A stretch of 64,000 nucleotides of DNA from Favolaschia claudopus (taxonomy: Eukaryota; Basidiomycota; Agaricomycetes; Agaricales; Mycenaceae), in contig JAWWNJ010000024.1 of the NCBI GenBank assembly GCA_037176885.1, positions 1,426,001-1,490,000 on the forward strand, given 5' to 3'. The notes below the pieces were generated by a model. That model saw nothing but the letters and a program-made list of their open reading frames with translations. It was not told the DNA's origin and searched no databases. Positions 1 through 64,000 of this stretch are shown piece after piece. The translations under genes were made by a program, and so were the position numbers. Numbering within the stretch: the first letter of the stretch is position 1; each line of letters opens with the position of its first letter.

Positions 1-1300
1 AGGTGCCAGCTCACATCAGATGTTTCATGCGTGACTGATGTAACGAGGATGATCGACAGGGCGGGGGAAACGACCCTGGAATGGCGGAAGATGGGGAAAG
101 TGAGGAATTGAGGTTCTGAGGGTTGGCGTAGTCGTAGCGCGTTGGAACTTCACCCAGAGCCAGATAGTAGAAAACAACTAAAAAGGAGAAAAACTTTCAG
201 TCTGAGGTGTGAGCGGAAGGACGGGAAATAAGCGAGAGATGCGAAAACACACTGAAATTCATATCACAATCCTCCGCGCTCCAATCACCCAAGATTTTCC
301 GCCGACGCCGCTCAGTATCCAAGAGACAGATATCAATCACACTTAACGTGATGGCAGAAGCTCCGTGGCCACAGGAGTCCGATTTTTCAAAAATGCGCGG
401 AAGTGTCGTATTTACTGTTTCCGTGTTCCCAGTGCCCAAATGGGGCCACATAGCCATAGGTTACACTCCGAGGTACGTTGGGTTTGTTGCCGGAGTGTGC
501 CGAGAGCGTTGGTGCAGCGGAGCGCAAAACGAACATGAGTGTTGGAAGTAAGAGGTGAGTTTTCTCCTTTCGGAACTCGTAGGAGTTGAAAACTCGCCTT
601 AGAAGGAAATTTTGTTCCGCAAAGCCGAAAGTCGAACATGGGCCACGTTTTTAGTTCCCACGGTCACCAAAATCAACACTCCCTCTGCTCTCCCTCTTCT
701 TTCATCATCTGCCAGCACACTTGAACTTACGCAAGGCGGGCGGGTCACCGCTGCCGACGACGCGCGTCGCCGGCGATTTCTTTTCCCGTTTCTCATGGGT
801 TGACGTCGGTTAGCGAAACAAACCAGTGCGCTTGCAGGCACGGATCTCGGTATCTAACGTGATCTTGTGCGCGCCCATACGACCAAAGCCCGGTGTCTTG
901 CAGAGTTCTATTGATTGCCTGCAAGGCAGTGCGGAATTCTCAAGGCTCAGCAACCTTTAACCGACTTCGCGCTTGGCAGCCCTCAATTTTCGTGGTCTTG
1001 AGCTCCTCGTCCTATGCTGCCTGGCTGGAAAGCGCGCTGTGTACCTGGTCAATTCTTTTTGAGCAGTATTTGTATTCAAACTCTCTGCAAGTTCCCCGCT
1101 TTTTTAAATCTCGGCTGTGAGTCTCGCTGAAAACTTACGTTGAAGTAATCAAGAAGTAATAAATTGATGCATTGAATTCAGGTGCTGCCGATTCTACCGG
1201 CAGAATGGCCTTTGGGATTCGCGCTGAGCAACGCGACACGCGGTCATGTGTCCGCGTTGTTGAGGTTTTGATTTTACGGAAGCGAGTCTGAGATTCGAGT
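1..1300. other. Right part of a central region between divergent module arrays (copy A)
   Basis: This is the left-most and most incomplete copy of the central region also seen at about 15.3-17.1 kb and 29.7-31.5 kb. Two short landmarks are shared with copy B: a segment near 241-262 resembles 15811-15832 (GAAACGCACAGAAATTC type), and CCGAAAGTCGAACAT near 625-640 recurs near 16194-16210. Its minus-strand array would lie left of the window. Several short open frames occur on both strands, but none is conserved between the copies and none resembles a known protein, so no gene is called. Confidence 0.4.
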
Positions 1301-3110
1301 TTGAAGTGTACGTACACCGTTGTCTTGTCCCTTACTACCATCTCTCTCCTTCCCCCACTTTGTTCCCCGTCCCTTCTCCTCCCCTCTTCTCCCTTCTCGT
1401 GCTCTCCCTTCTCCCTCCCCTCTTCGTCCCACCACCAGCCGTTTCAAGTCCAAGACATATGTACAGCGAGGCGTCCCTTCGGTGTCTCAGAATTGCAAAA
1501 TCTGACGACTTTTTCAGCTTTTTGCGCCCGGGATTTGGCCGCCGGCAGGCTAACCTTGCCCTCCAACTCACATAGGCACGTCAACCTCACCACTCCGCGA
1601 GCCTTGTCACTGCGCGCGCGCCGCAAAGCGGCGCGTAGCTTTGCTTTGAGTATATAGATTTTCTCCCCGCGAGCAGCAAGGTGCGTATCCCTTGCTTCTT
1701 TTTACGCTCATTTTGACTTCATTTTCAGCCCATTTGCACCCGGGATTTTGCCACCGGCAGGCAATAACCGCCGTCCAGACCTCAAGCAGCGGGTTTTCCC
1801 CTTACCTCACGAGCTCTGCGGCTCGTCGAGGACGCGCGGCGCAGCCGCGCGTAGCTTAGACTATATATAATTGCTTCCCGCGAGCGATAGCTCGAGGTGC
1901 GTTTCCGTTGCTTCTTTTTATGCTCATGTTGATGATTTTTTGACTCTAGAGCTTTTTTACCCGGGATTTTGCCGCCGGCAGGCAAAAGCCGTCCTCCATA
2001 CTCAAACCAGCGGGTTGTAACCTTACCTCACGAGCCGTTCAGCTCGTCGAAGACGCGCCGCGCAGCGGCGCGCATACCTTTGACTATATAGAATTGTTTC
2101 CCGCGAGAGGGGTTTCAGGTGCGTATCTCTTTTCTCTCTTTATGCTCTTTCTGACGAATTTTCACCACCTTTGCACCCGGGAATTTGCCGCCGGCAGGCA
2201 AAAACCTCTCCTCCAAACTCAAAGTGACGTCTCTCGCTCCGACGGCGCGAGATGGGTTGCTTATCATCACCGCCGCGCCGCGAAGCGGCGCATTACTTTC
2301 AGTACATAGAAGCAATTCCGGCGAGCGGGATCCCAGGTGAGTCTCTTGCATAGTCTTCTTACACAATTCGTTCCATACGGGTTTCTTTTCTCTAGCTCTC
2401 GCACCTCAAATCTCACCCAGTCGAATTCCCGACATTATCGGAAATTCGATTTTTCGCCGTCCGGCGAGGGAAGCTTGCGACCAGGCGAACCTACGGGTGA
2501 TTTTCAATTCGTTTTTGAATCCAACACAATGTTCACCTTGATTTCAGCTCCCCGCGAGCCCCCTCGTTCCGTTTCTCATCAAAGTCCAAGATCAAAATCA
2601 AAAATTCGATTTTTCGGCATCCGCCGAGCGCCGAGTCTGTACGGGTACGCATCCAGGTAAGCAAATTGAGTCGTTCAATTCATTTCCTACGTTCACTTAC
2701 CTCAAAGTTTCGGTTTCAATTTCGATTTTTCGAGTTCCCGTGAACTTGGACTTCAACATTAACGGGGTTCAGGTATGTCTTGCCATTCAATCCCTACAAT
2801 CCCAAACTGACTCTTTGAATTCCAGCTGGCCTGAGGTCGTCTTGTGGGCGTGCAACTTGCGCAAATTAGATGGATTCCAAAAATTTCGGTATGTTCACAG
2901 GTTGAATTTTACTGACTTCGTTGATTTCTGCAGGCCGCCACACTTCAAACCAGATTAACTGGCTTATTTCAAGTGAGTTTTGACTTCGTTCAATTCGTTC
3001 AAAGGGTGTTTCTGACTTGGTTTGATTTCTAGACTTAGCGCAATTACACTTCAAGTTCACAATCTCAACTTTCCTTCAAAACAGCCGGCTTGGTGGATTT
3101 TCGCGCCACA
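1300..3110 (+). repeat. Plus-strand array of exon-like hairpin modules, copy A
   Basis: A pyrimidine-rich leader (1320-1440) is followed by about ten exon-like modules separated by intron-like spacers. Four modules of about 150-160 nt are clear, with donors near 1681, 1897, 2119 and 2337. Each starts with a hairpin GGCC or TTTTGCC / GGC (1535-1553, 1745-1764, 1967-1987, 2184-2202). It continues with a very GC-rich hairpin closed by a three-base AAA, GCA or GAA loop (1616-1634, 1832-1852, 2054-2072, 2275-2291) and ends in a CCCGCGAG-type element before GTGCGT or GTGAGT. The arm GCGCCGC of most modules is GCGCGGC in the second, with the partner arm changed to match. From 2340 the modules become shorter and less GC-rich. 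Modules contain stop codons in the usable frames. Most likely non-coding. Confidence 0.6.
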
Positions 3111-3269
3111 AACAGGTAAGACGCGTCGAATTGACTTGGAAATAGATTTCTACACTATCTACAAGTATTTGTAAGGACTTTGACGCGTCGAAACGCGCTA
3201 ATTAACGCGTCTCGACGCGTCTTTCAGCTCTAACTTGTATTTCTAGCACTTACCTACCTTACGTCTTCA

Positions 3270-3575
3270 CTTTGTACTGTATTTGCTCGAAAAAATGAAT
3301 ATATTCACTCCACACTGCCTGAAACACAACTGTACAGTGGATTCCCGTAACCCAGCCAAAACCCCCAGCAAAACGGCATCCTGAAGGTCCAAAAACCCAA
3401 TTTTTCTCCCCGGGAATATCAAAGAATAAACAGGTCCATACCTGAGAGAGGTCCGTGCACGACCCAAAACCTATAAGTCTGGGGCTTGCGAGTCGCTTGC
3501 GACCTTGGTCGCGCGGCGAGCTTAGTTGCGAGGTGAGCGCAGTGGTGTTTGGGAATTTCCTTTTTGGGACAAAGA
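3270..3575 (+). repeat. Conserved tail of the plus array with alternating palindromes, copy A
   Basis: The segment is shared in order with 18800-19110 and 33420-33750. It ends in overlapping inverted repeats (near 3488-3520: GTCGC TT GCGAC, then GCGACC TT GGTCGC) followed by a GGAATTTCCTTTTTGGGA-like motif. After about 3575 the sequence becomes unique to this copy and runs into the 3' part of the minus-strand gene at 3693-4458. The two other tails abut different sequences, so this is a repeat boundary. Confidence 0.55.
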
Positions 3576-3692
3576 TCTGTCAAGCATTAATGTCTCTGAC
3601 TCTGGACCCTCTCGTACTCACCTTGCAAGAAGAGAGTTCGCATACACTGCTCGAGATCAGCTGAGAAGATACTTTGATACCGAGTTGAACAC

Positions 3693-4458
3693 TCACGCCG
3701 GGAGGAGACAACAAAGACGGCGAGCCAGATCACTTTGCCAAAATGAGATAGCATCAGAATAGTGGATTAGTGAGAAGACCCTTGAGAGAACACTACTGAC
3801 CACATATGGTGCTCTTCCCTGACTTTGTTGTTCCATTGCGTGCACTCTTCCGAAGGTATGTCTCTGCCGAATCTGGTTAGGTGGGAATCATTATTGGGAG
3901 GGTTTACTACGTACGTATTCCGCACTCCCTTTATCAGGGTGGAGCATGAGGTAGGTGCAATACTCGACATAAACGTCGGCAAAGGAGTGATAACTCCCGG
4001 AAGACAAGAGCTGGTCGGCCCTTTTCTTGTGCCGTTCAGCAAATGCAGCAAGTATTTCAGAATCTGATAAAACGCCCGAATTGTGATGCTGGAAAAATTA
4101 GATTACTTTGGAATCAGAGGATAGGGGATGATAGATACGTACGACCGACAATGGTGTTCCCCCGTTTGCTTGCTCGAGTGTATACACTCGGCGGGATATG
4201 GTAATCTGTTCTCAAATCAGCTAATGATTTGGGAGCCTCAGCTCTGAGGATGGTATGGACACTCACATATTCCCGTTCATCTCTGTCGGGATGCACCATG
4301 AGATATCGACAGTATTCGAGGTACACGTCGGCGTTGTTGGAGGGATTGCGACTTCCGTAGTCCATGAGACGTTCCGCATTGGTTTTATGGGTGCCCGCGA
4401 TATCTCGAAGCGCATCCTTGAGCTCCTCAGGTAGCCGTGAAAGGTACATCTGGTTCAT
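3693..4458 (-). CDS. Unrecognised protein with an internal two-fold repeat
   Basis: I do not recognise this family. A minus-strand model with exons 4267-4458, 4143-4205, 3915-4088 and 3693-3872 is in frame throughout (202 residues) and uses good donors (GTGAGT, GTACGT, GTACGT) and acceptors. The product is a tandem duplication. Residues 1-85 include NADVYLEYCRYLMVHPDRDE and residues 86-167 include FADVYVEYCTYLMLHPDKG; each is followed by EYI and a Gln-rich helix (RRVYTLEQANGG and RVHAMEQQSQGR). Matching exon boundaries in both halves point to duplication of an exon pair. No signal peptide or membrane segment is seen. The 3' end is uncertain: a further GTCAGT donor at 3800 could extend the gene towards the array tail, which may have cut it off. 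It is absent from the other two gene-block copies, although its upstream region survives at 19287. Confidence 0.5.
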
Positions 4459-4509
4459 GCTTGTAGAATCTGCGGCGCTGTTGTTTCAACTAACGACCAA
4501 TGCTACTTG

Positions 4510-5480
4510 TAGTCGTAAATTTGCTATCTGGAGTCGCCGAAAAGCAGAGGAGGGGAGGTTGAGTTATCATTCGAGAACATAATCGCAGCTAGATATACCC
4601 CACAAAATTACGGAATAATTTTTAGGTTTGGGTCAGTCCAATACAATTTATCTCTGTGTCACCTCAGGTTGAAAACCATTCATGAGGTCAGCGGCGGGGC
4701 GGAACCACAGCCTTGACAGCTGAAAGTCAATTAAGAAGTTTCCCATGGCCACCATTTCAAGGCCAGACAGCAAGAATGCAGTTCCAAATTGGTTCCGACG
4801 GTGTCGGGATGAGGAGGGAACTTGAAGCCGCCATACCGACACAGTACCGACAAGCAAAAATTTGGGCAATGCAGTTCCCAGGCGACTATGTAGTTCCTTC
4901 CAAAGACGAAATATGGTTAGACTGGCGGGGAAAAAAAAAGAAAACATATTGCTGGGCGGAGACAACACCAGAATCGATCGAGAAGTCAAGCCTCTACAGA
5001 AAAGCAGGCAGGATGCAAGCGTCGGCCTTGTCGTATCCCCATGAGCTTCGTCTTCCATATCTCAACTGAGAAGGAAATACAATATCCTTTGGTGTCGGGA
5101 CAATCCAAAAAATTGACGACCTTCTTTGGCGCCTAGGACAAGATCAAGAAGGGAGATGCGACGATAAATTGGAACTGTTCTTCGATGAGGAAAGAAAATC
5201 TTGCGTGCATCGAGCCTCGGCATCTTCGGGACCGGTGAACACCGACGTCCGACGAAGAGAGAGAAACCCCAGTCAGAAGCCGCCGCATCAGAAAACAGAC
5301 CTAGAGAGATTGCGGGGCGTCAGAAGATGAGAATAAGGCCGATAGTGCGCGCCTGTTTGGGCGTCTCTGTCAAGTGTTTGGCACAGTAGCTGTAGAACTG
5401 CCCTCGCGCATGCAGCACTGGCACTCAGGCTATGTCGCCAGGTCATGACAGGCAGCATGAACGTGTCAACGTGAACGGAC
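4510..5480. repeat. Gene-block repeat segment without a convincing gene (copy 1)
   Basis: This stretch is repeated at 19287-20250 with high similarity. Open frames exist on both strands (plus 4713-5069, minus 4648-5058), but the second copy differs by indels that are not multiples of three, so neither frame survives. It is probably regulatory or decayed sequence lying upstream of the minus gene at 3693-4458. Confidence 0.45.
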
Positions 5481-5714
5481 GGAGGCTCTGCCGCTCAACG
5501 GCTCTAGTTTCGATGTAGCAGAAAGAAGCCTTGTTTCATAATTATGGGATAAACAAGAGCCAAAAAGACACGAGAAGAGCTGCAAGCAGACTGAATGAAA
5601 GTTCAGGAAGAGGTTGAATGTCACGCTTGTCACATCACTGCCCGCCGGCTCATCTCGGGACGGATCACCTCTTCTGCTCTCCGGGCCTTTACGACCTCTT
5701 GATCTTGGATTAAT

Positions 5715-6425
5715 CTACTGGGGAACCCGGTTTCTCGAGAAACCCCTGCCGTAATTTCGAAAGTTATTCAGAAGCCGGGTTTCTCGAGGAACCCCGCCCC
5801 CGGAACTGATGCTATCCAAACGGCCGAGTTCCCGGCACGGATTTCCTCCGCCCAAAACAAGCCCACAGTGGTTGGAGATACAAGCAAGCAGTTGAGAACT
5901 ACCTTCTTGTTCAGTTCCTGGATATTTTTATACGTCTGAAAGTACGAGACTGAGATATTGAATGGAACTACTGTGTGCGCCGGCCGTAATGCCGAAATTG
6001 CCCTTTCGAGCAGCCTCGTTGGATTTAGCAAAGAATAATCTCAAGAACTCTGATTAAGGGTCATGGGAGAGTAATCAAAGGACCCAATCTCAACACGCAG
6101 CTGTAGTTTGAAGCTCAGCATACACCACTGTCGTTGCGCTCTTACCGAGGGTAATCGGATCAGCATCAAATGTGCGGCAATGTACGGCAAGCCCAGTTAA
6201 CCCTTGCAAGACCCTCCTTAACGCTCGTATGCACTAGAATTTCATTTCAGTATGTGTCTGAGCTTCTATTGAACCTCTTTATCTACAAAATGTTGACAAA
6301 ATGTCCTCCAACCAGCCTCAGTTTGCCGGTACGGCAAAATGGGGTTTCTTATTAGGATTGTCCGCGGGTTTCCCAGAAATTTCCTTATATGGGAGGGTTT
6401 CTCGAGAAACCGGGTTTCCCAATAG
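5715..6425. mobile_element. MITE-like element, 711 bp, with terminal inverted repeats
   Basis: The left end CTACTGGGGAACCCGG and the right end, read on the other strand, CTATTGGGAAACCCGG form inverted repeats that continue through GTTTCTCGAGAAACCC, about 31 bp in all. Another copy of the GGGTTTCTCGAGGAACC core lies just inside the left end (5777-5797). The flanks ATTAAT and ATTCAT could be a 6-bp target duplication with one mismatch. The element is missing at the equivalent place in the second gene block (near 20450), which dates the insertion after the duplication or shows loss there. No transposase is encoded; the 87-residue minus frame inside has no recognisable content. It is a non-autonomous DNA transposon, superfamily undetermined. 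Confidence 0.75.
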
Positions 6426-6796
6426 ATTCATCCCTTGATCTTTGCTCTCGAATACAATGTCGACGTTCTCAGAGCCTTTCCAGTCTGATGATATGTCACA
6501 TATCAATGCCGGTTCAGCTGTGATTTGGACTCCGTTCGAAATTCTGGCTCGGCTTCTTCAAGTTCTTGATTCTTGTTTGAAGAAAAGAGCAATTCTTTGC
6601 TTGAAGTTGCCAGCTTAAACGGCGTCCTACGGACTGGCTTGGAGCACAGATGCAATACCATCTCAGAAATTCTTGACAACGGTTCATAGGCGCACTCGTT
6701 TTCTGTGCATCGAGACAATTACAGTATTCGGGCGAACCAGTCTGCCTGTCGCACAAAATTGGCCTCGTCGCCTCATGGTATCCTCCTTGCAATGGC

Positions 6797-8324
6797 ATGC
6801 AGTCTCCAGAAGATATTTCAACTCCTCGTTTGTTCTCTTGCTGTACACCCCATCGCCCCCCTACTCGTACTCTTGTTCTCGCAATGCGGATGTTGAACCA
6901 GCGCGTCAGAACGCCTATCGCTCAACGAGTATTATCGCTCGCAGTGATACCTGTCGTACAGGTGAGCAAGCATACGGTGTCGCATATATATTCCTGATCT
7001 TTTTCAGCGCGTGTGTTACCACAAGGCAGTCTTTCGCCAGCTTGTACAGGACATTCGCGAACTCATTCATGTGGTTCTCGAGTCTCAAACTTCGCAGACA
7101 ACTGATACGCTGCGAGGCTTGGACAGGCTTGTTTCGTACGTTCGTCGAGTATATCGTCTTTACTGTGACTCGCTGATCAACTCTCTCTGTTCAGGTTGTT
7201 GCTGGAGCTGAACAAGCTTGCTTCGGAGAGTCTCTTGCAGAGTTTATTCCGTGAAATCTTCTCGGATGTGCCGATCAGTTTGAAAATCAGAGAGTTACAA
7301 GTCCAAATTCGACAGTCACTCGAGATGTTCACAGCTAAGGTACAACTGCTTCCCCCTGCGAATTTATTTTCAGGCTAATCAATTTAGGCTCGGACTCAAT
7401 CTGACGTACAGCAAAAAGCAGACAAAATACTGAAGCGAATGGCTCAGATCGAATCTGACGGTAGTCGGCAGTGCAAAGACCCTTTGACTAGTGATTCTCT
7501 ATGCGCTATTCAGCGATCTGCCCCCGCCACGGCCCCATCGGATCCTGTACCTCTTCCGCCAACATATACCGCATCCGTCAACGTAAGAATCCACAATTCA
7601 GATTCGCGCTTTTCTGTCTAATATTGATCAGGATGCACCTGGTTTAACTCAAATCGACTACAGCGACCCCTCTTTCGATCCTCTGCTCCTCCATATACTA
7701 GGCATATCTGCAGTCTTCCACGACCCACCTTCGGTGCTCCAGATTTCCCGCCTTATAGCAATGGATTGGAAGCAAGTAGCAGCCACACTAGAGCCTGTAT
7801 TCTCTCATTTTGAAGAGACTAGTACAAGCATTACATACTCCTCAAACGTCAAATTTCCCCAGTCTTTCGAAGAATCGATACTGACCCAGATCGACATTGC
7901 TAAGTACCATGCATTGGTCGCTCAATGGTGCTTGATTGGCAATACTCCAGACGCACGGTGCGTAGGTCTATCATGTTCGGAACGAATATCAATTTCGAAA
8001 GCAGGGATATTTTCTATGCCTGCGATTACTGGGATTACCACGTTTGCACGGCAGAGCCATCAGTGGAGCTTTTCGATGCGCTCAGAAATTCCCGGAGACC
8101 CCTAGATCTTACGTCGCGCGGAAAGCTCCCCGGTCTCGTGAATTGGTTGGAAGAGGTCTGTGCTGAATCCCCCCTCAACGCATTCTGTTTCTGATTCCCT
8201 TCAACTTTGTTAGAATGGCGCAGAACAGGCCGCCGACTTGATAGCATTATACAAAGATGAGAGCAATAAACCGCCTCAGGAAGTTCAAATAATGGGTGGA
8301 ATGTTGACAATGGTACTGCCATGA
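6797..8324 (+). CDS. NLR-derived protein without an NTPase domain (copy 1)
   Basis: Seven exons (6797-6961, 7008-7135, 7195-7339, 7388-7582, 7632-7957, 8005-8155, 8214-8324) join in frame to 406 residues. Residues about 55-145 are Leu-rich helices with the look of the four-helix N-terminal adaptor domains (MLKL/HeLo-like) of agaric NLR and cell-death proteins. From about 215 the protein follows the region that lies after the NACHT NTPase in those NLRs: ILGISAVFHDPPSV, then a winged-helix-like part, then FYACDYWDYHV. No Walker A or B motif is present. Known: such NLRs act in fungal non-self recognition. Inference: this is a helper or regulator, or an NLR remnant that lost its NTPase. The last donor (GTCTGT) is weak. 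It is convergent with the hydrolase gene, with a 44-bp gap. Confidence 0.6.
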
Positions 8325-8368
8325 GATAATACATGCTTAATGCTTGGTGTGGTCCTTCTAGAATTTAA

Positions 8369-9247
8369 TCACGCAAACACCTTCTCCAAAAACCTCAGCA
8401 TCAGACCTGCAATTTCCGCTGTCTCCGTCTCCCCCGCGAAATGCCCTGCATCCAGAAACACAACTTCTGCCTTCGGCAAATCTCGCTTGTAAGCCTCCGC
8501 CCCAGGTGGAATGAAGAACGGGTCGTGCTTCCCCCACACAGCCAGCAGCGGTACCTGGCTCTTCCGGAAGTATTCTTGGAACTGTGGATACAAAGCCACG
8601 TTGTTCTGGTAATCATACAGCAAATCGAGCTGGATGTCGAGGTTGCCAGGCCGCTGGAGAAGCGCCCAGTCGAGTGTGTACGATTCCGGCGCGATGACCT
8701 CGGGATCGCGCGTACCATGTGTATACTGCCATTTGGTTGCTTCGAATGTGACGACGCCGTCGTTGACGATCTTTCTGTCCTCCACGGAACCAGTCTCCCA
8801 ATATTTACGGATTGGCGCCCATCCTGCGCCAAGGCCGTCCTCGTAGGCGTTGCCATTTTGCGAGATGATCGCGGTAATGGCTTCAGGGCGTTGGAGAGCG
8901 AGGCGTAGGGCGACGGGCGCGCCATAGTCAAAGATGTACACGGCAAACGATTTAATGGAAAGGGCGTCGAGGAAAGCGCCGATGGTGGTAGCCAGAGAGG
9001 CGAAGGTGTAGGTGTAATCTCGTTCCGCTGGAACGGTGGTAAACCCGAATCCGGGGAGGTCTGGCGCAATGACACGGTAATGTTTCGAGAGGAGGGGGAT
9101 AAGATTGCGATATTGGTGGGAGGATGTGGGGTAACCGTGTAGGAGGAGGACGGTTGGGGCTGAAGAATTATTTTCAGGGGACGCAGTGCGATAGAACACT
9201 GAGATGCCTGAGTCAACTACAACACGTTTAACCTCTGTGGCAGACAT
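8369..9247 (-). CDS. Alpha/beta-hydrolase, epoxide hydrolase / haloalkane dehalogenase-like (copy 1)
   Basis: An intronless 292-residue frame starts at the ATG giving MSATEVKR; a longer in-frame upstream extension to 9550 was not used because it is low-complexity and the domain begins here. HGYP (37-40) is the oxyanion-hole motif. Asp107 in YIFDYGAP sits at the nucleophile elbow, Asp242 in VWGKHDPFF is the acid and His269 in DAGHFAGE is the base. An Asp nucleophile is typical of soluble epoxide hydrolases and haloalkane dehalogenases rather than esterases. No signal peptide, so probably cytosolic; the substrate cannot be read from sequence. It lies head-behind LYS1 on the same strand (404 bp apart) and the pair is duplicated together. 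Identity with copy 2 is very high. Confidence 0.85.
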   Translation of the reverse strand: MSATEVKRVVVDSGISVFYRTASPENNSSAPTVLLLHGYPTSSHQYRNLIPLLSKHYRVIAPDLPGFGFTTVPAERDYTYTFASLATTIGAFLDALSIKSFAVYIFDYGAPVALRLALQRPEAITAIISQNGNAYEDGLGAGWAPIRKYWETGSVEDRKIVNDGVVTFEATKWQYTHGTRDPEVIAPESYTLDWALLQRPGNLDIQLDLLYDYQNNVALYPQFQEYFRKSQVPLLAVWGKHDPFFIPPGAEAYKRDLPKAEVVFLDAGHFAGETETAEIAGLMLRFLEKVFA

Positions 9248-9651
9248 GACTTGGGGTTTCGATGGCTTCTCGGTGCCCGATTCTTCGCGATGATTTATAT
9301 AGATTCTCGGGATCCGCAGCCTTGGCGACGGGAATTGGTAAGAACTCGGCCTTTGACTCGGGCTGATATTGCCGTGTTCGGCCTTGGCAAGATTTTCCCA
9401 AGTAAACGATGAAATGGTTCTGAGTCGACGAAAGAATGAGAGGGTAAGTGAATATAAATAATCGCTCGGAAGAAACGATACCGCTCTGGATTTTTTTAGA
9501 TGAGGAGGAAGAACGTTCGCCTTCGTGATACGGTTGAAGGTCCCGTTCAATTCTGGTCAAACACGGGTTCGGAAAGCAGATGAGTGCGGATTCCAGAGAA
9601 AATCATCCAATATATTTGTTAGCTACCGATTCGACCTTTTGCGCCACGAAA

Positions 9652-10917
<1,266 letters not shown>

Positions 10918-11256
10918 TCTGAGGTGAGAGTACTGACTGAAATGGGTTGGGGGAAATTCAAAGGAAATTTGATTTGACTCACAGTGAGTCATGCGACGAT
11001 GACGATGTCCTATGTTCTCAAGTTCACGGCCCTAAAGCTGTACAGTGACCGCTCTTCCTTCCCTCCTTTCGATATACCCTGAGGCATCAACTGTTTCAAC
11101 CTCAGCCTAAGTTGCTGCAGCAATCTGAGGAACGCAGGCTATATGCAGCAGTTGCAATTGATTCAAGTGCGTACTCATGAGTGGCATAGTCCCTCGTTTT
11201 CCTAGTCGTCCGATGAGGCGTCGTTTGACATACCCTTCGCGTCGTTCTAGTCTGCG

Positions 11257-13090
11257 GTGCTGTCTACAGTAGTGTCGGCCACAGTCAGAAAAAGTATGTG
11301 CAAAGCAAGAGAGAAAAGCTCACTGATCCCAAACCCTAACTTTAGATTTCGGCCATTGCCGGTCATCGCCGTGGCTGAAGAGACTCTGAAGAGGGAGTCG
11401 CTTTCTTGCTCGTTTCTTGCTCATTCTTCCGTTGCTCTTCGGCGTCTTCATGGACCTGAAAACCTGAAAGTTGAACTCTTCGTATAAGTCACGGACGGAT
11501 TTGCTTCCGTGCCGTGCGAATACGACAACACGTCACAAACGTGTGTCATCGCTTCACCTCCTCTCGACCTGCCGCCCACCCACCTCCCTCGCGTCCACTC
11601 TCTCCTCACCTCGCACCCACCGTGTTCTCGCCTCCACGACGCCGCCCACTTCTCTCCTCGACACCGTCGACCCCGACAACACCGACAAGCTCGTTTCGAC
11701 GCGTCGACATCGACACCAACAACAACGCTAACGGCGTTCCCTTCAAAACCACGTCTTCTCAACTCCTCACCACCCGCTTCAGCCCGACGCCTTGGCTTCC
11801 AAGTCGCAACCTACGAGCGTGCGTTGTCGCCGCTGACTTGTTTAGTCTCCGTACTGATGATTTTTTTTCGCCACATCCACTTCTCCTGCCGCCCTCTCCT
11901 CTCCTCGCGTTCGCAACACGTCCCGAACCCTTCTGCCACCACCTACGGATCCGCAGCCCCGACCTCCGCCTCTCTGACGCCGACACCATTCACGGAGTCG
12001 ACGCCGACGCATGCCTACGTACAAAAAGAAGGACTACATACAGATCAAGGTATGCCCCGCCCCGCCTTCGCCTTCCCGCACCCTACTGACAACTTCCCTC
12101 CCCTCTGTAGCCACTCCCTTCCCCACCTCTACATGTACCCGCCGCCTCCACCGCCCCCCCCCGCCGCGACCTGATTCGCCGCCGACACCAACACCGACAC
12201 TCGCAGCACCCTCCCTCCCCACCTTCCCGCCATCCCAAGCTCGACGCCCTTCCAACTCCACCCTTCATGTCCCTCCCGCGCACCAACCGCCGGCGCCGCC
12301 GCCCTCCCGACACCCTCAACTGCGACGACGCTGCAGCGCCCACACGCGACGACGGACTCGAAATTGGGCTAGAAAATTGAATTAAGGTGAGTTTTTCTGT
12401 TTTGACGGCAAATAAGCGGCACATTTTACTCACCCGAGTATGCAGACCAGCGCGCCCCGCAGCCGCCGTCCTCCTCGCCGCTCTCAACGCCGACATCGTC
12501 GTCTGGGGCGGTGCCGGACGACATTCCGCCTTCCAACGCGCCGATTCCCCTTTCCCGACTCTCCCCTTGACGCCACGTCGCTCTCCCCCAAGCTCTGCCG
12601 CTTCCCTTTCATATACCCGTAATACCACCGACCCGCTCCCCTCCGCCTTCCTCCCCTACTCTCAGCGCGACTTCGAGCCCCTCCCTTAAGGCCTCCCCTC
12701 TCAACCCCCACACCCGACACCACCAACTCGGCCCACCCCTCTTCGCTGCCGCCAATTCCACCCTCAACCTCTTCAAGACACTTCCCGCGCCGACACAGCG
12801 CTCCCGCCCCTTCCCCCCGATAAACTCGAAACTCAAAATCAAAACTGCATACGTGCTCGACGCCTCCGCCCTCGACGCCTCCTCGCCCATCTCCGCACCC
12901 GTACGCCGCCCAATCCCGCCGCTCCACGCGCCAAAACCCACTCGGCGCCGAAACTCGCGCGCTGCCTCGAAAACCGTAAGTTTCTCTTCAAATCGACAAA
13001 AATCAGATTCAAACTCACCTCATCTTTCTCCTGTTTGCAGATTCCGCGTCGACCGTCGGTCCCACGCCGCTGTCGCGGCGTCCGAGTGAA
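11257..13090 (+). other. C-rich spliced plus-strand unit of unknown coding capacity (copy 1)
   Basis: The stretch is strongly skewed to C on the plus strand and contains four canonical introns (about 11296-11346, 12052-12110, 12386-12446, 12979-13040), all with counterparts in copy 2, so it is probably transcribed rightwards. Many long Pro/Ser/Thr-rich and Arg-rich frames arise from the skew alone. One frame around RVDIDTNNNAN (near 11695-11860) stays aligned between copies across a 3-nt indel, but both ends are broken by indels that are not multiples of three. I therefore do not call a protein. It converges on the minus-strand module array that starts near 13100. Confidence 0.4.
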
Positions 13091-13099
13091 TGGCTGATT

Positions 13100-15360
13100 C
13101 GTCGCGCCGACGGAAGTGGCGGAGGCGTGGGACTGCAGCGCGGCGTGTACTATGTAAACTAACCATTTAGAGCTAATATATCGGTTTTCTGCTAAACAAT
13201 AAGCCTGCAACTTTGAGTCAGCGTGAATCGAGGGAACGGTATTGAAACGGAAATTACTCACAAAGATGTAGGATGAGCGCCATTCAACTTGATCCTGCAG
13301 AAGAAAGCCAGATTCAAAGAAACTGAGCAAGTCCGTAGTAAGAACAGCATTGAAACTCATTTGAAATCAACTAGCGCGTTCACCTCGAAATAAAGCGGAA
13401 CGGAACGGAAAGAAAGAACAAGATAGAAGAACAGATTTCCTGAGGTGCAAATCAGTCAAGATTGAGAGGACTGACGAAAGAGTATTGCATGCTTACCTGT
13501 TGCGCTCGAACGGACAAGAAGCAAACTTAATTACTTACGGCGAATCGCGCCACACCTGAAGACGAGATGTATGAGTTGGTTGTTTGGAACGAGGAAGGAG
13601 AATGAACGTTGGACTTACTGATGATATGACTCGAGATAGTTTTAGGCCGCGCATCGAATGGCATGTGGGTGGAGATAGAGTACTGAACCGAGAAAAATGA
13701 GGCAGAAAACGGGGATGACATATCTTGCGAATGAAGAGATGCTGCATACACTTCGAGTGGTTAAGTCAACGAGATAGAGAGCTTCAATCAAGACTTACCT
13801 GCATTGAGTCGGTTTGAATGTAGACGGCCTTGAGTGGAACAGGATGAAGGAACTGAACTAGAAAGGTTACTATCGGACGAACGTCAAGTCAACATGTATG
13901 TAGTCAATTGAAATGACAACACACATACCTCTCGCGCGCGACTTCAAGTAGCACATGTTCGGCATTCTATGCATTCTAATTTCTAAATCAGAGTTAAACG
14001 GTCGAACATTCATATCCACGAGCAAAAGAAGCTTACCTACAGATATACGAACATAATCTCGGCGTTCACGAGCGTCGAAGCTGACTTCAAACTATCATAG
14101 TTTCGGTCTAGAGGGATACAAAGGCTGAATTGAAGTCAGCATTAGATGCGAATTGAAAAGAGAGTTAGCACGCACCATCATAATTTCGGTATACAATCCA
14201 GACTTGCATTATTTCAGCATTCCATGACTTCAGAATACAACTCACTCAACGGGCATTCGTTCATACGGGCAAAATGAACTCACCTGAATGCATACTGGCG
14301 TAGTTTACGCGTCGTGAACCAAAACAAGCATGACTTCGGCCTATACGAGTCAAAGTACAAGGTCAGTGCAACTTGGCAGTCAAGCGTCACTTACGGATAT
14401 TATTACGAACCGACATAGTTTCCGTATAAATTTGCGTTGGAGTGAACGTTTCGAACCTAGTATTCAATTGTTAGAGTAATGGGATGTGTGGCTAACGAAT
14501 TGCGCACCTAAACGAACTGCGATCCCGCTGATTCTATCAAAATCAACCGGTTTGAACAAAATTTGAAGCCAATCTTGAATCCGAGCGCGGTGACGCTTCA
14601 TAATCTTAAGGACAGTTGCAACTTAACAGAAGAATCACATTATAGAGCAATATAAACGAATCAAGTCAGTAAACGAAGTGAAAATTGAATGAACGCGGCT
14701 GACCGAGAAGCCCGAAATTCCGAGTTGAACCAAAGAATTGAACTAGACATTGAATGACGAGGTCAGATAACCAATTATGGTTGAAGAAACGATGCCTTAC
14801 TATGATTTGGGGACAGTTTTGAAGACAAAATGTGCAATAAGTACCTGAGGTTCAAAATTGTCAGTACCAGTCAAACGAGAATTGAATCAGGTTCATACGA
14901 TACGAGTTGAACGAATTGGAAAGGAACGAAGTGAATTCAAGACATTATCATTATAGGACTATAATTGAAAGGTTAGCGAGCGAAGAGCCAGACAAAGTCA
15001 ATACGACGCACCTTGAATACAACACCAAGACAAAGTAAGCTGAGCGTATTAAAGCAAATAGGTCGGTGAGGGCATTGGACGATGATTGCAACCGAAAGCA
15101 ATTGCTGAAACGTCACCATTCAACTCAAATAAGCTTGTATTGAGCTTGAGTTGAAGGTATAAGAAAGTCAGCGAAGTTGAATCAAAGAAAAAGTAAGTTG
15201 CGCACCTAAACAACTCAACTGCGAATTGAAGTTGAACTCGAGTTGAAGGCTTCAAAAGCGAACGAGAACTTGAAGTACTTCAACAGGGAAGCAAATAAAA
15301 GGGTTAGAGCGAGAGAGGGCAAGTAGGAGGGAAGAAACCCATGCTCTGATTGTCAAACTC
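13100..15360 (-). repeat. Minus-strand array of AT-richer exon-like modules, copy B
   Basis: Read on the minus strand, the region is a chain of about 15-20 short modules separated by intron-like spacers. Donors are GTGCGT, GTAAGC and GTATGT; branch-like TGACTTSAA lies 15-25 nt before CAG or TAG. The modules share the motif CCGAAACTATG or variants (plus-strand ATAGTTTCGG near 14053, 14096, 14179, 14330 and 14412). No frame stays open across consecutive modules, so no protein is proposed. The array converges with the C-rich unit at its left end and starts near the TATA-like promoter at 15367. Confidence 0.5.
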
Positions 15361-15366
15361 ACCTGC

Positions 15367-15374
15367 CTTATATA
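15367..15374 (-). promoter_or_regulatory. TATA-like box upstream of the minus-strand module array (copy B)
   Basis: On the minus strand TATATAAG is followed after about 40 nt by a long pyrimidine tract (15300-15330), the usual arrangement at basidiomycete transcription starts. The equivalent position in copy C (29689-29695) keeps TATAAAG and its pyrimidine tract although the surroundings have diverged. Confidence 0.45.
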
Positions 15375-17090
15375 CAGCCCACCGGCCCCCAGCTCGCCGA
15401 AATATGGCGCCATTCTCCAAATTCTTCACGGGCATCTTGCCCCGACAGAGCACCTCCGCAGTAGCATGAGTCAGATGGCGCTCGGGCGCTGTCGCGGCGA
15501 CCTCGACTGAATGCGTGAAAAGAATTGAAATATTCGTAAGTTGCGTTAAACCGCATGGAAGCTGCCACGCACCTACAGAGCTTCTTTGATTGTAGAACGG
15601 ATCATATTTCCATATTAAGAAGTGTTGATCAGGGGGGTTTGAGTGCTGGAGAGCGGAGGTTTGGGAGAGGGGTGAATTCGGGGTCTGACGCATTCAAGGC
15701 GTTCAAGAGCTCTGGAAACCGCACCAAACAAGCGGAGTAACAAAATAAAATTTTTGAAAGTTGAAAGGCTTGGATAGGTCAGCCCAATACGGGGATATAG
15801 ACGAAGACATGCGGAAACGCACAGAAATTCGTCCGTACGCCGTTCCCGCTCCAATCGCCTCAAAATGCTCCCCGCTGTCGCGCAGTAACCGAGAAACTTG
15901 ATATCGGCTAATGTGACGTGATGTAACCGCGGAGGAATTCACCTGGACCTCCGTTTTTTGAATTGCGCATAATCGTCGTTCCAGCCGTTTCCGACCGCCG
16001 CGCAGACCAAATGGAGCCAGATTCACGTTGGGTAAGTCACTCGTAATGTTCTTGAAGTCGCCCGAGTCGACCGAGACCGTAGGTGTGCCGCAGAGGGAAA
16101 AGATCATGAGAGTCGAGAGCAAGAGTTGACATATCTCCGTTGGGAATTGCGAGGACGCAGCAAAATTGACTTACGGGGTTGGCGGACCGAAAAAACCGAA
16201 AGTCGAACATAAGATCACGTGACCTCGAGGGCGATCAATTTTCGCTTTTTCTTCTTGCTTCCTCTCGTCATCTCGCGCAGATCGCGGCGTTCTCGCCGAC
16301 ACTTCGGGCGAGGCTCGCCGTCTTTCTGGTTCAACGTGGAAACGGCTCGCTTATTCCTCTGGCACCAAAACTCTGGGACTTCTTCAAGCCTTCTCAATGA
16401 CGTTCTGGCGGCCGCGCCCATACAACCAAAGCTCGGCAGCACTTGAAGCTCGTGTGATTGCCCGGAAAGGGCTCGCTAACGCTTGGACCGACCCCAATCC
16501 TTGACCCTCCCCTGGCATCTTGCTTCCTAGGAGTTCTAACTCGTCTATGATTCCTTACTGCTGCCTTTGCCTGGGCTCTGCTTGAACGAAGCTTTCGTCG
16601 TTTCGTTTTGCTGTGGCTAGGTTTTCCTAAGCTGCATCAATGATTGCAAAATTTGAAACAGTCACAACGTTATGCTGCCGGATCGTCGAATTCTCAGCGG
16701 TAAATGTATTGTTTTTTCTTCGTTCCAGTCAAGTCAAAGGCGGGCATTCAGATTTTCATAATGAACCTATGCAGTGAGCTCAAGCCTGAACAACTCTAGT
16801 TCTTCGGAACTGAACGCAAGGGTGGGTGCGCTTTCATCGCATTTCGCTTGGAGGTATTAGCTTCTCAAGTCCAATTGATTTGAGTTTCCAATGATTTATA
16901 GTACGTTGAGTTTGATTTTGGCTTGATTTTGTGTTGTGACGGACAACTCAACCGATGCCAATGCACATACAGGACCAAACTCACCTCTTGGCTCCGCACC
17001 ACCACCATCCCCCCTCCACTTCGCCTTCAGAAATTTCTCTTCGTCCATTCCTCTATAAGTTTTGACCCTATTCATCCGTCTCTTTCTAAC
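15375..17090. other. Central region between divergent arrays, copy B
   Basis: It contains short open frames on both strands (minus 15304-15693 and 15703-16122, plus 16179-16400) but none has recognisable domains or is conserved in copies A and C. A minus-strand intron at about 15509-15571 (donor GTGCGT) has a counterpart in copy C, so transcription through the left half is likely. A palindromic TCACGTGA lies near 16214-16221. I see nothing definite in 16440-17000. At 16995-17090 a leader with ACCACCACC and a CT-rich stretch is shared with 31540-31640 and probably begins the plus-strand array transcript. Confidence 0.35.
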
Positions 17091-18760
17091 TGAACATTGT
17101 TCCTTAGCTGTTTATCAAGTTCACCTCCTCGTCAAAGCGCCGCCAATGCGTTGACTATACGGATCGGCGTCCGCCGAGCAACACGGTTGACTCAGGCGAG
17201 TTTTCTTTACCCTTTTTGTACCCAACTTTTGGCACTATTTCAGCCATTTTTTCACGGGAATTTGGCCGCCGGCAGGCTAACCCCCGCCCCCGACGCGAAC
17301 AGTAACGGGTTGCCCGCCCACCTCGCCAACGCGCTGCTGTTGCCGCCGTCGCTGCCGCGCCGCGAAGCGGCGCTATACCTCGACACGATGTATCGACGTC
17401 CCGCGAGCGGGACCTCGGGTGAGTCATCTTTTGCTTCATTTTTTCACCTTTTTGAGGCGTATTTTCTGAAAATTTTGAGCCGCCGGCAGGCTAATACTGC
17501 CCCCCGACTTTTCAAGCAGCAAGCCCTGCAGCCCGCAGGTAGTTCTTGAGCCCCGGACGACGTAGCGCCGCGCCGCGAAGCGGCGCTATTGCTTTGTCAC
17601 GAGATATCGCCGTCTGGCGAGCGAAAATTCTGGTGAGCTTGGTATTCCTCCCTTCAGATTCTCTTCGTCATAACGATTTCTTTCAAGTTCTCACCAGAGT
17701 TCTGTGATTTACGGCAGAATTCTCTTGACGCCGGTTAGCTGGGGTGAGGTAAGTTTTCGTTTCTTTTGTTTCAACTCTTTCCAACGTATTACCCAACGCA
17801 GCCACACGTCGTGCACGTCGATTATTATACCTATCGACGTCCCGCGAGCGGGTTGTTCTTCAAATAAGGTACGTGAGTAACTCTTATTTCATGTCCGCAA
17901 CCACTATTAGTGTAGCCGCCGCCTCAAATTCAAGACTCGAGATTTCGACTTTCGCCGAGCCACATGTTGAGCCCCTTTACAGGCCTACGTGCGTCCATTC
18001 CCCTATTCTACATGCTTTCTATACTAATTTCCCCCCTCAGAACCAAAAATTTCCCGCTGCGCGGCCACATCATCACCACCAAGTCCCAACATCAAAATTC
18101 GAGATTTCGCCGTCCGCCGAGCGACGATTTCGGCCCTCGTTGAGGTGCGTTCTTCCCCTCATTGTCTTTGATTCCCCACTAACTCAAGACTTCTAGAAAT
18201 TTTTCCTCCCGCTACGCGGGGCACTTCATCATCAATACTTAACCCCCAACACCTGTTTCGGAAATTCGACATTTCGCGTTCCCGCGAGCGACAATTGGAC
18301 TCTATGGTACTTAGGTGCGTGTATTGTCATCTCTTCGAACCGCTTTGAGACTGATTTCGAGTTACAAATTCTTTTCTTTCCGCTGCGCGGCTCATAATCT
18401 CAAGATATCACTGCCAACCTAGTCAAATTTCTCAAGTCCGCAAGGTCGAAGAAATTTTTCTTCGCTGCGCGGCTCGATTGGTGAGTGCGGTGCTATGCCT
18501 ATCTCCTTCTCAAATCTAACCAATTCCTTGATAAGTCCAAGATTTCTTCCGCTGCGCGGCGCCGTCGGAATCTTCAAGTTTCTCCAAGACACTTGAAGAA
18601 TGATCTTCAAGTTCTTCAATTGTTCGGCCGTCGCAACTTGATGAGTTTCTCCTATTGACGCTTCTGCTTGCGGACTCTGGCTGTTCAGAAGACGAGGAGC
18701 TGGCACTTCAAATTCCAAGCTTAACGCGGACTTCAACTTTGCAACAGGTGAGTGAGACTT
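17090..18760 (+). repeat. Plus-strand array of exon-like hairpin modules, copy B
   Basis: Two large modules carry the full set of elements: the entry hairpin at 17261-17280, the GNA-loop hairpins GCGCCGC GAA GCGGCGC at 17357-17373 and 17570-17586, CCCGC GA GCGGG at 17400-17411, and donors at 17419 and 17633. They are followed by smaller modules whose core is CCGC TGC GCGG or CCCGC TAC GCGGG (18054-18064, 18208-18220, 18380-18390, 18549-18559). These small cores are the large-module hairpin read on the other strand. Small modules end in TTCGCCGTCCGCCGAGCGA-like sequence before GTGCGT. The first large module is open (up to 17549) but the next has a stop in every workable frame. Confidence 0.6.
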
Positions 18761-18799
18761 GTAAATTTCAGTACGTACCGAATTCAGGGTCCTTACCCC

Positions 18800-19160
18800 A
18801 GTAGTGAGCAGGTAGATCTGTAGATTCTGATATCCCCGCTGTAGATTAGCGTCGGTAGAGATGCCCTAAACGGAGCGGGAAACGGGCATCTCAAACGTCG
18901 TAAAATCGAATTTTTCTTCTCGGTTGTATGTAGATAGAAAATATATCCTTTTGAGATCGGCTCCGAAAAACTATAAGTTTGGGGCTGGCAAGTCGCTTGC
19001 GACCTTGGTCGCGCGGCGAGCTTAGTCGTGCGGTGAGCGTGTCGGTGGCTGGAAATTTCCTTTTTTAGAAGTCAAAGCGATTATATTCAAGCTAACTACG
19101 ACAGAGAGTGCTACGGAATACATGCTGGGCAAAGACTTCTTGTCAGGGAGCACCATAGCC
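18800..19160 (+). repeat. Conserved tail of the plus array, copy B
   Basis: This matches 3270-3575 and 33420-33765. It includes the same palindrome set (GTCGC TT GCGAC and GCGACC TT GGTCGC, near 18992-19018), the GGAAATTTCCTTTT motif (19048-19062) and CTACGACAGAGAGT-like sequence. It joins a LYS1 relic at about 19165. Confidence 0.55.
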
Positions 19161-19164
19161 GCAG

Positions 19165-19286
19165 ATTTCATCCAATGCATTTATGAACTACGGCCACGAA
19201 ATCATACTAACCCTTCCACGACTGCGGCCTCCTGCATCTTCTCCCTGAAAATCTTTTCTGCGGCGCTCCACACAGGCGAGGTCTGG
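19165..19286 (-). pseudogene. LYS1: 3'-terminal relic of LYS1
   Basis: About 90 bp of the last LYS1 exon, coding for [20 protein letters not shown] and the stop, plus 3' flank, lie between the array tail and the sequence that precedes the gene at 3693-4458 in copy 1. The break at 19286/19287 falls after the codons for QTSP (reading the gene). It is a scar of an earlier LYS1 copy removed by recombination and shows that the locus once had a different order. Confidence 0.85.
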
Positions 19287-20500
19287 GCTGGAGTCGTGAA
19301 TTTGCTTTCTGGAGTCGCCGAAAACCAGAGGAGGGGATGTTGAGTTATCGATTGAGAACATAATCGCAGCTAGATATACCCCAGAAAAAATTACGGAATA
19401 ATTTTTAGGTTTGGGTGAGTCCAATACAATTTATCTCTGTGTCACCTCAGGTTGAAAACCATTCATGAGGTCAGCGGCGGGGCGGAACCACAGCCTTGAC
19501 AGCTGAAAGTCAATTAAGAAGTTTCCCATGGCCACCAATTCAAGGCCAGACAGCAGGAATGCAGTTCCAAATTGGTTCCGACGGTGTCGGGATGAGGAAG
19601 GAGGGAACTTGGAGCCGCCATACCGACAAGCAGAAACTTGGGCAATGCAATTCTAAGCGGCTACGTAGTTCGGTCCAAAGACGAAATATGGTTAGACTGG
19701 CCAAAAGAAAAAGAAAAAGACAACAGATTGCTGAGCGGAGACAATGCCAGAGTCGATCGGTGAGTCAAGCCTCTACAGAAAAGCAGGCAGGATGCAAACG
19801 TCGGCCTTGTCGGATCCCCATGGGCTTCGTCTTTCATATCTCAACTGAGAAGGATATACAGTATCCTTTGGTGTCGGGACAATCCAAAAAATTGACGGCC
19901 TACTTTGGCGCCTAGGACAAGATCGAGAAGGGGGATGCGACGATAAATTGGAACTGTTCTTCGATGAGGAAAGGTAATCTTGCGTGCATCGAGGCTCGGC
20001 ATCTTCGGGACCGGTGAACACCGACGTCCGACGAAGAGAGAGAAACCCCAGTCAGAAGCCGCCGCATCAGAAAACAGACCTAGAGAGATTGCGGGGCGTC
20101 AGAAGATGAGAATAAGGCCGATGATGCGCGCTTGTTTGGGCGTCTCTGTCAAGTTCACAGCAGCTGTAGAACTGCCCTCGCGCATGCAGCACCCACTGGG
20201 CTATGTCGCCCGGTTATGACAGGCAGCATGAACGTGAACGGACGGAGGCTCTGGCGCTCAACGGCTCCAGTTTCAGTGTAGCAGAAAGAAGCCTTGTTGT
20301 TTCATAATTTTGGGATATGCAAGAGCCAAAAGACACGGGAAGAGCTGCAAGCCAGCCTACTGAATGAAGTTCAGGAGAGTTCAGGAAGAGGCTGGAAGAG
20401 GTTGAGTGTCACGATTGTCACATCACTGCCTGCCGGCTACGGATCTTCCGCTCTCCTTCAGGACCCTTTGCGCACGTTCTCGAGCTCTTCTACTCTAATG
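19287..20500. repeat. Gene-block repeat segment without a convincing gene (copy 2)
   Basis: The stretch is homologous to 4510-5710 of copy 1, without the MITE. Indels break the open frames present in copy 1, so I see no gene here. Confidence 0.45.
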
Positions 20501-20892
20501 ATATGTCACATATCAAGTTGTGGTTCGGACTCCGTTTGAAATTCTGTCTCGTCTTCTTCCAGTTCCTGAAAGTCGATCCTTCTTTGAAGAAAAAAGTCGG
20601 AAAAAATTGGGAAAAAAGCAAATTTTTTGTTGCCAGTTTAAACGGCCCGCTGCAAGGGCTTGGAGCACAGATTCAATGCCATCTCAGAAATTCTTACCAA
20701 CAGTTCATGGCCACACTCGCTTTCTGTGCATCGAGACAATTAGTACTCGGGCGAACAGTCTGCCTGTCGTACAAAATTGGCCTCTCCGCCTCATGGTATC
20801 CTCCTTGCACAGATGGTATTGGTATTTCAGCTCTTCGTTTGTTCTCTTGCTGTACACCCCATCGTCCCCCTACTCGTACTCTTGTTCTCGCA

Positions 20893-22362
20893 ATGCGGAA
20901 GTTGACCCCGCGCGTCAGAACGCCTATCGCTCAACGAGTATTATCGCTCGCAGTGATACCTGTTGTACAGGTGAGCAAGCATAGTACGGCGTCGCATATA
21001 TATTCCTGATTTTTTTCAGCGCGTGTGTCACAATAAGGCAGTTTTTCGCCAGCTTGCCCAGAAGATACGCGAACTCATTCATGTGGTTCTTGAGTCTCAA
21101 ACTTCGCAGACAACTGATACGCTGCGAGGCTTGGACAGACTTGTTTCGTACGTTCTTCGAGTATATCGTCTTTACTGTGACTCGCTGATCAACTCTCTCT
21201 CTCTCTCTCTGTGTGCAGGTTGTTACTGGAGCTGAACAAGCTTGCTTCGGAGAGTCTCTTGCAGAGTTTATTCCGTCAAATCTTCTCGGATGCGCAGAGC
21301 TGCCTGAAAATTCGAGAATTGCAAGTCCAAATTCGCCAGTCATTGGAGGTTTTCACCCGACTGTTCACCTCTGGAAAATTTATTTCGCTGATTCAAATGC
21401 CTTTTAGGCACTGATTCAACCGAACATACAGCAAAGAGCACACAAGATTCTGAAGCAAATGGCTCAAATCGAATGTGACGGTAGTCGGCAGTGTCAAAAC
21501 CCTTTGACCAGTGATTCTCTATCCGCTATTCAGCGACCTGACCCCGCCACGGCTGGGGTATATCCATCGGATCCTGTACCTCTTCCGCCAACATATACCG
21601 CATCCGTCAACGTGAGAATCCACAATTCAAGTTCGCGCTTTTCTGTCTAATATTGATCATGATCAGGATGCACCTGGTTTAATTCAAATCGATTACAACA
21701 ACCTCACATCATTCGATCCTCTGCTCCTCCATATACTAGGCATATCTGCAGTCTTCCACGACCCACCTTCGGTGCTTCAGATTTCCCGTCTTCTCGGAAT
21801 GGATTGGAAGCAAGTAGCAGCCACACTAGAGCCTGTATTCTCTCATTTCGAAGACACGAGTACAAGCATTACATACTCCTCAAACGTCAAATTTCCCCAG
21901 TCTTTCGAAGAATCGATACTGACCCAGATCGACATTGCTAAGTACCATGCATTGGTCGCTCAATGGTGCTTGATTGGCAATACTCCAGACGCACGGTGCG
22001 TAGGTCTATCATGTTCGGAACGAATATCAATTTCGAAAGCAGGGATATTTTCTATGCCTGCGATTACTGGGATTACCACGTTTGCACGGCAGAGCCATCA
22101 GTGGAGCTTTTCGATGCGCTCAGAAATTCCCGGAGACCCCTAGATCTTACGTCGCGCGGAAAGCTCCCCGGTCTCGTGAATTGGTTGGAAGAGGTCTGTG
22201 CAGAATCCACCCTCAACGCATTCTGTTTCTGATTCCCTTCAACTTTGGTAGAATGGCGCAGAGCAGGCCGCCGACTTGATAGCATTGTACAAAGATGAGA
22301 GCAATAAACCGCCTCAGGAAGTTCAAATAATGGGTGGAATGTTGACAATGGTACTGCCATGA
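20893..22362 (+). pseudogene. NLR-derived protein, copy 2, probably broken
   Basis: Exons match copy 1: 20893-20970, 21020-21147, then from 21219, from 21408, and so on to a stop at 22362. The donor after exon 3 (GCTAAG|GTACAA in copy 1, 7339/7340) is destroyed here: the site reads CCCGACTGTTC. Reading through hits a stop at 21412-21414, ending the protein at about 150 residues, just after the helical part. The downstream exons remain almost identical to copy 1 and in frame, so the loss is recent or an alternative donor is used. The upstream ATG used in copy 1 is also missing; the next in-frame ATG at 20893 was taken. Confidence 0.55.
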
Positions 22363-22406
22363 GATAATACATGCTTAATGCTTGGTGTGGTCCTTCTAGA
22401 ATTTAA

Positions 22407-23285
22407 TCACGCAAATACCTGCTCCAAAAACCTGAGCATCAGACCTGCAATCTCCGCTGTCTCCGTCTCCCCCGCGAAATGCCCTGCATCCAGAAACACA
22501 ACTTCCGCCTTGGGCAAATCCCGCTTGTAAGCCTCCGCCCCAGGTGGAATGAAGAACGGGTCGTGCTTCCCCCACACAGCCAGCAGCGGTACCTGGCTCT
22601 TCCGGAAATATTCTTGAAATTGTGGATACAAAGCCACGTTGTTCTGATAATCATACAGCAAATCGAGCTGGATGTCGAGGTTGCCTGGCCGCTGGAGAAG
22701 CGCCCAGTCGAGTGTGTACGATTCCGGCGCGATGGCCTCGGGATCGCGCGTACCATGTGTATACTGCCATTTAGTTGCTTCGAATGTGACGACGCCGTCG
22801 TTGACGATCTTTCTGTCCTCCACGGAACCACTCTCCCAATATTTACGGATTGGCGCCCATCCTGCGCCGAGGCCGTCCTCGTATGCGTTGCCATTTTGCG
22901 AGATGATCGCGGTAATGGCTTCAGGCCGTTGGAGAGCGAGGCGTAGGGCGACGGGCGCGCCGTAGTCAAAGATGTACACGGCGAATGATTTGATTGAAAG
23001 GGCGTCGAGGAAAGCGCCGATAGTGGTAGCCAGAGAGGCGAAGGTGTAGGTGTACTCTCGTTCCGCTGGTACGGTGGTGAACCCGAATCCAGGGAGGTCT
23101 GGCGCAATGACGCGGTAATGTTTCGAGAGGATGGGGATCAGATTGCGATATTGGTGGGAGGATGTGGGGTAACCGTGTAGGAGGAGGACGGTTGGGGCTG
23201 AAGAATTATTTTCTGGGGACGCAGTGCGATAGAACACTGAGATGCCTGAGTCGACTACAACACGCTTAATCTCTGTGGTAGACAT
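22407..23285 (-). CDS. Alpha/beta-hydrolase, epoxide hydrolase / haloalkane dehalogenase-like (copy 2)
   Basis: A 292-residue intronless copy of the gene at 8369-9247 with all catalytic positions kept (HGYP, FDYGAP Asp, KHDPFF Asp, DAGHF His). Differences are mostly silent or conservative (for example MSTTEIKR at the start, an Ile for Leu after NLIP, Gln for Lys near the C-terminus), which suggests purifying selection since duplication. It is convergent with the broken NLR-derived copy, 44 bp apart. Confidence 0.85.
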   Translation of the reverse strand: MSTTEIKRVVVDSGISVFYRTASPENNSSAPTVLLLHGYPTSSHQYRNLIPILSKHYRVIAPDLPGFGFTTVPAEREYTYTFASLATTIGAFLDALSIKSFAVYIFDYGAPVALRLALQRPEAITAIISQNGNAYEDGLGAGWAPIRKYWESGSVEDRKIVNDGVVTFEATKWQYTHGTRDPEAIAPESYTLDWALLQRPGNLDIQLDLLYDYQNNVALYPQFQEYFRKSQVPLLAVWGKHDPFFIPPGAEAYKRDLPKAEVVFLDAGHFAGETETAEIAGLMLRFLEQVFA

Positions 23286-23698
23286 GATTTGGGATTTCGA
23301 TGGCTTCTCAGTGCCCGATTCTTCGCGATTTATATAGATTCTCGGGACCCGCAGCCTTGGCGACGGTAATTGGTAAGAACTCGGCCTTTGACTCGGGCTG
23401 ATATTGCCGTGTTCGGCCTTGGCAGGTTTTCTCAAGTAAACGGTGAAATGGTTCTGAGTGGAGGAAAGAATGAGAGGGTAAGTGAATATGAATAATCGGT
23501 CGGAAGAAACTCGGATACCGCTCTGGATTTTCTTAGATGAGGAGGAAGAACGTGGCCCTTGCGATGTCACTTTCAGACGGTTGAAGTCCCCGTTCAACTC
23601 TGGCCAAACAAGGGTTCGGAAAGCAGATGAGTGCGGATTCCAGAGCAAATCATCCAATATATTTGTTAGCTAGCGATTCGCTCTCTTGCACCACGAAA

Positions 23699-24962
23699 TC
23701 ATACTAATCCCTCCACGACTGCGGCCTCCTGCATCTTTTCCCTGAAAATCTTTTCTGCGGCGCTCCACACATGCGAGGTCTGGGTATTGGCGAAATCCAA
23801 CAACGAAGGCAGGAGGTCCTGGCTGAATTTTTCTGACGCCTCTCTAGGAACGAGTGCGGGTAAATGGTCGATTGACACGACGGAGATGGGTGGATTTGAA
23901 GCGCTAAAAGAGAAAATAGTGTCACACTATGAATCGATATAGAACATGAAACGAGCACGGACCCTACGTCCACAGGCACCGTTGGCTCGATAAACGTCGT
24001 ATTGATGCTGTAGACGGGCAGCGGATTGAAAGGATTCGTCGTATCGCAGCTGACGTCCACGATGATAGACAAACGCCGTTGAGGACCGGCCGCGATTAGC
24101 TGTTCCCGAGTGATGAAGGGTGGGATCTGGCTGCTGAGGTAGATACAGTTGACGAATATGTCAACGTCCAGAATTTCGCTGAACGGGCCGCCCTTCGCGG
24201 TCTCCGCCATATCCCACTTGATGATGTTGTCGCTAAGAACTTCGAGTTAGAATTGGAAGTCAGAGGGAAAAAACACTCACTCTGGGACCCCGGCTCTTTG
24301 AAATAATTCGACTGCTCCGCTTCCACAGCGTCCTAACGCACCAATAACCAACACCTTGACATTTTGCTTCCCCAACGCCTCTTCAACTGTCTTCACCATA
24401 GCCGCTTCCGTCTCGAACGCGTTTAATCGCCCCAGCTTCTCACCCTCGCTCTGCTTTGCAAATGCCAACGCACCAACCGCAGCCCCAGCGAATCCCGCAT
24501 GGAAGCCAAACGCGGCGACGCGTCGCCCCGTCGTGTCGGTGAGGAATTCGATGTCGTAGAGCGTACCCCCTCCACGGTGGAAACGAGAGAGGATGGATGA
24601 CCACCCGGCTTGTTTCTTGTAGCAATGACCGAAGTAGATGTGTTTATGTGCGAGGGGCTCGGTGGATTCTTGGAGCTCCTTGAGTCCTATGATCGTTGCC
24701 GACGATGGTGCGGCACGCCATGAATTGTGATCCACTAGGGTACAGCCCGCTCTGAATGAAATTTTATTCAGGTCATCATGGGACCAAGCCATGATTCGAC
24801 GTACGCTTCGTATTCAGAGTCGTCGAACGTCCGTTGTTCGTCGCGTTCAACAAAGACGGTAAAACCTGCCTCGATGAGGCGTTTGGCAGCGATGGGCGCC
24901 AAAGCGGCGCGGCGTTCGAGTTCCTTGGTTTCGCAGCGGAGCCAGAATATAGGTTTGCTCAT
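23699..24962 (-). CDS. LYS1: Saccharopine dehydrogenase (NAD+, L-lysine-forming), copy 2
   Basis: Exons 24805-24962, 24281-24751, 23963-24232 and 23699-23903 have the same lengths as copy 1 and give 367 residues. Active-site and nucleotide-binding motifs are unchanged. The donor of the last intron is GTCCGT instead of GTCAGT, a weaker site that might lower correct splicing. The C-terminal residues read EGLV. Otherwise functional in appearance. Confidence 0.93.
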
Positions 24963-25291
24963 CTTGAGGTGAGAGTACTGGCTGAAATGGGGGGAAATTC
25001 AAGGAAATTTGATTTGACTCACAGTGAGTCATGCGACGATGACGATGTCCTATGCCCTCAAGTTCACGGCCCTAAAACTGTGCAGTGATCGTTCTTCCTC
25101 CCCTCCTTCCGATATACTTGGAGGCATCAACTGTTTCCACCTCAGCCTAAGATGCTGGCAGCAGCCTGAGGAACGCAGCAGTTGCAATTGATTCAGGTGC
25201 GTACTTATAGATTAGCGTGGTCCCTCGTTTTCATGGTGGTTCGATAAGGGTCGCGTCGTTGGGCATAACCTTTGCGTCACTCTAGTCTGCG

Positions 25292-26740
25292 GTGCTGTCT
25301 ACAGTAGTGTCGGCCACAGTCAGAAAAAGTATGTGCAAAGCAAGAGAGAAAAGCTCACTGATCCCAAACCCTAACTTTAGATTTCGGCCATTGCCGGTCA
25401 TCGCCGTGGCTGAAGAGACTCTGAAGAGTCCAGTCAGCGCATCCGACTCGCGGAGTCGCTTTCTTGCTCATTTCTTGCTCATTCTTCCGTTGCTCTTCGG
25501 CGTCTTCATGGACCTGAAGACCTGAAAGTTGAACGTTGAACTCTTCGTATAAGTCACGGACGGATTTGATTCCGTGCCGTGCGAATTCTCAACAAACACG
25601 ACAACACGTCACAAACGTGTGTCATCGCTTCACCTCCTCTCGACCTGCCGCCCACCCACCTCCCCCCTCGCGTCCACTCTCTCCTCACCTCGCACCCTCC
25701 GTGTTCTCACCCCCAAGACGCCGCCCACTTCTCTCCTCGACACCGTCGACGCCGACAACACCGACAAGCTCGTTTCGACGCGTCGACATCGACACCAACA
25801 ACAACGCTAACGTCGTTCCCTTCAACACCACGTCTCCTCAACTCCTCACCACCACCTGCTTCAGCCCGACGCCTTGGCTTCCAAGTCGCAGCCCGCGAGC
25901 GTGCGTTGCCGCCGCTGACTCGTTTAGTCTCCGTGCTGATGATTTTTTTAGCCGCCCTCTCCTCTCCTCGCGATCGCACCACCTCCCGTCCCCTTCGTCC
26001 AATACCCCAGATCCGCAGCCCCAACCTCCGCCTCTCTGACGCCGACACCATTCACGGAGTCGACGCCGACGCATGCCTACGTACAAAAAGAAGGACTACA
26101 TACAGATCAAGGTATGCCCCGCCCCGCCTTCGCCTTCCCGCACCCTACTGACAACTTCCCTCCCCTCTGTAGCCACTCCCTTCCCCACCTCTACATGTAC
26201 CCGCCGCCTCCACCGCCCCCCCCCCGCCGCGACCTGATTCGCCGCCGACGCCAACTCCGACACACGCAGCACCCTCGCACCCTCCCTCCCACCTTTCGCT
26301 CTCTCTCGAAGCCCTCCCAACTCCACCCTTCATGGCCCTCCCGCGCACCAATCACCAATCGACGCCGCCACCGCCCTCCCGACACCCTCGCCGTCAACGA
26401 CGCCGACATCGTCACGTCGGCGCTACGCGCGCCGACTCGGAAACTCGCGCTGAAAATCAAATGTGAGTGAATTCTTTGTTTTGACGGCAAATAAAGGGCA
26501 GACTTTACTCATCCGAGTATGCAGATCAGCGCGGCCCGCAGCCGTCGCCCTCCTCCTCGTCACTCTCAACGCCGACATCGTCGTCTACGCGCGCCGACTC
26601 GATCGGAATGCCGCGCTACGATCAACTCAAGTGAGTGCGTTCAATTTCTAGGAGGCAAATCTTACCTACCTATACAGATCAACTTCAAGCGAGTCGCGTG
26701 AATTCCAGCAACGCGAAGGGAGCGGCGCAGGAGGGTGGTT
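25292..26740 (+). other. C-rich spliced plus-strand unit of unknown coding capacity (copy 2)
   Basis: Counterpart of 11257-13090, keeping the introns (for example 25331-25380, 26114-26172, 26462-26524 and one near 26630-26678) but with several indels of 11 and about 19 nt that change the frames. It is about 0.35 kb shorter at its 3' part. The same C skew makes Pro-rich frames uninformative. Confidence 0.35.
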
Positions 26741-26789
26741 GCGCGTTCGCGGCGGGACGAGGTGGGAAGGACGGGGGTGGGTGGCGGAA

Positions 26790-29660
26790 TCGGGACGTCA
26801 AAAGAAAATGTCGATACAGTCGATAACGTAGCTATTCTGTACGTAGGTAGTCGATTTGAATGAAATGAATTTGTTTTCAGATCCCAAGAACATCTGAAGG
26901 TGAATCGTCAGTGAGTAAATGATAAACGGCGGCGTACGACTCGAGTACAGTGAATCAAACCAATCGAAGATGAAATGAAAAGAAGAGAAGATAAAACTCA
27001 CCTGTATCGAAGCGAAGCTGCCCATCCCGAGGGTGTGAGTCAAACTGGAGATTTGCGGCGATGAACTGTGCGCTGAGATGAGTTGTCAGCGCACGAGGAG
27101 AATGAAGAGGTGAAAGGAAAGCTTACCTCTGGAACTAAGATTCAATTCAAAGCCAACGCGAGTCGAAACGAATCGACTCGCTCGGGTGAAACAAATCCGC
27201 AAATCCAGAATTGAGCCGAAAGTCTGGAAAGGAAAGTGTAGGTGCCTTGGTGTTGAACACAGTAATATGGTAGACGAAATGAAGAAAGGCTTACCCGTCG
27301 AGAATCAAGATGAAAATGAAGTATATATGGAGTTCAAGTCAACCTTGACTCCAATTACCTTTGTGACTCCGAACGAACGAAAGGAACAAAGAAAAGCGAA
27401 GAAAACAGACGGAACTGAAACTCACCTCAATCCAGTCCGAGTTGACAATACTTGTAATAGTACTTCGACTTCAAATTCACTTGAGAGAAATTCGTCGACT
27501 CCCGAGAATAGTTGGTGATGAACCGCGCTGTACAAGGAAAGAAAGCTTAAGGTCAGTTGAGGGTCGGTTCGGGTTAGCTGAACTTCACTCACTTGAGAAT
27601 CTGAATAGATGAAAGACATGTACGTGTGTATATATATATACCTTCGATTGTATGCGCGCGCGCGCGCGATTCAAACTAGCATAGGTTATTCCTTCAAAAT
27701 TCAAGTCAGACGGTCAATATTTAGAGTAAGGAATCGAAATCAAACGTACCTGAAGCAAAAGAGGCATAGTTTCGGCATAGTTTCGGTATTGAAGGTGAAG
27801 TACATAGCTAGTTGAATGCGAAGCGGCAAGGTTTCGGTGTCTGAGGTGGGTGTACAAATTTGAAGTCAATATTGTTTGGAATGGTATATTGGAGCAGAAG
27901 AATGCTTACTACTGGCATAGTTTCGGTATATATTCAGGTGAAAAGGTACGCTGGCGCGCTATTCGAACCGATATAGATTCGGCCTTAGAAATTCAAGTCA
28001 ACTATCAGAGCAAGAAGTTGATATTCAGCGTACCGGGTCATAGTTTCGGCGTTGAATTCAAGAAAACGGGAAGCCGGAGCGAGAGAGGCGTGGTTTCGGC
28101 CTCCGGAATCTAAGAGAGTGAAGTCAGTATTGCTTTGTGTCGAGAAATACAAAGAGTTAGACGTACCTTTACTGATACTGTCATGGTTTCGGTCTCGCGC
28201 AAAGCAAGGTCTACGATGAAGAGCCTGAAGGTCAAGTCAGATTGAGTTGAACAACGAAAAGGTTAGTGAAGCGCACCTTGTCCCAAATCCAACTCAATAC
28301 AAGAGGAGCACGACCTTCAACTGGCTTCAGTCAGATCAGCGCCACAAGTAAAAGATCGTACTCACCAGAACAAATTCAACACAAACTCAACGAGTACAAC
28401 CCAACATTGAAGATACAAATCGATTCTAACGATTCTATCAGTGATTGAAGAGAAACGAAGGAAAAGTCGGCTCACCGGGGATCCCCGAGACGACGCCGAA
28501 GTCAATCCAGGTTAGGGTCTTGACTTGTTAATTACTTGGACTGAATGCGTCCCATTGAAGGGATAGATAGAATAACACTATGAAAATAGTCAGTATTTCG
28601 GCTATAACGGCGGGACTAGAGGTTATACTTTGAACATTGACCTTGCATTGACCTACTTCAGCAAAATCAAAGTCACGAAGTCAAAAGCTGACTCACCGTT
28701 GACAAATTCGACCCAATCTCACCAAGTCCAGCCCAACAGTCCTGATCCAAGTAGATTGTAACGATTCAATCAACGAATGAAAAGAAACGAAGGAAAAGTT
28801 GGCTCACCGAGGATGCCCGAGCCGACACGGTAGTCAATCTGGGTTCAAGTTTTGAAGTGGCACTCTTGAATTGGATGCGGCTCGTTGAAGGAATAGGTTA
28901 AACAAAACTATTGGAATGGTTGATGGTCGTTGATAATAGTGGTATCACAACTAACCTACCCAATCGAAATGTGCATCTCACGAAGCTAACAAACGGTCAG
29001 TCTTTCAAAGGTGAAGTAGTCGATGAGCAACTCACTTACCTTGCGCACACAGTCGAAATGTGCATCACATGCAGGTTAGAAATGAATAAGAGCTGGATGA
29101 AAGGTCAGGCTGAGGTACTCCAAAGAAATAGTTCACTTACCTGTACAAAGTCGTTGAGATATGACTTGAGAGGTTAGTTCGACGTTGAGGTAGTCGCAAT
29201 TTTGCAGCTCAGATAGCATAGAACGAGGAGAAGCAAATCTAAATGAAAGGTTAGTAATCGTTGAGAGCAGACGGAAGCTCACTTCATTGAACACGTTGAG
29301 GACTCAAGAAATGGTACAAGAATTTTAGTGCGGCGGTGAATTTGAATAGAAGGGGTAGTAGAATCAAGTATACAGCCTAGAATTGAAAAAGAATGTCAGC
29401 TAGCTCATTGAATGAAAGAGAGGTGATTTTGAAGCCACACAAGAAGTCATTGACTTGAGAGTCAACGACAAAGTCAAGGACGGGCGAAGGCCGAATAAAT
29501 CCGAAGGCCGTGTCGAAGCGCGAAAGCGTCGAATTGAAGGAATAGAAAGAGAAGTGAAGGAATTGAAGTCAAATCGAATAGAATATAAGTTTGGATGAAG
29601 AGAAGGTGTTGGTAAGAAGGAAGGGTAAAGGGAGGGAGGCGGGAAGTGGGCAGAAAACCC
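26790..29660 (-). repeat. Minus-strand array of AT-richer exon-like modules, copy C
   Basis: Longer version of the array at 13100-15360. The module motif, on the plus strand CATAGTTTCGG or close variants, occurs near 27765, 27776, 27827, 27915, 28038, 28088, 28182 and 28589, mostly beside a minus-strand splice signal. Example: minus donor GTAAGC at about 27907 follows CCGAAACTATGCCAGTA, and the next module ends in two CCGAAACTATGCC copies. TA and GC microsatellites lie at 27629-27640 and 27652-27668. A nearby repeat pair at 28440-28520 and 28760-28850 (GAAACGAAGGAAAAGT plus GGCTCACCG) marks a local duplication. Confidence 0.5.
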
Positions 29661-29688
29661 ATAATCAAATCAACGTTGTAGGCTCACC

Positions 29689-29695
29689 CTTTATA
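29689..29695 (-). promoter_or_regulatory. TATA-like box upstream of the minus-strand module array (copy C)
   Basis: Minus-strand TATAAAG, followed by a pyrimidine tract at about 29590-29650. It corresponds to 15367-15374 in copy B. Confidence 0.45.
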
Positions 29696-30210
29696 CCCAT
29701 CCACCGGGCCTCCAACGCAATTGTGCTCGCCAAATCTTCCGCACATCCTCCGGGATCGACAGTCCGTCTTGGTAATCTGCGGAGCGCCCGCCATTCCATC
29801 GGAAAGAGCGGAAATTGGAGAAGTCAACGGCGAACTGAAAAAATTCATAAGTTAGCAACCAGATCCACGGAAAATACACGCACGTCAAGGAAGATCCGTG
29901 TGACTGCTGGCGTGACATTCAGGGTCGTGACACCGGGGTGGGAGGGGGAGAAGGTCCAGGAAGGCGGAGAGTTGGAATAGGGGGTGTATCGTTGATTGTG
30001 ACTTGGAGACGGCGCTGCGAGCTGTTGGAGCGCAGGAGCGCAAGAATTCAGCTCAGAAAACAAGTTTCCGACTGCCAAGATCCAATATATCAGCTTCACA
30101 CGGCCATACAAGCGGGGCAAATTGACACACACCTGAAATTCTTCCGACCTCAACAACGCGCCAATTCCGCCGATCGCTCCAGAACGCTCTCCGACGTTGC
30201 GGGTATCCAT
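29691..30210 (-). CDS. Possible small protein in central region copy C, unrecognised
   Basis: Two exons (29884-30210 and 29691-29834) separated by a clean 49-nt intron (donor GTGCGT, acceptor TTTTTTCAG) would give 156 residues ending WRAQLRWRPGGWV. I recognise no domain. The frame is only partly matched in copy B, where the same intron exists but the downstream frames differ, and the stop codon overlaps the TATA-like box of the minus array. It may be an untranslated leader rather than a gene. Confidence 0.25.
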
Positions 30211-31490
30211 TTGCTACCGGTAGCGCAGATTCCGAGTCATACCGCGGCCGTAGAAGGTGTCCAGACGCCGGTTTTCGAAAATTTGAGGACAGCGCACAGT
30301 GCCCGTTGACGGGCATTCCTGAGCAAGAAAACCGTCGGAATGAAAGGTTTGAGGGTAATTATACATGGGAGTACATAGCTGAGTCGAGACGGCGTCGTAG
30401 CCCAGTGCCTGCAGTCGTCGATGGTGGTGGTAAAAAGCAATGTTCGGAATTTCCTGTTTCGGCGACGATATCGTTGATCCGCTCGGCGATCAATGACACG
30501 TCTCTCCCTCTCCCTCCATCTAATCTTTTTGAAGGCTCTTTGCCCACGACCCAGCCCCCAGCGCCAAGTCTCAACATATCGGCATGGCGCGCTCACGCGC
30601 CCGCGACGCGTCTGGACGCCGAATCGACTGGAAACCGCGGCATCTAATTCCATGGGTCTATTTCGACGTTTTTCTCTGATTTTGAGCTGGCTCGGACATC
30701 GCGCGGGGTTCTCTGGGTTACGATTTCTTTTCGGCTGTCTGATTTACGAAAAATCAATGCTTCTGAATGATATCGAACTCTGTGCTTTGAGTGCTGGGCT
30801 ATGGCAATTTTTTGCTATGCTTTTAAATTCCTGCTTAGACCAAGACGTCCGAGTCAATGGCGCCTTCAAAAACAGGGCAAATCTAATCGTTCTAGGCTCT
30901 GGAAAATCGTTGAGTTGTTTTCTGAGTCGGTTAATCTGACCAACGCCAATCATATGGGTTATGTACCACTCATCAAGACGCAATTACGGCGAGATACGGG
31001 TCCACATAATTCAGTCAGGGTCGTCTACAAGTGGAAATCTGGACTCTCGGTTTGCGTTCTTCACCCCGGGCTGGACATGAATTCTGGCTGGTAGGTTTCT
31101 GCCCTTCAAGTTCTGAGTCAGGATCGATGAACTGAATTTTCTCAGTGTCGGCGCGAGAAGTGGATGGATCTTTCCGCCTACTCCTCTGCGCGGATCAGCG
31201 ACGCGCGCACACTCTTTGAAATTATAACGTTGTTTACTCCGCCCTACCGGCAATTCGGTTCCTTGTGCACTTTCTTTTCCTCTGTTAAACTACTTCTGGG
31301 GCTGAGGCGGGTGAGGGAGTTCAAAGGTGAGTTTAACTATGTTCCCTGGCTGAGAATGCTGGAAAAAACGACAGATTCGAGCGCAGCGCCCGACACGAAT
31401 AGCTCCCGTCGGACTTATCAACTTCGTGAGTAGTTGATTTATTCAAACCAAATTCCGGCGATTTTCGTTGCGACGGAGAACTTCAGCCGA
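30210..31490. other. Central region between divergent arrays, copy C
   Basis: It contains overlapping open frames on both strands (minus 30237-30653, plus 30493-30939 and 30801-31094) without recognisable domains or conservation in copies A or B. I see no supported gene. An intron-like segment with GTAGGT...CTCAG lies at about 31090-31145, suggesting plus-strand transcription towards the array. Confidence 0.3.
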
Positions 31491-33370
31491 CGCCGTTCTA
31501 GCAGGCTTGGACCCAACACGACCAAACATATCCTTCTTCCTTGCCACCACCACCTTTCCCCCACTTCGACTTCAGAAAATTCCCTTCGTGAGCTTTTTCT
31601 CTAAAGATTCTCCCTGCCCTCGACCTCTCCTTCTCACCCTACCTCCTCAGCCACTTCAGGGAACTGCTCTCGTCACCAAACCCTCGCCGACGATGCCTTT
31701 ACTATACGCACTCTGTTCCCGCGAGCAAACCTTCGAGTAAGTTCGCACCTCCTTCACTTTTTCACTCATTTTGATCCCTTTTTTCTCCAGGATTTGGCCG
31801 CCGGCAGGCTAACCCCGCCCCCGACGCGTACAGCAGCGGATTTCGCAGCCGTCCGTCAAGATTTTGGCTGTTGTCGTCATCGCCGCGCCGCGCAGCGGCG
31901 CTATTGCATTGACACGACGTATCGCCGTCCCACGAGCGACACTTTTGGTATATGGTTCATGTTTTGCTTTTTTCGCTCATTTTGACGCCCCTTTTTCAGG
32001 ACTTTTGGCCGCCGGCAGGCAAATACGCGCCCCAAAGCATAAAGCAGCCTCCCTTTTGAGAGGACCGTCGTTCTCGCCTTCGCCCCCGCGCGGGCCGCGC
32101 CGCGCAGCGGCGCTATATCTTCGACACGATGTATCGTCGGCCGGCAAGCGGGCGTTTTGGTGAGCCTCGTCATTCGTCATTCGTCTTTCCGTTTTCTTTT
32201 GTCTCACAATTTCTAAGTTCTTGCGCCAGGATTTTGAGTTTACGGCAGGTTTTTCCGGACGTCGGTTAGCTTGGTGAGGTAAGCTTTCCCTTCCTTTGTT
32301 TCAAGTCTTTCCCTCTATTACCCAAGCTATCCCCACGTCCGGTACGTCAATGACTATATGTATCGACGTCCCGCGACCGGGGGTTATGGCTTCCGTCTCA
32401 CTCTATCATTTACCTTACCTTCAAGTCCTGTATCGCCTCCACCTCGAGTCCAACCCCTCCCTTTCGAAACTCGACATTTCGTCGTCCTCCGAGCGACACC
32501 TCCACCTCGAATGGTATGATCTCCCATCCTTTTATTTATGTTTCTGTCTTGCTTTCTCGTCCCCAAGATAAAAATCTCTCCGCTGCGCGGCCTTCATCAT
32601 CGACCTCAAGCTCTCAAATCAAAATTCGATTTTTGGACTTCCGGCCAGCAACGCTTCCAGCTTCCACTCGGGTGCGTTCCTTCCCTTATCCTCGTTGCTT
32701 TCTCGCTAATTCCAAAGCTGCAGAATCTTTTCTTCCCGCTGCGCGGGGCACTTCACCGGCATCAACGGCGACACCGCGGCTTGAGAAATTTGAGATTTCG
32801 TGTTCCCGCGACCGACGATTACAACCTGGCGTCTCAGGTGCGTTCCCTCCCTCGTCATCCTTGTTTCCCTGCCAACTCTCAACCTCCAGAAAATTTCTTT
32901 CCGCTGCGCGGGCCTCCTCATCACTACCACCAACCCCGGAATGAAAATTCGAGCTTTCGCGTTCCCGCAAGCGACGTGTCGTCGGCATTCAGGTGTGTCC
33001 GTTGACTGTTTCAAGCTCTTTTCTGAGCGCGGCGCATACCATTTCAGTCTCAACACCGCAAACGGCGTCAAATTCGTCAAGTCCGCAAGTTGAACAATTT
33101 TTTCTTCGCTGCGCGGCTGAATTGATGGGTGCGCTACTCCCTATCTCTGCGATTCAAGATCTGTCTCGTGCATACAGGTGGATTCTTTCGTCTGGGCGGC
33201 AGCCGTCAAGTCCCTCGGCTTCTTTCAACATTTCTTCTCATTTACAAGTCTCCCAATCTTCATGTGCTGTCCATTCAGTAGGTTTCTCTAATTCTAGCAC
33301 CTTCTTGCGGACTCTGACGATTTCAAGACCTCGATTATTCATAGCGGACTTGGAATTTCGGCGAGGTGAG
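31490..33370 (+). repeat. Plus-strand array of exon-like hairpin modules, copy C
   Basis: The leader shares ACCACCACC and a CT-rich stretch with copy B. Two large modules follow: entry hairpins at 31793-31813 and 32003-32023, GCA-loop hairpins GCGCCGC GCA GCGGCGC at 31885-31901 and 32097-32113. Small modules with CCGC TGC GCGG cores lie near 32579, 32739 and 32901, ending in TTCG(C)GTTCCCGCRAGCGAC-like sequence. The triloop is GCA here and GAA in copy B with the stem unchanged. Frames are repeatedly interrupted. Confidence 0.6.
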
Positions 33371-33419
33371 TACTGACTTCAATTTCTCACTACGTACACA
33401 ATTCAGGGTCTTTACCCCG

Positions 33420-33765
33420 GTAGTCAGTATCTAGATCTGTAGATTCCTGAGATCCCCGTCTCCCGATAAGCGTAGCTACAGGGTCCTGAAACAGGCCGGG
33501 AAACGGGCTTTGTGAGGGTCCAAAAATCAAATTTTCTTCTCGGTAGTCAGTAGGTAAACAAATAAACAAGTATTTCCTTTGAGGAAGAGCGCCGAGTGAG
33601 TATATAGTTTGGGGGGGTGCGTCGCGGCTGCGACTTTGTCGCGGATGCGACTTCGTCAAGGATGCGGCTGAGGAGAGGCTGCCCTTTGGTACTTGGAAAT
33701 TTCCTTTTTGGGAAGCAAAGGATTTTATTCAAACTAGCTACGACAGCGAGTACACGACAGGCAAA
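33420..33765 (+). repeat. Conserved tail of the plus array, copy C
   Basis: The palindrome part is expanded: GTCGC, GCGAC, GTCGC, GCGAC alternate at 33622-33653 with 3-4 nt spacers. It keeps the GGAAATTTCCTTTTTGGGA motif (33696-33714) and CTACGACAGCGAGT. It is fused directly to codons of the hydrolase gene at about 33766. Confidence 0.55.
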
Positions 33766-34239
33766 TCTGTCCTCCACGGAACCAGTCTCCCAATATTTAC
33801 GGATTGGCGCCCATCCTGCGCCGAGGCCGTCCTCGTAGGCGTTGCCATTTTGCGAGATGATCGCGGTAATGGCTTCAGGGCGTTGGAGAGCGAGGCGGAG
33901 GGCGACGGGCGCGCCGTAGTCAAAGATGTACACGGTAAATGATTTGATTGAAAGGGCGTCGAGGAAAGCGCCGATGGTGGTAGCCAGAGAGGCGAAGGTG
34001 TAGGTGTAATCTCGTTCCGCTGGAACGGTGGTAAACCCGAATCCGGGGAGATCTGGCGCAATGACGCGGTAATGTTTCGAGAGGATGGGGATCAGATTGC
34101 GATATTGGTGGGAGGATGTGGGGTAACCGTGTAGGAGGAGGACGGTTGGGGCTGAAGAGTTATTTTCTGGGCACGCAGTGCGATAGAACACTGAGATGCC
34201 TGAGTCAACTACAACACGTTTAATCTCTGTGGCAGACAT
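33766..34239 (-). pseudogene. Alpha/beta-hydrolase copy 3, truncated
   Basis: Only the first 158 residues remain, up to GSVEDR. The nucleophile Asp107 is kept but the catalytic acid and base (Asp242, His269) are lost. After the break the frame runs on into the array tail and stops at 33547. The product could not be a working hydrolase. Confidence 0.9.
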
Positions 34240-34663
34240 GATTTGGGGTTTCGATGGCTTCTCGGTGCCCGATTCTTCGCGATTTATACAGATTCTCGGG
34301 ATCCGCAGCCTTGGCGACGGGAATTGGTAAGAACTCGGCCTTTGACTCGGGCTGATATTGCCGTGTTCGGCCTTGGCAGATTTTCTCAAGTAATCGGTGA
34401 AATGGTTCTGAGTGGAGGAAAAATGAGAGGATCAGCGAATATAAATCATCGGTCGCAAGAAACGATACCATTTTGAATCTTTTTAGAGGAGGAAGAACCT
34501 GGAAGAACATTCGGTTTCGTGATGCTCACTTTCATACGGCTGAAGTCCCCGTTCAACTTCATTTTGTGGCCAAGCATGGGTTTGGAAAGCATACTTATCA
34601 GTGCGGGTTCCAGAGCGAACCATCAAATTTCATCCAATGTATTTATTAGCTACCGCCACGAAA

Positions 34664-35930
34664 TCATGCTAGCCCTTCCACGACTGCGGCCTCCTGCATC
34701 TTCTCCCTGAAAATCTTTTCTGCGGCGCTCCACACAGGCGAGGTCTGGGTATTGGCGAAATCCAACAACGAAGGCAAGAGGTCCTGACTGAATTTTTCTG
34801 ACGCCTCTCTGGGAACGAGTGCGGGTAAGTGGTCGATTGACACGACGGAGATGGGTGGATTTGAAGCGCTAATAGAGAATTTGAATAGCGTCAGACTATG
34901 AATCGATATAGAACACGAAACGAGCACTGACCCTACGTCCACAGGCACCGTTGGCTCGATAAACGTCGTATTGATGCTGTAGACGGGAAGCGGATTGAAA
35001 GGATTCGTCGTATCGCAGCTGACGTCCACGATGATGGACAAACGCCGTTGAGGACCGGCCGCGATTAGCTGTTCCCGAGTGATGAAGGGGAGGATCTGGC
35101 TGCTAAGGTAGATACAGTTGACGAATATGTCAACGTCCAGGATTTCGTTGAACGGGCCGCCCTTCGCGGTCTCCGCCATATCCCACTTGATGATATTGTC
35201 GCTGAGAACATCGGATTATAATTGAAAATGAGAGGGAAAAACACTCACTGTGGCACCCCGGCTCTTTGGAATAATTCGACTGCTCCGCTGCCACAGCGTC
35301 CTAACGCACCAATAACCAACACCTTGACATTTTGCTTCCCCAACGCCTCTTCAACTGTCTTCACCATAGCCGCTTCCGTCTCGAACGCGTTTAATCGCCC
35401 CAGCTTCTCACCCTCGCTCTGCTTTGCAAATGCCAACGCACCAACCGCAGCCCCAGCGAATCCCGCATGGAAGCCAAACGCGGCGACGCGTCGCCCCGTC
35501 GTGTCGGTGAGGAATTCGATGTCGTAGAGCGTACCCCCGCCCCGGTGGAAACGAGAGAGGATGGATGACCACCCGGCTTGTTTCTTGTAGCAATGGCCGA
35601 AGTAGATGTGTTTATGTGCGAGAGGCTCGGTGGATTCTTGGAGCTCCTTGAGTCCTATGATCGTTGCCGACGGTGGTGCGGTACGCCATGAATTGTGATC
35701 CACTAGGGTACAGCCCGCTCTGAATGAGATTTGATTCAAATCATCATGGGCCCAAGCCATGATTCGACGTACGCTTCGTATTCAGAGTCGTCAAACGTCC
35801 GTTGTTCGTCGCGTTCAACAAAAACAGTAAAACCTGCCTCGATGAGGCGTTTGGCAGCGATGGGCGCCAAAGCGGCGCGGCGTTCGAGTTCTTTGGTTTC
35901 GCAGCGGAGCCAGAATATAGGTTTGCCCAT
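34664..35930 (-). CDS. LYS1: Saccharopine dehydrogenase (NAD+, L-lysine-forming), copy 3
   Basis: Exons 35773-35930, 35249-35719, 34932-35201 and 34664-34868 give 367 residues with all family motifs. It begins MGKPIFW rather than MSKPIFW and ends EGLA. It is intact although the neighbouring hydrolase is truncated, so LYS1 is the one gene kept whole in all three blocks. Confidence 0.94.
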
Positions 35931-36519
35931 CTTGAGGTGAGAGTTACTGACTGAAATGGCTTGGAGGAAATTCAAAGGAAATTTGATTTGACTCACAGTG
36001 AGTCATGCGATGATTCCTATGCCCTCAAACTGTGCACTGGTCGTTCTTAAGTCCTCCCGTCCTTCCAATATACTTGGAGGTATCAACTGTCTCCACCTCA
36101 GCCTAAGATGCTGAGAGATGCTGGCAGCAGCCTGAGGAACGCAGCAAAGGTGCAATTGATTCAGGTGCGTACTTATAGCGTGGTCCCTCGTTTTCATAGT
36201 GGTTCGATGAGGGTCGCGCCGTTGGGCATACCCTTTGCGTCACTCTAGTCTGCGGTGCTGTCTACAGTAGTGTCGGCCACAGTCGGAAAAAGTATGTGCA
36301 AAGCAAGAGGAAAAAGCTCACTGATGACAAACCCTAACCTTAGATGTCGGCCATTGCTGGTGATTGCTGTGGCTGAAGAGACGACTCTGAAGAGTCCAGT
36401 CGGCGCATCCGACTCGCGGAGTCGCTTTCTTGCGCAATTGCTCGTTTCTTGCTCATTCTTCCGTTGCTCTTTGGCGTCTTCATGGACCTGAAACCTGAAA
36501 GTTGAACTCTTCGTATAAT
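35931..36519. repeat. LYS1 upstream region, end of gene block copy 3
   Basis: Homologous to 10918-11490 and 24963-25555, including the small plus-strand intron (about 36294-36342). Similarity ends sharply at 36519 after CTTCGTATAA; the C-rich unit and the module array are missing beyond this point. No complete gene. Confidence 0.5.
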
Positions 36520-36661
36520 GCTGAAAAACTCAGGACCGCTACCCCTCTCTCCAATGCCTTCGCAGTTCTTCGACTTCCTCAATTCTTCCAAATTTCCGAC
36601 CGTACGCGGCCGTAAAATGATCGGATTTGGCAGAGACCTCCGTTCTATGCTGCATCATGGA

Positions 36662-36862
36662 CTAGACGATGCGCTGCACGCTCTTCCTGAACTGCCAGTG
36701 TTCGTCTTCAATGATATCGTAGGCGCCGCTGTGCGACTCGGAGCTGGCGACTTCGATGGTAATGCTGGGCGATTGTATCCAATTGATGCTGAAGTCGTCA
36801 GTGGGGTGTTTTGGGAAGTAAGTCCATTCTTTGTTGCTTTCGTGGTCTTCCTCCAGTGCCAT
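36662..36862 (-). CDS. Possible fragment of a nuclease-like fungal protein
   Basis: A 66-residue frame reads PTDDFSINWIQSPSITIEVA and then SSESHSG. The D...(I/V)xIEVAxSES pattern resembles restriction-endonuclease-like domains found in many short agaric proteins, but the piece is too short to be sure and the opposite strand is open as well (36518-36952). It lies just beyond the break that ends gene block copy 3. Confidence 0.25.
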   Translation of the reverse strand: MALEEDHESNKEWTYFPKHPTDDFSINWIQSPSITIEVASSESHSGAYDIIEDEHWQFRKSVQRIV

Positions 36863-36869
36863 GTCTTGC

Positions 36870-37720
36870 TTATCGGGTCAACTTACCAGGTAACGGAGAA
36901 TAGCTGCGTCGGTTATCGGTTGATTATGTTGTTCATGTTAATTCTGAGGTAATTCCTCCGGGAACAAATACAGTCCTCGAAACATTGGTTTTGGGCAGAA
37001 TTGGGTCTCAGATTGTGCGGTGCGTGTCGAACTGATTTGTGTAACCTTACACTGGTGTCATGCTGGCGCTTGCTGGCGTCATGGCACTACATGGACAACC
37101 TACATGACTTGCGTACTTTCACAGGTCGCCGATCACAGAAATAACGGAGGAAAAAAGGAGCAAGAAAGGATCAAGCAAGGATCAAGAACCCCTGTGAGAG
37201 TTTGCGCGCGAAATGTTCGACTGTTGTTTCTGTGCGTGGGTGCCGGCGCGATGGAGCGCAGCGAGTCCAACATGATTCGCGTCCGTCCTCAGCGGTGTTT
37301 TTCCGCCATCCGCAAGAACTCACGGGCGCCTACGGCTTCAAGTTTGAGCCATTTGTGCGCGACGCGCAGTTTAGTCGCCGGTATGTACCCTGACTCGAAT
37401 GCTTTGTTTAGCATTATCAATACTTTGGCCTCTGTTATGTAGGAGCTCCGGGCAGAGGGTGGAAATTCCCCCAGCTTTGTGTATATGGAAATTAATTTTC
37501 TGGGTGAGCAAGAAATCGATGGGTTTAATCTCAATGCGGGACAATGACGAGATACTGAACTCCACCTTTTCCCATGAGCTTGACTCGAACTAATCAATTG
37601 TCGCGTCAAAGCTGCAAAAATCCTACCAAGTTCTTACTCCGAACGGATTCGCGACCCACGCGGACTGCGACGGCCCCGATTTGCGAGTCATGGATCCGTA
37701 CCCTTCTCATGTTTTTTTAC
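36870..37720. other. Unassigned stretch
   Basis: Short open frames on both strands (for example plus 37020-37442, minus 37289-37609) have no recognisable content. I see no supported feature. Confidence 0.3.
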
Positions 37721-37723
37721 ATG

Positions 37724-37731
37724 TATATAAG
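37724..37731 (+). promoter_or_regulatory. TATA box of the carboxylesterase gene
   Basis: TATATAAG lies 59 nt upstream of the carboxylesterase ATG at 37790, a normal distance for a fungal core promoter. Confidence 0.6.
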
Positions 37732-37789
37732 GCCGCAAAATGTTGCCCAAAAATCCCATCGAGTTCTTATTCATCCAAAAAAACAACCC

Positions 37790-40252
37790 ATGTTGTCTCT
37801 GCTGTCTCTCCAGCTTTGCCTCCCACTGCTCATGGTGGCGGGCGCGCCAACCGCACCCACCGTGTCGCTACCCTACGGCACCTTCGAAGGATTCAACTCG
37901 GGAAACCTAACCCAGTTTTTGGGTCTCCCGTTTGCTCAAGCGTAGGCCGTCGTCTGTCTGTCTCCCCAGTTCATAGTCGCTTATCGCAGTGCTCTACAGA
38001 GGTCGATTTGAATATCCTCGAGAGCCGAGCACATTCAGTGGTGTACAGAAAGCTATTAAATACGGGCCAGCCTGTCCTCAACAACATGAGTCGACGCCAC
38101 CAGGCGAACCGTTTAAGCAAAACACCTACGCCGTTGTTTCCGAGGACTGTGGGTCGACTTTTCTTCACGACATTCAAAAAACTAACATGTACTTTAATAG
38201 GTTTGACCCTGGACATATTCAGGCCGACCGGCGTCGACTCCACCACGAAGCTCCCTGTCCTTGTCGTAAGTATATTTTCTCAAGGATGACGTGCGCAACT
38301 GGATTGAGACGCTCTTTTCTCTAGTGGCTCTATGGAGGTAATTATTTATGAATGGATTCAAGTTCAAGTATTTGTGTGAACATCTCTCTAGGAGGATGGG
38401 AGGTTGGTGACAGTCGAGATTTCAACCTCACCCCTGCCGTCGAGCGATCCATTCAAATCGGCGAGCCATTCGTCGCTGTGACCATCAATTATCGTCTCAG
38501 TGGTGAGACTTTTCATACATCCTTCTCAAAAAGTTGAAACCTGACTGAAATCACTAATTAGTTTTCGGATGGCTGATGGGCAAAGAGGCGGCGGCGGCGG
38601 GACTGAATAACCTTGGCATGAGAGACCGTGAGTTTTCGGAGACGATCTTGCGACCTGATCTAAATCATGTTTCTTCTCGCAGAGATTTTCGCTTTGGAAT
38701 GGGTCGAAAGATACATCCATCTCTTTTCTGGTGATCCAAAAAGAGTCACGCTGTGGGCATCCTCAATTTGTACAAAATCTTTCTTCCTAACTCCAAGACA
38801 GTGGCGGACAAAGCGCCGGTTCCATATCTGCCGCATTTTTGACCATGGACAACGCACAGAACTCAAACACACTGTTCCGTGGAGTATGGCTGGTATGATA
38901 TTTGCTATTCTTTTTATCTGAGTGTTCTACTTACCACAATTTTCGCCAGGAATCCGGTCCGCCTAATCACATACCTCGTCAGACCGACGACCAATCGATT
39001 TACGACTTCGTCGTCTCATCGACGAATTGCGCCGACGCGGACGACACCATCGAGTGTTTGCAGCATGTTCCATACGACACTCTCATGACGGCCGTCAATA
39101 ACACTGCCGACTTTCTGGCGTATCGATCTCTGAACCTGGTTTGGACGCCGCGAATTGACGGGGAGTTGATTTTGAAGAGTCCGTGGTTGGCTGTTCAAGA
39201 AGGCGCGTATGCGAAGGTCTGTGAACCGCCGTATTGTGAATGAATCCATCGCTGAAATTTGTGAAGATTCCGATTGTTGGAGGTGTCTGCGAGGATGAAG
39301 GAACGTATGTGGAACCGTTAATTAAGCATCCTTTTCGTTGGCTAATAAATTCCGGTAAAATCAAGCATCTTTGCGCTATCCAGCCTCAATATAACGTGCG
39401 TGTTCACTTTTTTGTCTGCCGAATATTCTCTAACGTCTCGTAGAACCGACGCCGAATTTTTGGGCTACGTTCATTCCAAGTTCGTTTCGTATTTTCTGCA
39501 TCTCAGACTACTTTTGCTAATTCGAACACGCTTCCATAGTTTCTTCCCAGAGACTTCTTCAGATGAACTCGCGGAAATCGCTCGTCTATACCCAAGCGAT
39601 CCAGCCCAGGGATCACCATTCAATACGGGCACCCAGTTCCAAGTTAGGTATGGCCTTAACAAAGCGTGTTTCTATCTCGTGAGCTTGATGGCTGTTTTCT
39701 TAACGCAGTCCGGAATACAAGCGCGTCGCTGCCTTTATCGGCGATATGGCTATGGTGTCGCCTCTCCGGTTCCTCGCCGAGCATGCATCTTCGAGGCAAG
39801 ACGTCTGGACATGGTGTAAGTTTTCCGTCCTTCCTCTGTAACTCTTCTCATGTTTCTCTAGTGGTTGAAGCGAATCAAGCTGCGGGCGGGGCAGTTGGTG
39901 CATATCACTTGAGTGATATTCCGATCTGGTTGACTACGACTACATCTTTGGGGACACAGGGTATGGATGCACTCGGTGAGTTTCAAAGTTACTCCGATAT
40001 ATTTCCCTCTCGTTCGTCTTGCTTACCCAAATGTAAACAGTGAACTTTGTGAACACACTCGATCCCAATCAGCATCTCACACAAGGCAGCTCCGCGACTG
40101 TCTGGCCGAAGCACAATACGCCGTCTGCGGGAGGCAATTCTTCCTTGATTGTATTTGCTGACGATGGGGTGCGTGTCGCAGCGGATAATTATCGTCAAGA
40201 GGGGATGGATTATTTGAACTCTCTGCGATTGAAGGAGGCCAGCATGGATTAA
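37790..40252 (+). CDS. Secreted type-B carboxylesterase / lipase
   Basis: A multi-exon gene (at least 13 exons) encodes an alpha/beta-hydrolase of roughly 530-550 residues. The start MLSLLSLQLCLPLLMVAGAP is a signal peptide. Then come FLGLPFAQA, STFSGVQKAIKYGPACPQQ, SEDC (disulphide Cys), LPVLVWLYGG (oxyanion hole), NNLGMRDQIFALEWV, the nucleophile elbow GQSAG (after a short intron at about 38746-38792), VCEDEGT (acid Glu), GDMAMVSPLRF and GAYHLSDIP (catalytic His). The triad is complete. The usual TLWG before the elbow reads TLGG under the intron model GTGGGC...CAG, a weak donor. Known role of the family: hydrolysis of ester bonds in lipids or plant esters outside the cell. It is single copy here and unrelated to the repeats on either side. 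Confidence 0.85.
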
Positions 40253-40660
40253 GGGATTTGTAGAAACAGTTTAATTGTCCGAATACTTACTTTCGCTTGC
40301 TTTTCTTACAATAATACCCCAATTGGAGCTTTCCATACCAGGACGTCGGCGCTTATTCAATCTAAATCTGTACGTTCAAGCGGCGACGAATATTCTGTTG
40401 CAATGCTCTGGGCAAAACGTTTCCAATGTCTATGATATTTGGAGCGGCGATGTATGAACGTAACACTGCATGCAGATTTGTTAGCTGGCCAAGTGGCCGA
40501 AAGAATTACATAGCATGAATAGTAATTGAGAGTGCAGACTTATTGGTCGAAGATAAATAGAAACAAAAATCCTGGTAGAGATACGACGAACACAGTTTCT
40601 CTTACACAGTCTTAATGATACAGACCTGCCGCCATTGTCCAAAATTCTGCAGATCTGATG

Positions 40661-41997
40661 TTAACGAAAGTGCGATGGACAAATCCTAGAGCAAAAGATC
40701 GACGCACATGATTCATTTTCTGAAGGTTCGTTCTCAAGATCGGGTCCGGAAGAATCATTGGAGCTGTCGCTACCATTGAACTGAAGAGATGCATCCTTGT
40801 CGATGGTCGATATTATGCCTTCAAATATTTTGAGGCACTCGCCGATCCATGGACGCTGATCAGGATCCTTCGCGGTCATTTTCCCGGCCAAATCGCGAAA
40901 GACGTCCAGGCCGTCGTATTTCTAATTCGAAGAAGGAAAATTCAATCCTACTTGCCACATGATATATCAAAAGTTGAAATAGTATTACACACCTTCAAGA
41001 GAATCGTCATAACATTACCGAGCTGCCAGATATCGACCTTGAAAGGATTGTATGGTATCGTGTCGGATAGTTCGGGTGTCTGTCTCCAGTATTGACCGAA
41101 CACACCCGTATCGCGAGCATATTCGAGAGGCATCTCCTGTGGGAACCCCGTCGAGAGCCCGAAATCGATGATGAAGTAGTTTACACGCCCAGCGGAATGC
41201 CGAGGTATCGAGGTGATTCCGGTGAGCCTTGTATCGTCTTTGCACCAGGTATTAACCATATGCCATCCGTCTGGAATGATGCGGCAAGCATCCATCATGA
41301 GGTTTCCCGGTCCCAAGTCTCTAGAATCGACTTCAATAAATTCACTGAACAATGGGAGCGAATCCGAGCGATCAACACACCTGTGCGCCACATGCCGCTC
41401 ATGAAAGTATTGGGTTCCCTAAGTTTGCCAGCCAGAGTCAGCGATCCAAAGTTAACAATCATCAGATGTACATGCCTTCAGAAACTGATGAAGTGCTTCA
41501 GACACTTGACCCAGTCGTTCGAACGGAGGATCGTCGAATTCACGCAGAAAAGGCATCACGACCATAAGTTGCTCGGTTAAATCAATGATATCCAGAATAG
41601 GAACAGCATGGTTGTCTGGATGTGGGTACTCTTCAAGAAGAATCTTGCCAAAATGGATGGATAGATCGGCCTCTTGTCCTCTCCTGACGTGCCTCAGTAC
41701 GACTTTGACACCGTCTGCGGTTCGTATGGCATCGATTAGTTTTCCTTCCTGACAATGTTCAATGGATTATCAGCCCCCTGAAGAAGGTAGAAGGAGACGG
41801 CCGACACGAACTCCATCCAAACCAAGCGAGTCTTCGAATGTGTATGGGGAGACCCCTTCGTTCTCAGGCAGTTCCCATGTAGGGACCCAGTCTGGGTGAT
41901 ATCGTTTGCGCAGGGCGTAGCCGCGGGAAAGCAAGAGATTGTAGTGTTTGGACCACCAGATTTCGGAGGGGATGAAGGAGGAGCGGGCATCTGTCAT
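40661..41997 (-). CDS. Agaric-type protein kinase-like protein
   Basis: The start MTDARSSFIPSEIWWSKHY and RGYALRKRYHPDWVPTW are typical of a large kinase family in mushrooms. After an intron (donor GTTCGT) come KLIDAIRTADGVKVVLRHV, DNHAVPILDII, MPFLREFDDPPF, YFHERHVAHRDLGPGNLMMD (catalytic loop, HRD and Asn), YFIIDFGLST (DFG), TPELS (in place of APE), PFKVDIWQLGN and RDLAGKMTAKDPDQRPW. The Lys expected in VVLK is Arg here, so ATP binding may be altered, although HRD and DFG are intact. One intron appears to be GC-AG (AAG|GCATGT near 41480). The tail is Ser/Asp/Glu-rich. Substrate unknown; probably cytosolic. Confidence 0.75.
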
Positions 41998-43057
41998 CTC
42001 TTTGCAAGGACTTGTTATGGGGAGTGGTAAGAAGCGCGTTGTGGGTCCCATTGGTCATGTGCATCAATCTAAATGCGTCGATGCGACACTTCCCATGTCA
42101 GTGGGGACCTTGGAATCCGAATGCGGACGCCTCATGCTATTCGAGGCTGAAGTTCCGCATTTTGGCAAAAATTTATGAGTTGGTTTGCTTTCGGACAGCG
42201 GATTCAAAATTGCGTTAACACAAGGAAAGCGATAGCAGAGTCTGGTGTCGAAGATACAACGACTGACCAGAGAAACAGAGCAGCCCTGACTTGGCATAGA
42301 AGGAGGAGGACGTGGTCAATCGCAAGCTGCAGCCAAGTTTCGGACGGGACGACGATTGACCAGGGAAGGCGACGGTGCTTCGAATCCACATCACTTTCGT
42401 CGTCCAGAAAATTTCGAGCTGTTTTTCTAAGCTATATCTATGCACAGAAGATGTAGATGAACGGCTCCGGAGCGCCTTAGACGTGAATTAATGTGATTCT
42501 CCTTGCGTATCTGCTTGGGTGGAGGCTTAGATAACTTCGAGATTAAAGAAGAGATGCCCAACTTCAAACAGGCGATTCTATGTCCGGTAGAAGGTGAAGA
42601 AACTCGGAAAGCATGAGAAGCACACTTGAATCGTCATGCAGAGCGACATTGGTTATCGCTCCTCGATGAAATACGTTATAGAAACGTGCGTTTTTTTTTC
42701 CGTGTCTTCCCCATCCACGTGTAATTTGGCCAAACTTCCCGAATGACCAGGACGACGAAGAGCATAGATCTTGCCAGAAATTGACTATCGTCCCTTGAAC
42801 CGTCCACGACCCAGAGAAAGAACGTTGCCTAGAGCATACGCAAATTTACAGCCAGATTCCGCGTTTTTGATGGGGTTTTCAATTGATTCGCAGTGCTGCC
42901 TCGCGAGTTCCGCGTTGAATTCGTAGATATGGCGACGAACAGGACAATCACCGCTTCAATGAGGCCACAATCGATGAGAGCCAGCCTCAGCCAGAGCACA
43001 ATAAAGCGGAGGAGGTCAATGGCAAGTGGTGTACAAACAAGGGACAAACAGCGGAGA
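41998..43057. other. Intergenic stretch between divergent kinase and AA9 genes
   Basis: About 1.1 kb with short frames only; I see nothing gene-like. It should hold the promoters of both genes. Confidence 0.4.
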
Positions 43058-43150
43058 TTTAAATACCCATCACAACTGTTGGAGTTCACTTCCTTCCTTC
43101 CTCATCCTCCTCCTTCCCCCCAAACCTCCTCCTCCCCGTCCTTCATTTCG
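43058..43150 (+). promoter_or_regulatory. Core promoter of the AA9 gene: TATA-like box and CT-rich tract
   Basis: TTTAAATA at 43058-43065 is followed by a pyrimidine-rich tract (43086-43150) running up to the ATG at 43153. This arrangement is common at strongly expressed basidiomycete genes, with transcription starting in or just after the CT block. Confidence 0.55.
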
Positions 43151-43152
43151 CC

Positions 43153-45478
43153 ATGAAATCCTTCACCGCCGCTCTCTTCACCGCCTCGCTCGCTACCTCC
43201 GTCGTCGCCCACGGTTGGGTCGGCAAACTCACCGTCAACGGCAAAGCCTTCAAAGGCAACGAACCGACCGAGCAGACGCCAAACGGCGCGCCCAGCGTCG
43301 TCAGGCAGATCGCGAACAACCTCCCCGTGAAGGACACCACCTCCCCCGACATCACCTGCGGCCGATCAGCCAAACCCGCCGCGCTCGTCGCCACCGCCGC
43401 ACCCGGAGACAAGCTGCAATTCAACTGGAATACGCTCGCTGCTGGCGGGTTGTGGTTCCATGACGTGGGGCCGATGATGACCTATCTTGCGAGTTGCGGC
43501 AGTGGGAGTTGCGCGGATTTCGATGCCAGCAAGGCGAAGTGGTTCAAGATCGATGAGCAGGGTCAGTTGGCGGATGGGACCTGGGCTCAGGCAAAGCTTG
43601 GTGAGTTTCCTTTCGCTTTTCGTTCCTTGGGTCTTCCGGCGGTGTGTCATCGTTTTTTTCGTTTTTTTTTTTTTTTTTTTTTTTTCCGTGGTGTTACGCG
43701 TCGATTTTCGTCGGGAATCAACTCCAACGCACGATCGCTCCACAGTCACGCATGCGAGCGATCGGCGTAGACGTGGGCACCCCAAGTGTTGTGGTCCTCT
43801 TCTCCCTCGTTGATGTTTGGTCGTTGTACGGTGTTCTCCATGCGGGCCCCGAACGTCTCGTCTTTGGTGTGAAGTGTGGATGCCGCACCACATAGCGCGT
43901 CGGCGACGAAATACGTCGAAGGATTTGGAATCGGAGTGAATTCCTCATCTTGTTGTTCATTGCCCTACGGCAACAAGCTTCACTACCTCCATTGTTTTGT
44001 CGTCAGTTCGGTGGTTTGTTCTGGTGTTGCACTCTGATACCCCGGCGATCTTGGTCGGTGATCCTTTTTGATGTTCGTCGCTGTATTGCGCCGTGTAGCA
44101 TTGATGCCGCCCCCACCTTTTGGTTTTTCGTGTTTGATGCTTCGTCGACGTGCGGCGCCGATCTTCACCATGGTTGAGAGCATCGTGTCTGCGGTTTCCC
44201 TCAAGCGTGCCGCGTTATTTTTCTCGTGCTTCTATCTTTTTTCGTCTCTTTCCGTTTATACTTTTCGTTCTGCTTCTATTCTTTCTGTTTATACTTCTCT
44301 ATTTTTGCGTTGGGCTTCCATTGTTGGAGCTCTGTGTGCTATTCGCAGCTCTTGTTTACTTCCCGGTTCGTACGGGTGGAATGCGTTGGAGACGGCCCTT
44401 GGCACCCTGTTGTTCTCATCCATGGGATTATTGCACAGTTCATTGACGGAGGTTTCCATGGGCGTTGCCCTCGAGTGACGTTACGGCGCCGATCTTTGGT
44501 TTCGTATGGCTGAGAGCATCGGGTTGAGTGCGCGGGCTCGTTTTGTTCTTTTTCTACTTCTCCATCTTTGCGCTAGGCTTCATTGTTGGAGCGCTAAAGC
44601 ACCTTCTCCTTCTCCCGGCTTCCTTCTTGTTATCCTTTCCTGCTGTGGCCTGCAGTGGAAATGCTCGATCACGGTCAGAACGCGACGGCCCTTCGCACCC
44701 TGGTGTTTCCCGAGCGTCTCGATTTTTCTTCATGTTTCTATCTTTTCTTGTTTCTGCCTTTTTTTCTACGTCGAATCCTTGCCTTCCCTTTTGTACTTTC
44801 ACTACTCCTTCCCTTACTAACCTATCCCCAGACACCGGCGCTCCCGCCTCCGTAACCCTCCCCTCCAACCTCAAAGCCGGCAACTACCTCGTCCGCAACG
44901 AACTCATCGCCCTGCATACCGCCCAATCCGAAGGCAACGCCGAGTTCTACCCTTCCTGCTCGCAGTTGACCGTCACCGGCTCCGGCACGGGCGTCCCCGC
45001 CGCCAGCGAGCTCGTCAGTTTCCCTGGCGCGTATAAGCCGAAGGATGCGGGGATTCTCATCGATGTGCGTGGTTCCGCTCCCGCTGTTTTTTATGATTGA
45101 ATTGACACGGGGGTGTAGATCTACAACATGAGGCGAGGCTCGTACAAGTTCCCTGGGCCCGCTATCGCCTCGTTCGTCAAGGGCGGTTCGGCGCCTGCGG
45201 ATCCCTCTGCCGACCCTCCTGCTGAGACTACGAAGGAGCCCGCATCGACGTCGACGAAGACGAAGGGCGCAGCGTCGACGTCCACTGCTGCACCGCCGAA
45301 GAGCACCGGCACCGGCAAACCAGCCAAGTCGTGCAAGCGCAGGACTAGGCGCGCTGTCGAGGCCATCGTTCCCGAGGCCGTCGAAGTTGAAGTCGAGGTC
45401 GCCGCGGAAGACCGCATCCCTGACGTCCGCCGCTCGCGTACGCGCCACCTGCATCGGTTTGGTGCCAAGTCGTTCTAA
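43153..45478 (+). CDS. AA9 lytic polysaccharide monooxygenase (cellulose-active family)
   Basis: Three exons (43153-43600, 44832-45064, 45119-45478) give 346 residues. A 19-residue signal peptide ends in VVA, leaving His20 as the N-terminal copper ligand (HGWVGKLTVNG). His103 in WFHDVGPMMTYLASC is the second ligand of the histidine brace. The H-x8-Q-x-Y motif reads H178-x8-E187-x-Y189, that is Glu for Gln. FYPSCSQLTVTGSG and IYNMRRGSYKFPGP complete the domain. There is no CBM1; instead the last 100 residues are a Ser/Thr/Pro linker and a charged, Arg-rich tail. Role: copper-dependent oxidative cleavage of cellulose or related glucans outside the cell. Intron 1 is 1231 bp, about twenty times the local norm. 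Confidence 0.9.
43662..43685 (+). repeat. Poly-T run in AA9 intron 1
   Basis: An uninterrupted run of about 24 T, 60 bp inside the long intron. Its length may be affected by sequencing error. Confidence 0.8.
44155..44780 (+). repeat. Diverged tandem duplication inside AA9 intron 1
   Basis: A segment beginning CGCCGATCTTCACC (44157) is repeated from 44487 (CGCCGATCTTTGG). Both copies continue with GAGAGCATCG, then TACTTCTC(T/C)AT(T/C)TTTGCG, CCATTGTTGGAG or CATTGTTGGAG, and ACGGCCCTT(G/C)GCACCCTG. The spacing is about 300-330 bp. The duplication accounts for much of the excess intron length. No frame in it is coding. Confidence 0.6.
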
Positions 45479-46854
45479 GCGCCCCAGCCTCTTCCCCCTT
45501 ACATGACGAACACGAACAACACATCCCCTCGACATTCCCTACCAAACACCCACACGATTCCTCCGACTCACTGTCTCTTCTCTTCTCCCCTGCACGCCTT
45601 GCTTTGCTTCGCTTTCCCTGCTTTCCCAGAACCATCCAGCCGCCGAGTGCCGCCGATACGTAGACCTAGCGTTTATTGCGTATGTATTGTAGACTCCCGA
45701 GTGGAGATTGGCTTCTTGCGAGTCGAGGAGTCGAAGAAGTATTTGAAGAGTTATAGCTTTGCTAGCCTAGTAGCTGGCGCATCATGTATTGAATTCTTGT
45801 GCATAGATACACAGAAATTGAAATTGAATTGAAGAAATGAAAAGCAAACGGGCCAAGAGATTCAAGAAAAGACTGAAGGATATGATTTTTTTTTCGGGAG
45901 AAATCGGAGGATCCTTTGTTTGGCTGTCGTTTGTGCGGTCTTGGTGATTTAACCACCACCACCTCCTCATCTCTAGCCAGTCGCTTGCACCTCCGTCTCT
46001 TATCCGACTCTATCGCTTTCCTTGTGGTCACCGTTGGCGTACCGCGAAAATTGAATCAATGGCAAATCAATGGTCCAAAAAAAAGCGAATCGACTGCAGA
46101 ACTTCAGCTTGAAGCCTAGCCGCAAGTGTGAAATAATGAAGACTCGGAGGGCGTAGGCTCTGTCGATATACGTGCGATGCATCCAAGCTTCGATGCGAAA
46201 ACCACCCGGTGGCAGGAGAAGCACGCGGAATGCGCACAATTCTCGCCTTGCTTTGAGGTGGCATGCAAGATGGCTGGGCTGTCTTCCGATTGTTGTCTCC
46301 GACTTCGGCCTTCGACACCATCCACAGTTGCTGCCGTTACATAAGGGAGCCCTCTTCTCGCCGTGAACATTTCTCTTCACAAATTTTCGATAAAACTCTT
46401 CTTTTTAATTATCTCTTACGGTGGCGATGCGATGGAGTAGACGTCACCTCTCGTCAAGCAAGCTCATGAAATCGGTGCGACACGGACGCGCTCTCAACTT
46501 GAATCAACTAACCGCCGTTGATCTACAGCCAAAACTTCCACCACATAAACAGGCAAAACAATCGCATTCGACGTATGACTAACAGTACAACTTGACAGCT
46601 GGGCGCTAAACGCGCTCGTACAAGGTACAACAAAACACGGGTCGGGGTAGCAAATCAGAGCATATACAAAGCGGAGAAGGAATTCGTGGCGCGTCGTGAC
46701 GATATTGAGTATGTGGGTTTCTTATCTCTTGAGGGAGGACAATGAGAAAGAGGATTCGAAGAATCCCGGCACAACTTGATGCTTCCTAGGGGATCACACA
46801 TTCAGCACGATGGCGCTCTACTATGTGCAACGAAGACTTCAATCACCTGGACAA
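45479..46854. other. Intergenic stretch
   Basis: Holds the 3' ends of the AA9 gene and of the convergent gene at 46855-47975. Short frames only (for example minus 46000-46380); nothing recognised. Confidence 0.4.
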
Positions 46855-47975
46855 TCAAGGGCCGCGATAGCTCGAGCCCGGGGGCTTTCCTCCTCGCTGG
46901 CTACTGCTGCCAGGCTGACCAGGCCAGTACTGGCCGCCCGGATTCTGCGCGGGTGGATACGCGCCGTATGGGTACGTTCCTCCCCCTGCATACGAGGCTG
47001 GACCTCCTCCGTACTGATTCGGCGGAGCCTGCGTATACTGACTCGGAGCTTGTGGGTTGTATGCATTCGGAGCCTGGGGATAGCTAGGGTGCCCTTGGTA
47101 GCCGGGGTACTGACTCTGAGACGGCACCTGGCCCGACGATGGTGGCATGTAGGAACTCGAAGAGGGCTGACCATGACTGGAGGGATACAAATATCCCGGC
47201 TGCTGCTGCGTGCCTCCAGACCTGGAATTGCCTGCGGAAGGGTTGGGCGCCTGTTGGCCAGATCCTGGTATCACCCAACCGCTACCCGAGCTCTGTGCAA
47301 TCGGGGGAGCTGGCTCTTGTGGTTTGTATTTATATTCACGAGGCTGATCAAGATACTTGTTGTAGGCCCAGTAACCGCTGGGTTGCGGAGGCGTGCGACT
47401 GACAGACAACAAAAAGTCAGCACGCGGGCTCTGAGCGTCGATGACTAGATAATAACTTACGGATCAACATTCGAAATAACTGGCACCTCCTGGTTGAATC
47501 CTTGATAGCTGCGCTCAAAGTTCTTGTCGCCGGAATCTTTCTGTTCATTAATATTTCACATCAGCGACTCATTCCAGGCGCAAATGGATTCCATTCACCT
47601 TGACCGCCTTACGCAAGAACTCCGATTTCTGCTGAAGTTCAGACAGTCGCATATCAAGACTTCCCGCGTTCTTGCCATGAGCGGCCAAGGCTCTGGATTC
47701 CAACGCATTCGCTTGTTGTTGGAGTCTGTAACACTTGCAGCACAACGCAAGATCGTAGGAGAAAATCAATACTTGGTCAACTCGGGCTGGTGTTTGTGCA
47801 CCAACGCCGGACTGGCTTCTTCGTTCATCGTGTTTCGCGTTTTGACCAGCTTCTCGTGAGATTTTCTCAAACTGAGTTTGCGACTCCGTGTGGTCAGAAA
47901 GCCACCGACTGTCTGCTTCGGTGGTTGGCGAGGTGGGGGTGCTTGCTCGTTGGAATCAGACTCAGAGTCGGACAT
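46855..47975 (-). CDS. Unrecognised protein with coiled-coil segment and prion-like C-terminus
   Basis: Exons 47802-47975, 47599-47733, 47461-47540 and 46855-47398 join in frame to 310 residues. The N-terminus MSDSESDSNEQAPPP is acidic and disordered, followed by a basic patch (TRSRKLSLRKSHEKLVKTR) and a helical stretch (LQQQANALESRALAAHGKN) likely to form a coiled coil. YWAYNKYLDQPREYKYKPQ precedes about 140 residues rich in Gln, Pro, Gly, Tyr and Ser (PGYQGHPSYPQAPNAYNPQA and similar). This composition is typical of proteins that form condensates or bind RNA. No catalytic domain is visible. Exon 1 to 2 splicing (donor GTGCAC) is the least certain part. The promoter borders the tandem array at 48131. 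Confidence 0.6.
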
Positions 47976-48055
47976 TCTCCAGGGTGGACAAGACGGATGT
48001 GGCGCCACCGGGTTGAGGGATGAAAATTGTGTGCACCCACAGGTCGAACCAGCAC

Positions 48056-49497
48056 TTATAACCTATAAGCTGTACTTATCACGGAACTCACGGGGACACG
48101 AGGAAATAAAGAATGGAAGATCGTAGACAGCGCCTTTACCTCTTTGAAAACACTGGGCTGCACGAGTAAAATTGCCCGCGCCGCGACGAGAAAATTACGG
48201 CCGGCTCGACCAGCCCGCTGCATCCAGATAGAAAGCGAGGTAGGAACCATGAATTGGACCACCTGCTCAACGTGCGGAATATCGCAGCCCTGGAGCTTGG
48301 TGAGACACACATTTAAAGTTAATATAAAGCACGCACCATCCCTGCCGCTTCCGTCGCTAGCAAGATTTTTATTTCGCCCTTTCGAAACTTCTCCATAATA
48401 ATGCGCTTGGATCGTTTACTACGGCGTGAGTGATACAAGGCAATAGCTCCCCGCATATGACGAGGTAGCAAATCCCGCAGATGCTCGAGAGCATCCATCG
48501 CTAAATTGATGTCATCGAAGAACACCATGCTCTGTATCAGCTCGATTATAGCATCCTCGGAGCCCTGCGCATCGACGAGAAAATTGAGCGCGTCGAGATC
48601 CGACTTCGCTCCCTTCATATGTTGGACAAACCAAGCAATATTCGGTCGATCCGTTCCGAGATTGACATGGTACGATGACTCGGGGAAGATGTGCAGAGAT
48701 TTGCGCACTTCCTCGAGCACAAGAGGGGGGAGGGTCGCAGATGCAAACAAGAAAGGAACATGGAGAGGGACAAACGCACGAAGAGTGCCCAGTTTGGAGT
48801 ATTCAGGTCGAAAATCTTCGCCCCACTGTGAGATGCAATGGGCTTCGTCGATGACAAAAGCGGCAATCTTCTTGGCGAAAGCGGGTGTACTGATCAGTTG
48901 CCGAAACTTGTCGTGTTTTAAGCACATATCCGGCGAAGTGATAATAACTTGATGCTTGAATTCTTCAATCTCTGGATTTCCGCGTCAAAGGGTGTCAAAT
49001 CGTCGAACAAAACCAACAGGACGCGCCTTTGTGAATTTCCGACGTGTAGGTATCTCCGTTAACTGCCACAGCATTAAGTCCCATCTTCCGAAAACGCGAA
49101 GCCTGTTGTACAGAGAGCTGAATGAGTATCTTCCGACGCGTCAAAACCAAACACGCACCTGATCTATCTCCAACACATTCAACGGAGAAATGACCACCAC
49201 AATCTGGTCCGAGTTCTCGAACAGCGGCATCACAAATGGCATAGTCTTGCCCGCGCCGGTGCCCGCTATCAGGCTACAGTCGAGGCCTAGGTGCAAAGCT
49301 TCCGCCACATTCACTTGCCATTCATGGGCAATCAGTCCCTGTGTCCTGGTCGTGAATTCGTTCCGAATCCGGGCGCGTGTCGGAGCGGATTGATAACCAC
49401 GAGTCTTCAACGCGTCAAGGCGTGCCTTCTCAAGGATCTTCTGGAACTTCGCGGCATCGCGCTGATGAGATTCCAGTCGTGATTGGACAGCGGGCAT
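48056..49497 (-). pseudogene. RecQ-family helicase, unit 1, 3'-truncated
   Basis: Exons 49159-49497, 49027-49102, 48337-48971 and the beginning of exon 4 (from 48289) are identical to the complete copies. Homology stops at 48131, after QPSVFKEVKA; the frame then reads into flanking DNA and ends at 48056. All helicase motifs I-VI are retained, but the Zn-binding Cys cluster and the long C-terminal tail are missing. It could still make a bare helicase core. Confidence 0.85.
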
Positions 49498-49744
49498 CGT
49501 AAAAGCAGTACAGAAGAAGCCAGATGAGTTGATATCAACGAGAGAATGGGCGGCAGCGTCGACGGATGAGCAGACAGACGGGATTGAGGCAGAGGACGCG
49601 TCGGGACACGAGATGTCACGCTTTTGCTGGCAGCGTGACATCGAGCGCAAGGTCCCCGGCTAAAGTGCACCAGACGTTATAGAGCAGCAACCGCGATCAA
49701 TTTTTTCCATCATTCTGCCTCGCCGTCATTTCAACATCTTAACA

Positions 49745-49830
49745 TTGCCCTTTTGGGTAGCGGTGCGCTCGCAGAGCGCGAGCGGTTGCTGCTCTTAAAC
49801 GTCTGGGTTCGAGACTAGAGGGGGAATAAT
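49745..49830 (+). other. tRNA-like / Pol III-type segment in the divergent promoter
   Basis: A hairpin with a 5-bp stem GCTCG/CGAGC and 7-nt loop resembles an anticodon arm, GGTTCGAGAC downstream resembles a B box, and CCCTTTT / AGAGGGG could pair as an acceptor stem with two wobbles. Position 33 of the loop is A instead of T and the D and T arms do not fold well, so it is not a working tRNA. It may be a decayed tRNA or a tRNA-derived SINE fragment. Repeated at 55715-55800 and 61685-61770. Confidence 0.3.
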
Positions 49831-49837
49831 CTCGGCT

Positions 49838-49911
49838 CCAGATCTTCACGGTGATGCCCGGGGCAGTCCCATCAACCAAATCACCAGCAGCATCACCCCC
49901 AGAAGATCTGG
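49838..49911. repeat. Two-part inverted repeat in the divergent intergenic region (unit 1)
   Basis: Outer arms CCAGATCTTC (49838-49847) and GAAGATCTGG (49902-49911) enclose inner arms GGTGATGC (49850-49857) and GCATCACC (49890-49897), both perfect. The 18 paired bases could form a cruciform or a protein-binding site. Placed between the two divergent genes. Identical copies at 55808-55881 and 61778-61851. Confidence 0.8.
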
Positions 49912-49956
49912 TGCACTTTGACCGCGGGCCTTGCGCTCGGTGACCTCTGTCACATT

Positions 49957-49984
49957 TGTAACACTTTGTAACACGATGTAACAC
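49957..49984 (+). promoter_or_regulatory. Three TGTAACAC iterons at 10-bp spacing (unit 1)
   Basis: TGTAACAC occurs at 49957, 49967 and 49977, exactly one helical turn apart, 18 bp before the DUF6589 start codon. Such spacing puts all sites on one face of the helix, as expected for cooperative protein binding. Identical copies at 55927-55954 and 61897-61924. Confidence 0.65.
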
Positions 49985-50002
49985 GTCCCCTAATTATTAT
50001 CG

Positions 50003-52706
50003 ATGGACGACAATCTCGAATTTCTCTTTGTCGACGAGCCCCCTCTTGAGCCGGATGACACAGAGAGCCATCTTGGGAATGAACCCGACTTTCCCGCTCT
50101 TTCAAATGAAGCAACTGGTCCCATCAATGAGCCCATGAGCCGCACCAATTCACGACATTTACGCGCGAAACTCCAGCCTGGGCAGCTCATCAGCAAAGTC
50201 TTGGCTGTTCTCAATACATTGACAGCACAGGGACTAGATCTTCCTATATTTCTCGACGCGTTGAGCTGGGGAGATCAGGATTGTATATCCAACAAGACTG
50301 TGCAATATGCACGGACCTCGTTGATGACAAGTGAAGAACTTCCTCAAATATTGGAACGGTGGTATCGTCCTCCTCGCCATCAATCTGGCGGGCAGCGGCC
50401 GGAAGGGGGCCGAAGAACGCTTCTTGATTTCTCTTTTACCACAATTGCCGACATTGTGGACCAAGAAATGAAGATCTTGGCTCCACTTTTCTTGTCGCCA
50501 CCCGAGAATCTCTCGGAGGAACACCTCACAGATCTCGACTTCGAGAGCTTGAAGGGGGAGATCCAAGGATCTGCCCCAATTCTCTGGAATATCTTGCGCC
50601 GAGCTGCTTCCACTGAAGTACGGTACCAACACAAAAACAAAAATCCGGACATGGTATTTGTCTCTTCTTTCAAACAAAGAATCAGTTCTTATAAGTATTT
50701 AGATCATCCTACACATGATCTCTCAAGCGCAATACTCTCGATCCAATCGTCGAGGACGTATAGCCAAATTGTGGTCCATCTATTTGAAGGCCTGCGGCTT
50801 GTCTGCGCGGGCTTTTGATGCCCTGCATGTGCTCGGGATTCTCATGAGCCATCGATGGACAGCAGAGGCGTTCGAGACGGTTTCGGACAGGGCAATGGAT
50901 CTCGCAAAGAAGCTTATCCACGAGTATCCCTGGGCACTCTCTCATGATAACATCAACGTCCCTCTTCGAGTTTTCTCGCAACGGCTACATAACCAGAGTC
51001 ATTTCATCAGCGGATGTGCGTATACGGTTTGGATTCTTCCAATCCTTGCAGCACTTCCGCCTGGCACCAATCCGCTTCTGCAGTCCTTCCGAGCTGAACA
51101 TTGCCAACGTGTTTTCGATTTTGCCGAGGTGCTCTATGGCGACGAAGAAACAGACGACCGGATGGAGGCTTTCAACCGCCATCATGTACTACAACTCCTG
51201 CTTCGCTGCCCAGCCTTCGCAGATTATCCCCATCATTCAGATTCTCTGTTCAATCGCCCTCCTCCCGTTCATCAGCTTCCCGGGGGTCCCGAGAATATAG
51301 TTCGCGGATTTATTCTGAAGACCAGCTCATTTGAAGAGGCTAGTTACGATGGGACCCTCAACGTGATGAATGATGCATTTCAGCAGCTTTCTTTGAACTC
51401 GGCTGAAGAGCGGAAACGAACGGCGGGTGAGCGGGTCATTGCTTGGATGGGTGATCAGCTTACTGTTGAGCGGCTCCGCGGGCTGTGGAAATATCGCCAT
51501 GAAGATCACAACTCATTCGATCGATTGGACTATATGATTCCAGTCTTTGGCTGGTTCCACCTTGTTATGTCATTCGCAAACTCAATTCACAAACAATATC
51601 TGGGCACCTCTGCTGTAATCGGTGGTCTGCGGCAAGCATTTGATGTTCTGCAGCGCAAGGGTCTGATATCACAGTCAACCAAAGGTCCATTCTGGCACAA
51701 TCTGGATGAAGCTATACATCACATCAGCGAAGCTCATTTCCGGGCGTGCTGGCTAGATGTTGGAGGCGTCGAAAAGTTAGAAGATCTGAAATCCAAATCC
51801 CCTGCCGAGCTATGTGAACTTGCAGGGAAACTGGTTGAAGATTATGCTTCGCGATCTGCCCTCAATACAATGGAGGACATGAACAGCGAAGCACGAGACG
51901 GGGTCTTCTACCAATGGACAATGTTCAACATGGATGTCTTACCATATTTGCAGCTTCGGGAGGCAATCAGATCTGGCGACGTTGGTCGAATTGAAGATTT
52001 TCTTCCAACATTATTATTTCGGTTCGCGGGTAGCGGCTTTCCGAAGTATGCGATTGAGATTCTGGAATTACTCCAAGGCCTCCGTCAAGAGTGGCCGGAG
52101 GTTGTTCGGTATGCGCTCATCTTCTGGCAGCTGATTTACTGCTCACATATGTTTTCAGAAATTATATCAAGCAGTTTTGTTGGCTGATGACACGGACTGG
52201 CAAGCCCCATAACTGGCTTCCATACGATCTCGCTCAAGAGGAGAATATTTGCGACATCAAGGTTTTGCTTTTATGTCTATTCATTCCAGTATCGCATTTG
52301 ATCTGAAATTGATTCATACCAGGTAAACTATCGCTCTCAGGGTCCCGGCGCAACCATGGAATATATGGGAAAGGTTTCACCTGCGATTCCTACACTTCGT
52401 AAAGTTCAAAGGCACATGGAGAAACAGTTCCGCACTAATACACGCGGGGCACGGCATGGTGTGCCAGACAAAGAGAAGGATGTCTCAAAGTTAACTGAGC
52501 ATTATCTGGCTTCAAAGCTTCATACCTATATTCCGGGAAGGGAACTCAAGACACCTCGCATTCCAGACTTTGTGACGGAAGGAGCCGAGAACTTGGAGAA
52601 AATGAACACTATTGCGGATTGGTTCAAGCGGCGAACTCATGCAAGGGAAACTGGAGAAGACTGGTCAGAAGAGATTGAGGACATTTTCTTACAGCCTCTA
52701 CTATAA
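50003..52706 (+). CDS. DUF6589 family protein, unit 1 (putative transposase-like)
   Basis: Four exons (50003-50653, 50703-52108, 52159-52261, 52323-52706) give 847 residues. After an acidic leader come FLDALSWGDQDC and RWYRPPR, then NPDMIILHMISQAQYSRSNR. The core follows with HDNINV (about 299-304), GDQLTVERLRGL (467-478), PVFGWFHLVMSFANSIH (498-514), AGSGFPKYAIEILELLQGLR and QFCWLMTRTGK. DIKVNYRSQGPG and a basic tail end it. This order matches DUF6589 of agaricomycetes as I remember it. Asp in HDN, Asp in GDQLT and the WFHLV motif look like RNase H-fold transposase signatures, but function is unproven. It is divergent from the helicase gene and shares its promoter region. Confidence 0.75.
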
Positions 52707-52853
52707 GTAATTGATTTGTATTAATGCGTCTGACCTGAACTCGACTCGCGCCGGCAACTGAGATAGGTTTCCTTTTTCGGTTTATGAGTAATCAATTGAA
52801 CGGAAAGTACTGGAAGTAATTTTGAAGCTCGAGAACGAAAGAGCAAGTTGTGA

Positions 52854-55467
52854 TTAAGGAATCATATCATTATAGTCTACGGAGGGATGAATTTCGCTAT
52901 TAGTAGATCGTTGTTGATCAGGAATATGGTTAGCATGAGATGCAGAGGTGCCGGGCGTGTCGGAAATGAGGGACGGATGTCCAGGTATGAAGGCGGGAGG
53001 AAGCCGAGGGCCGTAAAATGAGGTGGGAGCGAGGTGCTTCCAATCATATCGTGGTGGTAAGCCAGTCTGTATTGGCGGCGAAGAGTATGATGAGCCAGGG
53101 GTCGGAGTTTCGAATTGCAGTCGGCTATGATGGAGTGGCGGCAAGGAATGCATTCCATGGAATAAAAAGCTAGGGGATTGGTGGGCTTGGTGAAGAGGGG
53201 GATGAGAGAAATGTGATTGAGGAGTTTCGGGTGTAGCAGTGATAGACTGCAGCAAATGCAGAGGTTCTGGGAAATTATCAGGGAAATCAGAGCCGAAATC
53301 AGAGTGATATGGCGAAGGATATGGGACGTTCGGGGATGTGAGTTGAGGAATCGGAGTGGGCTGCAGAGTTGATCGAGGCTTTGCGCGGGATTTTCGGGGC
53401 TGTGGCGGAGGCTTGTTACGTGCCTTCTCAGCACGCGCGAGAGCCTTCTGTTCTTTAGCAAGCCGCTGGCGCTTTGCGGTCTCTGCCTTCTTTTCCTCCC
53501 GCTTCCGTTTGATACTTTCCGCCCGTGCCTCTTTGTAGTCCGTGTCGTACTGCGAAAGCAAAGCGACGATCTGCTCCCCATGCTTCCCAGCATGTGTCGG
53601 ACTCCAGCCTGCTCCAACGAAGTCTGCGACGGATCGGAGATGGGCTCGAGTCGCAATTTTCGTCAGGACATCGTCAGGCATTAAAGCCTTGAGTCCCCAG
53701 GGACGGCGGCGGTAGAGCCCTGTGCCGAGCTGGGTTCTCCACTCCGTGAGAAGTTTTCGAGCGCCTTGGAGATGCTCCTCTCGCCGATACTGCGAAGGGG
53801 AGGGAGCTGCAGGAGCAGATGGATCACCTGCAGATCGAGGTTGCAGTGAGGCATGATGCGGGTCAGATTTGCGGAGGCAATTGTCGCAGCAGATCCCGGT
53901 TGGACCTTGAATTATTCACTGAGTGCTTGCACGAAACAGAGAAGGAAGAGAAGACGGAGGAACTCACGCGATCGGACGGTAGCATTGTCAAAGTACTCGT
54001 CAGCTATATCACGTCGACAACCCTCTGTCTCAATCCAAGCTCGAAGAGCAGTCTCAACCGATTTCTGGAATGTTACGTTCTCGGTCGGCGCTGAATCCTT
54101 CGCCTTTACCTCTTTGAAAACACTGGGCTGCACGAGTAAAATTGCCCGCGCCGCGACGAGAAAATTACGGCCGGCTCGACCAGCCCGCTGCATCCAGATA
54201 GAAAGCGAGGTAGGAACCATGAATTGGACCACCTGCTCAACGTGCGGAATATCGCAGCCCTGGAGCTTGGTGAGACACACATTTAAAGTTAATATAAAGC
54301 ACGCACCATCCCTGCCGCTTCCGTCGCTAGCAAGATTTTTATTTCGCCCTTTCGAAACTTCTCCATAATAATGCGCTTGGATCGTTTACTACGGCGTGAG
54401 TGATACAAGGCAATAGCTCCCCGCATATGACGAGGTAGCAAATCCCGCAGATGCTCGAGAGCATCCATCGCTAAATTGATGTCATCGAAGAACACCATGC
54501 TCTGTATCAGCTCGATTATAGCATCCTCGGAGCCCTGCGCATCGACGAGAAAATTGAGCGCGTCGAGATCCGACTTCGCTCCCTTCATATGTTGGACAAA
54601 CCAAGCAATATTCGGTCGATCCGTTCCGAGATTGACATGGTACGATGACTCGGGGAAGATGTGCAGAGATTTGCGCACTTCCTCGAGCACAAGAGGGGGG
54701 AGGGTCGCAGATGCAAACAAGAAAGGAACATGGAGAGGGACAAACGCACGAAGAGTGCCCAGTTTGGAGTATTCAGGTCGAAAATCTTCGCCCCACTGTG
54801 AGATGCAATGGGCTTCGTCGATGACAAAAGCGGCAATCTTCTTGGCGAAAGCGGGTGTACTGATCAGTTGCCGAAACTTGTCGTGTTTTAAGCACATATC
54901 CGGCGAAGTGATAATAACTTGATGCTTGAATTCTTCAATCTCTGGATTTCCGCGTCAAAGGGTGTCAAATCGTCGAACAAAACCAACAGGACGCGCCTTT
55001 GTGAATTTCCGACGTGTAGGTATCTCCGTTAACTGCCACAGCATTAAGTCCCATCTTCCGAAAACGCGAAGCCTGTTGTACAGAGAGCTGAATGAGTATC
55101 TTCCGACGCGTCAAAACCAAACACGCACCTGATCTATCTCCAACACATTCAACGGAGAAATGACCACCACAATCTGGTCCGAGTTCTCGAACAGCGGCAT
55201 CACAAATGGCATAGTCTTGCCCGCGCCGGTGCCCGCTATCAGGCTACAGTCGAGGCCTAGGTGCAAAGCTTCCGCCACATTCACTTGCCATTCATGGGCA
55301 ATCAGTCCCTGTGTCCTGGTCGTGAATTCGTTCCGAATCCGGGCGCGTGTCGGAGCGGATTGATAACCACGAGTCTTCAACGCGTCAAGGCGTGCCTTCT
55401 CAAGGATCTTCTGGAACTTCGCGGCATCGCGCTGATGAGATTCCAGTCGTGATTGGACAGCGGGCAT
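52854..55467 (-). CDS. RecQ-family DNA helicase, complete copy (units 1/2)
   Basis: Five exons (55129-55467, 54997-55072, 54307-54941, 53968-54259, 52854-53905) give 797 residues. Motif I is AGTGAGKT (78-85), Ia ISPLNVLEIDQ, II VIDEAHCISQWGEDFRPEY (DEAH 180-183; the usual GHDFRP is GEDFRP), III FASATLPP, V TEAAGMGCDIPHVEQVV, VI QRAGRAGR. The Zn cluster is CRR plus CCDNC (about 431 and 452-456). The last 340 residues hold a Lys/Glu/Arg/Ala-rich helix and a Pro/Ser/His-rich disordered tail. Start MPAVQSRL was chosen; an in-frame extension to 55620 is possible. Intron 2 appears GC-AG (AAAG|GCGCGT). Role: ATP-driven 3'-5' DNA unwinding in the nucleus. Convergent with DUF6589, 147 bp apart. Confidence 0.88.
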
Positions 55468-55972
55468 CGTAAAAGCAGTACAGAAGAAGCCAGATGAGTT
55501 GATATCAACGAGAGAATGGGCGGCAGCGTCGACGGATGAGCAGACAGACGGGATTGAGGCAGAGGACGCGTCGGGACACGAGATGTCACGCTTTTGCTGG
55601 CAGCGTGACATCGAGCGCAAGGTCCCCGGCTAAAGTGCACCAGACGTTATAGAGCAGCAACCGCGATCAATTTTTTCCATCATTCTGCCTCGCCGTCATT
55701 TCAACATCTTAACATTGCCCTTTTGGGTAGCGGTGCGCTCGCAGAGCGCGAGCGGTTGCTGCTCTTAAACGTCTGGGTTCGAGACTAGAGGGGGAATAAT
55801 CTCGGCTCCAGATCTTCACGGTGATGCCCGGGGCAGTCCCATCAACCAAATCACCAGCAGCATCACCCCCAGAAGATCTGGTGCACTTTGACCGCGGGCC
55901 TTGCGCTCGGTGACCTCTGTCACATTTGTAACACTTTGTAACACGATGTAACACGTCCCCTAATTATTATCG

Positions 55973-58676
55973 ATGGACGACAATCTCGAATTTCTCTTTG
56001 TCGACGAGCCCCCTCTTGAGCCGGATGACACAGAGAGCCATCTTGGGAATGAACCCGACTTTCCCGCTCTTTCAAATGAAGCAACTGGTCCCATCAATGA
56101 GCCCATGAGCCGCACCAATTCACGACATTTACGCGCGAAACTCCAGCCTGGGCAGCTCATCAGCAAAGTCTTGGCTGTTCTCAATACATTGACAGCACAG
56201 GGACTAGATCTTCCTATATTTCTCGACGCGTTGAGCTGGGGAGATCAGGATTGTATATCCAACAAGACTGTGCAATATGCACGGACCTCGTTGATGACAA
56301 GTGAAGAACTTCCTCAAATATTGGAACGGTGGTATCGTCCTCCTCGCCATCAATCTGGCGGGCAGCGGCCGGAAGGGGGCCGAAGAACGCTTCTTGATTT
56401 CTCTTTTACCACAATTGCCGACATTGTGGACCAAGAAATGAAGATCTTGGCTCCACTTTTCTTGTCGCCACCCGAGAATCTCTCGGAGGAACACCTCACA
56501 GATCTCGACTTCGAGAGCTTGAAGGGGGAGATCCAAGGATCTGCCCCAATTCTCTGGAATATCTTGCGCCGAGCTGCTTCCACTGAAGTACGGTACCAAC
56601 ACAAAAACAAAAATCCGGACATGGTATTTGTCTCTTCTTTCAAACAAAGAATCAGTTCTTATAAGTATTTAGATCATCCTACACATGATCTCTCAAGCGC
56701 AATACTCTCGATCCAATCGTCGAGGACGTATAGCCAAATTGTGGTCCATCTATTTGAAGGCCTGCGGCTTGTCTGCGCGGGCTTTTGATGCCCTGCATGT
56801 GCTCGGGATTCTCATGAGCCATCGATGGACAGCAGAGGCGTTCGAGACGGTTTCGGACAGGGCAATGGATCTCGCAAAGAAGCTTATCCACGAGTATCCC
56901 TGGGCACTCTCTCATGATAACATCAACGTCCCTCTTCGAGTTTTCTCGCAACGGCTACATAACCAGAGTCATTTCATCAGCGGATGTGCGTATACGGTTT
57001 GGATTCTTCCAATCCTTGCAGCACTTCCGCCTGGCACCAATCCGCTTCTGCAGTCCTTCCGAGCTGAACATTGCCAACGTGTTTTCGATTTTGCCGAGGT
57101 GCTCTATGGCGACGAAGAAACAGACGACCGGATGGAGGCTTTCAACCGCCATCATGTACTACAACTCCTGCTTCGCTGCCCAGCCTTCGCAGATTATCCC
57201 CATCATTCAGATTCTCTGTTCAATCGCCCTCCTCCCGTTCATCAGCTTCCCGGGGGTCCCGAGAATATAGTTCGCGGATTTATTCTGAAGACCAGCTCAT
57301 TTGAAGAGGCTAGTTACGATGGGACCCTCAACGTGATGAATGATGCATTTCAGCAGCTTTCTTTGAACTCGGCTGAAGAGCGGAAACGAACGGCGGGTGA
57401 GCGGGTCATTGCTTGGATGGGTGATCAGCTTACTGTTGAGCGGCTCCGCGGGCTGTGGAAATATCGCCATGAAGATCACAACTCATTCGATCGATTGGAC
57501 TATATGATTCCAGTCTTTGGCTGGTTCCACCTTGTTATGTCATTCGCAAACTCAATTCACAAACAATATCTGGGCACCTCTGCTGTAATCGGTGGTCTGC
57601 GGCAAGCATTTGATGTTCTGCAGCGCAAGGGTCTGATATCACAGTCAACCAAAGGTCCATTCTGGCACAATCTGGATGAAGCTATACATCACATCAGCGA
57701 AGCTCATTTCCGGGCGTGCTGGCTAGATGTTGGAGGCGTCGAAAAGTTAGAAGATCTGAAATCCAAATCCCCTGCCGAGCTATGTGAACTTGCAGGGAAA
57801 CTGGTTGAAGATTATGCTTCGCGATCTGCCCTCAATACAATGGAGGACATGAACAGCGAAGCACGAGACGGGGTCTTCTACCAATGGACAATGTTCAACA
57901 TGGATGTCTTACCATATTTGCAGCTTCGGGAGGCAATCAGATCTGGCGACGTTGGTCGAATTGAAGATTTTCTTCCAACATTATTATTTCGGTTCGCGGG
58001 TAGCGGCTTTCCGAAGTATGCGATTGAGATTCTGGAATTACTCCAAGGCCTCCGTCAAGAGTGGCCGGAGGTTGTTCGGTATGCGCTCATCTTCTGGCAG
58101 CTGATTTACTGCTCACATATGTTTTCAGAAATTATATCAAGCAGTTTTGTTGGCTGATGACACGGACTGGCAAGCCCCATAACTGGCTTCCATACGATCT
58201 CGCTCAAGAGGAGAATATTTGCGACATCAAGGTTTTGCTTTTATGTCTATTCATTCCAGTATCGCATTTGATCTGAAATTGATTCATACCAGGTAAACTA
58301 TCGCTCTCAGGGTCCCGGCGCAACCATGGAATATATGGGAAAGGTTTCACCTGCGATTCCTACACTTCGTAAAGTTCAAAGGCACATGGAGAAACAGTTC
58401 CGCACTAATACACGCGGGGCACGGCATGGTGTGCCAGACAAAGAGAAGGATGTCTCAAAGTTAACTGAGCATTATCTGGCTTCAAAGCTTCATACCTATA
58501 TTCCGGGAAGGGAACTCAAGACACCTCGCATTCCAGACTTTGTGACGGAAGGAGCCGAGAACTTGGAGAAAATGAACACTATTGCGGATTGGTTCAAGCG
58601 GCGAACTCATGCAAGGGAAACTGGAGAAGACTGGTCAGAAGAGATTGAGGACATTTTCTTACAGCCTCTACTATAA
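55973..58676 (+). CDS. DUF6589 family protein, unit 2
   Basis: Predicted protein identical to the unit 1 copy at 50003-52706, with exons 55973-56623, 56673-58078, 58129-58231 and 58293-58676. The full intergenic region with its inverted repeat and iterons precedes it. The last donor before exon 4 (GTTTTG) is weak in every copy. Confidence 0.75.
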
Positions 58677-58823
58677 GTAATTGATTTGTATTAATGCGTC
58701 TGACCTGAACTCGACTCGCGCCGGCAACTGAGATAGGTTTCCTTTTTCGGTTTATGAGTAATCAATTGAACGGAAAGTACTGGAAGTAATTTTGAAGCTC
58801 GAGAACGAAAGAGCAAGTTGTGA

Positions 58824-61437
58824 TTAAGGAATCATATCATTATAGTCTACGGAGGGATGAATTTCGCTATTAGTAGATCGTTGTTGATCAGGAATATGGT
58901 TAGCATGAGATGCAGAGGTGCCGGGCGTGTCGGAAATGAGGGACGGATGTCCAGGTATGAAGGCGGGAGGAAGCCGAGGGCCGTAAAATGAGGTGGGAGC
59001 GAGGTGCTTCCAATCATATCGTGGTGGTAAGCCAGTCTGTATTGGCGGCGAAGAGTATGATGAGCCAGGGGTCGGAGTTTCGAATTGCAGTCGGCTATGA
59101 TGGAGTGGCGGCAAGGAATGCATTCCATGGAATAAAAAGCTAGGGGATTGGTGGGCTTGGTGAAGAGGGGGATGAGAGAAATGTGATTGAGGAGTTTCGG
59201 GTGTAGCAGTGATAGACTGCAGCAAATGCAGAGGTTCTGGGAAATTATCAGGGAAATCAGAGCCGAAATCAGAGTGATATGGCGAAGGATATGGGACGTT
59301 CGGGGATGTGAGTTGAGGAATCGGAGTGGGCTGCAGAGTTGATCGAGGCTTTGCGCGGGATTTTCGGGGCTGTGGCGGAGGCTTGTTACGTGCCTTCTCA
59401 GCACGCGCGAGAGCCTTCTGTTCTTTAGCAAGCCGCTGGCGCTTTGCGGTCTCTGCCTTCTTTTCCTCCCGCTTCCGTTTGATACTTTCCGCCCGTGCCT
59501 CTTTGTAGTCCGTGTCGTACTGCGAAAGCAAAGCGACGATCTGCTCCCCATGCTTCCCAGCATGTGTCGGACTCCAGCCTGCTCCAACGAAGTCTGCGAC
59601 GGATCGGAGATGGGCTCGAGTCGCAATTTTCGTCAGGACATCGTCAGGCATTAAAGCCTTGAGTCCCCAGGGACGGCGGCGGTAGAGCCCTGTGCCGAGC
59701 TGGGTTCTCCACTCCGTGAGAAGTTTTCGAGCGCCTTGGAGATGCTCCTCTCGCCGATACTGCGAAGGGGAGGGAGCTGCAGGAGCAGATGGATCACCTG
59801 CAGATCGAGGTTGCAGTGAGGCATGATGCGGGTCAGATTTGCGGAGGCAATTGTCGCAGCAGATCCCGGTTGGACCTTGAATTATTCACTGAGTGCTTGC
59901 ACGAAACAGAGAAGGAAGAGAAGACGGAGGAACTCACGCGATCGGACGGTAGCATTGTCAAAGTACTCGTCAGCTATATCACGTCGACAACCCTCTGTCT
60001 CAATCCAAGCTCGAAGAGCAGTCTCAACCGATTTCTGGAATGTTACGTTCTCGGTCGGCGCTGAATCCTTCGCCTTTACCTCTTTGAAAACACTGGGCTG
60101 CACGAGTAAAATTGCCCGCGCCGCGACGAGAAAATTACGGCCGGCTCGACCAGCCCGCTGCATCCAGATAGAAAGCGAGGTAGGAACCATGAATTGGACC
60201 ACCTGCTCAACGTGCGGAATATCGCAGCCCTGGAGCTTGGTGAGACACACATTTAAAGTTAATATAAAGCACGCACCATCCCTGCCGCTTCCGTCGCTAG
60301 CAAGATTTTTATTTCGCCCTTTCGAAACTTCTCCATAATAATGCGCTTGGATCGTTTACTACGGCGTGAGTGATACAAGGCAATAGCTCCCCGCATATGA
60401 CGAGGTAGCAAATCCCGCAGATGCTCGAGAGCATCCATCGCTAAATTGATGTCATCGAAGAACACCATGCTCTGTATCAGCTCGATTATAGCATCCTCGG
60501 AGCCCTGCGCATCGACGAGAAAATTGAGCGCGTCGAGATCCGACTTCGCTCCCTTCATATGTTGGACAAACCAAGCAATATTCGGTCGATCCGTTCCGAG
60601 ATTGACATGGTACGATGACTCGGGGAAGATGTGCAGAGATTTGCGCACTTCCTCGAGCACAAGAGGGGGGAGGGTCGCAGATGCAAACAAGAAAGGAACA
60701 TGGAGAGGGACAAACGCACGAAGAGTGCCCAGTTTGGAGTATTCAGGTCGAAAATCTTCGCCCCACTGTGAGATGCAATGGGCTTCGTCGATGACAAAAG
60801 CGGCAATCTTCTTGGCGAAAGCGGGTGTACTGATCAGTTGCCGAAACTTGTCGTGTTTTAAGCACATATCCGGCGAAGTGATAATAACTTGATGCTTGAA
60901 TTCTTCAATCTCTGGATTTCCGCGTCAAAGGGTGTCAAATCGTCGAACAAAACCAACAGGACGCGCCTTTGTGAATTTCCGACGTGTAGGTATCTCCGTT
61001 AACTGCCACAGCATTAAGTCCCATCTTCCGAAAACGCGAAGCCTGTTGTACAGAGAGCTGAATGAGTATCTTCCGACGCGTCAAAACCAAACACGCACCT
61101 GATCTATCTCCAACACATTCAACGGAGAAATGACCACCACAATCTGGTCCGAGTTCTCGAACAGCGGCATCACAAATGGCATAGTCTTGCCCGCGCCGGT
61201 GCCCGCTATCAGGCTACAGTCGAGGCCTAGGTGCAAAGCTTCCGCCACATTCACTTGCCATTCATGGGCAATCAGTCCCTGTGTCCTGGTCGTGAATTCG
61301 TTCCGAATCCGGGCGCGTGTCGGAGCGGATTGATAACCACGAGTCTTCAACGCGTCAAGGCGTGCCTTCTCAAGGATCTTCTGGAACTTCGCGGCATCGC
61401 GCTGATGAGATTCCAGTCGTGATTGGACAGCGGGCAT
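58824..61437 (-). CDS. RecQ-family DNA helicase, complete copy (units 2/3)
   Basis: Predicted protein identical to that of 52854-55467, with exons 61099-61437, 60967-61042, 60277-60911, 59938-60229 and 58824-59875. All helicase motifs and the Cys cluster are intact. Lack of any difference, including in introns, means amplification or gene conversion is recent. Confidence 0.86.
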
Positions 61438-61942
61438 CGTAAAAGCAGTACAGAAGAAGCCAGATGAGTTGATATCAACGAGAGAATGGGCGGCAGCGTC
61501 GACGGATGAGCAGACAGACGGGATTGAGGCAGAGGACGCGTCGGGACACGAGATGTCACGCTTTTGCTGGCAGCGTGACATCGAGCGCAAGGTCCCCGGC
61601 TAAAGTGCACCAGACGTTATAGAGCAGCAACCGCGATCAATTTTTTCCATCATTCTGCCTCGCCGTCATTTCAACATCTTAACATTGCCCTTTTGGGTAG
61701 CGGTGCGCTCGCAGAGCGCGAGCGGTTGCTGCTCTTAAACGTCTGGGTTCGAGACTAGAGGGGGAATAATCTCGGCTCCAGATCTTCACGGTGATGCCCG
61801 GGGCAGTCCCATCAACCAAATCACCAGCAGCATCACCCCCAGAAGATCTGGTGCACTTTGACCGCGGGCCTTGCGCTCGGTGACCTCTGTCACATTTGTA
61901 ACACTTTGTAACACGATGTAACACGTCCCCTAATTATTATCG

Positions 61943-63236
61943 ATGGACGACAATCTCGAATTTCTCTTTGTCGACGAGCCCCCTCTTGAGCCGGATGACA
62001 CAGAGAGCCATCTTGGGAATGAACCCGACTTTCCCGCTCTTTCAAATGAAGCAACTGGTCCCATCAATGAGCCCATGAGCCGCACCAATTCACGACATTT
62101 ACGCGCGAAACTCCAGCCTGGGCAGCTCATCAGCAAAGTCTTGGCTGTTCTCAATACATTGACAGCACAGGGACTAGATCTTCCTATATTTCTCGACGCG
62201 TTGAGCTGGGGAGATCAGGATTGTATATCCAACAAGACTGTGCAATATGCACGGACCTCGTTGATGACAAGTGAAGAACTTCCTCAAATATTGGAACGGT
62301 GGTATCGTCCTCCTCGCCATCAATCTGGCGGGCAGCGGCCGGAAGGGGGCCGAAGAACGCTTCTTGATTTCTCTTTTACCACAATTGCCGACATTGTGGA
62401 CCAAGAAATGAAGATCTTGGCTCCACTTTTCTTGTCGCCACCCGAGAATCTCTCGGAGGAACACCTCACAGATCTCGACTTCGAGAGCTTGAAGGGGGAG
62501 ATCCAAGGATCTGCCCCAATTCTCTGGAATATCTTGCGCCGAGCTGCTTCCACTGAAGTACGGTACCAACACAAAAACAAAAATCCGGACATGGTATTTG
62601 TCTCTTCTTTCAAACAAAGAATCAGTTCTTATAAGTATTTAGATCATCCTACACATGATCTCTCAAGCGCAATACTCTCGATCCAATCGTCGAGGACGTA
62701 TAGCCAAATTGTGGTCCATCTATTTGAAGGCCTGCGGCTTGTCTGCGCGGGCTTTTGATGCCCTGCATGTGCTCGGGATTCTCATGAGCCATCGATGGAC
62801 AGCAGAGGCGTTCGAGACGGTTTCGGACAGGGCAATGGATCTCGCAAAGAAGCTTATCCACGAGTATCCCTGGGCACTCTCTCATGATAACATCAACGTC
62901 CCTCTTCGAGTTTTCTCGCAACGGCTACATAACCAGAGTCATTTCATCAGCGGATGTGCGTATACGGTTTGGATTCTTCCAATCCTTGCAGCACTTCCGC
63001 CTGGCACCAATCCGCTTCTGCAGTCCTTCCGAGCTGAACATTGCCAACGTGTTTTCGATTTTGCCGAGGTGCTCTATGGCGACGAAGAAACAAAACGTCT
63101 GGGTTCGAGACTAGAGGGGGAAAAGAGGGACGAAGATGGTGGTGGGAAGAGAAAGACAATGCCCATCAAAATCAACCATCAGCTGCGGAACACGTGTTGC
63201 GCACGGACCCTGATGCCAAGACTTTGGACTTGGTAG
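61943..63236 (+). pseudogene. DUF6589 family protein, unit 3, 3'-truncated
   Basis: Identical to the other copies up to residue about 366 (EVLYGDEET), then broken at 63092. The frame continues through unrelated sequence and stops at 63236. The GDQLT and WFHLV motifs and everything after them are lost, so no transposase-like core remains. Confidence 0.9.
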
Positions 63237-64000
63237 ATTTCTTCCCAAGTCCGCATGTGGCCGTGAGGCCGTCTGCCCCCTCCTGCTCGCTCCCGCCACT
63301 ATAGCCTATACCACGACAACGAAGACATCCCACAACACTTCTAAGTCAGTAGCTCTCGCGACTGCATTGGCATCAAGAGTCAAAGATTACTTAAATGTAA
63401 TGTACGAGACTCTAGATCTGGTCATCGCCGTCACCACCCATGCTCGATCTCAACGCATAGCCTGTGCGCGGCTCTCAAGGAAGCATCTTAGCTAGCTGGA
63501 AATTGGGGGATCATATATATTGAGTGAGCTTGATTTTTTTTTCGTCGAGGGTGCCGTGCTGTAGAATCCATTGTCAGGGTAGACTTTGGTGTGACCGATG
63601 GTGCGCTTCAGATCTATGCGGGCACATTATATTGTTCATTATAGTGGTCCCCTGGTGCTATATTGACTATGTAGTTCAATATAGATACCACTTGAGCTAC
63701 ATTGACTACAGGCACTACAGCAAGCAATATACCTAAGCGGGCAACTACGGCCCGGAGAGTTTTTCCTGATGCCGGGCCGCCTTGGTGGGTCCACAAAGAG
63801 GTTATAGAACAATGGGAGCCTCCACTGTCGAGCGATTTGGTACTTGACACGCGTTTGCTCCAGTTGATAATGTTCCCAAGACAATATCCCCAATTGAGCA
63901 AGAGATGAGTTGTACAAGCTGGCGAGATAAACACCGAAGTCTGGGCAGCTGCCGGGAACGAGTAGAAGACCCAGTTAATCAGAAAAGGTCTGCATCGCAT
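63093..64000. other. Right flank of the tandem array
   Basis: The first 30 bp (63093-63122) are an exact extra copy of 61737-61766, the B-box-like end of the intergenic region. The rest is unique in this window. Several short frames occur, none recognised. I see no gene. Confidence 0.5.

Follow-up and report, generated by a model that had tools for sequence, protein, structure and literature searches.

A tandem array of a RecQ helicase-bearing DNA transposon, likely of the AcademH type, in Favolaschia claudopus

To understand why genes for a RecQ-like helicase and a DUF6589 protein recur side by side in the mushroom Favolaschia claudopus, we analysed a window of 64,000 nucleotides (C24:1426001-1490000) and searched the corresponding genome assembly (264.6 Mb, 460 contigs). 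Judging by size and identity, this is the genome reported at 265 Mb with 86.8% duplicated BUSCO genes and assembled with Falcon and Arrow from PacBio libraries of >10 kb (PMC10905254). An initial annotation of the DNA had proposed the two genes as a candidate new mobile or self-amplifying element, and the question is what is repeated here and how it came to be repeated.

Register of the array and ends of the element

Comparison of the window with itself at an offset of 5970 revealed an exact run of 8,992 bp from position 48131 (48131-57122 = 54101-63092); the exact repeat spans 48131-63092, which is 14,962 bp or 2.506 periods with 0 differences, in agreement with the 5970-bp unit repeated about 2.5 times of the initial annotation. 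When the 5,970-bp period was used to search the genome (at least 95 matches), many places matched it up to position ~1687 or from ~1697, and some of these are short and hold only these two ends. The element itself is 5,961 bp long, with the left end TAATCTCGG, the right end CGAGACTA and imperfect terminal inverted repeats (14/20 bases). Its ends inside the array lie at 49817/49827, 55787/55797 and 61757/61767, the final copy stops at 63113, and the nonamer GAGGGGGAA is found between all copies and again at 63114-63122 (Table 1). The unit as first drawn, a head-to-head gene pair round one regulatory region, was thus out of register, the supposed regulatory region being the right end, GAGGGGGAA and the left end of two adjoining copies. 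A 5,970-bp self-amplifying module built on such a pair would fit the gene order seen across a joint, but the genes are head to head only there; they converge within each element, as they do in the single copies L009, L010 and L011, and element ends fall inside the region, which makes this reading highly improbable and led us to reject a promoter common to the pair. Plain tandem duplication of a host segment was also rejected, because the joints coincide with transposon ends. A lone TAATCTCGG at 14054, outside the array, has no CGAGACTA nearby and is likely due to chance.

Table 1. Coordinates of the array, its genes and its target within the window
Feature	Position	Strand	Details
Copy 1, left-truncated	48131..49817	+	element positions 4275-5961; identical to last 1,687 bp of copy 2
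GAGGGGGAA, joint of copies 1/2	49818..49826	+	
Copy 2, complete 5,961-bp element	49827..55787	+	TAATCTCGG...CGAGACTA; ends common to genomic copies with 9-bp duplications
DUF6589 gene of copy 2, predicted transposase	50003..52706	+	849-aa model; exons 50003-50684, 50728-52108, 52159-52261, 52323-52706
RecQ-like helicase gene of copy 2	52854..55611	-	845-aa model, five exons; second intron GC-AG
GAGGGGGAA, joint of copies 2/3	55788..55796	+	middle of the supposed common regulatory region
Copy 3, complete element	55797..61757	+	identical to copy 2
DUF6589 gene of copy 3	55973..58676	+	open, as in copy 2
RecQ-like helicase gene of copy 3	58824..61581	-	same as copy 2; copy 2 coordinates + 5970
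GAGGGGGAA, joint of copies 3/4	61758..61766	+	
Copy 4, internally deleted	61767..63113	+	element 1-1326 and last 21 bp; inner join without a shared base
GAGGGGGAA, right-hand target-site duplication of array	63114..63122	+	
Right part of older repeat, insertion target	63114..63771	+	89% to C149:481988-482657, 81% to C16, 75% to C173

A perfect 9-bp target-site duplication was present in all 21 fetched copies in which both ends were located (15/15 in a first set, for which 18 loci were examined, and 6 more in a second), and its sequence varies between insertions. These 21 rows represent 20 independent insertions, because L024 and L026 have the same duplication and flank. The count leaves out L011, L014 and L015, where one end was seen, and L016, L017, L045, L046, L048, L053 and L055-L061, where not both ends were recognised; L034 is the array's own copy 4. 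Genome-wide, the exact left-end pattern was counted 130 times compared with 0 for a reversed control, and some copies between the same ends, of 212-1,356 bp, cannot accommodate both genes. Of the other long copies, the nearest is on C235; it is 99.1% identical to the array element over 5,471 bp and contains two insertions. In this copy (L009, C235:43500-53300) each insertion is bordered by a repeat of 8 element bases (162-169 and 5625-5632), such as a transposon with 8-bp duplications would leave, and the transposase gene seems frame-shifted near residue 247. Defined ends, the duplications in 21/21 copies and the recent movement of a derivative (described below) bear out the suggestion that this DNA is mobile.

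The target of the insertion is an older, unclassified repeat of ~1.6 kb (583-2173 of L035, on C149; also on C16 and C173). On these three contigs it runs ~920 bp further left than in the window, and we did not find this left part in 44001-48130, which means that the array does not begin at the original insertion border. There is a deletion, other join or assembly fault at 48130/48131, where copy 1 is cut at element position 4275 and no bases are shared. A search for an empty site with the left flank (46000-48130) returned, apart from the self-match, four matches on C25 and C71 at 69-77%, and with a wider flank we found no clean counterpart of 46461-63775, and no empty site, on these contigs. 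C24, C25:227187-241331 and C71:714584-738306 are related, rearranged host segments, the larger matches being 77-88% identical. Elsewhere in the window are three related segments with alpha/beta hydrolase genes, ~90-91% identical (6606-12504, 20629-26586 and 33766-36507), and an AA9 (LPMO) domain (43063-43767, E 8e-28). Scanned against Rfam at gathering scores, the window gave 0 matches, and in a scan for viral contigs 0 of 62 pattern stretches were confirmed by tblastn.

A predicted transposase and its helicase partner

Pfam searches recovered the gene content originally described, with DUF6589 (PF20231, E 4e-95) on the + strand and pieces of a DEAD/Helicase_C helicase on the - strand. Both helicase domains score above cut-off, RecQ_Zn_bind is a weak match below it, and the names of homologues include DNA 3'-5' helicase and RecQ. 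The GC-AG intron of our helicase model is also implied by P0121, the model deposited for the C235 copy, and the deposited DUF6589 model (P0001) has a later start and a different first intron from our 849-aa model. DUF6589 is the only Pfam family in this protein at E up to 10. Its best protein match, from F. claudopus, has 99% identity over 95% of the query, and relatives occur in many Agaricomycetes; there are at least 117 DUF6589 HMM matches in this genome, counted exon by exon and hence in fewer genes. The motifs pointed out in the initial annotation are present and conserved in 55 aligned homologues: D255 (HDN) is D in 52 and N in 3, D424 (GDQ) is retained in 54 with one gap, and H459 (WFH) is retained in 54, while E669 is found in 55/55. 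In an AlphaFold2 model of P0001 (55 homologues, mean pLDDT 88.9, pTM 0.82), D255 is in the first long strand, D424 directly follows strand 419-423 and E669 is in a late helix (664-682); the last helix is preceded by a long insert made up of helices. Predicted secondary structure and knowledge of the family suggest strands and helices ordered as in the RNase H-like fold of DDE transposases, with D255, D424 and E669 as the putative catalytic triad, so that the structure prediction proposed at the outset points to a nuclease-like fold with a conserved D/D/E. A profile search of solved structures gave two irrelevant matches (E 0.86-0.89), and none of the papers searched contained DUF6589. For this Pfam family without known function, the likely function would be that of transposase in a helicase-bearing DNA transposon.

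To follow the two genes beyond F. claudopus, we compared the best 120 of 135 DUF6589 proteins with the best 120 of 600 helicases. Among the matches listed, at least 24 contigs from 20 species carry both, two of them from F. claudopus; contigs were taken as the same when the exact number of bp was equal in both lists, and species names agree in 24/24. Evidence that the pair is itself neighbouring comes from three cases of consecutive gene tags (PAXINDRAFT_12087/12088, BN946_scf185016.g48/g49 and ONZ51_g5810/g5811) and from joint occurrence on short contigs of 5,312 and 8,377 bp. The distance matrices of the two proteins are correlated over 22 pairs (r 0.878; 0/5000 permutations as high), two of the 24 contigs, with two listed helicases each, having been dropped; the annotated helicase that belongs to P0001, P0131, is a truncated fusion, and P0121 of contig C235 took its place. 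Although species descent can add to this correlation, Mycena vulgaris holds two lineages, 67% (P0008) and 41% (P0081) identical to the window protein, and their coexistence shows that the co-divergence does not stem from species descent alone. The link between DUF6589 and RecQ suggested for other agaricomycetes thus holds among the matches listed, and the pair is an old and lasting module.

The helicase is not needed by every copy. A 3,174-bp derivative without a helicase match is present at L012 and L013, identical in 3,173/3,174 bases, with unrelated flanks and different duplications; it has moved recently, and the helicase is therefore not needed in cis, although one acting in trans perhaps served it. 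Copy 1 retains the 5' portion of the helicase gene (on the - strand), and the deposited model P0131 (46858-49497, -) continues this truncated helicase in frame across 48130/48131 into a host gene whose tail is proline-rich, giving a predicted helicase-host fusion. Helicase fusions in fungi have been ascribed to AcademH, among others (PMC10799480), and the truncated helicase spliced to a host gene in this deposited model provides a concrete candidate. A 1,049-aa protein of Mycena rebaudengoi (P0234), which has Helicase_C and is named 'ribonuclease H-like domain-containing', is possibly a helicase fused to a transposase.

How the array may have arisen

We regard it as probable that a 5,961-bp DNA transposon stands at this locus in four head-to-tail copies, two of them complete and two partial, with the same 9 bp after each, and that this transposon is of AcademH type, with the DUF6589 protein as predicted DDE transposase and the RecQ helicase as a likely accessory. 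Since the same nonamer follows each copy, the array most likely goes back to one insertion that multiplied in place. The absence of any difference over 14,962 bp, copies 2 and 3 being identical, upholds the earlier view that copying was recent, and because the C235 copy does differ, it favours multiplication in place over separate arrivals. The joint of exact ends with 9 bp between them occurs three times in the genome, each time in this array; as only 3 of the 130 exact left ends form such a joint, the family does not habitually multiply in place in this genome, where the array is unusual.

The same joints would be expected if the element had inserted repeatedly beside a resident copy, with an element end as preferred target and a staggered cut round the same nonamer each time. 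However, such exact joints are absent elsewhere in the genome, and copies 2 and 3 are identical compared with ~0.9% difference in the sole other long near-identical copy found; we therefore consider separate insertions unlikely. An assembly error, either in the number of copies or at the left join, has to be weighed too, since an exact repeat of ~15 kb was assembled by Falcon from libraries of >10 kb and the left border has no element end and is not preceded by the left part of the target repeat. We think this quite unlikely, because the joint, the nonamer and the right-hand duplication agree to the base and copies 1 and 4 break differently; by our reasoning, moreover, an overlap of nine bases would not mislead a long-read assembler.

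We envisage a transposase that makes its cuts at the TAATCTC/GAGACTA ends and links these to a target staggered by 9 bp; the helicase probably helps to open the DNA or to mend the donor gap. In the array, a single insertion in the older repeat would have been multiplied by a process coupled to replication or repair that re-used the same 9-bp joint, either as a rolling circle or by slippage of gap repair between the two identical 9-bp duplications. Subsequent joining of broken ends would have left copy 1 truncated and copy 4 internally deleted. Such slippage would account for the common nonamer and for copy 4 as well as a rolling circle would. A fuller version, in which a DDE transposon with its own RecQ takes a replicative side path at excision, and rolling-circle or slip-back copying between the duplications, with strand displacement driven by RecQ, yields a head-to-tail array with broken ends, is speculative, and we rate it as unlikely. 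If it were true, AcademH would be a cut-and-paste transposon also able to amplify in place. The proposed self-amplifying, Helitron-like module is not borne out: ordinary 9-bp duplications flank the single copies, and the derivative that lacks the helicase gene moved recently. At a single target site, the array preserves the likely product of in-place multiplication of a DNA transposon and lets the role of a RecQ helicase carried by such an element be tested directly, and the exact ends and 9-bp duplication make the element usable in an excision assay.

Comparison with known systems

Helitrons, like this element, bear a helicase; they encode a Rep/Hel protein and are not known to make a target-site duplication, and tandem copies are conceivable through circles. 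Among the Pfam matches listed, neither Helitron_like_N nor PIF1 matched P0001 or P0121, and we rejected a Helitron given the lack of a Rep/Hel domain among these matches and the presence of target-site duplications and inverted repeats. Telomere-linked helicase genes are subtelomeric and are not known to have transposon ends; they were rejected since the window lies at 1.43-1.49 Mb of a contig of at least 2.16 Mb, and ends and duplications are present. Kolobok elements generate a 4-bp TTAA duplication. KolobokH resembles our element as a fungal DNA transposon with a RecQ helicase, but is described with the helicase downstream of the transposase domain (PMC9587614), whereas here there are two separate, convergent genes, and these together with 9-bp duplications of varied sequence led us to reject it. 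The example of KolobokH does raise the prospect of a superfamily apart from Academ that independently acquired a RecQ helicase: the transposase was set beside Academ by published description, and DUF6589 is the sole Pfam family found in it at E up to 10. This is nevertheless distinctly unlikely, because a 9-bp duplication and a RecQ-like helicase are traits reported for AcademH, in Basidiomycota as well.

The closest parallel that we found for the array itself is in maize, where tandem repeats with truncated and re-joined ends at Ac/Ds transposons have been ascribed to rolling-circle re-replication followed by repair of the ends (PMC4270019). In contrast, Ac/Ds are hAT elements with 8-bp duplications and their repeats include host DNA; here only the element and the nonamer are repeated.

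The original paper on AcademH is reportedly that of Kojima in 2020 (Mob DNA 11:15). AcademH elements are described as encoding a helicase and making duplications of 9 or 10 bp (PMC10045372), and as occurring in Basidiomycota (PMC10799480); putative non-autonomous Academ elements have been noted in the mushroom Marasmius oreades (PMC8290104). As such helicase-bearing transposons have been published, the pairing described here needs no new kind of element, contrary to the initial annotation. The array differs in that the AcademH descriptions cited here mention no tandem array with one common duplication. The likeness, drawn from published description, lies in a helicase-encoding DNA transposon (DEAD and Helicase_C) with a duplication in the 9 or 10 bp range (9 bp in 21/21 rows) and a basidiomycete host, and on this published description the element is likely a new member of AcademH.
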